DNA of 64,000 nucleotides from Polytrichum commune. Taxonomy: Eukaryota; Streptophyta; Polytrichopsida; Polytrichales; Polytrichaceae. This document shows positions 1 through 64,000 of the stretch, piece by piece. The number at the start of each line of letters is the position of its first letter. Position 1 is the stretch's first letter. The DNA is taken from positions 34,192,440 through 34,256,439 of the forward strand of contig OX485807.1 in assembly GCA_950295325.1 (NCBI GenBank), in the 5' to 3' direction. Below the pieces are notes generated by a model, which was given only the letters and a program-made list of their open reading frames with translations, had not been told where the DNA came from and did not search any database. The translations under genes and the position numbers were made by a program.

Positions 1-1909
1 ATCACCATTGGTCATCAATATGGCGAACCAAAGTCCGGTGGTTTCAGTGGAAATTATTAAGGATTGTCGACTTAGCACGGGTGGCGATGAGTACGTTGTT
101 ACCTTTCAAGTGATTAAAATGCATGACAACAAGGATGCATTTCCCATCTTGTTAGTAAGACCTTGGTTAAGAATGGCCAACGCCGTGGTAGATTGGGGAG
201 GACAAAAACCTTCCATCACTTATGGTCCTGATGATAATAGAGTCAAGGTCTCAATAACATCCTTGAGTGGTTGGGTTAGAGAGGAGATTGATCCTATTTC
301 GGATGATGAGGAGAATGGTAAGAGTATTGGAAAGTTTGATGATACATTGGTGGGGGTAGTTCAATTGAACGATGAGAAGGCTAAGATGTATTCAAGTTCA
401 GGTTTTCTAGGTCCTAGCTTTTACAACCAAGAGGATAATGGGGATTTTGCATCTTGGTTGAGACAATATCCGGAGTCCATTAGCGATGTTATGATGATGT
501 CCCATAGTTGTATTCTCCGAGATGATATGTCTAGTTCGCAGAGGGAGTATTATTTGTCTTTAGAGCCATGTGAGGTTCTCACGGAGGAAGAATGGGTACA
601 ATGATGACTCACTCCATAGATAGGTGATGTTGAAGTTAGTGATGTGAGTTTGGTACATGTAGATGAGACTCAACAGGAGAGGGCTATCTTGGAGGCTTCT
701 AAGTTAGAGGAACCTTTACATTTTAGGAGAGGGAAGGCCCCATTAGAGGTAGGAGTACAGGGTCAAGAGGAGTATTCTTCGGATGAGGCTCCTAATCTTT
801 CCGAATTGGATAAGGTAGCTAGAGTAGCTAGAAGGGCCACTAGAGAGTTGGAGAGGGAGAATGTAATTCTTCATGATAGAGAGAGGCCTAATGTCATTCA
901 TGATTTGGAAGATAGTGAGATGGGAGAATTGGAAGGACCGGAAATTCCTTTGGATGAGTTTGATGGTGTTGGCAATGCCAAAGTGAAGAAGTCGAGTCGC
1001 TACGATTTATGGGCCGATCTTAGCTCACTTAAGGCCTATATTACCTTCGGACAATTGTTGGAGATTTCACCCGTAGTTAGGAAGACTCTCAAGGAAGGAA
1101 TGTCAGTGACTAGGAGAACTAGGAAGGTTAAGCCTAGGATGGTGGCTATAGTTCAAATGCAAGGAGGAATACGAGATATCAAACCAATTGAAATTGAGGT
1201 TTTGGTGGTCGACAAGATGATTCTTAATGTGCTAGTGGATGGAGGTAGCGGACTAAACATCTTGCCGGAGCATACCATGAAGAGGTTGGGACTTAGTCTT
1301 ACGGGTTCATCACCTTTCATCATCAATATGACGAATCAAAGTCCGGCCGTGCCTTTGGGGATGATTAAGGATTGTAGGATTAGCACTGGAGGGGAAAAAT
1401 ATGTGGTCACCTTTCATATCATCAAAATGCATTCTAATAAGGATGCATTTCTCATCTTGTTAGATAGGCCATTGTTGAGAATGGCGGATGCCATAGTGGA
1501 TTGGGTAGGAGTCAAGCCATCCATTACTTATGGTCCGGAGGACAATAGGGTCAAAGTTCCCATAGGGTCGCTAGGTGGTTGGATTAGACAAGAGATTGTT
1601 TCATCTTCGGAAGATGAACGTGATGCCAAGGAGGATGGCAATAATGATGAGGCATTGATAGGAGTAGTTCATTCGGGTGGTCTAGGTCATAGTTTCTATA
1701 ATTATGGGGATGATAGGGAGTATGCCCAATGGTTGAGAGATTATCAGGAGTTCGAATTCGATGTTATGACCACGTCCCATCATGCATGTTTGAGGGATGA
1801 CATTGTTAGTTCAAGGAACGAGAAATATTCCTTGTTAGAACCATATGAGGTGCTCACCGAGGAAGAGTGGATTTTAGGGGAATTAACACTTTGGGTTGAT
1901 AGTATGTAA
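1..1909 (+). pseudogene. Decayed Ty3/gypsy-like gag-pro fragment with tandemly duplicated protease segment
   Basis: Two open stretches (8-604 and 644-1909) encode the same kind of protein. The second holds a retropepsin-like core: LVDGGSGLNILPE near 1235-1270, where the usual D-T/S-G reads D-G-G, followed by an RPLLRMADAIVDW segment. The first stretch repeats everything downstream of the active site (NMANQSPVV..., GPDDNRVKV..., VLTEEEW). The repeat offset is about 1.31 kb, and a third partial repeat of the HVDETQ segment starts near 1910. No reverse transcriptase, RNase H or integrase motifs are visible, so this is a remnant or a non-autonomous derivative. Family placement rests on the protease context only. 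Confidence 0.7.
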
Positions 1910-2475
1910 GAGAGTGACGTAAGTTTAGTACATGTAGATAGGACTCAAGATTATGATGCTATCATAGAAATGGAGAAGTTGGAGGAGCCTTTACACTTCG
2001 AGACGACATCAACGGAAATTATGGTTGGACAAGATTTCAGGGGTTATCTTCATGTACCAATGGATTGGTATGAACCCGAAAATGAGCAAGTTTGTATACC
2101 CGAGGGAGATTGGTATTATGTAAATGTTCCAATTCAAATCGGACATTGAAAGCTAGCGTGGGCATCTCGCGATCCACATAAATGTTGGGGTGAAATGTGA
2201 AGACTATGGATGAAAGACGGAATTAGAGTTTAATTGGGTTACCAACAATGTGACATCGAGACGTCCAAGGATGAAGAAGACGACCAATGTGTTACTAGTT
2301 CCGAGAAAATGTTGCCTAGACATCGATCTAGTTTGCAATGGACACTCTTAAGGATGCAATGAGTTCGCATCTTGTCGGAGGTCAATCATGGAAGAGGGTT
2401 AACCGAATTCGAGTTTGAAGACAACTTACCTTTGAAGCAAGAAATTTGGGATCTATCCCCCGATAGTCGCCAATA
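1910..2475 (+). pseudogene. Degenerate 3' internal region of the same retroelement
   Basis: The stretch starts with a third copy of the HVDxTQ...KLEEPLHF segment. It then continues in broken frame with a protein-like stretch (LHVPMDWYEPENEQV, then IPEGDWYYVNVPIQI) and ends in WDLSPDSRQ just before the probable LTR. Several stop codons interrupt it. It looks like the old 3' end of the internal coding region. I do not recognise the protein. Confidence 0.45.
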
Positions 2476-3660
2476 ATGTGAGCCCAAAATGGTGCTCACA
2501 TGTGTTCTTAACTCTTCGAAACCATTAGAAGTTATGTTTTCATGTTTTATGATTATTCACAAAAATATAAAAAGAGTGAAGTTTGAAGGAAGTTATGTTT
2601 AAGCATTAGGCTTGTGTGGAGTGGATTGATTAGAAGATTAGTAGTGTGAGGAAGCTCCTTAGTTGGGAACGTAGTAGATAAAGAACCAAGGGTAGTTCCT
2701 TGAGTTAAAAGTTTGAATTAGGATCTAGGTTGTTCGTTTGAGGGACAAAGGCTTAGAAGATAAGATGAGAGCCTACAAAGTAGGGGAGGATTACGAAGGC
2801 TTATCTTGAGGGTGCTCACCTACTCCCTCTCAACTTACTATATAAGCCCTCATTCTTCCCTCTCTCTTCCTCTTTCTTTCATGCTCCTTGACACCTCACG
2901 TGTTATAAGTGTGGGTATGTAGGAAGCAAGATAGGAGCACATGTGTATGCATGGTTTTAGGGTGAAGAGCTAAGACTAGTTAGCCTTGAGGTGGCTTGAC
3001 TTCTTGTTAGGAGTAGCTTGGGTTGGAAGAATTTAGAGTGTGACTTATAGTCTTCAAATTGTAGTACTTGGATTCATGATATCCATACTTATAATTATTT
3101 AGACTTACAAGGTTATGTTTGTGAAACATTGGAGCATTTAGTTTTGTTGGACTAACAAAGTTACATTATTGAAGTAGGTGAGCTTGTGTGTGTGTGGAGT
3201 AAGAGAGAGGCACGTAGGTATGCGAAGTTATAAGGTGAAGAGTCAAGATCAATTAGTCTTGAAGATTAGCCTTACATTATTAGATGTGGTTTAGACTCAA
3301 GGCATTCATGAACAAGTGCCTAGCTCTAGCATCTAGATTTTTAGTAGTGGAATTATAGTATTTGGATTTATAGTATTCACTCTTATAGTTCTTAGACTTA
3401 TGATGTTTAGACTTAAAGTGTTGGGATCATTAGGTAGGAAGGGGTGTGTGTAACTTTTGAATGTATTGGTGATTGACCATTGAGGTAAGTATTTTTAAAC
3501 ACTCGCACTCTTTTGGTTGAAATAAATCAAGTGCACAATCAATGGAGAGGGTGGAGGACCCCCTAATGAAAGATGGTGAGACAAAGGAGGCTAGGACAAC
3601 GGGTGCAAGGGGGTAATTACGTGTTAGTCCAAAATTCCGCACTCGGACTAGGACGAAATC
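2476..3660 (+). repeat. Probable LTR or LTR-like non-coding end of the retroelement
   Basis: It begins TGTGAGCCC directly after the last protein-like frame. It is non-coding and AT-rich. A TATA-type box (CTATATAAG near 2839) sits upstream of a pyrimidine-rich CT stretch, the arrangement expected of an LTR promoter. I did not find a second LTR in the window and cannot fix the 3' boundary. The 3660 limit is approximate. Confidence 0.4.
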
Positions 3661-4379
3661 AAGGGTGAGGATTGCGGACTGGCAGAATGTGATTTCAGAT
3701 TATGTTTTGATGAGGATTTATTATGAGAATACTGAGGACGAGATGCGCAATTTTCGAGACGACGTTGTCGAATGCTGCCGAATTAATAAACCCACGTGTA
3801 ATTGCCATTTGTTAGCACGAAACAAGATAAATGTGCCAATATCAGCATTGTCCGATAATTTGTATGCTCTAGGTTCTATTTTTCCGGGTTGCCTGGCGAC
3901 CAACGGGCCCAATGGGCAGCCCGAGGATAAAAAAAAACTCCTCCTTCCATCTTCTTTCCTTTCTGCGGCAAATTATTGTCCAGGCTGCCCGAAGACCATC
4001 GGACCGGGAGGGGCAGCCCGTGAAATAAATGTAATTTTAACCTTTCCCCCATTTTTGATTTTTTACCTACTTCTTTGTTCGTTATTGTGAACTTTACCTT
4101 CACAACTCTTGAATGGTTTAACATCGTTTGGAAGTGCATTCTTACTTTAGTTATTTTTCAATCAAAGTTACCTTGCAAGGGTTAATCAAGTTTGTAAGTG
4201 CATTCTTCTCCCCTTCCATTGCTAGTGATTTTTTTGATGCATGCATGTCTACATGAAGTATTGGGCCCACACCCTGGCCACCGCCGCTTGAAGCTGCTCC
4301 TGGCACGCCACTGCACGCATGCACGGTCCAAGGATTCTGTTGAATGCTCGAATCTAGGGTTTTGGGTTTTTATGACTAT
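3661..4379. other. No recognised gene; left flank of the CACTA element
   Basis: Short open frames run in several phases without resemblance to known families. A G+C-rich patch at 3890-4020 has repeated GGGCAGCCCG-like words. The 5' terminus of the CACTA element must lie here or further left. I did not find the CACTACAAG terminus expected from its 3' end. Confidence 0.4.
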
Positions 4380-4585
4380 ATGTAGTCATCCTTGCACAAT
4401 GACGGTGACTACTTGTAGTCATACTTCTTGCACACTGCGAATGAGTAATATTAGTCAAAGAGCAACGGTGTCGTGTGGACACATTTTTTTGGGCCCCATG
4501 TTCATGACTTTTTGTAGTCATATATGCTTCATTCAGCACCAACACTCCTCACAAATGCCCTTGACAATTTCACAGAAGGTTGGAA

Positions 4586-4782
4586 ATGGATCCGGAATCA
4601 CAACAGACTTTGTTGCAGTTGCAACTGTGGGACATGGAGGAAAAGGAGGCAGATAGGCGACATCTCACAAGTTATGCATGCTCATGCAAGAAATGCATGG
4701 GAGCAAAAATGTAGTCACAGAAACCATCCGTAAACATCTTCGACAATACCAACGGGACCCGGAATTCAAGAAATCAATCTTG
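4586..4782 (+). pseudogene. CACTA transposase N-terminal exon fragment
   Basis: ATG at 4586 opens MDPESQQTLLQLQLWDMEE, then SYACSCKKCMG with closely spaced cysteines. After one frameshift near 4708 it reads TETIRKHLRQYQRDPEFKKS. The Cys-rich CxCxxC segment followed by a T-x-x-KHL-x-x-Y-x-RDP motif is the usual start of plant TNP2-type transposases. It ends at a plausible splice donor (TTG|GTATGT). The frameshift makes it a pseudogene. Confidence 0.6.
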
Positions 4783-5053
4783 GTATGTCGGGTGGACATC
4801 AATTATTGTATTTTTGTCTTTTGATAAAGTCGTGTGTTCGCAGAATGGTACTGAATAGCTTACGATGTTGCCCCCAAACATGTAGGAAACGAGGAGACCC
4901 TATGTGCAGGCCGCAACAACTGCTGCCCTGCACTCTCTAATGTTTAGTAATCCACCATTCCCCCCAAAAAGCAAATTTGGTTCACATGGGGACCAACAAA
5001 TGCTGATGCAGACTTTTGGCCCGGATAGATTCCATGGACAGTGGGACCCATGA

Positions 5054-5472
5054 CCAGTTCCGAAGCTCACTCCGTTTACATATTGGAATAGGAAGTGGGA
5101 GGTCAAAGTATCAACACATGCATTCATGGGATGGGGTCTATTTGCATTGGAAGTGGCAAAGGTTGGGGATGAATTATTGTCATTTGTGGGGCAATGGTTT
5201 TCTAAAACGGAGTTCAAAAGCATGTGTAATGCAAACCCACAATTCATAAAATATGCACTATGGCTGAAGAAAAATATTTATCAAGATGGGAATGTCTTGA
5301 ATAGAAACATTGCTGGATACATTAATAATTCTATTGGGAGGGAAGAGGAGGCTAATGTGCAGTGGGACTATGTGTCATTGTTGGCACTGTGGAACCCCAA
5401 AGTTTGGAGATATGCCATGACCGTGGCAACAAGACGGAAGGAGACGAGTTATTCACGTATTACCCATTGAAT
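5054..5472 (+). pseudogene. SET-domain-like protein fragment inside the CACTA element
   Basis: In one frame the sequence reads KVSTHAFMGWGLFALEVAKV and continues GDELLSFVG. This has the form of the opening of a SET lysine methyltransferase domain (GWGLFA, then G-D-E-L). About 70 residues on comes NRNIAGYINNSIG followed by EEEANVQWDYV, the position and shape of the SET R-F-I-N-H-S-C-x-P-N segment. After a one-base frameshift near 5440 it ends GDELFTYYPLN then stop, like the C-terminal G-E-E-L-x-x-x-Y of SET domains. The conserved N-H-S-C is N-N-S-I here, so catalysis is doubtful. Identification is by motif order only. The piece lies between two transposase segments, either in an intron or as a separate captured gene. 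Confidence 0.55.
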
Positions 5473-5888
5473 TGAATGCCAATGGTGCTTAACATTGTGG
5501 CACGGAGGCATTGCTTCATCTCATATAATTTAGTGAGAGGGTAGCACATACAGACTGTTCGTGTGGGAAACCCAGATGAAAACCACGTTTGTAGTCATTG
5601 CTTTGGACTTTATGACTGCAATTACAAAATGTAGGCATTGTTTTGGACTTCATGACTGCAATTACAAAATGTAGGCATTGTTTTGGACTTCATGACTGCA
5701 ATTACAAAATGTAGGCATTGTTTTGGACTTCATGACTGCAATTACAAAATGTAGTCATTGTTAAGGACTTCATGACTGTAATTACAAAATGTAGTCATTG
5801 TTAAGGACTTCATGACTGCAATCACAAAATATGGTCATTGTTTTGGACTCCATGACTGTGGAGGTGATCATATATACTAACATAAACC
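5473..5888. repeat. 40-bp minisatellite within the CACTA element
   Basis: A 40-bp unit (TTTTGGACTTCATGACTGCA, then ATTACAAAATGTAGGCATTG) repeats head to tail from about 5590 to 5860. There are about six and a half copies, starting near 5601, 5641, 5681, 5721, 5761, 5801 and 5841. The units carry CATGACT and TAGTCAT words, the same vocabulary as the element's subterminal repeats. The flanks to 5888 show nothing else. Confidence 0.9.
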
Positions 5889-7445
5889 GTGCAATGTGGA
5901 TTTGTCTTGTCATGCTTGAAGTCTGAAAGTGTGTCCGAATGCGAAGAAGAATGCGAAGACGATGTTCGTCGCAGGCGGTCGAGGGAGGATCCACAGTGTA
6001 CTGGAAGCGAAGACGAAGATTTTGAAGTGTTGAGAATGATAACAGAGTGTCTTGTGAGGTATAACAACAACAACTCTACGGGATGTAATGTTGGATTCGA
6101 CGATGACGTAGATGCCCATGTCGTAGATACGGATGAGTGTGGGGAGGAAGACCTTGCGAACGTACTGCATGAATCGAATATTCCTTTGTACGAGGGTGCT
6201 CGGACAACACGTCTAGTGGTAGTGTTGCTTCTATTGAATTGTTTCACGGTTTTTGGAGTTTCGAATGCATGTGCAGATGAGATTTTAAAGCTAGTCAGCG
6301 AACTTCTTCCAGCCGGAAATAATCTACCAAAGTCGCACTACGAAGGGAAGAAGTTATTGAGATTGTTGGGCCTTTCGTATGACTATCCATGCTTGCAGAA
6401 ACGGATGTTGTCTCTTCCGCAAACAATTGGCAGATGCATTGAACTGTCCAAAATGCGGACAAATGCGGTACACATCGGAGAACAACAAAAGGCCTGCAAA
6501 GGTCCTAAGGCACTTTCCATTGATACCCCACTTGAAGCGCATGTTTCGTTGTGCCCGCCTTGGACATTTGAACAAATGGCACATAACAAAAAAAGGTTTG
6601 CAAGGGAATATTGAGTGCGTTCCGGACTCGAAAGCATGGAAACACATAGATGCTATGTATCCTGAGTTTGCATCCTCCGATAGAAATATACGACTAGGAA
6701 TGGCCCTAGATGGTGTGAACCCATTCTCCAACCAGTCATTGAGCCACCCTACTTGGCCGGTTGTGCTTTTGAATTACAACTTGCCGCCGTGGTTGATCAC
6801 CAAGCGATTTTTCCTTATGTTGGTGCTCATAATTCCTGGAAAAGAGAGTGTGACATCAGAAAACATAGATGTGTATTTGGCGCCCCTTATTGAGGAGTTG
6901 TAGGAGTTGTAGGGTGGTATCCATGCGGTTGATGTTTCTGATGAAAATTAAAACTGCGATTTCATCCTTAAGGCCATTTTGATGTGGTGCATTCATGATT
7001 CCCCGCATATGGTCTTGTCTCTGGATAGGTGACAAAGGGATATAGAGGATGCACGGAATGCGGTCCCAATGTTTCCACACGCCAATCTGCAGTGCTTGGG
7101 AAAAATCTATATTTGGGACATCGGAGGTACTTGAGCCGAAGTCACCCATATCGACGCATGCGGGCGTCTTTTGATAGCAGAGAAGAAAGGCGAGCACCAC
7201 CCTGCCCTTTAACCAGGTGGGACATAATGCGGCATGCCCATGCAAGGGAGAGGTGGTTGAATGCCTCAAAGGACAACAAACCAGGAGGAGACAATGATCC
7301 AGTGTACCAAACAATAGTGAAGAGGTTATCAGCCTTGTACAGTCTCCCGTATTGGCAGGTCAGTGTGTGGCACTCCATGCACCAGTCATGCAGTGCATTG
7401 AAGCAACTAACATTTGTAATTAGTGGACGTGTTTGTGATGATTAA
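5889..7445 (+). pseudogene. CACTA transposase core (TNP2/Transposase_21-like), broken
   Basis: An acidic leader (5889-6150) is followed by LHESNIPLYEGARTTRL, LLPAGNNLPKSHYEGKKLL, then after a +1 shift near 6385 HACRNGCCLFRKQLAD and ALNCPKCGQMRY. Next come PAKVLRHFPLIPHLKRMF, MALDGVNPFSNQS, LNYNLPPWL, and DVYLAPLIEEL ending in TAG at 6901. Further TAG and TAA codons follow, then another frame carries VTKGYRGCTECG, GHRRYLSRSHPYRRM and LPYWQ (7029-7360). Order and spacing match the Transposase_21 domain of plant CACTA elements. At least two frameshifts and several stops show it is dead. Confidence 0.85.
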
Positions 7446-8464
7446 ATGTATGTATGATGACTGTAAGTAGTCATCATCTTTAAAATTATGCCCAAACAAA
7501 CATATACAATGTGTGGAATTGAAAAGTGATGACTAATCTACCGAGGTGTTGGGAATGGTGGCAGTATCTTTTGGTTTGGCATGTTCTGGATCCCATGCAT
7601 TGCGAAAAAAACTTGTGCGAGAATATCATGAAGACAATCTGAGGCTTGAAAGATACACTGAAAGTGCGATTGGATATGAAGGAAGCAAACATAAGGCCGG
7701 AGCTTCATCCAGTGGACGATGGTGGGAATGGCATGACGGTCTTGCCAGCTACTCCGTACGTGCTGTCCAAGTCAGAGAAGATAGTCTTCCTAAAGATTAT
7801 TCGCGAGCTCAAGACTCCGAGCAATTACGCTGGGCAATTGTCAAAGAAAATCACAGTGGATGGGCAGTTGCGGGGTCTCAAATCGCATGACTACCACATT
7901 TTGATGCAACAAATTCTTCCTTTATGTTTGCGAACACTATTACCTAAGGAAGTTCGAGTGGCAATCATACGAATGAGCAGGGTCTTTGCACGCATTTGCG
8001 CAAAGTCTCTAGATCCGTCAACAATGACAGACCTAATGGAGGAAACTGCGACGACCATGTGCATGTTGGAGAAAGTTTTCCCACCGTCATTCTTTGATGT
8101 GATGTCTCATTTGCCAATTCACTTAGTGCAACAGTTGATCATTTGTGGGCCAGTCCACACACGATGGATGTACCCTGTGGAACGGTATTTGAAGACATTG
8201 AAGGGTTACGTATGCCAACGCGCACAGCCTGAGGGCTCCATGGCAAGAGGCTGTATGGAGGAGGCGATTGGATATTGCACAGAGTACATGCAAAATTGTA
8301 GTGTGACAGCTCGTCGTGTATGGGACGACACTGAAGAGCCTAGTATGAATGAAGAACTTTTAGAAGGCAAAGGGAGACGACGTGTATTGACAGCATACTT
8401 GCAACACTGGATTCATGAGTTTGTCATAAACAACGCCGAAATACTAGAAGACTACAGGGAGTAA
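7446..8464 (+). pseudogene. CACTA transposase C-terminal DUF4218-like region
   Basis: Near 7575 the frame gives LDPMHCEKNLCENIMKTI, the conserved Met-His-x-x-Lys-Asn block before DUF4218. A long open frame to 8464 then reads LKSHDYHILMQQILPL, FPPSFFDVMSHLPIHLV, GPVHTRWMYPVERYLKTLKG, and RAQPEGSMARG. These are landmarks of the DUF4218 region of plant TNP2-type transposases. This 272-codon stretch is intact but cut off from the core by the earlier lesions. Sequence around 7340-7480 partly echoes the MH-x-x-KN block in other frames, suggesting a local duplication. Confidence 0.8.
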
Positions 8465-8756
8465 GCACACGAACTCCTTTTACGTTTCATAGCAACAACA
8501 TCGAAGAGAAACACTGTGTGTAGTCGCATATTTGGAGAAGATGACAAGAGAGAAACATTGTGTGTAGTCGCATATTTGGAGACGATGACTAGAGAGAAAC
8601 ACTGTGTGTAGTCGCATATTTGGAGAAGATGACTAGAGAGAAACACTGTGTGTAGTTGCATATTTGGAGAAGATGACTAGAGAGAAATTCACTGTGTGTA
8701 GTTGCATATTTGGAGAAGATGACTAGCTATGTTTTGCAAGATGTAGTGAGAATGTA
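8465..8756. repeat. 44-bp minisatellite between DUF4218 and DUF4216 parts
   Basis: The unit (AGAAACACTGTGTGTAGTCG, then CATATTTGGAGAAGATGACTAG) repeats about five times from about 8501 to 8725. TAGTCG or TAGTTG falls at 8521, 8565, 8609, 8653 and 8699, giving a period of 44 bp with a last step of 46. TAGTCG resembles the TAGTCAT subterminal word of the element. It splits what is normally one transposase reading frame. Confidence 0.9.
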
Positions 8757-9599
8757 ATGAGAGGAAGAGAGGTGGGAACTGTGCGACTAAGCAAAGGTAA
8801 TCTGGGACACTGCAGGAGGTACGGAAATGATATGAGGAGAAGAGAGCAGGCCAGACGTGCAGAGTGCGGAAGCGGTACTCGACATTTAATGCTAATGGAA
8901 TGGCTCCCTAGTGTAGTGGACGATGACATCGCGAGGGGGGATGTTGTATCGGATGATGTGCGAGCACTCTTACTGCCACCCTCTAGAGATGCAAAAGGGT
9001 ACAGGTCGATGTATGCGTATGGAAATCATATAAGAGTACGTGGAGCTGAAGCGGATTTGTCTACTTGTGACAGTGGTGTCGCCGCCACGTTTTTGCAGTC
9101 ATGTCGCTCTAGCAGTAGCGACAAGAACATGAGGACAACTAATCTGGAATATGTTAGGTGGGTGGAGGAGATAATAAGCGTGGACTATGGTAAATTTGAG
9201 GTTGTTGTGTTGTATTGCACATGGGCACGAGCAAATAGGAGTGGTGCCCGCGCCACAATGAAGAGCGATGAATATGGTTTCACACTCTTCAAATTTGATC
9301 GCTTGATTCCTTATTCAGCATATTCATTTGCATTTCCCCTTCATGTGTAACAAGTTTTTTTTGTGGATGATGGGGGGAATGATGGATGGAAAATTGTTTT
9401 GCGGAGAGAGCCACGAAGTTGTAGAGTCCCTTCAAAGGTGGATGGAGGACCAGATTTGCAGGCATTGCAAATAGGTAGAAGCACGGAACACCACGGCCTT
9501 GGGGACCTCTTCAGTGACATTGACCGTGCACATGACACCCATGTGTTGGCGGGATTAGAGATTCTAACTCCGGAGGATGTTATATTAGCATCGCATTGA
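8757..9599 (+). pseudogene. CACTA transposase DUF4216-like region with one nonsense codon
   Basis: The frame reads LEYVRWVEEIISVDYGKFEV, VVLYCTWARANRS, and KSDEYGFTLFKFDRLIPY. Then a single TAA at 9348-9350 interrupts before QVFFVDDGGNDGWKIVLRRE. The order (a DYG patch, a W, DEYGFTLxxF, and QVFxVDD near the end) is that of DUF4216, the last domain of many plant CACTA transposases. The frame is the same on both sides of the TAA, so a nonsense mutation is the only lesion seen in this stretch. Confidence 0.75.
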
Positions 9600-10190
9600 A
9601 GGTCGTGCATGAGGATCCACATTGTGAAGACAATGTTGGCGAACACTAGGAAGGGAGGTCGCATGGCAAAGACAAATGCTATGTGCATGTATCGATCTAT
9701 ATGTACTATATAGACTATGTATGTGCATTTTTTTCAAATAATAAATAAAGTATGATGTTGTGTAAAATTAATAGGACGTGTGAGCAATGCAAATGAATTA
9801 AATTATGCTTATACTACAATGAATGCACCTAAAAGTAACGTAAATGTCCTTGGCAATAGACAATTTGGTCAACCACATAATACCGGGGACTCCCTACACG
9901 TACAAGCGTGAAAGAAATGTAAATGCATCCCAACAAGCACTCTCTATTGGGATCTGGAAACCATAGTCATATGGGTATCAATTTTAGTCACATGGACCGT
10001 TATGAAAATGTAAAATATGGGGACAAAATGTTCCCAACACGTTCTCTGCAGAGTTCCCGGCAAAACTTGTCCAATCTCAATAAAACCTTAGTCATATGAT
10101 GACTAACGTGTGTTCAGTCATCACTTTGGTTCAATATGACTTCCCTGCAACCAATAGTCATATCCGGTCATATGGCCCTAGTCAATTTTT
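9600..10190. other. Non-coding 3' tail of the CACTA element
   Basis: AT-rich and without a supported frame. TAGTCAT and ATGACTA words accumulate in the last 110 bases (10088, 10097, 10112, 10150, 10160), in both orientations, as expected for the transposase-binding subterminal region. Confidence 0.6.
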
Positions 10191-10208
10191 CGTGCTCTCC
10201 TTGTAGTG
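10191..10208 (+). mobile_element. 3' terminal inverted repeat of the CACTA element
   Basis: CGTGCTCTCCTTGTAGTG; the complement starts CACTACAAGGAG, the canonical form of a CACTA terminus. The adjacent CTG may be the 3-bp target duplication, which cannot be confirmed without the left end. Confidence 0.7.
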
Positions 10209-11580
10209 CTGCCCATTCCAAGACATTATGACGAGTCCGAAGTGATATACTGTTTCTGTGATTCTGAATCGGCTCTTAAAGTTGGAAACCTTGAACGTCT
10301 AGTCTACTCTAGGCCACCATTGATGTTCATGTCCTTTATTCGTCAACAGCTTTTGATAATGCGTCCCTTAACGTACCTAAGGTGAATCTCTCTCCAGATC
10401 CGTGGGCTTTCCGAATTTGGTTGGTGGTGCTATTGTTAGACCTAGTGACTTCCCATTTTGTTTCTGCATAATTTAATTATGGCTGTATTCTGTATTTGCA
10501 TTGTTATAGTTCAAAATAACTCGGCTTGCATTGACGTTATCATGTATGATATTTTGATCTTTCCACTGTCATTTATGGTATTCATCGTCTCTAACAAACC
10601 TCATAGACTACATACTTATATACACATGGGACCCGTCATATAGGCATTTATTACCTCTATAATATGACATTGTGGGGTTCAAGAGTGACATATGAACAAT
10701 GTCACAATCGTATTATGGAGGTAGATTCTAACTAGAAAATCCGGCTTACAATATCTATGTCATTATATTGAGGTTGTTGTATTATGGAGTGTCCTATTAA
10801 AGGGTTGGACTGTAGACTAGTTTGAGGTGCATGATGTTATTTTCAAAGTCAAATCATGTAAAGTGATCATTCAAATACTACAATACTAACACCACCAAGT
10901 AATTTTCTCAAATTGGTAGTGATTAAGACATATTATATTAAACCAAATCCTCCCCTCTTTTCCCGCCAACAAAATATGCAATGGTCCCGCAACATGGTCC
11001 ATTCTCACTTCACACTATGCTTGAGGGCCCGTGACCACATAAAACGACTTTCCCAACACCCATGGTACCGTGGTACGGCTTTTGGATGAGAATCAAGGAC
11101 CCTCACCATTACAAAGTCATGGCTTTTGGCTCATGTGTGAAGTGGCCTTTTAATTCTATGTGTATTCTAAAAGACACTCATTACAATATAGTGTGGAGGC
11201 CTCGATGAATATTGCTTCCTTGCCAAGTTGAACACATCGAACATGACAAAGAAGCCTTGGAGAAGCTAAATCGTGACATCTATCTTCCTCGAGGTTATAT
11301 AAGCCCGTTAAGTTCCAACTTTCCACATGGTTAGATGAAAAATATTCAGTTCGTTTGAAGAACCCTGATGTGATTGGACGGATCTCGATGAAGAGTGCAC
11401 TAGGATCCAAATGCTTAAATTGTCATCCATCTTGGAACTAGGAGTTAAGACACAGACTTATTATAGACATAACGGAATGGTAAATCTACACTTCTATTGA
11501 TGAACCATGTGATATAAAACGGTATTGTGTTAATTGTGAAAAAATACTTATATACATGTGTATATAAGTATGTAGTATAT
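10209..11580. repeat. Non-genic stretch with one copy of a dispersed repeat (about 10980-11150)
   Basis: No gene recognised. About 10980-11150 has CTTCACACTATGCTTGAGGG, GGCTTTTGGATGAGAATCAA and ATGTGTGAAGTGGCC. It shares order and words with sequences at 20158-20353, 43392-43480 and, with clear inverted termini, 46057-46569. The rest is AT-rich, with no tandem or inverted structure that I could see. Confidence 0.5.
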
Positions 11581-11792
11581 ATAGTCCATTTCCCTGAACA
11601 GAGGTGGAGGAAGAGAATGCGCTATAGCCGCGAAGTGTACCGAAGACTGCCTTTCATTGTGCTCGAACAACTCTGGATGATTATAGACCTTCCGTAGCTT
11701 AATGACAATATTCATCAGATTGAGGACCTTCTTGACATTGAGCTGGCCTCCATTGCCAAAAAGATCAGCGACTGATATTTTATTCTTGATTG
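11581..11792 (-). pseudogene. INO80-like: INO80 chromatin-remodelling helicase fragment (single exon)
   Basis: Reading - from 11792, directly after an acceptor-like TTATTAG, the frame gives AIKNKISVADLFGNGGQL, then NVKKVLNLMNIVIKLRKV, then YNHPELFEHNE and HSLPPPLFREMDY. This matches the INO80 SNF2-family ATPase segment that normally reads LNLMNIVIQLRKVCNHPELFE; the usual Cys is Tyr here. About 70 residues are open, against a parent protein well over 1000 residues. I see no neighbouring helicase motifs. It is most likely a captured or relic exon, not a working gene. Confidence 0.75.
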
Positions 11793-12358
11793 CTAATAAG
11801 CAAACTAGTGTTGTATTCTAGCCAACAACTCAAAAGCTTTAATGTTTTCTACTGAATGATCTATTCGATCAAGTTGAGGGAGAGATATACCATCCTCAGC
11901 AGATAGATAGCAATAGTGAGAGAGAAAGTAATGTAAATGAAAACACTGCAAAATATCCTTATCAAGCTTCCCTACTTCATATGCAGCATCCCGAATGGCT
12001 AGGAGATTCACAACGTTGTGAGTCAAGCAATTATTGACCAACAGACCACTATGTGAGTGTTTGAACCAACTGATACGTTTGCCATACAAATGGAGGTGCG
12101 AGAAAATGCGACCGCCTAGATATGTCCCTACAACTTCTCATCAGCAGATACCCCTTTGAAGAAGAATATTAAAAAAAACATTACCTGAAGACTAAGTAGT
12201 ACAAATCAAGAGAACGAATACAATAAAGTTTAACATATATTCAACAAACACGTCCTGACAAGAACATGCACCTCAAGCTTCGAATATGTGACTTATTTCT
12301 TCCTTACTTACTTACTTACTTACTTATTCTCTCAACCTATGTGCCATCGGCATGGCGC
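11793..12358. other. No recognised gene; (CTTA)n tract
   Basis: A - strand frame at 12089-11805 is open for 94 codons but resembles nothing I know. A (CTTA)n microsatellite sits near 12303-12327, just before the poly-G element. Possibly part of the relic gene that supplied the INO80 exon; unproven. Confidence 0.35.
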
Positions 12359-12703
12359 CTCGGGGGGGGGGGGGGGCAGTGTGTTAAAAAGTTAAGGATA
12401 TAGGTGCGAACAACCACTATTTTATAGGGGGGTATTACTTTCAATTCTCTTCTTTTTTTCACATGCTATCATTATGTAAATTTCTACTTTGGGTTAATAG
12501 AAAAATGGCTTGCATTACTTATAATTCCAAATTACCTATTATTCCATACCCTATAGTACTTTTAAAGATGTCCAATGCCATTTTTGATACCCTATATTAC
12601 TCTTAAGTCCATTTATAATTTTTAGCCCCCATGTTTTTTAAATACCCTATCATTTGTTCGCACGTATATTGCTACTCCAACCAATGACTACCCCCCCCCC
12701 CAA
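12359..12703 (+). mobile_element. 345-bp poly-G/poly-C-ended MITE, copy 1
   Basis: It begins CTCGGGGG and a G-run then CAGTGTGTTAAAAAGTTAAG. It ends CCAATGACTA, a C-run and CAA. A perfect 9-bp direct repeat, GCATGGCGC, lies immediately outside both ends (12350-12358 and 12704-12712) and reads as the target duplication. Both ends carry GTGCGAAC about 40 bases in. A second copy lies in reverse orientation at 63076-63418. No coding capacity. Confidence 0.85.
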
Positions 12704-12712
12704 GCATGGCGC

Positions 12713-14160
12713 AATCAGACACTCATGACAAATTGTTCACAAACCTCACGAATACCCCACCAAAACTATAATACAAACCGAAATATGCCAGAAATTTCAC
12801 TAACCGTGTTGTATGATCCATGCCCAATTTCTCAAAGATATTTGAAGTGCTTCTCAAACATGAAAATGTTGGCTATCCTCTTCAGGTGTGTAGTAAGAAG
12901 CAACTTCGTATCCCTCAAACTTTGTTGCCTGGACAGCTGCTTCCTCCTGCGATTTGTAAGAAACGCCACAAATAGTACAAACAACAATGAATAGCTTTAG
13001 TATACTCCCTGCAACTTACAAATGACGAAGAATCATTGAGACTCCCTACAACTTTGCCATGCAATAAGAGAAGCATAGGGGAATGAGCACCAACCACTAT
13101 AGTGATTCGAAAGCCATCATGTAGTAACCGTGCACGAGCTGTGCACCCAAACGAACCAACGTTAATGAATAACCCCTAAAGATTCAGAGATTCAGGGTTA
13201 CGACTACGAGCTGCAAGTTAGCATGAAAAAACGATTGTGGACCAAGTACAAATTAAATCGCTCTGCACTTACTTGATTATGAAACCGTGATGCTCGACAC
13301 ACAAACTCAGAAAGCTTCCCAACGGCAGAAGCTGGAGCTGCGAATAGGGAGACAAACTGGGAGATCAGCGAGAGAACGCGGTTTGCTGAACGCAAGCCAC
13401 CAATTTTCCGACTTCTTCCGACTCTGAAGGCGCCAAACTCTCTTGCTCATGTGATTGGGAAGGAAGAACTGAAAGCGTTTGCGATCGGACACAAGGGATC
13501 TGAAACCCTAGATCGTATCCAAAACATAGCAAGAAGAAGTGTACCAGGAGAAGACGAGGAGTGTGGGAAGACGAGGAGTGCGGCAGCTAACGCATTTCCA
13601 GCGGCTTCTACAACGAATGAAAACAAATTAAATGGATGATAAATCGGAGCGGGCAAGTCGCAAATTTTCGCTCTCAACGGCATTACCCCGGAGCACAGGC
13701 ACCCCGGGCTCAACCACGGGTGGCCTGGCCTCAACCGCGGGTGGCCTGTGTTTTTGCACGCCTGTCAATACATGGCCCTTTTGGTACACCCTACCTCCTT
13801 CCCTGTTGTCATTCCGCTCCTTCCTTACTTCAGGGGCCGCTCGCCTCCATCCATGGTGCATCTTGTCTCTCTCCCCATTTCAGCCACACTCCATGGCACC
13901 GCAGCCGAGCCGCCTCCTTGCACCGCAACCGCGCTGCCTCCTTCAACACATACTTCTGATCTTCTTCCGCCCCCCTACCTCATTCCTTTGGCCCCTGTTT
14001 TCTCCTCCGCCGAATTGGATAACCCTGGTGCTCTCCCTCCTAATCAGAGGCCTTCCTCGCCTTAAACAAACACTGGTTCTCCCTAAACCAGTCAATACAG
14101 TGGGCATTCGGCCTCTTGAGCCCGGCCCTTCCTACTCTCAATCCATCACTTAAATCATTT
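12713..14160. other. Relic or unrecognised gene region, G+C-rich at 13440-14080
   Basis: A sharp rise in G+C at about 13440-14080 resembles the 5' region of a gene. Proline/serine-rich frames on + (13632-14153) and broken frames on - (13492-12915) have no family resemblance I can name. CAACCACGGGTGGCCTGGCC, then CTCAACCGCGGGTGGCCTG (about 13712-13750), is a short tandem repeat. The region may be the promoter end of a gene whose body was disrupted, perhaps the INO80-like one, but nothing proves it. Confidence 0.3.
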
Positions 14161-15925
14161 TTGATTTTCCCTACATAACAACTTGGATCTAACCATCTAA
14201 CTCAACAAAACCTAACTCATAAATTCCAATCCAATCCAAATCTCCACACACCCGGCAATTGCTAACTCTAGTGTTTTCAGTTTTTGTTTTTTTTGAACTT
14301 AACTCAACTTGTGGGCACAAAATCATGCTCGCACAATACTCCAAGCCTCAAGCCCAAGATAACTCCTACACTAGTCTTTAACTCATTTCAAGCACTAACT
14401 TAAAACCTCACTCTTTTTATCCTTTTTAATGTCCAATGTAAATCCAGACCTAAGAGTTTAATGACTTTCAAGGATTAAGCACCCATGTGGGCACGATATT
14501 GGGCTCACAAGCTGCTTGTGATATCGGTAAGTATTGATTATTAATTAAAATCTTAAGGGAATTAAGGCCAACTTAGAATTTCACCACCTTTAATAATTAT
14601 ATTGCTTAAGCATTATTTGTAAGAATAATAAATGAAATGAATTGGTGAATTAAATGTTTTAAGATCTAGGATTATGGAATTGGAACACTAAACAAACAAA
14701 ATGAGTTTATGACTGATGTGAGAATATGTTAACATGCATAAGTGGTTTTGACTTATTGACATGAGGAAAGAAATTATAATTGCCTTGGCCAAGACTAGGT
14801 AAAAGACCATCGTCGGACTACAAAATGAATATCTTATTTAATCAATGAGACTGATAATCTTGAAATGATGACCGTACTGTCTTTTCAAGTTACATTAAAT
14901 GAAATTAATTAATGAAAGACTATGGACTACGTTGAAGTGTCCTTGGCTTCGGTTAAGAGACAAAAATGGGTTATTTATGCAAGACCACTGACTATGGTTG
15001 TGCCTATGCTTGTGCACCGCACTTGGTCCAATTAAAATTAATTCACTGTCAGACCATTGCTTGGGAAATTAAAGTGAGTTGAGTGACTGTCACAATTGCA
15101 TGTACTGACATGGAGAGATTTTTGAAGATTTTTGAAGTTTTTATCCCTTACCCATCATCCAATTGTCCATCCTAATCCAAAATAAAATGAAATAATCTTG
15201 TATTTTTTCCTAGTAAACATGGGTTTGTTTGTAACCAAAACCTAAACTACACCTAAGCATGCTAATATGAAATGACATCAGCTTTCAAATTGACTCACAA
15301 TTCTTGCATCTCCTGAGATTCCTTCAATTGTGTGTTCACAGGGTTATAATTAAACCCTTTGTATGCATGTCAAAGTGGTTTTGAATTCATATATACTACT
15401 CAACAAAAATTTTAAAGATGAACTTTATAGATATACCACTCTTGATTATCCAAATATAAATATGCCTCTACATATATGTTCCACATTAGTATTTCTAATT
15501 CTTAATTTTGTTTTAAAGCATTTTTTAAATGATTGTATTGTTTCAATCTCAAGTTCTCGCTTCTTCCCATCATTCCTTCCCCTCATTCCCATGCCCTTTC
15601 GTCTCAGATCCCTCAAAACTAAGGCAACAAACTTTGGGGGCTTTGTTAGTATTCATTTCCTTGAATTTGTATGCATGATTTATACCATCAAAATATATGT
15701 ATTTGTAAGATGTTTCCAAAGGTATATTAAACTCTTGATTTGATGAGGAAATGAATACTCTATCTGTAATCGGAGGTTCATGATCTCCGGAATCAACATA
15801 AAATGCAACCTCTTAACCAACTTATGGGAGGAGCAGATTACAATATTGAAGGCCTTCTCAAGAGCTCAAAAATGGCTCAAAACCTTGGTATTTACACATG
15901 GGGAGGTCACTAGCTATATACTTTT
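14161..15925. other. AT-rich intergenic stretch, nothing recognised
   Basis: Low-complexity AT-rich sequence with many short homopolymers. One 126-codon frame at 15363-15743 on + is hydrophobic and shows no motif. I see no tandem arrays or clear inverted repeats. Confidence 0.4.
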
Positions 15926-16266
15926 GTAAATCACACATTGTTGGGGGTTATTCCAAGATGATCTATTTATCTATTTTAAAAATAATAATTGGCACGATAT
16001 GAGTAGATAAATGATACTTTAACATATTTTTCAAGTCCCTATGAGTAAATATAATATTTTCAAGTCCCTATGAACTTATTTTGTGGACCTTATTTTATTT
16101 GTAAATTTTATTTAGATGGTTCTCACCTTCAAGTAATGTGCTAAAAAAACAAAACTAAATGAACCTACAATATGAGTCAAATATCCAACATTATTGTATG
16201 CAAAGAATCGAATGTCAATAAGGGGTAAATGTTCAAGCTCAATTAATAGCAATGCAATTCTTACAA
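15926..16266. repeat. Degenerate end-like sequence of the poly-G element family
   Basis: Around 16010-16130 the words ACTTTAACATATTTTTCAAG, TCCCTATG and TTTGTAAATTTTATTTAGA parallel the internal end region at 18240-18300 (ACTTTGACATATTTTTAAGC, CCCTATG, TTTGTAAATTTTTAGAGAG). It probably marks the 3' side of an older relative of the elements at 17121-19724. Confidence 0.4.
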
Positions 16267-17097
16267 CTATGATTTTCCCACAATTTCATCTAAGCTCTTA
16301 GCATCTACGGGATCAATCAAATAAATCTTCCTACCTAGATCATACTCCATTTTCATATTTAACATAATTGAATCTTCATCTACCCACTTACAATGTGTAA
16401 AGTCATAATGGAATTTGAGGTGTCTTGGAGTAGGAGAAAAAATAATATATGACTTCAAAGGTCGGCACGGCAACTCCCTTTTTGAATGCAACTTCTTGTC
16501 TTTTTTGGAGGTCAACAAGTTGCATGCACAATTCCCATTTAGTGCCAAATTTCTTCCACATCATTTGAACCTGCACACTCTATCACATACCATTGTCAGC
16601 TCTTTAAAAATTTGAAGTTAGGGTGTTGTTCTTGGGCAATCTCCCTCTGCTACGTTTCTTGGCAACTTTAAATGTTGAAGAAATTATAGTTGAATTATTG
16701 GACACAAAAAAAACGCCCATATGAGATCCCAATCCGACCAACATGGAAATGGGCAAGGAGGAGACATTGATATAGTCGTCGTTGTTATTGAAGTAAATTG
16801 AGTTTTTAACTCACATAAGCTTGCCATTAGACAAAAACGGGTTCGCATTAAGTGGAGATACCAAAGTGGCCTTGAAGATTTGATATCCGTCATACTCCAC
16901 TATCGGCATGACTTTCACAATTGCAATATTGGATTCTCCAAACCATTTGAAATAGCTTGTTGTTTTTCATCCTCGATAATGGGTAGAGAAAGTAGAATGT
17001 CCTCCATGACATCGTCCTCTAGAATACTCTCAAAGTTTCCATTCTCTTCTTCCATTTCAGCCCTCAAAACTTCAACATTGCCATCATACACCTCCAT
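16267..17097 (-). pseudogene. Broken gene for an unrecognised conserved protein carried by poly-G elements
   Basis: Reading -, pieces in shifting frames give an acidic N-terminus (MEVYDGNVEVLRAEMEEENG from 17097), then DGYQIFKATLVSPLNANPFL, NSIYFNNNDDYINVSSLPIS, MLVGLGSHMGVFFVSNNS, a basic KKRSRGRLPKN, then KKFGTKWELCMQLVDLQKR, and lastly KIYLIDPVDAKSLDEIVGKS with stop at 16267. The last two blocks match a frame at 36187-35843 (KVGTKWGNCWQPIDLMKR; KIYTLDEVDANSLSEFISNK). That conservation implies a real ancestral protein. I do not recognise the family. Frameshifts and at least one stop break this copy. The linkage to poly-G elements suggests a transposition or accessory protein, which is inference. 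Confidence 0.5.
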
Positions 17098-17120
17098 AGG
17101 CTTCTGTAGCTAAGTTTTTC

Positions 17121-19724
17121 CACGGGGAGGTGACTATCGGAATTTTAGAAACCACGTGAGATAAAAAATAGGGTCAATTTAATTCGTTGAGGGTAAAATT
17201 TATACATTCATTAGATCTACCATAGCTTTGGAAATATGTCCCCTACATGTTTATATGTAAAATAAGGCGATGAATAATTCCTTCATTTTAGTAATCAGTA
17301 GAAAAAAATAGGATTATAGATATTGGATCCCCCCAAATGTGTGTAGTAGAATCAATAGAATAATTATGGGTTTGACTACTTGGATGAAGAATTGTGTAAA
17401 TTCTGTCCAAATTTGAATGAAACGCGTTAGTTTGGAGGGAAACGTTGTGGATTTTTTTGGGGGAAAGAATGTTGCGACTTCTCAACGGCCCTTGGGTTTG
17501 CTTAGGGTTTGGACAAGCATAGTGTTGTGAAGGCGGTGAAGTGTTTGGGTAGGAGGTCTTGCATTGGTGAAGCGTGACACAAAGGCGGTAGGTAAGACAC
17601 ATTTTTTGGAGCTTTCGTCTTTGCTCCATAGCATTCACAACATTCACACAGGGTGTTTCACAAGTGCCAAAGATTCAGCTTGTTCCGCTCTCGTGAGGTA
17701 TGTCCACCTCATGCCAACAATTAGTTTTAGTTCTTTGTCATCATTGGTGTTAAATCTTTCCAATTTTTTCGTCTTATCATGACATTGTGGAGAATATTAA
17801 TATGTACCTTGATATGTATTGGAGGGTGCATAGTTGTATCCTAACCCTTCACATTGTAAATATTTGGTACAAGATTAAATGTGTTTGTGAACATAATTAA
17901 AGTAATTGTTTTCAATTTGTGTATTTATTTTTTTCAATTGAATGCAATCTTTTGTTTTGGAGTGGATAATTATGCAAAATTTTCATGTTTTATGACAATT
18001 GATTATATTTCTTGTTTTGTTCTATCCGTGTTTACAACTTGTCTATGTTAGCTTGTACATTTTGTCATCTCTATGTTCATTGGTAATCTTTTAACTAAAC
18101 TCCAAGTGTTATTGATTGTGTTTTAAACACGGGGGGGTCACACCCCCTTATATTTTGTAACCACGTGCGATAATGGGGTATTTAATGGGGGGGTATTTAT
18201 GCACCTCTCGGTATTTTTTCCCTCCCTATTTGTAGATATAAAGTTACTTTGACATATTTTTAAGCACCCTATGTTTATTTGTAAATTTTTAGAGAGACCA
18301 ATTTTTGGCATCATATTTTTTTTATAAATCGTACAAGTACCAAATAATGAACGGAATACTATAGCATTGCAAAATCAACTCTATGAGCAACAAACGTTCC
18401 ACACCATCCATCTTATCATTTAATCGGTTTCAATTAGTTATACCAATGCTAAAGCATTCAAAATGCCATTCAAAGCACAACCAATAACACTTGGAGTTTA
18501 GTTAAAAGATTACCAATGAACATGAAGATAATAAAATGTACAAGCTAACATAGACAAGTTGTAAACACGGATAGAACAAAACAAGAATTATAATCAATTG
18601 TCATAAGACATGAAATTTTGCATAATTATCTACTCCAAAACAAAAGATTGCATTCAATTGAAAAAACCAAATACAAAAATTGAAAACATTTACTTTAATT
18701 GTGTTCACAAACACATTCAACCTTGTACCAAATATTTACAATGTGAAGGTTTAAGATATAACTATGCACCCTCCGATACATGTCAAGGTACATATCGATA
18801 TCCTCTACAATGTCATGATAAGACAAAATGTTTTGGAGAGGTTTAACACCAATGATGACAAATAACTAAAACTAATTATTGGCATGAGGCGGGCAACCTT
18901 CGAAGTCTCCAACCACTCCATCACGTATCCTCCAAGGCAAAGCGCAATCCACCGCCTTCACGCCACTATGCTTGTCCAAACCCTAAGCCAACCCAAGGGC
19001 CGTTGAGAAGTCACAATGTTCCTTCCCCCCAAAAAATCCACAACATTTTCCCTCCATACTAACACTTTTCATTCAAATTTGGACAAAATTTACACAATTC
19101 TTCATCCAAGTAGTCAAACCCATAATTATTCTATTGATTCTACTACACACATTTGGGGGGATCCAATATCTATAATCCTATTTTTTTCTACTTATTACTA
19201 AAATGGAGGAATTATTCACCGCCCTATTTTATATATAATCATGTATGGGACATATTTCCAAAGCTATGGTAGATCTAACGAAGTTATAAATTTTACCCTC
19301 AACGAATTAAATTGACCCTATTTTTTATCTCACGTGGTTTCTAAAATTCCGATAGTCACCCCCCCCCCCCCCGTGGTTTTAAATGGCACTTTGGATGCTT
19401 TAGCATTGGTATAATTAATTGAAACCGATTAAATGACAAGATGGATGGTATGGAACGTTTGTTGCTCACATAGTTGATTTTGTAATGCTATAGTATTCTG
19501 TTCATTATTTGGTACGTGTACAATTTATAAAGAATATATGATGCTAAAAATCAGTCTCTCCAAAAAATTACAAATAAACATAGGGTGCTTAAAAATATGT
19601 CAAAGCAACTTTATATCTACAAATAGGGAGGAAAAAAATACCAAGAGGTGCATAAATACCCCCCCATTAAATACCCCATTATCGCACGTGGTTACAAAAT
19701 GTAAGAGGGTGTGATCCCCCCGTG
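17121..19724 (-). mobile_element. Outer poly-G element E1 (17121-18127 plus 19384-19724), split by E2
   Basis: The left end is CACGGGGAGGTGACTATCGG at 17121. The right end is TGTGATCCCCCCGTG ending at 19724. Immediately outside lie AGTTTTTC (17113-17120) and GGTTTTTC (19725-19732), a 7-of-8 match read as an 8-bp target duplication. The element is interrupted at 18127/19384 by a second, inverted copy (E2). Without E2 and one copy of E2's duplication it is about 1.34 kb. No convincing transposase frame; non-autonomous. 8-bp duplications with CA-x-GGGG termini suggest the hAT superfamily, though 9-bp relatives elsewhere leave Mutator possible. Confidence 0.8.
18128..19375 (+). mobile_element. 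Inner poly-G element E2, inverted copy nested in E1
   Basis: It begins CACGGGGGGGTCACACCCCC and ends GATAGTCACC, a C-run and CGTG. A perfect 8-bp duplication GTTTTAAA flanks it (18120-18127 and 19376-19383). Its left part is the reverse complement of 19384-19724, and its right part (18481-19375) is the reverse complement of 17121-18120. E2 is therefore a copy of the same element as E1, inserted in opposite orientation near E1's right end. Length 1248 bp. No coding capacity recognised. Confidence 0.85.
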
Positions 19725-19732
19725 GGTTTTTC

Positions 19733-21608
19733 CTATGACTTAAAATAACCAAAACCCAAGGTACAAAGTCTCAAGGAATGCTTGCTTAATTGGTGTCTAT
19801 TACATGAATTTGTGACATTACAATTTATTAATTAGACAATACAAATGGTCTGCAAATTACCATTACCTCATGGTAAAGAAATAACAATAGTGTTTGGTAA
19901 TCATGAGCTTTTTGAGGGTAACAGTTGTCATTATAACCATTCGCCAATGCATCCTCAAATTATAACAAGTTCCGTCATTAATTGATCAATGTTAATTCCA
20001 ATGCAAGACAAATTGTTCATTTTTTACTTCCAAGATTTGATTATTATTTACAATTATGCAATTAATAGCTAATTCCAACGTCAAGCTATAGTCTTGACTA
20101 CCCTACGCAACCTGCAACATTCATAACAACAAATAGGATAACAAACAAGACCATAGTTAAGGACCCCACATGAATAGAAATCCCTTGAAATAGCATTTGG
20201 TTGAGGTCCTAGTCACATATGACTTTACACTACACTTGAGGGCATGTGACCAACATACATGATTTTGGAAGTGCCTTGGGACGGCCTTTGGACATTTTTT
20301 TGGGCTCTCACGATTTCACGGTCATGGCTCTTTGCTCGTGTGCCAAGTGGCCCTAAATCATGTTATCCAATGCCAACTTCTAAATTGGATGACTTTTTAG
20401 TCAATCGAGGCAATCTCCCATCCAATCCAAATACATTCATTGAACCTCACATAAATTCTTCATTCGTCCAAATATTACCAACCCTACTTTACTAATAAAA
20501 ACTAAATACCACCTATAGTTTTCACCTACCCTACTTTAGATATAATATTGTATGGGTCGTTTTACACTCACCCCTCCCCCTATGTATACATACAAGGGAT
20601 GTCTTCTTAATCCCTAGGCATATAAATATACTTAATACATGGTTTAATTTTCTTAAAAAAAACCCTCAATTGAGCGTACATGGTGTGGTACATAAGACAA
20701 ATTACATCCCATGGGCTCAAGTAGCAATTGAAATCACTATAAAGAGTTTTCTTGTTGGGGTGTAGAAGAGCTATGACATATAGTCAAGTTAGAAGAGCTA
20801 TGGCATGTAGTCAAGATACAAGGGCATGATTACTTCATATGCATCTCATAATCTAATCTAAATCATGTCACTCATGGTGGGAGTAGTGATCAAGGGAAAA
20901 TGTGGTCGCGAAACTTGTAGCTACAAAATTGGCCACATAGCTATACATCACGATAAACACGCTTACAAAATACTAATGCAAGCTAATGTCATCTTTGTAA
21001 AGTCATGCAAAATATTTATTAATGATTTATTAAATCAATGAAGATTGAGAATGGTTCGATGAACGAACACATAATGATATTGTGATTGTAGTTGCTCGTA
21101 CATTGAGGCATACTATAGATACAAGGGAAAGTGTTTTGTGTGGCAAAGTTCATTATTACCAATGTAGTGGCATCTCCTTCATGTGTTATCACATCTTTTG
21201 TTACTTGTGCTGAAAGGGAAGCATGACCCCCAGAAATTTACTAACAATAGGGATTCATCAACCATATGTGTGCAATGGGTATTGTAGGAGGTTGGGGGCC
21301 GATGAATTCTCAAAAATCATTTATCTGATTGTCGGCGATTTTGTAATTTGCATTCATAATGGCCTCTCCTGGAACATGAGACTTTAGAGAAGTGAACATT
21401 TATCGTGGTGAAAAATCGATTGAGCAGTTACAAAAAATTCTTAGGAATTATCTATATAGTGCTCATTTACAAGCTTCGAGCAATCCGATGGTCCTTTGGT
21501 CACCTTCGTAACAATGCTTAAATTCTGGAAAGTTTGCCCAAAACCCTTGGAACTTTGAGAGGGACAAACGAAGAAGAAGACGAGCAATTTGCGAAGGGAG
21601 TTGCAGCG
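19733..21608. repeat. Intergenic stretch with a dispersed repeat copy (about 20158-20353)
   Basis: 20158-20353 matches in word order the repeat family seen at 10980-11150 and 46057-46569 (CACTTGAGGGCATGTGACC, CGGCCTTTGGACA, TGTGCCAAGTGGCCC). A 28-bp unit starting TAGAAGAGCTATG is repeated at about 20764 and 20792. The last 150 bases (21460-21608) rise in G+C and are the likely promoter and 5' UTR of RPA12. Confidence 0.5.
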
Positions 21609-24013
21609 ATGGCGGGGGTGAAGGCGCAGCAGGACTGCCTCTTCTGCGACCTCTGTGGCTCCATGCTTGCCTTCGACACTGCCTCCTTCGCCTCCTGCCT
21701 ACTCTGCAAAGCCCAACGATCCGTGGAAGGTAACAATAAATCTCTCTCTCGCTCTCTACCTTCGCCAATCCTTTCTTCAATTGTTGCGACATTGTCTTGG
21801 CCAGAGTGAGAAACGTGGCGCTCGGAGGAGCTTTTGGGTGTTTGCATTTTCTGAGACTCAATTCCTTGTTTGGGTGGGGGCGGGTGACCAGATTTTCAAG
21901 GCAAGCAGATTTGGTATACGAGTAAACCTCAGGCACGTTTTGGGTGAACTTTTTAGATTTTAGGGTTTAGGGTTTAGGGTTAGGTTGATTTTGCTTAATC
22001 TTCAGCAGACGCTGGGTTAAGGAAGAGTTCTCAAGCGAAATTCTGAACTCCAAAATTTTGTTGGCATTGCTTTTGAAATTTTTGAATTTAAAAAAAAGTA
22101 GGCTCCAAATCGTTGAACACCCAGAGCCCATGTTCATATGCGTCGTGTAAAATGTGTTAGCTGCATAGGTCTCTGGACCGCAAAGCACTTTCAATTTCAG
22201 TCCTCGTGGGGTTTGCAGGCTATGGAGGGTTCATGAAGCATATTGAGGTATTCATGAATTTATAAGCTCGTTGGGACATGGCAGAGTTCCTTGAGGATTA
22301 TTCAAGGTTCTTCTGTCAGATCGAATTTTCTTATCCTGTTGTTGCAGTTGAAACAAAATACAATACGCAATAGGTGTGCTTTACCCTTTAAGGACGTGAA
22401 CTTCGGCTTCAAAGTGCGTACGTCTCTGCAAATTTGTTTGATGCTTACCATGTCCTTCGTGTACAGGATTTTATGAGGCGGTTAGGGGTGGATCTCCTCA
22501 TTCAAAACGAGGAGGAGCTAGAAGATAAAGACGCTGATCAAATGCAACAACGTGCAGTGGTATGTCTAACCTGCTTGTTGTTGTTCTTATTAATATTAAA
22601 TCAACTGGTAGAGATGGAGTTAGAGGTGTTGTCGTTGGAGCTCAATTGCAACATAAAAGGGATTATGTTGCCCATGTGTGGATCACCTTTATGGTTTCAA
22701 GGTCTCATCCTTCTCCTTAAATTTCACCTTTACTTATCATGTATCAAAACTTGATTCATTAGCACCTGGTACTACCCCTCTCCATGCCATATAGATTTAG
22801 CAAAAGGAAAGTAAACAAGGGCTCCACGTCATGACAAGAAGTCAAGTATTGCCTGGCTACATTGCTGAAGTGCAAACTTGTGAGGATTGCCCTAGTGCAA
22901 AGAAGAATTCCTGTTGAGGAAGCTTGCTATGTGTGCACACAACAGCCTTCCAATTCCTCAAGCATTCTAAGTGTTGGAGTGACTAACCTACTTGGTGGCT
23001 GCCTTTCATTGTCAAACATGTGACTGTTAGGGTGACTAACCCTACTTGGGAGTTATTTCCTTACTTGCTACGAGCAACTATCCAGATGTTGGTTCATGTT
23101 CACCTCCAAATGGCGCTCTACCCCCGTGGTTCACATGGTTAAATGAACCAACGGTCGATGTGAAATTTTTGTTATAAAAAAACCTACATCTTGAAGTTCT
23201 CACCCTTCTCATGTGGGAGCTTCTGCCACATTGGAAGCTTAGATACATGTGTGGCGTTAGCTGGTGCTAGCTTTCAACTGATGTCTACAACAATATATAT
23301 GAATAAGTTGTTTGCTTTGTGGAACAGGTGAATGACGAATGTCCAAAATGCCTGAACCCAAATCTGGAGTACTACACAAAGCAGGTACCTTGCATCTCCT
23401 TTGGATGAGCTATTACAGTGTCATTTTTACTTGTAGACATTTTGCTCTTGTCCAATTCAGCTTTGGTTGACCTGCTTATACAATGTCAAAGAATCTTAAG
23501 AGTAGTACTATAATAGCATGTACCATGTTCTAATTCTGAAAATCCAGACATTTATGTTGATCAGTTTCCAATGGTCGACTTTGGCTTTTGATTGTAGTGT
23601 GCAAGGGAGATGGTGCTAACACCAGTGACCTCACACACTACAATGAAAAAGTCAAAGCCTAATTTAAAATTATCCGCATTAGCAACCGCGAGGGAATTTA
23701 ATGCACCAAAGTTTGCCATGCTTGAATTCTGTATATAGAAGAGAGTGGGTTCAAATTTTCACTGGAAAATGACCCCAAAACCATCAAGGGAGCATGATGT
23801 TAATGTGGTGGGCATTCTCAAAATCAATATGTACTTTTAGTTCAAGATTTTTTGGCCGGGATAGTTGATTCTGCATGGTCTACCTTAATTCTGAATGACT
23901 AGACTGACTGACTGACTTGCTTTTCATATGTGCAGTTACGGTCAGCAGATGAAGGCCAGACAGTATTTTACGAATGTCCAAAGTGCCACCATAAATTTTC
24001 CCAAAATATGTAG
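21609..24013 (+). CDS. RPA12: RNA polymerase I subunit RPA12 (A12.2-type zinc-ribbon subunit)
   Basis: Small subunit of nuclear RNA polymerase I, which transcribes rRNA. The TFIIS-like C-terminal ribbon is known to support transcript cleavage. Proposed exons: 21609-21729, 22219-22247, 22320-22346, 22467-22559, 23328-23384, 23936-24013 (TAG), giving about 134 residues, near the family's usual 120-126. Exon 1 holds the N-terminal ribbon (C13-x2-C16 ... C30-x2-C33). Exon 5 holds [16 protein letters not shown], and exon 6 holds [20 protein letters not shown] with the invariant acidic D-E. Exons 1, 4, 5 and 6 are strong. Exons 2 and 3 are short, and exon 3 has a weak GTTGAA donor. They restore the frame and give IEFSYPVVA, like the Y-T-V-T-A segment of relatives. 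It converges on the B3 gene. Confidence 0.88.
21958..21984 (+). repeat. Interstitial telomere-type repeat in RPA12 intron 1
   Basis: Three TTTAGGG units and a partial fourth, on the same strand as the gene. Plant telo-box words (AAACCCTA) are known near genes for ribosome production and translation. Here the cluster sits about 230 bases inside the first intron of a Pol I subunit gene. Confidence 0.85.
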
Positions 24014-25575
24014 AGTGGAGAGGACTTATAGGCAGCCGATTTTCAACCCTATTGACAGGGGTATATTGAGGAGTATTCTTGTAAAGTGCATTCAGGGGTG
24101 ATATCTACCTAAAGTAAGTCTGACGTGAGCAACTGAACATCGGTTAATGATGTTAAAATTTAGCTAGTTATTGCATGTAGGCACAGCTTGAGTACAAGGA
24201 TGTTATCTTCAAATATGAATACACGTCCATTGCCTTGTCAAAAGGTTAGATTAATGCGGTACAATATGTAGACAAAAGGTGTGATGTCTGTTCACCACCT
24301 CCTACCCATGTCTGCTGTAGAAAGACACAACTATCCATGGTGCCAAGTACTTCACCAACTTTTGGATCAGACATCAAAACATTTTAGCATGTCCATTCAT
24401 AATCGAAATGAATTTTTGGTTATAGATGTCTCTGTCGTAGGACCTTACAATTTAAAAGACTCAAGGGAACATGTTTGAAATTAATATGTAATATCAGTTC
24501 TGAGAAAATGAGATTATCTTCAATTCATAAAATGTAGTTTGATGTAAAGAGACTCACATGGCGTTGCCAAATAAGAGGAAAACAGGTGGAATAATCTTAT
24601 AAGTTGGAACTTTTCCTTACAACGTCACAGGAGATGGGGTGCATACTGCAGCTCTCTTCCATCCAAGCCACAAAGCAGTTTGCATATCCTATTTACATTA
24701 TCATCTCTAATTGTTTTGCTCGTGCTCATCCACCAACCTCTAATTACATCACATTGCTTCCAGTGCTTTTGAGCTCTCTATACTGTATGTTAGTATCTCA
24801 AGCCTTGGATTAGTTCTACAGTTTGCTATTCTTAGTGACAATTATTTCGAAACTCACACTCTCCCTTGCATTTCATTTAAATGACACGTACCCCCTTACT
24901 AATTATCAAGAGCTTTTTAACAGTGCCAGGAATACCTCTGTAGGGCCTGGGGTCTAGGAGATCTCACCTGACACACAAACAGACTCACAAACTTCTTGGA
25001 CCTTGGATATATACAGAAATGACCCATTTCTACAAGCTTGTATCTACTGCTTCTGTTTCTTTTGCAATTGTTGCTCTTTGTGCAGACTGTCCTCTCCAGT
25101 ATCAGTTCTTGTCATTGCTTCACTTTCTTTTACTGTCCTTTCAGCCCGAATGACCTGCACATTACACACCTCCATCACATTGGGACTAGCTGGAAACTTA
25201 GAGCTCTTCCAAATTTGCAAGACTTGGTCTCCAAAGTTTTGTCATGATCGTGGTTTGAATATCTTTTTGAAAGATCAGGAAGAGCAGTCTTCGTGTTGCA
25301 AGTTGTTGGTCTTGAAAACAATCACTGATCACAATTGAAAAATAAAGTGTCTCAACCTCTCGGAGCTCATGGATTAAACTCACTACGGGGATCTTGTGGT
25401 CTTTCCACTGGTTCCCAGCCACTAAATGATTTCATAATTTATAAAACTGCTGCCTTCAAATATCATAAATCCATCTAGTGAACGAGAACCAATGTTAAGA
25501 CCACGAGATCCAAGTAATGACTTGATACTCCCTAGCGAAAAGAAAATGAACAATTGAACATGAGAAGGAAGGTTT
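24014..25575. other. Intergenic space between convergent RPA12 and B3 gene
   Basis: This should contain both 3' UTRs. On -, a strong acceptor (TTTCGCTAG before 25531) could add a last exon to the B3 gene, giving GVSSHYLDLVVLTLVLVH as an alternative C-terminus if TAT|GTATGA near 25580 is used as donor. Nothing else recognised. Confidence 0.4.
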
Positions 25576-28548
25576 TCATACATATTTTCCTTCGACGCTT
25601 CTGTACAATGATAGCAGGTCTCCTACTTGCAGATTATGTGCCTTCACATAATCACCTGCATAAAAATCCGTCAACAATTGCATTAGATGACAATGTATGA
25701 CATGTAGACATGTATCTATTGGAGATGGGAGATAAATTCCGATTGAATCACAATGCCATGACAAGCACTCTAGTGCAAAGAGAACCTCACACAAACACTT
25801 GCATGACAAATGGGCAAATTCTGAGTATGGAAGCATGCACTCGAGTCACAGCAAACAGGAACTTACGAGTATTCTCCAATAGATACATGCGGCTCTTGTT
25901 GTTGGACCAGAATCTAAACATCACCCAACAACCAAGGGGGTTGTCAGCACAAATGCAGCTATCAACCTCAACCTTCACAAGATCCACAGTGGCTCAAATT
26001 TTGTAAGTATACTTCATTAAGAAGTCCTGTGATCCTCAAACCTATCAGATCCATGAAAAAATGAACTTTTAGTGACAAATTTTCTGGTCCAGAGAATTAT
26101 TGGGAATGATCTTAAATAAGAGAGATGAATTTATGATGTAACCGAAACAAGGTCCACCTCTGTAGGTTTGATACGAACAATAATTAGAAGGTGATCCACA
26201 CAATACCTGTAACGAAATGTCCAGCTCTGGCCACTGTCAAAGTCCTCCATTGGTATTTGAATCCCTTCGCTGAGGGCCAAATATGGGAGGTGAGATTCTG
26301 CCTCCTTCTGCAGTTTTAGAACCCTTGGCAATGTCAGATTCGAGGACCTGGGATTTAAAGAATTTCAAAATATTCTTGCACCAGAAGAAACTCAGAATAT
26401 CCGACAGACATTTGTGTCATTACATATTGTACTGCACCCCAGGTGAATATAATACTTTCTGTCAATGATTCATGCAACACATCATAAATAGGTACGCACA
26501 TAGAGAAATGTCCAACATAATCACACAAAATGTAACAGAAGGAAGATGAATATGTAGTGGTAGATCCACCTTTGGGAGTACAATACGCCCCAGACTGCTT
26601 ACACCACTCGGATTAAGCTCTTTCTGTAGCAGCAACACCAACGCCCCTGTACTCCGTCCCTGCATGTGGCATCCGAAACATGGTGAATGAGAACGTTAGA
26701 AACAAAGGAGTGACGTGACTCTCCTCTGGCATGATTGCATTGGTGACAATCTAACCTACACGAAGCATCTCCTATCACTCTACCTAAAGATTTGATCATA
26801 TTGAGGACACATACGCATGCGCTGTAGGATTGGCGTATGTGGGCCTTGGTCAGTAGAAGAAAACTTGTTGCTGGAAGAAAATGTATTACGACCATCCATT
26901 ACGACCTCTGGAGACAAAATATACAAATATATAAATTTGGTTGCCACCCAGAGGTTTTTGGACAGTTTGCAACCACATTGTTTAATTTATACATTTTAAA
27001 AACTGGCAATTGCAATGGACGGTTGAAATGGAGAGGGTTTCTTCTGTGGTCATTTGGCTGGAAGGTTTTTCACTCATTTTCACCTGGCAATGGATTCGTT
27101 TTCCATCTCACAAAAGAGAAGAACAGAAACATAGAATCACGTGCCTGCTGTCGAGCAGCTGAAATTGGTCGCACTGTCTCCTCATAATTCCCCCTTATTG
27201 GTAGTACTGCAGCCTCGCCACAGCTACCACCACGACCAGTGGTTGTACAGTTCGCCTGCTGCATCGGTTGTTGCAGATTGAGATGCACTTTCCGCCTCGC
27301 TATTCGACTTTTACGAGACGCTCTTCTCATTGCTTCCTCGTGCACAGATTCGGCGGAAGGGGTTGTAATATTGGGGCACCCCCGCACTGGGGCGAGCACC
27401 AGTTGCACACAGGGGCTCACTGGAGAGCAACCTCCGATGCTTGGCGGGTAATCGCAGTAGAAATTAGGGTAATATGCACCGAGAAACGGAGGACCGCCCA
27501 GGTACGTCATCCCTCCGCGGCCGGGCAGCACGACATGGCCACGAGCAGCCGCGTACCAATTTTCGTGTCCTCCACCGCGATTGAGCTGCTCGTTCGGGAC
27601 CATATGACATGGAATTGAAGCTTGTTGCGATGCTCTGGTATCATCATCGTCGTCATCATCAACGCGCGGTTGTTTTTCCAGGTCGATTTCTTCGCTGCGA
27701 TGTGGAGATGTGATTGTGGAGTCGGTGATGCCATCAATAGAGTTACCTCCGCTGGAAACTCTATCCCGTTGTCGCTGCTGACTTTTCAGGATACACACCT
27801 GATGTAACCCTCGGATGAATGCATCCGGGCTTACGTTTCCCGCATTTTGTTCTTCAAATTCTTGGAAATATTTTATGAACTCTATGACGACTTTCAACCC
27901 CTTTTCACCGCCCCCGAGGGTTTCAATCGCGTCATGGAGTAATCCTTCGTTCACTCTCACTTTCCTCAGCAAGCCTCGCAAGCTGCTCTTCACTGTATGC
28001 TCGGCAGATGTGGCGGAGTCGGGATTCATGTCCTGTTTCAGATCACGGGAAGCATTTTCAACCGGGTTCCCAAATCTCCTTGGTAGCCCTATCGTACCAG
28101 AAAGGATCCCAGGGATCTTAAAATGGAACGGCTGCTCGGTAGTCGCCGGACCAGATCCAATTCTTTCACAATTAGCTCCATTCGCATCACTGTCATCGCT
28201 CGAAGCCTCACGCGTGTTCATGTCCAGCAAACGTCGCGAACGTGGTGATGAGTGCTCGTCAACATTATTTTCACCCACGCACCACACACCTGCAGAGATG
28301 TAATCAACCTGCTCTGTCATGCCTCCTCGCAGCCTTATCGGAGAGGCGCCCGTTAACGAAGCAAACTTTGTTGTGGTAGGCTCAGGTTTCATGCATTTAT
28401 CAATGCAATCTAGTGCACATGTAATATCTGACCAATCTTCAAATACATCCCGGAGCAATTCCAAGCTGGTTCTGTCTTTGCCTCCGTGCCGCCTGAACGC
28501 CTTTGCTTTCCCGGACATGCCGGTAACATAATCCCCCTGCGAAAACAA
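25576..28548 (-). CDS. ABI3/VP1-like: VP1/ABI3-like B3-domain transcription factor
   Basis: Nuclear DNA-binding regulator of the LAFL group, which drives seed or desiccation programmes and binds RY (CATGCA) motifs in known members. Exons on -: 28548-27145, 26659-26570, 26307-26207, 25913-25867, 25655-25576 (TGA), about 573 residues. Residues about 189-230 (KVRVNEGLLHDAIETLGGGE, KGLKVVIEFIKYF) match the B1 region. Residues about 399-421 (SVHEEAMRRASRKSRIARRK) match the basic B2 region. The B3 domain spans exons 2-5: LLLQKELNPSGVSSLGRIVL, KEAESHLPYLALSEGIQIP, SWTFRYRFWSNNKSRMYLL, DYVKAHNLQVGDLLSLY. All exon phases agree. Exon 1 ends CAG|GCACGT, so intron 1 would be GC-AG. The start is uncertain: an acceptor-like TTTTCGCAG at about 28539 suggests an upstream exon or 5' UTR intron. 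Confidence 0.88.
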
Positions 28549-30327
28549 TGAAAGAGCCTGTCAATACGTTTACGACCACAAATGGATCCCCGGTGTCAAT
28601 TAGGGAAATGGCATCATTTGCGAAAACTAAACTGCCAAAACCTAGTGATGATTCTTAGAAACTTAAGAAACCTGGAATGCACTAACCAGGGGGAAAACAA
28701 ACCCCCCCGAGTCCAGTTGCCCGCAAATCACTTGTCATCTGCAACATCTTCTCCGAAATGGCTAACCCTTCGTACCAGCCGCAGGAGGTTAAGCTACAAC
28801 CTGAACTAACGATGCAGGCAAACCGCTAACCTACACGATAAGCTTATCGCAATACAATGGACATACTCATCGAAGGCGGCCGCTCTCGATAAATAATCCT
28901 AGACCAGAGGCGCGTAAATGCATGAATCAAGCAGTACTCTTTCATTACCTGTTGCTGCATGCTCGAGTTAATGTGCGCGCCGCTGATTCTTAAGCACAAC
29001 TAAAGCTTCTCCGGATCCTCTACGAGAGACGTGATCCATAGCCAATACCAATTCCAGCAAGTGAAGCTACGACTCTTCCAACACACCACTAAAACTCTTC
29101 CAACCGACTAACCCCCTTCCCCCGCCGCTTTATCCTCACCCTCAATCATCAGCGAATCGAGCGGCGGTGAGCAAGCAACTAGATGTCCATTCTTAACTCT
29201 TAACTACAAGCCTTGCGAGTGTGGAGCTTTAAACCTTCACACACGCTCGGCAGCAAGTTAAGCTGGCTGCAACCTGATGAACTAACGATATTGCAAGGCC
29301 ACCGGTTGATTAATTACCTACACGATAGGTTTCTTGGAAAATCCGATTGGCCTGATCGACTCATCGAAAGCGGTCCTAACATCTCGCGATTCTTACAATC
29401 ATGTCAAAACCATGCAGGTTCTATCGTCTTCCTTTACCTACTTGTTGATGCATCCTGCAGGCTGAGGTTCCTAGTCTGCTTGCCGCTTCCCTTCCCAAGC
29501 ACAAAATCAAGCTTCTCGCTTCTCACTTCTCACGACTCCCTACGAGAGTCGACACGGCCGTGACCAACACCAATTAGTCTCACCAGTAATCGAAGCCATA
29601 AGTCCTCCTCCACGGCACCTCCCGTTCCAAAGGGGTGCACCTCCCCCGCCGTCTCACTCACTGGACGCTCTCAGCTCATCATCATCACCATCATCATTCA
29701 CCACCATGAGCAGCAGCAATTCAACCGAGTGGGCGACCCGGCGCGGGGAAGAGACAAAACAAAAGCGCAAATTCTCAGAGTCAAAAACTAAAATACCAAA
29801 TCCACACGACGACCTAAATAACTTACCACTAGCTCAGCTTACAACCGCTCATCGGCCTGCTTCCGGCCCCGATCCGAATTCATGCGGCGAGTGGATATTA
29901 TACACCTTTCCTGCATGCAGTTAGAACCGTTTACAAATCCGAGAAGTGTCATGCAACCCGGCCCCCAGTAGAATGGAAAACTTTATAAAAGTAGTAAGTA
30001 GTAAGTAGTAAGAGACCGATCACTGAAGAGATTCTGCGCCAACTTTGGAGAAGTACAAGGCGGTACAAATTTTTCCGTGTAGAAAGATAGAAATCAAGAG
30101 GACTGCCCCCCAAAAAAATTAAATGGGTAATTTTACTCCTTAATTTTGAAATTACTGTGAATTTTCGAAGCCAAAAGTTGGCTTGAACACATTACCACTG
30201 TCTCGAGTTTGCCGAAACCGCTGTCGTTTTGAGACGAATTCCTCCTCACTTTAGCACTCAAAACCAAGGACATGTGTCATGCCACTATCGATTCCCTGGT
30301 GATACCATAACCGAAGTTAAACTGAAC
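28549..30327. promoter_or_regulatory. Upstream region of the B3 gene, G+C-rich, no coding exon recognised
   Basis: 28570-29900 is richer in G+C than its surroundings and holds restriction-site-like palindromes and CT-rich tracts. It is the likely promoter and 5' UTR of the B3 gene on -. CATCATCATCACCATCATCA (about 29678) is a short triplet repeat. Direct repeats pair 28780-28860 with 29240-29330 (AACCTGAACTAACGAT and AACCTGATGAACTAACGAT, followed by CTACACGATA words), suggesting a local duplication of about 480 bp. Frames here look non-coding. Confidence 0.4.
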
Positions 30328-30449
30328 TTAGGGTTAGTTTTCATGTAGGCCGCTTCGCCCACCGAATTTTAAGTGCAAATGTAGATGCCACGCAGTGGCA
30401 TCCACTATAATTTGGTGGGCGAAGCCACCGACGTGAAAACTAACCCTTA
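30328..30449. mobile_element. 122-bp fold-back MITE
   Basis: Near-palindromic. Arms start TTAGGGTTAGTTTTCATGTA on the left and, reading the other strand from the right, TAAGGGTTAGTTTTCACGTC. Both continue into GGCTTCGCCCACC-like sequence around a short centre. Related ends occur at 43735-43811 and 45198-45236. The target duplication is unclear. Confidence 0.75.
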
Positions 30450-30754
30450 GAAACCATGAAACCTTGTTTCAACCACCCACCCAAAAAAAATTAATTACCA
30501 AACTCAATCCCAAGATGATCAAAATTATGACACCCTATAGATCCCCGATGGGGTTTTGATGAGATACTACAGTAGGTGGTCCTACTATAGTATCTCATGT
30601 TTGGCCCAATCGCTTACTATTGAACGGATATTCTAATATACATCCTATCTTTGTAATCATGCGAGTAAATTAAGTAAGTAAATTAGGTGGAAAGATTGTT
30701 GACGATGCATGCAAGATATATTGAACAAGGAGACCCGACCGCTAGCTAGCCACA

Positions 30755-31045
30755 AATGAACCTGTTGAGTTTGAGGAATAATAACTAGATGAAGTTGGAG
30801 ATTGCATGATAATTATCGATCATTCTACATTCCACTAGCTAGAAGAGGCAACATAGGGAATATTCCCCAACTTAATAAAGAAAACAAAGCTGAAAGATGT
30901 CAGTCAACATGCAACCCACTAGCTAGAAGAGGCAACATAGGGAATATTCCCCAACTTAATAAAGAAAACAAAGCTGAAAGATGTCAGTCAACATGCAACC
31001 CGTTTGGACTCGGTAACACTAGAATCTCAACATACCATGCACAAA
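30755..31045. repeat. Dispersed repeat S, copy 1, with an internal 84-bp tandem duplication
   Basis: ACAAATGAACC, TTAATAAAGAAAAC, GATGTCA and GGACTCGGTAACACTAGAAT occur in the same order as at 47575-47780 and 63440-63640. Inside, an 84-bp unit (CCACTAGCTAGAAGAGGCAA ...) is duplicated at 30832 and 30916, virtually identical. A truncated relative lies near 31890-31970. Confidence 0.75.
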
Positions 31046-31079
31046 AAATCCCACCCGGATAAAGGGACAGGTGTTGGGC

Positions 31080-31311
31080 CGGGGGGGGGGATTCATCCAT
31101 GTTTCTTTGCTTTCCTTTTAGTAATTTGGTTCCGTGTCCGGAGAGATTTGTGGGCATAATCCGGTTCCCCTTTTCATTGATTTCAAATACTTTATGAAAT
31201 TCTTCAAAAAACAATGGGCAAGTTTCCGGAACTTCACCCGTTTATTTCCGAAACCCCGCCGGGTCATGTGTAACGTAGCATCTATCCGGCTCCCTCCCCC
31301 CCCCCCCCATC
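31080..31311. repeat. Segment bounded by a G-run and a C-run
   Basis: The G-run at 31080-31090 and C-run at 31298-31308 bracket about 210 bases, as in the poly-G element family. I see no GTGCGA subterminal word and no convincing flanking duplication, so membership is only suggested. Confidence 0.3.
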
Positions 31312-31345
31312 CATAGATTAGGTTATGTTGGTGTTTTGGTTTCGT

Positions 31346-31530
31346 AACCGGTTGGCCGCTTTGTTTCGCCGAGGTGGCACTACACGATTGGCTCTGAGCA
31401 CACAGGTTTGCAGACAATAACCTCGACATCCCAGCCGGTTATGATCATCTAAATCGGATATGTTGAAGAAGACGACAGGCAACCCACTGTTTAGGTCACC
31501 TGCGCGGCTCAACAAAGCGGCCAACTGGTT
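31346..31530. mobile_element. 185-bp TIR element
   Basis: Terminal arms AACCGGTTGGCCGCTTTGTT (31346-31365) and AACAAAGCGGCCAACTGGTT (31511-31530) are inverted repeats matching at 19 of 20 positions. The interior has no coding frame. No clear flanking duplication. Confidence 0.65.
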
Positions 31531-31536
31531 ACGTCC

Positions 31537-31596
31537 GGTAATCGTTTTATTGGAACCGGTTATCGGTGCAGAACCGGTTCCAATAAAACGATTACC
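31537..31596. repeat. Perfect 25-bp hairpin
   Basis: Arm 31537-31561 (GGTAATCGTTTTATTGGAAC, then CGGTT) is the exact reverse complement of 31572-31596, around a 10-base loop. It lies only 6 bases after the 185-bp TIR element and contains the same AACCGGTT word. Confidence 0.9.
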
Positions 31597-32532
31597 TAAT
31601 ACATAATTGGGGGCTTTTTGGTTTGGTAACGGCAGAGAAGTGAGAGAATTGGTGCAAGGTGACGAGCAGGGCTGATTTTTCACAAAGTTTTTGCCCGTCC
31701 ACGTCCAAAAACCTTGAATTGAAAGACAAAAAAAAATTGCAACCCATCCCAAAACCGGCAATTTCTAAACCAACCCGTCCATGGAAAGGTTAAAGAAAAA
31801 CCAACCCGTCCCAAAACCGGTTTGAAAATGAAAATACCCGTCCCGCAAGAGGTATAAATAAGTCTCTTACGATGTTGGTAAAAATTTAGAAAAAAAAAAA
31901 CAAAAACCAAAAGATGTCAACATGTGACTGGTTGCACTTGGAAACAATAGGATCTTGACAAATTATGCCTTCAATATTCGTCAGTTATCTGTCTTTTGCT
32001 GTCGATTCTCATCTTTCCAGTCCACCCCATTCTAAATTTTGTGGTTGATGAATTAATGTATGCAGGTGAATCAAGCACTTCAAGATTGATATATTGATTG
32101 GGTATTAGTGGTTTGATTGCAGTATGCTTATACTCACATGTCATATATGACATAATGTAACTGACATTTGTACCATTTATTTTTTTTGGAAAAAATGATC
32201 AAACAAATTGTTATTTTTAGAACCCATCTAAAGTGAATTTGACAAGTCCAAAAACCGGTTCATTTTCTAAGAACCCGTCCATTGGAAATGTTTTTTTTAT
32301 GAACATGTTAGGGACCTTGTGAAAAATCACCATTGGTGACGGGGCATGCAATAGAGGCTTGGGGGGGGGGGCAATGAGATAGTACAACTAGCTGGATGGT
32401 AGGGCAAGGGATCTTGGGTTGTGGGGAGGTCACGTGTCATGGTCCTGGTCTACGTGGCAAGTCTTGGCGTGGCCCTGGGCCACGTCACTGTAGCACACAC
32501 ACACACACCACTGAGCACACTGTACACTAAAC
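31597..32532. other. Non-genic AT-rich stretch
   Basis: No gene recognised. AACCGG-type words recur (31745-31830, 32255-32275), and 31890-31970 is a truncated copy of repeat S. A G-run stands at 32361-32370, and a (CA)n tract at about 32495-32508. Confidence 0.4.
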
Positions 32533-33900
32533 TATTATAGTAGTGTATTTAGTGTCCACTTACTATTATATGGGATTACGCCAGTGCTCTATATTAGTGT
32601 TGATTTTGGACAAAGGGGTGCCTGCTTTTCATGTGACGACCAGAGTTCGGGAAGTTTTTGAAGCCTTAGTGGCTAATTGCCGGTAGTTGTTATGAAGGGT
32701 CGGATTTTTTCCAATTTACATCGGCAAGAGCCGGTCTTTTGTAAAATCAATCGGCCAATTGCCTATATTTTCATATTTTCATTGGCCAATATCCGATTAA
32801 ATGGAATTCATATCGGCACTAATTGTTTAAAAAAATGTATGAAAAGTTATTAGAAATCATTTCTTAGTACAAAATCTTGAATAAGTGAAAAGATAGGCAT
32901 GTTCAAAACTTTAAATTTGAAGAGTTAATATCCTTGGCATGAATTGAACCTAGCAATGCCTTCACCGCTTGAAGGCCAAGGGTCCCCCAATTCTTCACAG
33001 AAGTAATTGGATTTGGTCATGGAAAGGTTGCATAATTCAAAAAGTTTAAGGTTTAGGGTACTTCCTCAAGTGCATCATCAAATGCCCCAGACAAATAGCG
33101 CTCTAGATGCTTCCGGCTGAAATCCAGTAACTCACAAGAAGAATCGGCTACATTTCCGGGACATTTTGTGGTCCATCGGCTAATTGCCGGAGGATTGAAA
33201 TTACAGTCGGATTGCCATCCGATGGTTGGAAATTTGGACCGGCCATGAGGGGAAATCCATCGGCTGATAATGAACTAGCCGTCGGTTTTCCCCAAACATA
33301 GGTGACGACCAACTAATGACATCACCCTATATTGGGACGGATTGGTCAAATTTTCAAACATGTCTTTTGACACCTAACCTTTTAAATTGACCTTTCTACA
33401 CTAAATATGATGTTTAGTGTCAAATGGTGTTTTATGTCACTATGGCATAATTTATGAATGACATTTCTTATGTGTACGTGAATAATAAATATTGTCATGG
33501 ATGAAGGACGAGTTTCATCCATTGGCCAAAACCCTACATTTAGTGCATACACTGCACTAAAATGTTATAGTGTATTTATTAGTGTCCGCTTACTATTGTT
33601 TGGAATTACGTCAGTGCTCTATATCAGTGTTGATTTTGGATAAAGGGTGCATGCTTTTCACGTGACGACCAACTTTGACATCACTCTATTTTGGGATGGA
33701 TTGGTCAAATTTTCAATATCATGTCTTTTGACACCTAACCTTTTTAAATTGGTTTTGCTACACTAAATATGATGTTTCGTGTCATATGGTATTCTATGTC
33801 ATTATGGTATAATTTTTTGGATGACACTTCTTATCTATACGTGAATAATAAGTATTGTCATGGATGAAGGATGAGTTTCATCCATTGGCCAAAACCCTGC
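32533..33900. repeat. Direct repeat pair (unit about 340 bp), first unit split by an insertion
   Basis: 33565-33900 reads TTATAGTGTATTTATTAGTG ... CACGTGACGACCAACT ... ATGGATGAAGGATGAG. The same text occurs as 32533-32642 plus 33302-33540, interrupted by 659 bases. The uninterrupted unit is therefore an empty-site control for the insertion at 32643-33301. Confidence 0.85.
32643..33301. mobile_element. 659-bp insertion with 10-bp target duplication
   Basis: Flanked by GTGACGACCA at 32633-32642 and 33302-33311. The paralogous site at 33661 has one copy. Ends are only weakly inverted (GAGTTCGGGAAG versus CTATGTTTGGGGAA). Both subterminal regions are rich in GGCTAATTGCCGG and TCGGC words. 9-10 bp duplications are usual for Mutator-like elements, so a non-autonomous MULE is the best guess. 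Confidence 0.75.
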
Positions 33901-35100
33901 ATGAGTTTCTTTTGTCAACAGCTTGTGATGAAATATTGTCATGGATGATTGAAATTTGGATGAGAAATCACTTGACAAGTGGCAATAAATTGCAACACTA
34001 TAAACCTTTAACCTCCTCGGGGAGGTCACTCCATTGTCAAGTTGTAAACCATGTGTGAAAGAAGTTTGCTACCCCTATATTATATGCCATAGATAATTTT
34101 AAAAATTATGATTTTTTTTTCTATATATACATATCCATTGATAATATATTTTGTATATTTTCTTGAAATTTTTAGTCATCTCCATTTTTTCTAGTAATTG
34201 TTTTAGTTCAATTTTGCGTCATTCTAGTTAGAAACGGTATGTTTCTAGAAAAAAAAATACCAAATTTGGTTATCAATTTTTACTATGTAATAGATACCAT
34301 GTATATGTACTCATAATGTTTTTTTGATAAAAGTTTGACCCATTTTGTTGATGCAACTTAGAAAAAGTAGATTTTTTTTCTTTCGCACGTGGTTTTCAAC
34401 TTGACAATGGAGTGACCTCCCCGGGATAACCTCCCCAAAAAAAAATTTACAAGGAATAATAAATAATGTTGGGTTAACATTTAGTGTTGGTGACACTACA
34501 CTGCGGTTTACATCTAGTATTGAGCAAGACAATTAGAATTGGTGACACTAAATATCATATTTAGTGTAGGTTCCGAAAAGTCTAAGCACAACAACATTAG
34601 AAGTGCACCGTTTATGGTATTTAGTGTCACTTATTATTTGGGACTTTGCAATAACTTCTTATTCGAGAGTTCCATTTTTACTAGTGAGAGTAGACTAGGT
34701 TGTTTGGACATTGTAGAACATAGCTGACTTTGTTGGGTGAAACGTTACGTTCTCAATAAATAGTTATAGCACTACGGAACTCCAAATAGTAAGTGATACT
34801 AAATACCACAAACAATGTAGTATAAATTGAAAACAATATGCAATCAAGTCACTTTCATCATGCGTTCGTCAACAACCTCAATAACCATTACTTTGCAAAA
34901 ATTGGAATGATGCACTTGTGAGTTTGTGTAGAAAAAAACTAACACCTTTGTTGTTGAGTGCTTCCCAAAAAATGACACTGAAATCTCTCTATGATTCAAA
35001 TACATAGCAATGTCGATAAATCAACGGTGATTGGAAAGATAACCCACTTGTTGTTGAATAGCATGCCAAGACATTTGAAATGTGGAGCTCGATAAGTTGT
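33901..35100. other. Non-genic, ACACTAAATAT-rich stretch
   Basis: No gene. The palindromic word ACACTAAATATCATATTTAG and near relatives occur at about 34543-34566. The pieces CTTGACAATGGAGTGACCTC (34393) and its complement near 34020 (GGGAGGTCACTCCATTGTCA) form a distant inverted pair that bounds 34016-34430. It may be another TIR element with gggGAGGTYACTCCATTG ends. Confidence 0.4.
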
Positions 35101-35109
35101 AACTCAAAC

Positions 35110-36426
35110 GGGGGGGGGGGGGGGCACACCCTTGTATATTTTGCATACACCTGCGATAATGACCTATTAAAATGGGGGCTATTTACCTATGAGAAAGGAT
35201 TATAAGGGATGCTAATTTTTTAAATAATGGTAAATTGTTGTGATTATTTGCACCCTATTGGTAATTATAAATTCTTGGATGGTTGATTTTATGGTACCCT
35301 ATATTACTTATATGTATTTTTTCCCCTGATTGCCCCCATTCCTTAAAGTGTATGATACAGTAGAATTCTTGTTAGAAGCACATGTACAGAGTAAGAGAAC
35401 AAACATTTACTAGGGTTTAGGGTTCAGGGTCACACTGAAGTCCGGGCAAAGCAAAACACTAAACAATAACAACAAAAGATTGCAATTACATGTCATAAAG
35501 CAACACAAGCCAACGAATAAAAGTTGTGTTGGATAACACAGTTAGAAACCTTGAGGTCTTAGGGAACAGGCCAGCCACATGTGTCTCAAAGTCACATTTA
35601 CAAGGTTTGCAAAATCCCTACAATTGATGCCTTGATCTTCCAATCCTACACATTGGAGGAAAATCCCACGCCATGCAAGCAAAATCCACCTAAACTAGCT
35701 AGGCTACCATTTACACATGTGGGAGATATGAGGGTACTCGAACTGAAATGACTACTACAGATTTCAAGGTATACTAATGATCATTCAGCCCTTTTCCAAA
35801 TTATATCTCCACATGTGTGAGATAGTACAAATTTAGCAGGTTTTATTTTTTATTTGAAATGAACTCACTCAATGAGTTTGCATCTACCTCATCTAAGGTG
35901 TAGATTTTGCTAGTTGATTCATACAGTAGAGACACAGTTGAGATAATAACATCCACATCAACCCACACACAGCCACTCTCAACATACTTATATTTGTTGA
36001 GACCCGGCTGTTTTTTGAACCAATGGAGGTAAGCCATAGCAGTTGGGAAGAGCGTTTCTCTATTTCCGTTTTGGACTACACGTTTCATCAAGTCAATGGG
36101 TTGCCAACAATTGCCCCACTTAGTACCAACCTTCACCCTTATTTTTTGAACCCTTCCTATATAGAACATGCCATATTTTGGTAGCAAAGTATTTAATTTT
36201 TGAAACTATCGCTTTTTCTCCATGCTATTTTATATGTACCACTTAGGTAATTTAATCATGTTTTGTCAAATGCTATATTACATATAATCATGTTTCACAA
36301 TCCCAAAGCACCCTATACTACATCTAATAATTTACAAATTTTACGCCAAATTTTTATACAAGACCCTATATTTTATCGCACGTAGTTCCTACGTTTTTCG
36401 CCAGTGCCCCCCCCCCCCCCCCCGAG
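35110..36426 (-). mobile_element. Poly-G/poly-C element E3 with coding remnant
   Basis: The left end is a 14-base G-run then CACACCCTTGTATATTTTGC and CTGCGATAATG. The right end is ATTTTATCGCACGTAGTTCC, a C-run and GAG. Just outside are AACTCAAAC (35101-35109) and AACTCAAAA (36427-36435), an 8-of-9 target duplication. End sequences resemble those of E1/E2 (CACGTGCGATAAT). It contains the frame at 36187-35843, the better-preserved copy of the unrecognised protein also present at 16267-17097. Confidence 0.75.
35843..36187 (-). CDS. Unrecognised protein fragment inside element E3
   Basis: 114 open codons on -: FYIGRVQKIRVKVGTKWGNC, QPIDLMKRVVQ, AMAYLHWFKKQPGLNKYKYV, CVWVDVDVIISTVSLLY, KIYTLDEVDANSLSEFISNK, then stop. 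It is the C-terminal part of the protein also seen, broken, at 16267-17097. Shared blocks are G-T-K-W-x-x-C-x-Q-x-x-D-L-x-K-R, W-V-D-x-D-x-I and D-x-V-D-A-x-S-L. No N-terminal part remains upstream within the element, where sequence is terminal non-coding. The family is unknown to me. A transposon-borne role is inferred from location only. Confidence 0.45.
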   Translation of the reverse strand: MLPKYGMFYIGRVQKIRVKVGTKWGNCWQPIDLMKRVVQNGNRETLFPTAMAYLHWFKKQPGLNKYKYVESGCVWVDVDVIISTVSLLYESTSKIYTLDEVDANSLSEFISNKK

Positions 36427-36435
36427 AACTCAAAA

Positions 36436-37523
36436 AACAGTTGCAAAGGTGGATCCTCATAGCTCCAAGCATATTGCAATGCCAATTCACAATGATAAAG
36501 ATGTCGACATGTATTTTGAAACTTCATGACAAGTGACGGGCATTTTGGGAGTGATATGTTAAGTTGCAGGTCATGTGGAACCAATAGCAGTGACCAACTG
36601 TCCAATGGGTTGCGACATGTACAAAAAACAACCTTGAGTGCTATAACTACACTAAATATGATATTTAATGTGACTTATTAGTTGGAATTACGCAATGCTA
36701 TAACTATCTATTGTGCATCTCATTCTTTACCAACTATGGGCGAGTTGATTGTCTGGACACAATAGAACATTAATATCTTTACTTGGTAGAAATAATACAT
36801 TAATAGAAAGAAAGAAAGAAAGAAAGAATATATATATATATATATATATAAGAACATGTAACTCCAAACAGTAAGTCACACTAAATATCACATTTAGTGA
36901 AGCTCTCGTATATCTCATTTACTTTGCCAACAAAGGTCGAATTGGTTGTTTGGACATTATAAAACATGAACATCTTTACTTGGTAAAAAAAATTACATTA
37001 ACATTAGATAGATATACTACAATACACGAAATATGATATTTAGTGTTTGATACACTAAATACGAACACATACACTAAATCAATTACCCTATGAAAGTAAG
37101 TAACATTAAATGTAAACTCAAACACTAGTAAATATCAACTATGGTAATATGTGAAAGTTACATGTTTGAATTTAGTGTTAGTAAGGATATGAAAAAAAAG
37201 GATATAACAAGGAAGGTGGCAGTAGGGAAGGTAGCGGTACATTTATGTCTAACACTAGTTGTCAAAGAATTGAAAACTAGTGTTGAGCATGGTAGGGTGA
37301 CAACAACACTAAATACAATCAAACACTAACTATCATATTTAGTGTCGTAGCATTGTGTAATTCCAAATAATGAGTGACACTAAAAGATAATGTGTTAGTG
37401 TAGTACGGTAAACCTCACTAAGCTTAGCTGAGTGAGCACAAGCCACGTGTAGCCTGCCCCACAATTCCCGCATTCCATCATCCCAGCCTCCCGGCTCTAA
37501 GGTGGACGGTGGGTCCAACTATG
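36436..37523. repeat. ACACTAAATAT-rich region with (GAAA)n(TA)n microsatellite
   Basis: No gene. The palindromic word CACTAAATATSATATTTAGTG and halves of it recur at about 36650, 36885, 37030, 37060 and 37335, with shared neighbours such as GGAATTACGCAATGCTATAA. A compound (GAAA)n-(TA)n microsatellite lies at about 36804-36850. Confidence 0.6.
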
Positions 37524-37525
37524 TA

Positions 37526-39182
37526 AGGTAGAGGGTGCTTAAACCAACACTTTAAGCTATTGCACATACCGTACGTTAAGGGCAGGTTCGGCACAAAATA
37601 ATTCTAAAAATAGATACCGGAATTTTTGGAAAATTATTGACATTTTTTGCCGAATATAAAATTAATTATTTTTCAAAATTGCCGAAAAGTAAGAAATTTT
37701 TACTTCTCACTAGAGTTTTACTTACAGTGGAAGCATATGTGAATTTTGAAAGAGAGAAGGTGCTCCTTTTGTAATCAAGCTCACTTACATTAGTCCACAA
37801 AGAATATGGGTTAAGAAATAGCAAGATTCTAGGTGAGGCTTTTCAAATGTGTTGTACACAAATTTTTGGAGTCCAATTGAGCATAGAAGATGAAGTTTTA
37901 TAGAATTTTGTCCAACTAACAAAAGCTGAGAAATCAATCCTTCTTCCACCTCCAACAAGTTTTGTGTCAAAATAAGTCTTTATGCAAAAGATATGGACAA
38001 AACATTGCAGCCGTGTAAAGACCAAAAAATTAAAATGCATTCATAACAGTTTTTCGGAGCTTATTTGTGCATAGAAGATCAACTTTTTTGGAATTTTGTT
38101 GGTCTAAGAAAAGTTTAGAAATCAAGTAATCTTTCACCTCCAAGAAATTTTATGTCATTTGAAGACTCTATGCAAAAGTTATGCGTGTTATAAAAATGAA
38201 GTCTAACTCGGTGCTTCACTTCAAAGTTTACATATCCCATATGCATTGTTGAACACAACTCCACTCTACTTGCATAAAGCACAGAGCATTCTCAACTCTT
38301 CACTCACATCTTACTTGTCATTCAATGCAAGAGAGATGTACAAGATATAAGCTTAAATAGGAAATTAAAAATGAATTTAGGCTGAATTTTTTTAAATTAA
38401 AAGAGAAAATTGCTGAAAATATGAATGTACTATTTTTAGGTGCCAAACCTACTTTTTGAACTTTAAATAATTATTTGGCTAACATGTGCCGAAGCTGCCC
38501 TTAACGTACGGTACATATGGCTATGTGGTTGATATAAAAAAATATACATTCATATTAGCCTTTGGGGTAAACATAGGTATCAAGAAAGAAAAAGTATTTT
38601 TAGTCTCAATTGAATATTTGATGAATATTCAAAGTCAAAACTACTAGCTTCCTTGAACCGATCCAAAGGCCCCTTGTATAGCAACCTTGCATATGATGAG
38701 GACCCCCACCTTTATTGCCTAGATCTAACACAACATAGTTGCATACTAGACCCAAACTACATCAAAGCCCAAGTAGTAATAGTATGCAGTCACATGGCTA
38801 CCTCCATGATCCCACCCAGTTCGCTTGCAAAACCATCACCTTGCATCCCGGGAACCGACCCTCTTGCATCTTGGGAAATGACCCTTTTGTGCTTTGTGCT
38901 TTGTGCTTTGTGGGCCTCTGAATGGCTAGAATAGGCATTGACAAGCCACCCTAATCCCACCTTGAACCAACATGAGACAGAGTGGAACCCATCACCTACC
39001 CTACATGGAGGTAGTGGAGGCCGCTATGAAGTGGCACCACCAATGGCACCTAAAACCGTCACTCCGTGGGTCAGACACTCCTACACCGCCAGGTACGGTT
39101 CAAGGTTGTAGAGTGTTGGCAATTGGGAGGCGTTTATAGATGTTGGTTTTGGATGGGGTGTTGGTTTTGGCACCCTCTACCT
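37526..39182. mobile_element. TIR element T, copy 1 (split by a nested element)
   Basis: The left end is AGGTAGAGGGTGCTTAAACC. The right end, on the complement, is AGGTAGAGGGTGCCAAAACC. TA stands on both sides (37524-37525, 39183-39184). The body matches copy 2 at 46840-47571 except for a 943-bp insertion at 37569-38511; without it the length is about the same. No transposase frame is present, so non-autonomous. Confidence 0.85.
37569..38511. mobile_element. 943-bp TIR element nested in element T copy 1
   Basis: Ends are CCGTACGTTAAGGGCAGGTT and, on the complement, CCGTACGTTAAGGGCAGCTT. In copy 2 of the host element the site reads GCACATACATATGG. Here it reads GCACATA [insert] TACATATGG, so the insertion duplicated TA. 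The TTAA inside both ends also leaves a piggyBac-type reading possible, with GGGCAG ends, TTAA duplicated and a palindromic target. No coding frame seen. Confidence 0.85.
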
Positions 39183-39184
39183 TA

Positions 39185-40550
39185 CAATCAAGACTCTATA
39201 AATGTTATAGGTCGGGAGTAGCAGAAAAATATTTGAATCTTCTACTGGCTGAGTAAAGAAGGCCCGGACCGCAGCTCAAACGTATTCTTTGAACGCTGCC
39301 CGCGACCTTTCGGGGCCAAAAACATATATAGAATCATAACAAGTAACACTTATAGAATTCATACCAATGATAAATAACATTTATCGAAATAACACTTAGA
39401 ATTTATGAAAATGAAGAACATAACACTTTATAAAAATAAAAATTGAAAGTACAAATGATAATACATAATTCAACTAAACTAATTGAAAGAAATAATCTAT
39501 ATAGTAGTAACTTGATGAGATTCTTCCAACTGAACTAACCGATAGAAAGAGCCTATAGTAGTATGATGAGAAGCTTCCAAATGATGAGATGAAACTTCCT
39601 TCTGGAGTCCTTGAATGCTTTTGATGTGTGATAGGGCATCATTTGGTCTTTGTTCAAAGTATTTCTTCAAAGTCTTTAGAGAACGCTTAGCAACACTCAA
39701 TCCTATAACTTCTTCTACCACATCAAGCATATTCCTCATCAACATCATTTCTTGATGTTATGAGGAATGCATATCCAAAAACTCCTCATTGGTAGGTTCA
39801 TAGGGGTTGTTAAAATCAAACTCCATCTCATAATTGAGGTGTTCACGAGCATTCATCACATCACCCACCTCACTATCAAATGACAACAACATCAGTTGCT
39901 GAAGTAGAGTAGCAACTTCATCAACCTCTACCAAGCGCCTAGCTTCCTCTATCTCCCTCTCAATAGAGATCGAAAGAACACCCGTGTGCCTCCAACAATT
40001 TTGAATTGTTCGCAAAGAATATGGGATAAATGTGATTACATGTTCAAAATGTATGCTCTCATATATTATTACCTTGATTTTCTCAAAATTAACACTTATA
40101 GAGCTGCAACTAACAAAGAAGGGAGTAGAGCATGTTATAACACTTAACTCATATTACTCACTAGTCTTACCAATTATGTTTTTGTAGGGGAGTAAAATTT
40201 TCTTAACATACATGAAATTATAATGCTTATAGGGGTAACACTTATAGAGTCTTGATTGTAACCCATGAGTGTGTGTGTTTGACAAAGTTTTTGCAAGTTT
40301 TTCACTTTTGACATGCAAAAACTCGCACCAACCCCCCCCCCCCCCCCCCAAAAAAATGCTCATCAATTGACACACACAATTTAGAAGTTGACACGTACTA
40401 TGACTTTTTAAGAATTAAAAAAAACACATCAATTGACACGCTAGAAATTGAAATCACACGTATTACTAGGCAACTTAAGTACTATAAACTTCAGTTCAAG
40501 TATTCGGAAAACATAACCCATAACATTAGGAGAACTTCCTACACTCACTT
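39185..40550 (-). pseudogene. Broken frame of unknown function (40015-39497)
   Basis: A - frame from 40015 reads NCWRHTGVLSISIEREIEEA, VDEVATLLQQLMLLSFDSEV and MEFDFNNPYEPTNEEFLDM. One TAA at 39758-39760 precedes an in-frame continuation MRNMLDVVEEVIGLSVAKRS, KTLKKYFEQRPNDALSHIKS. It looks like an ancestral protein of at least 170 residues, acidic and helix-rich, with one nonsense codon. I do not recognise it. A long C-run (about 40332-40350) lies upstream, as at ends of the poly-G elements. The rest is AT-rich and unannotated. Confidence 0.35.
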
Positions 40551-40739
40551 ACATACTTAAGTTCAGCCTTGTTCTTGTAATTTCCTTTGTAACTGGGAAG
40601 GCTCTACATCTGATATGGTGATCAGAGAGGTGGTGGAGGCTAAGTACAAGGCCGACAAGATCATTGTTCCTTGTCTCTTGTGGATGTATTTTCATGATTG
40701 TTTTGTATGGGTATGAGAATGAACAATTTGCCGTAGCAG

Positions 40740-41640
40740 ATCTTGAAGAGTGATGTTTTGGTTGGTTAAATATTGGGTTCATTTTTAGGCGTCTCAGCTT
40801 GACATTGGGATGATTTGAGGTAGACTTTGCATAGTGCAGAGATCCCCTTCAAATTGAATTTACTGTACAATTTACAATGCCTAATTTGAAGCTAGATTGG
40901 GAGCAATACTGTTGTTGGGTATGTGATTTGAATGCCATTAGCATTTACAAGTCCCTAAAGTTTGTCACATACTCTAGGCCAATGGTAGATAATCCACTCT
41001 CACCATTGGCACCGCCTACATCTGTGATAAATACTTTTGTATGGTTAATTCCTATGTTACTTGATTTGAAGTTAAAAATTGGGAGATCTAGAATGTTTTG
41101 TTTGATTAAAAATTGAGGAAGGTAGCCATCCCAACTCATAATGATTTGAATTTTGAGGTCTTGCATAGGGCAAAGATCCCCTTCAATTGAGTTTAATATA
41201 CAATGTGAAATTCTCATTGATTCAATGCAATGCTTGAGTTGACGTTAGATTGGAATCAATAATGTTGTTGACTCTGTGAGTGGAATGCTATCAGTGTTCA
41301 CAAGGCCCTGAAGTTCATCCCCTAAGTCTGTCCCAATATCTAAGATAATGGAAGACATTCCACTCTCACCATTGGTACCATCTACACTCCTGCTAGATAC
41401 TTTGTGTTGGTCAATTCCCACTAGTCCAAACTCTTGTCCTTTAGTTTGATTAGCCATCTCAACTTGATAGGATGATTTGAGGTGGTAGACTTGCATACTG
41501 CAAGATTCCTTTCAATTGAGTTCAATGTACGATGTAAAAATCATAATGCTTCAATACAATGCTTGAATTGAAGTTCAAGTCATCACATAAGATATGAAGA
41601 AAGAGGAATTGTGGCTCGAAAGGATGTTATTGAAGTTTCA
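40740..41640. repeat. About 330-bp tandem repeat, three degenerate copies
   Basis: GATGATTTGAGG...CTTGCAT...AGATCCCCTTCAA recurs near 40809, 41139 and 41471 (steps of about 330). Matching interiors contain CCACTCTCACCATTGGYACC and ATACTTTTGT-like text. The - frames at 41496-41245 and 41217-40945 share GGANGESGLSTI- and GTNGESGMSSI-like motifs, so the unit may once have encoded a repeated protein. Function unknown. Confidence 0.7.
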
Positions 41641-41954
41641 ATACACTAAAGAAGAAATTGACATGTTTAAGGGAGAAATCCTGGAAATCCTGGAAACACC
41701 TCGATAGGAGTGTGAGAACAAAACAATATTAGAGACTTCATCCCTTGAATAATGGTTTTTTATTTTTTATTATTGAACACACAATGATATCATATTTTGA
41801 GCAAACAATCTAATCTCTTATAAACATATGTCATTTTGGTATCCATTTTTTGAGCCACATGAAACCACACACCATTCAAATTTGGATGTCCGATCAAGAT
41901 AAGTTACCAAATTAGGCATTTCTACCTTACCCTCCTTCTACTGTTGGTTGCCGG
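41641..41954. other. Spacer between two tandem arrays
   Basis: AT-rich, no gene or repeat recognised. Confidence 0.4.
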
Positions 41955-42530
41955 GTAGGTATTTAACCTTAGGTGGCACTTCCAACTCTGCGTACAAGTT
42001 TGATTGTTGGAACATACCCAAGTCAAGTAGGTATTTAACCTTAGGTGGCACTTCCAACTCTGCGTACAAGTTTGATTGTTGGAACATACCCAAGTCAAGT
42101 AGATATTTAACCTTAGGTGGCACTTCCAACTTTGTGTGCAAGTTTGAATGTTGGAACATACCCAAGTCAAGTAGGTCTTTAACCTTAGGTGACACTTCCA
42201 ACTCTGCGTACAAGTTTGATTGTTGGAACATACCCAAGTCAAGTAGGTGTTTAACCTTAGGTGACACTTCCAACTCTGCGTACAAGTTTGATTGTTGGAA
42301 CATACCCAAGTCAAGTAGGTATTTAACCTTAGGTGGCACTTCCAACTTTGCGTACAAGTTTGAATGTTGGAACATACCCAAGTCAAGTAGGTATTTAACC
42401 TTAGGTGGCACTTCCAACTCTGTGTACAAGTTTGATTGTTGGAACATACCCAAGTCAAGTAGGTATTTAACCTTAGGTGGCACTTCCAACTCTGCGTACA
42501 ATTTTGATTGTTGGAACATACCCAAGTCAA
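41955..42530. repeat. 72-bp minisatellite, eight copies
   Basis: The unit starts GTAGGTATTTAACCTTAGGT and contains CAAGTTTGATTGTTGGAACA. Copies start at 41955, 42027, 42099, 42171, 42243, 42315, 42387 and 42459, differing at a handful of positions. Because 72 is divisible by three and no unit frame has a stop, three frames stay open for almost 200 codons each. I therefore do not call a gene. Confidence 0.95.
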
Positions 42531-43482
42531 GTCCAATATAGTAGACAATTTTAGCATGGAATCGGAGTGGAGAAGCGACAATTGAACTGCATCACATTGC
42601 TACAACCCTAGCGAGGGTTTTGAAGAGAACAACTTCACCTTGTAGGTCATCCAACTATCGTGAGTTGTGATTGCTAGGCCCATCGGCCACACAATTGGCT
42701 CTACAACCCCCCATGACATTTGTGTTTACGAAAAATCCACCATGTCATAATCTAGTCTCCTCTTATTAAGAATGTAAAATATTCCTCTATCAGAGGGAGG
42801 AAATCTTATTGTCAAAGCTCCGTAGGGGAACTTTACGAACCCTCTAGGGACCCTCTAGGAACCTCCAAAATCCAACACAAAACCTTCCATACAACCTATC
42901 TCATAGCATCACACATGTCATTACGGTGTCACACTATAATTACAACTCTTGGCACCATAGCCTACTGAAATATAGGCCCAAGATTGATGTCCAATGAAGA
43001 AGACCACATAAGGCCCACATGAAACTTTGATCAATAAAAGCCTACGAGGACTTCTTTTTGTCCATGGCCTAACCAATCCTTAGATCTTGCTAAAAACTAC
43101 ATGGCTTTCTTTTCTTTACCCATCCGCATGGTCACAATCAACCAATTTTGTTGAAAACATTCAACATTGTGAAAAGAAAAGAAAAAAGAAAAACATCACA
43201 TACAACCTTGATGTTTACAAGTGTTGATCGCCATATATGGAGAAAAACGCATAAACATTGGGTGTTGTAGAGTTGAACATGTGGGAATCAATCACCCTAA
43301 ACCTCCGATCCATTGGATCGAGATATTGTACATGCAATGATGTGGACTTCCTCTTAGGGTGAAATGATCCACGCCCCAATTCATGGACCAGTTAGGGCCA
43401 CTTCAACACACAAGTCAAGGGTTGTGACCATGTAATTGTGAGGGTCCTTGATTCTCATCCAAAGGCTGTACCGGTTTTTCTA
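42531..43482. repeat. Non-genic stretch with a dispersed-repeat end (43392-43480)
   Basis: 43392-43480 (TTAGGGCCACTTCAACACAC, GGTTGTGACCATG, CATCCAAAGGCTGT) is the left part of the family whose full copy is at 46057-46569. The remainder is AT-rich, without recognised genes. Confidence 0.5.
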
Positions 43483-45236
43483 AGGCCCACCTACTAATCT
43501 CCTCATGCTTACCAAGGATGAAGTTTCTGGACCAACATTGGTTTCCTTGAATCTCCAACTAGTTATAATCCTTTGATGACCGGTACTTGTAGGTGAAAGA
43601 TTTTTTAGTGGGCGCATGGAAGTCTAATGGCCCATGTCTATGATTCTCCACAGTCTAGGGGACTGCCGGAATGTGGTTGGATGGCGGTTCGTGCTTAACT
43701 ACATGTGAACACCTCTGACCCACTATTATCTAGAATCTAGTGGGCGAGCGGCCTACATGGAAATTCACCCTTAAGGTGAGTTTCCATGTAAACCACCTGC
43801 CCACCAAATTTTAGTGTGAATAAGGACAAACCCGCCCAAATGTAAAGTGAATATGATGGGGAAGGGTTCATATGTACCAACTAGCTAATCCCATCTTCTC
43901 AAATCCAGGCCCACCTACGAATCTCGTCTTCCTGGTTATCAACGATGTGGTTCTAGACCAACATTGGTTCTCTTGAGTCTTCAACTGGTCTTAGGGGCAA
44001 GTTCCATGTGTTGGTCCCAATTCATTTTTTAAGTCGGTGAGAAACGAGTGACATCATCCCAAAAATGGGTGATGTCACCCATTTAATGAAGGGGTACTTC
44101 TATATGGGGTGACGGTTTATTCCAATTTCCTACTTTCTCGCCAAATTTGGTGAGTGATAAAATATCAAACTTTATGAAGGTGACCGGTAATCAAGGTCAT
44201 CATCATTTAACTTTTAATATTTTATTTGCACATGAATTTTTGTACATTTATTGAATGAATCCAAATTATGTGTTCTTGGTGTTCATAGAATGGTATTGAT
44301 GTCATCTATGGAAATTTATAATATTTATACATTTTACTTTCAGTTGAAATCGTGATTGCACGTTGTTTATAAATGATTTTTGATACATTTAAATAATATT
44401 AAAAAAGGGTTAAACTTGATACTTACTATTACATTGTATTTAATATATGTAAATTTTGTTATTAAGATTCAAAATCTTGAAAACATCACGAGATACAAGT
44501 TCCCATTAGTTCACTTTAGTGCATGATGAGAACTCCAACGATATAACATACAATCATCTTCTATCTCTTCTTTCCTTTTCATTTGAAAAGTAACTAAATG
44601 ATTGTTCATGCATTGTAATAAACTCAAGAGATTAATAATTAACACTAATATTACATCACACTTGCAAAATATTATGTAGGTGATTGATGTGTACCTTGCC
44701 CTTCACAAAAGAGTATCACTTACCGCAAGGAGCCCTAGGAGTACCCCTCAAAAGAAAGGACTTGAAGAATGATATGACCTTTAGTACCCAAGGTGCCGGC
44801 CGATCCGGTCACCAATGCTCTCTAACTGGCACATGTCCTCCTCTTGACCGTTAGGACGGCCCGTCCTTTGGCGCCCGTCCTTGCACAACGTACATTGCAT
44901 GACACACATCCATGTGGGGTACCGGTCCTTGGGTGAGGGGGATGGCCACATGGCACCACCCTTTTCCCACCTGCCCACCCATTTATTTATTTTTAAATGG
45001 ACTGGGACCGGTACATGAACCTCGCCCTTAATCCTTTGGTGACTTAAACTTGTAGGCTAAAGATTCTTTAGTGGGCTCATGAAAGTCCACTCGCCCATGT
45101 CCACGGCCCTCCACATTCTAGTGGACCACCAAAATGTGGTTAGATGGGGCTTGTGCTTAACTACATGTGAACACCTCCGACCCACTATTATGTAGAATCT
45201 AGTAGGTGAGCAGCCTACATGGAAACTCACCCTTAG
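43483..45236. repeat. Direct repeat pair P1 (43483-43773) and P2 (43908-45236), P2 split by a Tourist-like element
   Basis: P1 and P2 share GGCCCACCTAC, GACCAACATTGGTT, ATCCTTTGRTGAC, ACTTGTAGG, TTAACTACATGTGAACACCT, GACCCACTATTAT and CTACATGGAAA, ending CACCCTTA. P2 is interrupted at the place where P1 reads AACTAGTTATAATCC. A short inverted copy of the P end (43774-43811) faces P1 head to head. Confidence 0.8.
43994..45027. mobile_element. 1034-bp Tourist/PIF-like non-autonomous element
   Basis: Ends are GGGGCAAGTTCCATGTGTTG and, on the complement, GGGCGAGGTTCATGTACCGG. Perfect TTA duplications stand at 43991-43993 and 45028-45030, the target size and sequence of PIF/Harbinger (Tourist) elements. 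P1 at about 43560 serves as the empty-site paralogue. No transposase frame. Confidence 0.75.
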
Positions 45237-46056
45237 TTTGCTATGGAACATTTCTAAGATTAATTTAAGCCTCACTAAAGCTGGATCACTTTATGCATAA
45301 GCTTATGAACCCACCCTTTTGGACTTCAACCACATATTTGTTGGATAAGTTATAGTAGATGGCACCTATTCCTGATCGGGACCCCATCGGCAATCCATAG
45401 GATACCAGATATTCGATCCACCTAGGATTGAATTTCGATTGGGCCGGAAGCAATAATGCCATGACATATGGCATGGTTTTGAGTGCTAAAGCAAGGAGGA
45501 GTGAGTGGTTAAAATGATCGATTATGGTATACTCTAGACATTGGTAATATGTTCAGGCCAACCTTTGGCTTCAAAAATTCAGAGTAATTTCTATTTCAGG
45601 AACACGATTATCATTTTTTGGGGAAATTCTCATGATTTCTATCTTCCTCCAAAAAAAATTGGACCACCTTATACTTATCAAAGTTTGGCGCAAAATCTCT
45701 TATTAAGTGATCGGTTATGGATGCCTCTACTCTACATCATGCATCTACCATACTAGAGTAACACTTGGCTCTTTGGATTAAAGTCTATAGTCTCTACAAA
45801 TAAGGGAAATTACACCTCCACATAAATGACCATGTGGATGTGCACATACACCATCCCATTGCATCGCTATGTATGGGCATAATCGATCAAAATCGTAGTG
45901 TTTCCAAGTCCAACTGGTTACATGTTGTGATCTTCCAGTTTTTCTTTATTAAATTTAAATGCATTCCATAGATTCATGTAAAGCGATCAGTTTAGTTTTT
46001 GAAGTCTTGAACTTCAACTAGTTATTTCTCAAACTCGACCAGTTCATCTGTAACTA
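45237..46056. other. Non-genic AT-rich stretch
   Basis: Short open frames only. I see no repeats or motifs worth naming. Confidence 0.4.
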
Positions 46057-46569
46057 AGGGCCACTTCACACACGATCCAAGAGCCATGACCATGAAATTG
46101 GGAGAGCCCGAAGAAAATGTCCAAAGGCTGTCTCAAGACACCTTCAAAATTTTATAATGTGGTCACGGATCCTCAAGTGATCCTCATGTGAAATCATACG
46201 TGATTGGGTCCTCAAACAAATACTATTTCAATGAATTTCTATTCATGCAAGTCCTTACACCTGATAAAATATAATATATCAATGGTTGTGAGCATTCGGA
46301 GTACCATGGTCTCCCGGTTTTGTGTTACGCCTACCTCCAAATGACGTAACACATGGTTTTTGAAAACAGTCCAAGTGACCATGAAACATGATCCATTCGA
46401 TGCCATATAGGAATCCATGTAGACTTTACATCCATCTTGCAGTCACATACTCCGTTGGTCCCTCAAGCATAGTGTGAAGCGAACTTGGACCGGCTCCGCC
46501 TTTTCCACCAATGAGAGTGCTCGAAGTGCAATGGTCACGGGCTCTCAGTCTCGTGTGTGAAGTGACCCT
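46057..46569. mobile_element. 513-bp TIR element, fullest copy of dispersed family R
   Basis: Ends are AGGGCCACTTCACACACGA and, on the complement, AGGGTCACTTCACACACGA. AACTA and AACTG flank it, a possible 5-bp duplication. GGTCACGG/CCATGACC and CCAAAGGCTG words near the ends recur at 10980-11150, 20158-20353 and 43392-43480, which appear to be incomplete copies. No coding frame. Confidence 0.75.
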
Positions 46570-46837
46570 AACTGTAAGTTCTTCCCGTTCATTTCACTGT
46601 ATTCACCCTTCCCAATATTAGGCATAATATATATGGGGCTAAAAGTGCAGGGCCTCATTATTACCTAACAAAATATAGGGGAAAAAAAGGGGTTGACCCG
46701 TTGACTGTATTGTGCCTGGCACCTTCTTGCCGGTTTCCCGCAGAGTTTTATTTTTTATTTTATTTTAATAATCTTTTTCTTTTTCTTTTGCTCCCATTGA
46801 GCTGAACACTGGGCAATGAACGGGGAGAACCAACCAC
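46570..46837. other. Short spacer
   Basis: AT-rich. Its last 20 bases (GGGGAGAACCAACCAC) match the start of repeat S at 63421, showing that element T copy 2 landed inside repeat S. Confidence 0.5.
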
Positions 46838-46839
46838 TA

Positions 46840-47571
46840 AGGTAGAGGGTGCTTAAACCAACACTGTAAGCTATTGCACATACATATGGCTACATGGTTG
46901 ATATAAAAAATATATATTCATATTAGCCTTTGTTCTAAACATAAGTTTGAAGAAAGAAAAAATATTTTTAGCCTCAATTAGATATTTGATGAATACATAA
47001 AGTCAAAACCACTAGCTTCCTTAAACCAATATATAGGCCCCGTGTATGATGACCTTGGATATGATGAGGATCCCCACCTTCATTGCTTAGAACCAACACA
47101 ACATACATGGGTATAAGACCCAAGCTGGATCAAAGACCAACTAGTAACGGTGCGTAAAGCCACGTGGCCACCTCCATGATCCCACCTACTTCGCTTGCAA
47201 AACCATCGCCTTGCATCCTAAGTACCAACCCCCTTTGTGCTTTGTGGGCCTACCTCTGTGACTTTGCGAATAAAATGGCTATAACCCCTCCCCCCCTGAA
47301 GTGTATAGAATGGCTAGAATGGGCATTGATTAGCCACCCTAAACCCATCTTGAAGCAACCCAAGATAGAATAAAGCCTGTTATGTACCCTACATGAAGGT
47401 AGTGGAGGCCGCTATGAGGTGGCGCCACTAATGGCACCTAAAAGCGTCACTCTGTGGGCCTGTACATTCCTACACCATGGGGAACACTTCAAAGTAGTAG
47501 AGTGTTGGTGATTGGGAGGTGTTTATAGGTGTTGGTTTTGGATGGGATGTTGGTTTTAGCACCCTCTACCT
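46840..47571. mobile_element. TIR element T, copy 2 (732 bp, uninterrupted)
   Basis: Ends are AGGTAGAGGGTGCTTAAACC and, on the complement, AGGTAGAGGGTGCTAAAACC. TA stands on both sides (46838-46839, 47572-47573). The related unoccupied locus at 63421 reads AACCGGCCGTTAGTTACAAA, against AACCAACCACTA [element] TACTTACAAA here, which supports a TA target duplication. Same body as 37526-39182 minus the nested element. Another left end occurs at 57423. Confidence 0.85.
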
Positions 47572-47573
47572 TA

Positions 47574-47790
47574 CTTACAAATGAACCGGTCGAGTTTGAG
47601 AAATAACTGGTGCAAGTTCAAGACTTCATGAAAACTACTGATCTTTTTAGAGGGATTTATAGAATATATGTCAAATTAATAAAGAAAAACACAATGAAAC
47701 CAATTGGGCTTGGAAACACTAGGATTTCGGTTGATTATGCCCAAAAATCACTCTATATGATCACTGTGCATTCTCAGCCATCACCATATG
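47574..47790. repeat. Dispersed repeat S, copy 2
   Basis: ACAAATGAACCGGTCGAGTT, GAGAAATAAC, TTAATAAAG, CTTGGAAACACTAGGAT and ATGCCCAAAAATC follow the same order as at 63440-63640 and 30755-31045. Confidence 0.75.
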
Positions 47791-50700
47791 CACCTAAAAC
47801 ACCATTGAAAGCCTAAAACAATGGAGCCGTCAATGGAATTGATTGTGAATTTGACCTAAAAGTCCAGGAAGTCAAAAGGCTCATGGGACTAGAAGTACAA
47901 CATGATGGTGTCAAACCAACTGTTTCCCTAGAGTGGCAGGGTATGAGTGGTATGAGATAGAGGCTAATATAGACTTTATGGTCCAGTTGAGAGAAATACT
48001 TATAATAGTTAGACTCTCTATTACTACATTCTCAAATAGTGATTCAAATTTATCTCTAAGGGAGTTATGTAGGGGACGATCCACCACAAAGTGTGCCTCA
48101 TGCTTTTCAACTAGACTACAAAAGCAAAAGTGACATGATCTATTATTTATGGAGAATAGGGATAGTCAACCACCTTCCAATTTCAATGGCAAGCCTATGA
48201 TTTGAGGTGTTGTAGAAACAATGATATTGCATTGTGGTTGTGTCAATGGTTGCTACAAGTACAATTCACATGCGTAATTGAGATTCTTTTTGAAGAGTAT
48301 ATGGAGTTGAAATTTTAAGGATTGAAATGACTTCTAAATCTCACGGCCCACTCCACAAATGTTTTCATGGCTAACCTTGTCCCAAACCCCATATCATGCC
48401 TATTATGAAAATGGGAAATCTGCAGAGAAAACTTCAAAGCTCTACACATGGTCCTTTAGGGGTTAAGGTCAAATCAACCACATGTGAACAATGAGAAACA
48501 CCTTCATGTTTTACTTTGATACTACAATTTTAAATATAACTACAATACTACAATTTCAAATATTCAATCAAAATTTTACATTTTATATTATATAGGTTCA
48601 ATAATGTATTGAATAAAGTAAAAAAATCTCCAGTATGTTGACAAAAACATGATTTAAAATTTATTTATTTTAATATATGTAAACTATAATATTTTTGATC
48701 TAGAATCGGAGTTAGAATCAAGAAATTAAATATTCAATCAAATGTTTACTATGTATATTCTATCACATATTTTGAAATCATGTATGAATAAAATCAATAA
48801 TATTTTTATCACAAATAAATAACATATTTATTCAAGTTTTTAGCAATTTTAATCAACTCCTTTTATAAATAAATAAATAAATAAATAGTCCAATTTTACT
48901 TTGACCATATCTTTTTAGTTCAATCTGTACTTGCCATGGAATGTCCCCAAGGCAACATTTGGAGGGTAAGAGATGTTCACTCTAGACTCTTATGCATTTT
49001 GCATCTCCAATTTTGGATTGTAAACCATGAAACCACAATCTTTTTGGTTCACAATTGTTGTTTGGATGAGACAATTTCCAAGCGGATCCAATGGCCCAAA
49101 AACAAAATGGAGTTGAAAGTGGCACAATAGGGCCGCTTACCTAACGTACACCTATGTTCTAAGATAGCACTCCACCAAAAAGACTTTGGACTAAAAAGAA
49201 AGGTGTGTGGGCTTTATGTGGTCACGATTCTTAATTGAATGGCACATATTTGAGTGGCATATGGTAGGCTTGTAGTAATTAAGGGACCCCCATAAGGACA
49301 CATGTCACGATATGTTTGGATGATGTGCACAAAAGATATAGGCTCAAAGGTGAACCCTACAAAAAGGCCTTCTACACAGGTATGAGAAGAAAGAGAATCT
49401 TTACGATGAACTCTTCTAACTTTCACATCTCTACTCTGATTCTAAAACTTCAATTGACAAACTCCAAGAAACGCAATTGCTGATTGGATGAGACGATTTC
49501 CTAGCCAATGACTAGTATTTACATAATTCCAAACTTTTTGACCAATTCAACATTAAATTGCCATTGCATGCTCGTTTAAAATATCTCCGCTTTGGTGCCA
49601 AGTATCTGCACACATCGTGTACAATCACCTACATAATGGCTACAGATGAGTACAAATAACAACACTTGTAGCACAAGTGTTCACATTTCCAAAAACTACC
49701 CAGTTATTTCCGAACTCATGAAACTCCATAATTACCTAAATACCATTCAATCCAAATGGTCATAATGATTGTGAAGGTAGAAGCGTCCACAATATCAACA
49801 AAATATATGGGAAAATTGGTTGGTTTGGTTTGCCCTAATTGTCCATAACTATAACATGGAAAGTAAGAGAATCTTCACTATGATATCTTGAAACTTTGCA
49901 GCTCTACTTCAATTTTCAAACTTAAATTGACAATGTTCATAATCCACAATTCCTAACACAAATGAGACAATATATGAGCTAATCTAATATACTCATAAAT
50001 GTGCGTGGAGTTGGAAGTACCCTCACTATATGGCCACGTGTTTTAGGTACATGTTCACTTGTTTGGAAAAAAAAAAAAAAAAAAAAAAAAACTTCTTAGG
50101 GGGGCACTTCCATGTGCCAAGTCGTTTAGGTTGAGCAAGATAGAAGTTGCCATTATTTTCAAACCCAGTCTTGTTGGCCAAGCAATGCCATGTCAAGTAG
50201 ATGAGCCAACAAATAGAGAGCACATTTGCCTTATCATCAAACATGCAAGTTGCAGTGGAGTGTGGTACTCATCACATTTATCCATTTTGGGTGTTGTAAA
50301 ACTTGAGTTATTGAACTTTATGTCTTGAGATTTTGGAAAATAAAACTAAATCCAAAAACATGACTATTTTGGACAAGGTTTGAATAAGAACAACATGCGC
50401 ACACGAGACATTTTAGTGTAAAACATGACCATTACAGACCCACACCAACATATTTATGTTTAAGATCAATATTTTAAAGATAAAACAAAAGTCAACTTTT
50501 TGGTTCCAGAAGAGAGAGGCGGTCAAACCCTGGGCTTCCACAAATTGTAACCTCCCCCTATACTGTAATTGTGCTAGCCACCAATTCTCATTCTTGGTAA
50601 AAATCATCATTAGCACATACTTCTCCCTCAAGGTGGGTCCAAAATTTTGTCATCTAGTGGCGATTGCCGACTTCGCCTGCACATGGAAGTGTGCCCCTAT

Positions 50701-51394
50701 TAAGGTTGAGGCATATGTAACCGATAAAATAATAGATATTTTCACATGTTTAGGAGGAATGATAGTGGGAAATCATTTTTCTTGCGAAGAGAAACAAATT
50801 CTAAGGAGATTGCAGTTTCTTTTCATGGATATTGCTAGAAATTTAGAAACGGTAAACATGTAGTCAAACTATGGGGTTAATTTATAACCACTCATCTAAA
50901 TTCTAACGCTTGGTTAAGATAATTTTCAAAACTCTTATGAAAATAATCCATCACAAACCAGCACCACATAAACCTTAACTCCGTTCTCCTAGAAAATATA
51001 AGACCTCATCTATGTCGGCATTACATGGCCCTAGTGAGCTTTTAAATGGACCGGGTCGACTATGGATGCATCGACCTTGAGTAGTAAGAGCCCCATTTTC
51101 GTTAAGCCTTCCCCGCTTGAACCCGAGTGAGAGACTGGTTCCCGCTCCCGCTGGCTGCCACGTGGCGGAAATAACTGCTGCCCCATACTTGAGCTAGCAA
51201 TAGTCTTCTTCCTCGGGCTCCGGAAGGCTCTCGTAGCTCCGGAAACAGAACCTCGCATCGAGCGCCGGAACAATGCCTACCCTTACACGCAACGAGAAAT
51301 CGTCGCGATGGCACAGAATAAGCCTCGGATCACGCGAACATATCCATCGCGCTGCTTCGTCTGGAGCTGCAATTCGCACTAGGTTACGACGGAT
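47791..51394. other. Long non-genic AT-rich stretch
   Basis: No gene recognised. Open frames (50456-50863 on +, 135 codons; 51697-51194 on -) show no family motif. There is a 25-base A-run at about 50068-50092 and an (AATA)n tract at about 48867-48886. From about 51030 G+C rises toward the tandem array. Confidence 0.4.
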
Positions 51395-52580
51395 ACACAG
51401 TGCTATATACAGGCAGATACATATAACTCCTTGTGGCGGGTGGGAAATCGGGGAGCTCGTGGATCGGCTTCGAGCTAAATTTGGTGAGAGAGATATGTCA
51501 TCTTGGCACTTCTTAGTGCAGTTCCGATCGCAAGGTAGGCGATCAGTTTTCTGTCGGTTAGCTGAACGAGTATTTGTTTTGTTGTGTGTGTGTGTGTGTT
51601 GAATGTAGAGCTCGGTAGAATGCGCTTTGAGTCCTCTTGTGTTTTGTATGGAACGAAATTTGACGAAGCTGAGGGACTTGAAGTCTTGACACAACACTAC
51701 GTATACACTGATACATTTAACTCCTCGCGTTTGAGTAGGATATTGAGAACCCGTGGATCGGGCATCAAGTTAACTTTGGTGAGAGAGAGATCGAAATCTG
51801 TATCTATTGTGGATGTAATCTTGGCACTGCTTGATGTAGGGTTGATTGGAACGTAGGAGATCCAATTTTTGTCGGTTTAGGTAATGAGAATTGTTCTGTT
51901 GTGCACTCGAGCTCGTTAGGATAGTCATGCTTCGAGTGTAAGTTCTAGTTGTCTTCGCCTCTTGTGCTTTGTATATGTGGAACGCAATTTTGACGAATCT
52001 GAGAGAATTGATATCTTGACACAACACGGATGAATATAACCCCCTTGTGTGCAAGTGAAATATCGAGAGCTCGTGGATTGGCTTCATTCTAAATTTGGTG
52101 TGTGAGATCTGCTATAATTAGCTATTGTGGATGTAATCTTGACACTTTTGGTGCACGTCCGATCGGCAGGTGGGAGATCAATTTCTGTCGGTTCAGCTAA
52201 AAGAGAATGTCTGTAGGCATCTTAGGACTCTTGTGCTTTTTGTGAAACGAAATCTTGACGAAGGTGAAGGACTTGAAATTTTGACACAGCACTACACAGA
52301 CACACAGATACATATAACTCCATGTGGTGAGTGGAAAATGGAGAACTCGTGGATCGGCTTCAAGCTCAACTACAGAGATATCGGCTATATTTCTCTTTTG
52401 TGGATGTAATCTTGGCGCTTCTTGATGTAGGTCGGATCGCAACGTAGGAGATAAAAATCTAAGGGTTTAGCTGAACAAGAATTGTTCTATTGTGCATTCT
52501 AGCTCGCTAGAATGTGCTTGAGTCCTTAGTTCTAGCGGGTTCGCCTCTTGTTCTGTGTATGAACCGGAAGCTTGACGAAG
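51395..52580. repeat. Roughly 300-bp tandem repeat upstream of the GST gene, four diverged copies
   Basis: The block CTCGTGGATCGGCTTC ... AATTTGGTGAGAGAG ... TGGATGTAATCTTGGC ... CGATCG-CAAG-TAGG ... GTTAGCTGAAC ... TTGACGAAG-TGAGGGACTTG recurs, with the GGATCG anchor at 51461, 51755, 52075 (GGATTG) and 52351. Spacings are 294, 320 and 276. Frames do not stay open across copies, so it is probably non-coding. It ends about 330 bases before the GST start codon. Confidence 0.8.
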
Positions 52581-52913
52581 ACGAGTCTCGGAGTGGAACA
52601 ATCGACCCCTTACGACTATGAGAAGCTGGCAAGATTTTAATTCTTGAACGGCCGCTATTGAGGATCACTGTGGAGATTTTCTTGTGATTTTTTGGTTGGT
52701 TATGTGAAGTTTCGGTATTTTGCACTTTGGAGAAGCGCAGTAGCAGCCATGTCCATAAACCAGGGTATAGTGCTGTCCTGTAGGTTCTAGCACCCATTGG
52801 TCATATGGTAAGTATATTTTGCAACACGGTTTACCCGTCCTTTTCACTGTAGGTTTAGAATTAAATTTCCGGAGCTTTGAATTTGTTCTTGATCTGCGGA
52901 GTAATACGGGGTC
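52581..52913 (+). promoter_or_regulatory. Immediate upstream region of the GST gene
   Basis: No coding frame. It holds the likely 5' UTR and core promoter; no TATA element is obvious. The tandem array borders it on the left. Confidence 0.35.
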
Positions 52914-55900
52914 ATGTCATCGGCGCCATCTCCCTCTGGTACCCTAATTGGCATCGACTTCTTGTATGTAGAATACCAGAGACAAAAACTGTATTTATTG
53001 CAGCAACTTGGTCATGTCATCAGTTCATTGAGAATCTGTAAAGTCCGCACCTAAGAGGTGCCAGAAGGCATGTCCTGAAGGATCTTTTCTGAAATCCTCT
53101 CCGTCGATGCAACTGAACAAGCCATTATTTGTTGACAAGCGCTTGCACGCCGATACTTGTGACAGAAAATTGCTTCTATGTAGGTGTCCAAAGATTTAGG
53201 CGTGCAAGGGTTGCAGTAACTATTTGACCTAACTCTTGGAATTGGCTCGCAGGAAATCAGTGCGCTGAGGAGTCGTGGAGCTTCTCCCACTCTGGGGATA
53301 TCTCGGTGAATTTCCCGAAAATCAACAAGTAGTGCGTTGTAACCCTGATTACCCAATCATGGAGGAGAAAACTAGCAGCGGTGCTACATCCTTTCCCCCC
53401 ACTTACCTACTCTATTTTGTTGTTTTGACGAAGATTGTCATTTCCAGGTGTACTTGTTCCAAAGGCTTAGGACGCTCATACAAGAAAATCAGTAACAATG
53501 AACCCTCACAAATAAAACATTCCCCCTCATTTAGATCGCATAGATTGTGTCTGAAGGTATGGCTTTGAAGGTATGATAAGTAAGGTCTCTGTGTAATGGT
53601 TAGAGATAGCCTTGAGGTTCTATGGGTTTAAAGGGATAACTACCTACTTATCCTATGTCCCAAGATAGGAACAACTAGGAAGCTCACTATGAAATTATAC
53701 TCACTACGTTATGGCTAGTAGTAGCCTTGCTGAAGGTACAAAGAATCAGGAAGTTCACTATGCAATGGAATTCACTAAGACTAGGGGCTAAGGGCCGACC
53801 ACCAAAGTGGATGAGATGATCTGCCTTAAGGCAGCTGCCACAAATGCAGTGTGGATGTACTTTGCAGCCCCTAAATACAATTCATCTGAGCCATTCGAGA
53901 TAAGATGAATTCTGACGAGGAGAAAATATACTGAGTTCCATGGAGTTTATTCCATCTGAACGTCAATCTCACTTGTAATTGGCGGTTGCATCCTTTGGGG
54001 TTTGTTTCTGCAGGAGTTCTGTTTTATACTTACTCTCTTGCTTTCAACCCAGCCAAAGCAAAGCTTGCCTTGGAGGAGAAGGGTATAAAGGTAGGTCACC
54101 CTTCTTTGCTTCCACACAGGTTTAAGATAGTTGTAAGTTGCATTACATTTAGTTTGCTTCCCATGCTATTTTAACGCAGTCTTCTATTACTACGCATGTT
54201 GTTTCTTGCAAATTCAGCAGCTGGTGGTTGCAAACAACGAAGATAATCAAAATAGCAGCCGAATTGTCCGCCGTTTTTGAAATCTTGAAATCTTGATATG
54301 TGTAAACCATTTAGCCAATGTCCTATGATTTTGGCGGCTCTATCTACCTATTTGTGCCTCCTTTGGAGGAGGATGACGTGCATTTTGAATTCTTCGTTAT
54401 TAATATGTTATCAATTGATGACTTTTTTGCATACAGTATAGGGAGAAGAAGATTGATATATTTGACGGCCAGTCTCTGGAACCTTGGTATTTGAAACTCA
54501 ACCCCCATGGCTCTGTCCCGACTCTGGTGACTGGGACAGAGACGCTAACAGAGTCCTTGGACATTATCAAGTGAGTGCTCACCTTTATTTTTAACGACTT
54601 TGAGAGGATGAGATATAACTACATACTTCTCACACTGACCTCATTATTTCTGGCCTCTTCTAGACTGCTTTCAAATTCAGCCTACAAAAATGTGGCTGAT
54701 AACCTGAACGCCCTTCTCTCATTTTATACTTAACTGCACAAACATATTTTCCTTATCAATGTCAAGACAGACCCACAAAGTTTACAAAGGTAAATCCCAT
54801 GCGGTTTGAGTTTCTCTTAAACTCCCTGTCCCATTTATCTTTTACATGTGTGTTCTTGTAGGGATACTACGAAGAATTTCCTATTTGCCTTGTGTACGCA
54901 AATCCTCAGTGATTAAAGACTTGCTACATCTGACGAACCGGATAAAATGCAGAATAACATGCCGTGTCCGGCAGTCGTCTCTGGCAACTGCAGATGTGCT
55001 GGTTGGGGAGTAAGAGGAACTTGCCTAGTTTCCCCAAATCATTTGGTAATGCTAACTGAGTCTGAGAGCCCTAAAGAGATCAAGCAGAAATCTTGGAGTA
55101 ACAATGGCCCAATGTAATATACTTTTAAAATTTTGAAGGCATGTTATGCCAGGCCACAAGCTGGGACACCACACCTAGTTTGTAATTGAGGATATCATTA
55201 GCCAACCACATTTCTTAAACTGTGTGTTTTACCTTAAAAACACTCAGCTCAAATTCAGTACTGGTGTTTTTTATGTGGTGTTGGATTTGCATTCATGAGA
55301 GATGATGAAGTCTCGCCAAGGTACAAGAGCCTCAAATGGACACCCATTGTAAAATGGGCATCATACTCGATACAACCCGTCTCTTGATTTTGAAGTACAA
55401 ATCTAGGAGGGACATTGTACATTGGTAACCATTTACGTAAAGTGCCCGCTTAGTTCTCAACACACCTTAGTGGATATGTTTGTGATAATCAATCGTAATC
55501 ATTTGTCTCCCAAAGAAAAAGAAAAAAGAAAGAAGAAGATAATGATTCGTTATGGTATTCCACTTGTTGCAGATGGGCAGACCAGCAGGGGACTCCTCTT
55601 GGGGGTGATGCTGTGGACAGGGACTTCATAGCAGAGTGGCTCACCAAAGTGGATTCCTGGGATGGGAGCCTCTTTGCAGCAGCCAACAGCTCAGCCAATG
55701 GGTTATTCAAAGCCACCACAAAGCACAAACTCAAAGTGGCCGATGCGCTGTTAAAGCGGAACGCGGACATGGCAGATGTGTACAGACAGAAGATACAGAG
55801 CATGAACGCACTAACTGCAGGGACAATGGAAGCTGGGGTAGCCGACTCAAATCGCGCACAGCTAGTGAGCCTTTTGGATGAGGCTGAATTGCGGCTCGCG

Positions 55901-56161
55901 AATTCCAAGTTTCTGGCAGGAGAGCAGTATTCGGTGGCTGATGTGGCCTTCACCCCGGTCGTGCAGCAGGTGTTCCGTGCCAAGAAAGATAAAGAGTATC
56001 TCGAAACCCGAACAAATGTCAAGCGTTACTACGAGGAGATGAGGAAGCGACCGAGCTACAAAAAGGCCTTCGGGGTTTCGGAGAGCGGCCTGGCAACAAT
56101 GGGGACCATCTTGCCTTCCCTTGGGAGAATATACTTCCAAAAAATCACAGGAAGCTACTAG
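52914..56161 (+). CDS. Glutathione S-transferase-fold protein (class unresolved)
   Basis: Soluble, probably cytosolic; no signal peptide or membrane segment seen. Exons: 52914-52938, 54014-54090, 54437-54570, 55573-56161 (TAG). Phases 1, 0 and 2 join exactly, giving 274 residues. The thioredoxin-like N-terminal domain reads GVLFYTYSLAFNPAKAKLAL (9-28), then EEKGI, LKLNPHGSVPTLV with the cis-Pro at about 62, and TESLDII with the glutathione-binding E-S at 73-74. The helical C-terminal domain (about 90-250) has FLAGEQYSVADVAFTPVVQQ, the usual N-capping D of the GST core. T-Y-S at 14-16 is the likely active-site area; no catalytic Cys is there. At 274 residues it is longer than the usual 210-230, partly from an insert near 100-150. 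It does not fit clearly into phi, tau, theta or zeta. Confidence 0.85.
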
Positions 56162-57420
56162 GTAGAGCCAGTCGATTTATGGAGAAAGTAAGAGCACTCT
56201 GACATACCCTTCGCTTCCAGTGTTATCATAATGCAACATATTTGGACTACAAAACCGGCCAGAGGAGAGTGGATGACTCGTGAGCTGCAGTAGTGGTGAG
56301 ACATCCACCTACTCGGGCCGTTAATGGGGCACAACTGGTCTGCTCATGGACATAAGTCGATCGAGGTTATGGATGAAATGATCTTTGCATGAATAGAAAA
56401 GCACAGGGGAGCTGCTGGATGTGCTCTCCACCTGGGCAAGCGACCAGGTATGGTACTAGTGTCTATAGAAGGTTTTCTATATTTCCTCAGTCTTTGATCA
56501 CGGTTCTCTCCAGAGTCAAAAATCAATGTTGCTACTGCAGGTAAGAACATTTCAGCAGGGAGTCTGTCTTGGTTTCTCCATCTGCATCACCTTCTATCTT
56601 ACAGTTTTGTAGATAACTTCTCCCTTGTCAACTATAAATTTGCCCAAACACTGAGGAAGCAGCTGATGTCATCTTGTAAATGAAATTTGCTACTTTGGTA
56701 GAGAGCGGAACTCTTCTGTGTACAGTAGTCATTAGATCATGAGGTTAAGTTCAATTGCAAACGAAACATAATAGAGCATTGTCAAAGTTTAGAGTAATGG
56801 GTGCTTTGATCATGAGGAAGATCACTATGTTCAGTAGATTGGCTGGAGGTTGGTTATCTGTTTGATAGGACAATATGGACATCCTTGCTCCTGTAAGCTT
56901 CAATGACACTCTTTTAATATGTATGACACATTATCTGTTGATGCGCATGGATCTTAATTGTGTCCTACTGCAGATGATCTAGCATAGTATCACTTAGTAT
57001 CAGATTCAACACTTTTGCATTTCGAATCGTACTTTATTTTTGTGCCACATCAACCTTTACCGCTTGTTTCAACCAATACTTTCTTGCATGTGATGCTTTC
57101 GCTTAAAACATTACTCAATTAGTGTTGAAGCTGGTCTTGGTACTATGGTATACTATTCTGTACAAATGTAGAATATGCAACAACAAATTGAGCTAATTGT
57201 CGGTGACGAACTAGGTGTCCGTATAGAACCTACTGGGTCATCAAAACAAGGACAAGTGGTCATTTTAGAACTTACCCATTCATTAGGTTGCAAGTTCTAA
57301 GGATCAAGCATGGACATTGGTTTGTGTTAGTATCAAAAAGGAACCAAGAATAAGCGGACTTACGATGTTACAGATCATTTGATGGTATATTTAGAAACAA
57401 TAATTGCATCAGCTTATAAG
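56162..57420. other. 3' flank of the GST gene, nothing else recognised
   Basis: This contains the GST 3' UTR. No other exon, repeat or motif recognised. Confidence 0.4.
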
Positions 57421-57450
57421 GTAGAGGGTGCTAAGACCAACACCCCACCC
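57421..57450 (+). mobile_element. Isolated left end of TIR element T
   Basis: TA then AGGTAGAGGGTGCTAAGACC at 57423, matching the left ends at 37526 and 46840. The body that follows diverges after about 40 bases and no right end is visible, so this is a truncated copy. Confidence 0.65.
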
Positions 57451-58109
57451 AAAACTAACACCTTGGAATCTTGCATAATAAGTACTTATTGATTATGAGA
57501 ATGTTCACCACGTGAACATCATGCCCCCCCCCCTTCCTAACGGGTTTGGGTGACGACACAATTTTCACTTCAAAAATTTGTATCTATTTCAAGATTTTGG
57601 GGGAAAATAAAATAAAAACTCGCAGTGTACATGGTCTTTTTTTTTCTCCCTCTACAAAGGACTGATTTTTTTCAGTTCATAGGGCTACCACTTGTATGCC
57701 AAATACCTTAACTTCTTGGTTTAAGGTGTTGTTGCCTTACGTCATATATTATAGCCTTAGCTGCTTATTGAGTTACATCTGAGGAATGAAAAGTCTTCAA
57801 ACGACTCTTTCTTTCTTCATTTTGAGAAAGCATTGTCACCCTCTTGGTTTGTACAATTTACTCTACACTTGTGAGTATGTGATCTAGTTTGAGCAACATG
57901 TGAGGTGATCAAACAATGTTCATCAACAATCGCAAGGGTGTGAAAAATAATTATAAATATATATATATATATATATGGGTGTTTGATTAATTAGCACATG
58001 CCAATTGAAGGCCATCCAAAAAGCAAAGACCACAAAAAGACACATTATCAGGAGTCATAGTTATTGAAAGTGAAAATTTTACTTATAAAAAAAAAAAAAG
58101 CAAGTACAA
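57451..58109. other. Non-genic stretch
   Basis: C-run at about 57525-57535, (TA)n tract at about 57957-57976, A-run at 58088-58099. No gene. Confidence 0.4.
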
Positions 58110-58360
58110 GTTTGAATGAGAGTAAATAGACAAACATTTGTCTTCTTGTGTGAGACTTTAAAGCCTAGTGTCAAGAAATCTAATACTTTGTGTTGAGACT
58201 AGAGTTGTCCTTACCTTTGCTAGGCTTGCTACGGGTAATACACTATCTACGATTGGAGATTTATATGGTATAGCTGAGAGTACTACATCTCTTATTGTTC
58301 AAGAGTGTTGCAAGGTCATCAAAGATCATTTATTGCCGCTAGCATACTAGGCAAAGTTAG
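58110..58360 (+). pseudogene. PIF/Harbinger transposase N-terminal fragment
   Basis: Across a frameshift near 58170 the reading is QTFVFLCETLKPSVKK then VVLTFARLATGNTLSTIGDL, YGIAESTTSLIVQECCKVI. This is the region before the DDE catalytic core in plant PIF/Harbinger transposases (F-x-x-L-C-x-x-L-x-P, then L-A-T-G-x-x-x-x-x-I, G-x-x-x-S-T, V). The DDE part is absent. Dead fragment. Confidence 0.7.
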
Positions 58361-58521
58361 GATTCAAATCTTATAAAATCTAGGAACTAACTTATAAAGA
58401 GATATTCAAACATCAACTATCGTGATGTCCAGTATGAAAGTTCCACATAAAACTTAGCAAACAATTATAAACATGTTCATTTGCCAAACCGATTGCTTGT
58501 ACTGCCAATTAGTGACATCAT

Positions 58522-58929
58522 CTAAAGCATGTAGATAGAAGCATTGACATGTTTTGTATGTTTGTGTCCACAACGCTCACAATATTCCAATAATTTTTTT
58601 GACAAATTTGTAGTAGACAAACACATTTGACCAATTAGGTCTTGTATATGCAACACCGACAATAAATTTGTTAGCCTCTCTATGTGCTTGTCAAGGTTAT
58701 TTATGAACCCATTAGCCACTTGCATACTCTTGGCCATGTCGTTGTTGTTGTTGTTGACCACAAGCTGAAATATAAGCTCAAGAGCTTCCTTTTGATACTT
58801 TATTTTCCCAGGCACCTTTCTGGAACTTGAAGCAGACATACTCGCTTGCTCCAATTCTTCTGTCTTTACCACTGATGAATCACATTTTGTGTGGACATTG
58901 TCACTTGAAGATGCTAAAATGTGTTTCAA
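58522..58929 (-). pseudogene. Possible second-ORF (Myb/SANT-like accessory) fragment of the same element
   Basis: 135 open codons on -, with a Ser-rich part, a basic KVPGKIKYQKE patch, then helices (DMAKSMQVANGFINNLDKHI, ERLTNLLSVLHIQD). PIF/Harbinger elements carry a second gene for a DNA-binding accessory protein, whose C-terminal half often looks like this. Orientation opposite to the transposase fragment is common. No diagnostic motif remains; low certainty. Confidence 0.3.
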
Positions 58930-59439
58930 TTTAGCTCCATTGAGGTGATACTAAGTATCCATAGAGTCGTAAAACTTGCAAGTTTGACGTGCCCTTCCAG
59001 AATTAGAGTTCGCATGTTTGTCTTCCTTGTAAGACTCGAATATCTCATTGAACTTGCTTTTACATACCTTTGGTGTTTAAAAAAAAAATTAGGGCACAAA
59101 TATAAGAGCCTTGATTGTAGCTTGCGTCACATGTCCACACCTTAACCATGAAAAATTATAGATTGTTCATGATAATGAAGTTGATAATCAAGGATGTTTC
59201 TCGTGATAATGAAATTGAGTTACAAACACGTATACAACTGTAAAATCAAACCTTGTTTCTTGGCATGTTTTTATTTTTATTTTTTATTTTTTATGACTCT
59301 AGCTACATTTCGTCTTTCAATGTAAATTATAAAATCATTAGAAAAAATAGGATATAAAAAATTCATCATGATAATACAATAGACGTGTTTCAAGATTATT
59401 CATCAACTATGCATAATGTCCCATGAATATGTGCATTAC

Positions 59440-59515
59440 TTCATAGGCCCCTTGAAAATACCCCGTTATTGCATGTGACCCCTTCATTTTTGAAGGAACT
59501 TACACCCCCCCCCCT
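59440..59515. mobile_element. Right-end sequence of a poly-G/poly-C element
   Basis: AAAATACCCCGTTATTGCAT, GTGACCCCTTC, then CTTACA and an 11-base C-run. Read from the other strand this is a G-run, TGTAAG, and GCAATAACGGGGTATTTT, the form of the E1/E2 ends (GTGCGATAATGGGGTATTT). No left end found; possibly the terminus of the Harbinger-related remnant just upstream. Confidence 0.5.
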
Positions 59516-61334
59516 TTTGCATACAGAGGAGTGATAGAAGATTCTTTAGGAAGACTTCATCTTTGCATTTGTGTAATCATAAATTCACATTACCACCATG
59601 TTATACTTCTCATTTGTCATGGTATGGATTCTTTTCTTCTTCCCTCCCTTTTGCTAGGTTTGTTTTTTTGGCATGGAAGAGGGTCACTAGTGCCAATGAA
59701 TCAAGTTTAGATGCGAGGAATCCAAATTTGGAACATAGGAATTGCTTTGTAAGATAAGCAATTATCAATCTTGCATGAGTATTTTGTGATGCACTACACT
59801 ATGTTGTCTATCACGCCACAAATACATGATAGTTCAACAACATACACTACACAACAACTATTAGGGCATGGGACCCTTTCGTGGGCACTTCCACCCCCAC
59901 TTACAAATTGACTGTTGGATCGGATGTGAATTACCTCATAGAGTTTGCAATTAAAAATTAATGGATTTTGTCACTTCAAGTTTCATAATCGGAGTTGGCA
60001 TTCAAACATTATGTGATGTGGAATGAATTGTTACTCTCTTTTCTTCAAGCAATCGCATAGGCTCTATTGAATGTGTTAGCAATAAAATCCAAAATGGTGT
60101 ACACAATATGACACATAGTCCAATCTAATTGTAACACTATGTTTGTCTGTGTGTGTGTCCATTCTTTGTCATATATGACTCAAATATAGATGTTCAATTA
60201 AGAAGAGTAACCGCATACTTTGGTGAGGTTTGCAAATATAAACTTGTGTTACACACAAGTACCACAAGTGGTGGAGTTGAAGTTTACACACAATTGTTAT
60301 TGTATTTGAAGATCAAGTTTTACCTCAACAGTTGTATCTCCTACTAGTGTGATATGTGGAGTGGAGACAACAATGGAAAGTTTGTCTTAGAGTAACTGCA
60401 TCCTACAAATCATTTCCCTTGTTTTGGTCTTGGACTTTTCTACATGTGCCACATAAGCTTAGAAACCACGAACAAAATAGAACCAAAGACAGTCAAACTA
60501 CAACACGCATTGTACAACCCATGGCAATTAAGGTAGACTTGCCTAATTCGGATACTTATCTAAATTGGACGCTAACATATGAGTGGTACATGGTTAGGTG
60601 TGGCTCCAATAATGGATATAAAAAGACACGTGCTTAACACATATTGGACTACGTGCTTAGTAATGATAAACATTTCAGTCTTGATAGTCAACATAATTGG
60701 AGGTTTAAAATGTGACTATATAACAAGCACAAAAACATTCACTTTGATTAAGAATAAGATTTTCATACGATCTATGAAAATTACAAGGAAAGTGACTACG
60801 GCCTCAATTTGGATTTTGCTAAACGTCTTGTACTAATCGTGAGTTTCATATATCCTAAGAAAAGTGAACTAGTTAGAAGAAGTAACCATTCAAGGCCCAT
60901 GTACCTTACTCCCAACCACACCTTGTATTGTTTCGAATAGTAGACATAGTTGTGCTTGTCATCAATGAACCTTGTCCCTCCTCTCTCCCAAAAACATAGC
61001 CGAAGATACTTGACCACAACCACCGGTCGCCAAAATGGTGGTTGAGGGTAGATACATCTTGGCATGATGCCATGTGAATGTGGGTGTGTCTTGCTCAATA
61101 ATGGACTTGTTGGGAGGGCATGGCTTCATGGAAACATGTCACTTGCTCTATGTGCTTACTTCAATACTAAGTGGTAAATAAGATTATGGACAATGATCTA
61201 TTGGTTAATTATCCTTAACATTGGATGGATCTTTTGATTTTTCAAGATCATATAAATGTGATTTTTTTCTTTCTAATATTTGTTTTTGAAAAGCACGGAA
61301 GTAATATATGTGAGATTCAAAAGCTTGATCTATA
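59516..61334. other. Non-genic AT-rich stretch with doubtful coding relics
   Basis: 60525-60830 on + has, across stops, YLNWTLTYEWYMV and later YNKHKNIHFD with WNLDFAK-like text. This faintly recalls a Myb/SANT-like domain, but I do not call it. Nothing else recognised. Confidence 0.3.
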
Positions 61335-61606
61335 CTCCCCGTTTCAAAATGATTGTTCGTGTTTTTTAACTTTGGTGAGATTAAGGCCCGCTGATCGTTA
61401 ACCGAGTAGTTATAAATATGATTCTAAAAAACAACAACTACTCTAAAACGTCCCCGGAAGTTACGGTGTCGAAAGACTTCTTGATAGAAAGTTTGGCACA
61501 AAAATATACTTTGAACCTCAAATTTCTAGTTGGGCAGATAAACCGGACAATCATTTTGGCACCAAACAATCCGGGAAGTAGGACAATCATTTTGGGACGG
61601 AGGGAG
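61335..61606. mobile_element. Stowaway-type MITE, 272 bp
   Basis: Ends are CTCCCCGTTTCAAAATGATT and, on the complement, CTCCCTCCGTCCCAAAATGA. TA stands on both sides (61333-61334, 61607-61608). The CTCCCTCCGT...AAAATGA terminus and TA target are the signature of Stowaway (Tc1/mariner-related) MITEs. GACAATCATTTTGG-type text occurs twice near the right end (61547 and 61581), an internal duplication. Confidence 0.9.
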
Positions 61607-63075
61607 TACAACATTCATGAAGACCGCAATTGACACAAGCTCATGATGACATCCATGACCTCCACCATGGTTGTATATTGGACTATGAGCTCCATGATGT
61701 AAGCAAAATCCAAAGGTGAACATAATAAAATCTATATAAAACGGATTCAACATTAGCTTGTGTTGATATTTTGTAACCATGTTCGTCATATGTAGACTTT
61801 TGACATATGGTAAGATTTATAGAGAAATGCGGTGCTTATCATATGTAGAGAGTGTGTACAATGTTTGTTAAGGAATCCAAGAGCACATCATTTAGATCAT
61901 TGTAAATATAATTTATTTATAGTCATTGTATGTTGCACACACAACCGTCTTGATGGTACATTGAACCAATTATGAAATGCAATTGGGTCCAAGCACGGTA
62001 AAGTGGGCAGCTCATGATCCTTGCCTAGTGTTTACTGAAAATGAATCAAAACTATACACTAACTTTGAATTTTGTGAAGAAAAAAATCACAGACGTTTAA
62101 AAAACATATTGATTTACAAAAGCCAAGCAAATTATGATGACCAAAAAAACTCCAAGAAAAGTCTACATATTGTAGAAGATGGTACAAGTGGTGTGCAAGT
62201 AGGTGATATTGAACAAGTGATTGTTTAAAATTTGTTTAAAGTGCGATAAAATTACATTAAATTGATGGTCTTCCACAAAGTTTTGTGATGATGCCCTCAA
62301 GTAGATAATGGATTCAAGGAATATGAAAGAAAATTCCAACTTCAAAAATGTCTCCACCTTGGAGCCCAACGAACTGCGCTTTGTGTCATCATCCTCATCT
62401 TTTGATTCCTTTACTTTTGGATTTTTACGTTTTTTTTGTGGAGGAAGAGAAACTATTTGCACATCATCATTGACCCACCTTCAATTCTTTCCTCTACCAA
62501 CTTCTGTTTTGTGGCGGTGATTAGACAAGGGTTTTTTAAATGGTGACAGATTCTCCACAGTGTCCAATCGACTACACACAATTAATACCTTCAAGAGATA
62601 AATTTCTGATGATTTTGAAGACATAAGGTCAGTACACACAAGATTGAAATGTGTTTGTAGAAATTACTCAAGTTATGCATGATAAGAAGTCAACTCACTT
62701 TGAAATCCCAATTGTTCACAGTTGCATTGATATTTTCAATTAATCAAGTAGTGATCTAATTTAAGATAGGAAGGCTATATACTCTCTCTTTTTTCTTCTT
62801 CCCAAAATCTTTTCAACTATCACACATATAAAAATTCAAAATCCACCATAGTATATGCTTTGAAGCTTCAGATTTGTAGAATGAGAAATTACTTTGGCAC
62901 TCAATGTTATGCCAATTTGATCTAGTGTGAGTTGGAAGATACTAAATCCTAGGGTCAAAATGAGAAGTTGAGCAACCCTCTGAGAACTAATAGAAATCAT
63001 CAAGTTGAATACTAAGTTCTCAAAGAACATGGGGAATTGACTAACCTTTTGGAGACTTGACCAATGATCAGGGAG
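61607..63075. other. Non-genic AT-rich stretch
   Basis: A - frame at 62462-62163 starts with a basic, acidic-mixed segment (QKKRKNPKVKESKDEDDDTK) that may be a nuclear-localisation relic. No family recognised. Otherwise featureless. Confidence 0.35.
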
Positions 63076-63418
63076 CTCGGGGGGGGGGGGGGGGGTAGTC
63101 ATTGGTTGGAGTAGCAATATACGTGCGAACAAATGATAGGGTATTTTAAAAACATGGGAGAAAAAATTTATAATTGGGCTTAAGAGTAATATAGGGTATC
63201 AAAAATGGCACTGGACATCTTTAAAGTACTATAGGGTATGGAATAATAGGTAATTTGAAATTATAAGTAATGCAAGCCATTTTTCTATTAACCCAAAGTA
63301 GAAATTTACATAATGATAGCATGTGAAAAAAAAAAAAAAACTGAAAGTAACACCCCCCTATAAAATAGTGGTTGTTCGCACCTATATCCTTAACTTTTTA
63401 ACACACTGCCCCCCCGAG
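63076..63418 (-). mobile_element. 343-bp poly-G/poly-C-ended MITE, copy 2
   Basis: It starts CTCGGGGG, a G-run and TAGTCATTGGTTGGAGTAGC, and ends TTAACACACTGCC, a C-run and GAG. It is the reverse complement of 12359-12703 over its whole length. TCAGGGAG (63068-63075) and TCGGGGAG (63419-63426) flank it, a 7-of-8 target duplication. Confidence 0.85.
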
Positions 63419-63426
63419 TCGGGGAG

Positions 63427-63645
63427 AACCGGCCGTTAGTTACAAATGAACTGGTCGAGTTTGAGAAATAACCAGTTGAAGTTCAAAATTGTAGGAAAAT
63501 TACCGATCATTTTAGAGGAATTTATACAATACACCCCAATTTAATAAAGGAAAACCGAAGGATGTCAACACGTAACCGGTTGGACTTCCAAACACTAGGA
63601 TCTCAACCGATTAGTATGCCCAAAAATCTCCCCAACCACTAGACT
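63427..63645. repeat. Dispersed repeat S, copy 3
   Basis: ACAAATGAACTGGTCGAGTT, GAGAAATAACC, TTAATAAAGGAAAAC, GATGTCAACACGTAACCGGT and CAAACACTAGGATCTCAACC. Same order as 47574-47790 and 30755-31045. It also supplies the unoccupied site for element T copy 2. Confidence 0.75.
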
Positions 63646-64000
63646 TGACCAGCCATTCATTGAGAAACCAAATAGCACCGAATCCTTGACATGACACAAA
63701 GTAACATAATAGGAATTTGAGTAGCCCTTCGGCAGATTCACGAAAACACTGAAGCCTAAACCCTAAACTCAAGGCATGAAACTAAGGAAAAAGAGTAGCC
63801 CATCAATGACACTCATGAAAGCACCAAATCCAAGATAACAAGAAAACGGTAGAACCGTGAGGCTCTGTTCTTTATTATGAAAGATTACAATTGTAGTTGT
63901 CCACTTTGCTCATGCCTATTCATGGCTATTCACTATACCAAACCTTTCTTGGATTTTGTGCACCTTCTTCTCAAATACGGGTCAAGGATTAAAGCTACTC
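63646..64000. other. Non-genic window edge
   Basis: No gene or repeat recognised up to the edge. Confidence 0.4.

Follow-up and report, generated by a model that had tools for sequence, protein, structure and literature searches.

A nested, inverted pair of G-tipped elements and its relatives in a 64-kb window of Polytrichum commune: probable non-autonomous DNA transposons

How did two closely similar sequences come to lie head-on, one inside the other, in the genome of Polytrichum commune, and what kind of mobile element are they? The window, i.e., the whole stretch of 64,000 nucleotides analysed here, contains at 17113-19732 a segment with the order A-L-A'-L', in which A' and L' are the reverse complements of A and L. 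This order had been noted from the letters alone and was borne out by self-alignment. Four pairs of inverted arms are 92-93% identical (17124-17467/19022-19365, 17767-17982/18613-18828, 17977-18127/18469-18619 and 18128-18474/19378-19724), two shorter pairs are 89-90% identical (17437-17543/18945-19051 and 17701-17763/18833-18895), and self-BLAST of the nested pair gave arms of 91-94% identity.

Boundaries and insertion history of the nested pair

The outer element is called E1 and the inner one E2. Their parts are as follows.

17113-17120, unstranded: target duplication of E1, left copy, AGTTTTTC, agreeing with the right copy at 7 of 8 bases
17121-18127, plus strand: left part of E1 (A), 1,007 nt including the left copy of the E2 duplication, with the tip CACGGGGAGG
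18120-18127, unstranded: target duplication of E2, left copy, GTTTTAAA, which is the last 8 bases of the left part of E1 (8 of 8)
18128-19375, minus strand: E2 (L then A'), 1,248 nt, in the orientation opposite to E1, with the tips CACGGGGGGG (G7) and, reversed, CACGGGG... (G14) at its ends
18163-18170, plus strand: subterminal ACGTGCGA of E2, 36 nt from the E2 tip
19376-19383, unstranded: target duplication of E2, right copy, GTTTTAAA (8 of 8)
19384-19724, plus strand: right part of E1 (L'), 341 nt, with the tip (reversed) CACGGGGGGA
19682-19689, minus strand: subterminal ACGTGCGA of E1, 36 nt from the right tip of E1
19725-19732, unstranded: target duplication of E1, right copy, GGTTTTTC, agreeing with the left copy at 7 of 8 bases

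E1 thus totals 1,348 nt (17121-18127 plus 19384-19724) and is split by E2. The predicted bounds of both elements and their 8-bp duplications were confirmed, with GTTTTAAA matching at 8 of 8 bases and AGTTTTTC/GGTTTTTC at 7 of 8. The flanks of E1 match at 8 of 8 bases (GTTTTTCC) when the register is moved one base to the right; the 7 of 8 register, set solely by the likeness of the tips to those of E2, was kept because the tips then read CACGGGG as in E2, whose register is unambiguous. The original prediction placed the insertion close to the right end of the outer element, whereas 341 nt of the 1,348-nt E1 actually follow it.

The uninterrupted E2 can be used as a paralogous empty site for the junction in E1. 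When one copy of GTTTTAAA is retained, 66 of the 72 bases across the junction match, as against 43 of 72 with both copies or with neither. Since the empty site fits with one copy of the duplication alone, E2 was inserted into E1 with duplication of 8 bp, and E2 is the younger element here. A later, inverted insertion of E2 at this site into an older relative, E1, is accordingly supported, and the predicted order of events stands.

In contrast, the description of the two elements as twins did not hold. The alignment of the reconstructed E1 with E2 gave 91.3% identity over 1,239 positions (74 transitions, 34 transversions; Kimura distance 0.094), and 92.6% was obtained over three BLAST blocks. 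The copies are thus 91-93% alike and differ in one internal block of about 108 positions, which is absent from E2 relative to E1. E1 and E2 are sister copies, not twins.

The pair very probably consists of two nested cut-and-paste DNA transposons, both non-autonomous and from a single family, that were inserted in two successive steps, a mostly ordinary event. The layout of two copies nested head-on could also go back to an origin of the double-Ds type, in which E1's own sister copy was inserted and all differences arose afterwards, and the perfect duplication around E2 is compatible with some age. Nevertheless, a divergence of about 7-9% and a block of about 108 positions are more easily obtained from a copy that was already different, and such a self-insertion is quite improbable.

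Neighbouring elements, target duplications and the subterminal motif

Four further elements and one lone end of the same kind are found in the window.

12359-12704, plus strand: M1, 346 nt, tips of the E1/E2 type, duplication CATGGCGC (8 of 8)
15897-15944, plus strand: X1, a lone left end, CATGGGGAGGTCAC
34016-34425, unstranded: T1, 410 nt, duplication TTAACCTC/ATAACCTC (7 of 8; 8 of 8 one base to the right)
35109-36426, minus strand: E3, a distant relative of E1 and E2, 1,318 nt, oriented like E2, duplication AACTCAAA (8 of 8)
63076-63418, minus strand: M2, 343 nt, an inverted relative of M1, duplication TCAGGGAG/TCGGGGAG (7 of 8)

M2 and M1 share 95.5% identity over 332 positions, and the inverted repeats of T1 are about 46 nt long and 93.5% identical. 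E3 has tips with G15 and G17. Because its left tip has the C-GGGG form (C-G15), E3 was missed by the strict tip pattern and was picked up in the self-alignment. No convincing right end was found for X1. In the register adopted, three of the six element duplications match at 7 of 8 bases; a shift by one base brings two of these three to 8 of 8. The gain lies in six elements (E1, E2, E3, M1, M2 and T1) that share a tip type, a duplication size and a subterminal motif; a G-rich end type common to the nested pair and four neighbours is unusual.

The flanking duplications were compared with several controls. Strict tips, defined as C-N-Y-GGGG ... CCCC-R-N-G spaced 80-4000 nt apart, form 21 pairs in the window, and in five of them the 8-bp flanks agree with no more than one mismatch. 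The remaining lengths from 3 to 12, for which an exact match was required at 3-5 bp and one mismatch was allowed from 6 bp, yielded a single match (9498/12704; 6 bp, one base mismatched). Of the 788 pairs formed by relaxed tips in the 64-kb window, 6 match at 8 bp, and none at 5, 6 or 7 bp (exact) or at 9 or 10 bp (one mismatch allowed). Duplications of 9 bp were rejected on the same count (0 of 788 against 6 of 788 at 8 bp). For random positions, the match rate at 8 bp with one mismatch allowed was 0.00066 (200,000 draws). When the positions of the relaxed tips were shifted, the mean was 0.57 matches and the maximum 7, and at least six were reached in 3 of 2,000 trials. A chance origin of the flank matches was rejected through the random-draw and the shifted-position controls. 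One 11-bp flank match of relaxed tips, with one mismatch (9883-11033), counts against a uniform 8-bp picture. This pair reads C-N-N-GGG ... CCC-N-N-G and is perhaps another kind of element, perhaps chance.

These data also bear on the possibility that the nesting is mimicked by an assembly misjoin or another rearrangement. Sequencing is difficult through G/C runs of up to 17, which would favour such errors. However, an exact 8-bp duplication together with the empty-site fit at the junction would hardly be produced in this way, the same duplication size is found in four other elements, and the G count is only 4 at three tips (E1 left and both T1 tips). A misjoin is thus highly unlikely. As the main reading, an assembly artefact was rejected by the empty-site match and the neighbouring elements.

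Within the tips, the perfect octamer ACGTGCGA occurs at six sites in the 64 kb, both strands included, each of them beginning 36-46 nt from a tip: E1 right, E2 left, E3 right, M1 right, M2 left and T1 right. Under a first-order Markov model, 0.43 sites are expected per window, with a maximum of 2 in 30 simulations, as against 6 observed, an enrichment that is partly after the fact as the octamer was discovered by inspecting these tips. The other 6 of the 12 tips have a varied motif alone, namely CACGTGAGA (E1 left, E2 right), CACCTGCGA (E3 left), AGGTGCGA (M1 left, M2 right) and ATGTGTGA (T1 left). A search for [AG]NGTGCGA at 20-60 nt after GGGG gave 10 places, 8 of which are tips of these elements; those at 8935 and 3562 are not. 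The distance between motif and tip shifts between copies: in E1 and E2 it is 33 against 40 nt at one end, in M1 and M2 40 against 46 and 44 against 36 nt. ACGTGCGA is regarded as a putative transposase-binding site, comparable to AAACGG of Ac (PMC3260210) and to the repeats near the tips of Hermes (PMC10368747).

A model for the history of the locus can be proposed for the two-step reading. E1 arrived first and duplicated 8 bp of its target. E2, a sister copy with another interior block, later entered E1 in inverted orientation, 341 nt short of the right end of E1, with an 8-bp duplication of E1 sequence. The elements were presumably moved in trans by a transposase encoded elsewhere. Such an enzyme would recognize the C-N-Y-GGGG tip and, about 33-46 nt further in, a subterminal site near ACGTGCGA; it would cleave at the tips and, like hAT transposases, insert the element at target cuts staggered by 8 bp. 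The observations on which the model draws are the boundaries, the duplications, the relative order, the paralogous empty site and, in six elements, the tips together with a perfect or varied motif.

Coding content and superfamily

Ten ORFs of E1, E2 and E3, taken from 44 listed ORFs of at least 40 aa, gave no Pfam match at the cut-off, which fits non-autonomous elements. Weak Pfam matches in element ORFs (E 0.012 to 0.12) stayed under the curated cut-offs and were taken as chance. The minus strand of E3 contains an open frame of 120 codons (35846-36205), for which 15 homologues (64-95% identity) were found, all without a functional name. The family of this frame (16 members) matched 0 Pfam families at E up to 1 and one PDB sequence (E 0.73, taken as chance), and its predicted structure has a mean pLDDT of 35.7. 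The frame may be a captured exon or a gene of the element, and E3 is so possibly not gene-free. A profile scan of viral contigs with this frame yielded 19 stretches with the pattern and no relative. Similarly, scans with the element pattern gave 0 matches in viral contigs and in bacterial and archaeal genome contigs, where a plant element is unlikely. Rfam gave 0 matches in the window at gathering scores, and a literature search for GGGGAGGTCAC returned matches under unrelated titles only.

As for the superfamily, hAT had been suggested from the duplication size and the tips. The end consensus of hAT elements is taken here as YARNG, with a purine as the third base; the term did not occur in seven papers searched for it. 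The tips found here, apart from the left tip of E3, read C-(A/T/C)-(C/T)-GGGG; CACGG, CTCGG, CTTGG and CCCGG fit this consensus at positions 1 and 5, but never at position 3, where C or T is found, and several have T or C at the second position. Neither a hAT domain nor a KDZ transposase was found in the 20 ORFs scanned (10 from the elements, 10 from the window). The remains of a tnp2-type transposase lie at 5886-8464 (PF02992 in 6361-6900, PF13960 in 7643-8461), and this kind alone (PF02992, with PF13960) is represented among the transposase domains of the window ORFs scanned. We take these domains to belong to CACTA elements, which have shorter duplications.

For hAT, 8-bp duplications and terminal inverted repeats of 10-25 bp have been described (PMC3942097). 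The terminal repeats here are about 46 bp long in T1, while E1, E2, M1 and M2 share 4-7 bases and a G run, followed by the motif. Short tips with subterminal repeats agree with what is described for hAT and for Ac/Ds (PMC3942097, PMC3260210). Zisupton (KDZ) also generates 8-bp duplications (PMC12730594) and is likened to the present elements by duplication size. All six elements have the duplication of 8 bp that characterizes both hAT and Zisupton. The suggestion of hAT agrees with the 8-bp size, which Zisupton fits as well, and hAT is a candidate superfamily, with no hAT domain in the 20 ORFs scanned. The elements likely work like hAT. That they belong to hAT in the strict sense and were moved by a hAT transposase is an evenly balanced proposition, with the six duplications, short tips and subterminal repeats on one side and the apparently deviating tips and the absence of the domain from the scanned ORFs on the other. 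Another superfamily with 8-bp duplications, e.g., Zisupton or an undescribed one, is a serious possibility somewhat short of even; the apparent deviation of the tips from the hAT consensus speaks for it, and the lack of a KDZ transposase among the same 20 ORFs speaks against Zisupton.

Variable G runs and the comparison with maize Ds

The original prediction named the pair a poly-G element. G runs are indeed present at the tips, with the exception of the left tip of E1 (CACGGGGAGG), which has a run of only 4 G; the corresponding end of E2 has G14. At corresponding ends of M1 and M2 the runs measure 15 against 7 and 11 against 17. The left tip of E1, both T1 tips and X1 read C-N-Y-GGGGAGGT(C/G)AC, with 4 G each. 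Since short-G tips have the form C-N-Y-GGGGAGGTSAC, the long G runs seem to have expanded later. In the simplest reading, GGGGAGG would be older, the A would have been lost and the run (4 to 17) would then have grown by slippage; the reverse order is possible. Twelve runs of at least 9 G or C are present in the window, six at element tips and six elsewhere. The latter, of 10-18, are located at:

31081-31090
31296-31308
32361-32371
40332-40349
57524-57533
59505-59514

The run at 32361 starts with CTTGGGG, and no fitting partner end was found for it.

The double Ds of maize consists of two identical Ds copies in head-on orientation, with opposite kinds of tips pointing one way, a geometry that breaks chromosomes. 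In the nested pair, the A tip (17121) and the L tip (18128) point in the same direction, as do the A' tip (19375) and the L' tip (19724). E1 and E2 thus have the end geometry that defines a double Ds, with opposite kinds of ends in direct orientation. In contrast to the identical copies of a double Ds, they are 91-93% alike. The nesting of an element within another of its family is shared with the maize double Ds (PMC3260210). According to the same study, maize Ds elements (Ds1, Ds2, Ds-l4; hAT) are non-autonomous, have 8-bp duplications and short common tips, and contain subterminal transposase-binding repeats (putative in the present elements) with variable filler between them (PMC3260210). 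Their tips are, however, 11 bp common to Ac and their repeat is AAACGG (PMC3260210), whereas the elements described here have C-N-Y-GGGG tips, variable G runs and the motif ACGTGCGA, without a known Ac-like partner.

Nested Ds elements are described in the maize survey as rarer than nested retrotransposons, probably through their chromosome-breaking properties (PMC3260210). The survey reports no double Ds in B73 and one Ds-l4 nested within a Ds-l3 (PMC3260210). Nesting as such is therefore not new, but given the rarity of nested Ds in maize, an inverted nested pair that persists is of some interest. Its persistence suggests that no active matching transposase is present. A transcript across the pair, if one is made, would fold as a hairpin, with 831 A-A' pairs predicted over its 2,604 nt.

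The nested pair supplies exact ends, a duplication size and an order of events for a family that was not matched to a described one in the literature searched. Furthermore, the tip and subterminal motif obtained from the pair and its four neighbours offer a handle for finding the transposase in the host genome. Because corresponding ends differ in the length of their G runs, it can be tested whether a transposase puts up with varying spacing of tip and site or whether the runs grew after insertion. A further-reaching reading, which we consider rather unlikely, would be a hitherto undescribed lineage of bryophyte cut-and-paste transposons with 8-bp duplications, in which the cut site is separated from the subterminal site by a G run of unstable length (4 to 17) and the spacing therefore varies from copy to copy. 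The nested pair would then be a surviving natural configuration of the double-Ds type that, if transcribed, forms a hairpin able to silence the family. If this were true, the transposase would tolerate shifted subterminal repeats, a shift relative to the tip that is reportedly not tolerated by Hermes (PMC10368747).

Other features of the window were recorded as well. An open frame of 496 codons on the minus strand (27073-28560) has three homologues (84-91%) without functional names and no Pfam match. Two direct repeats (38512-39185 and 46881-47574) are 78% identical over 700 positions. A tandem array at 41955-42532 has a period of 72 bp, with copies about 94-99% alike by self-BLAST, and is open in more than one frame. 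An ORF at 55499-56158 contains glutathione S-transferase domains and has 24 homologues; the three that carry an organism name come from Ceratodon purpureus (58%), Marchantia polymorpha (54%) and Physcomitrium patens (53%), which points to a probable bryophyte host, and the best is an unnamed protein (93%).
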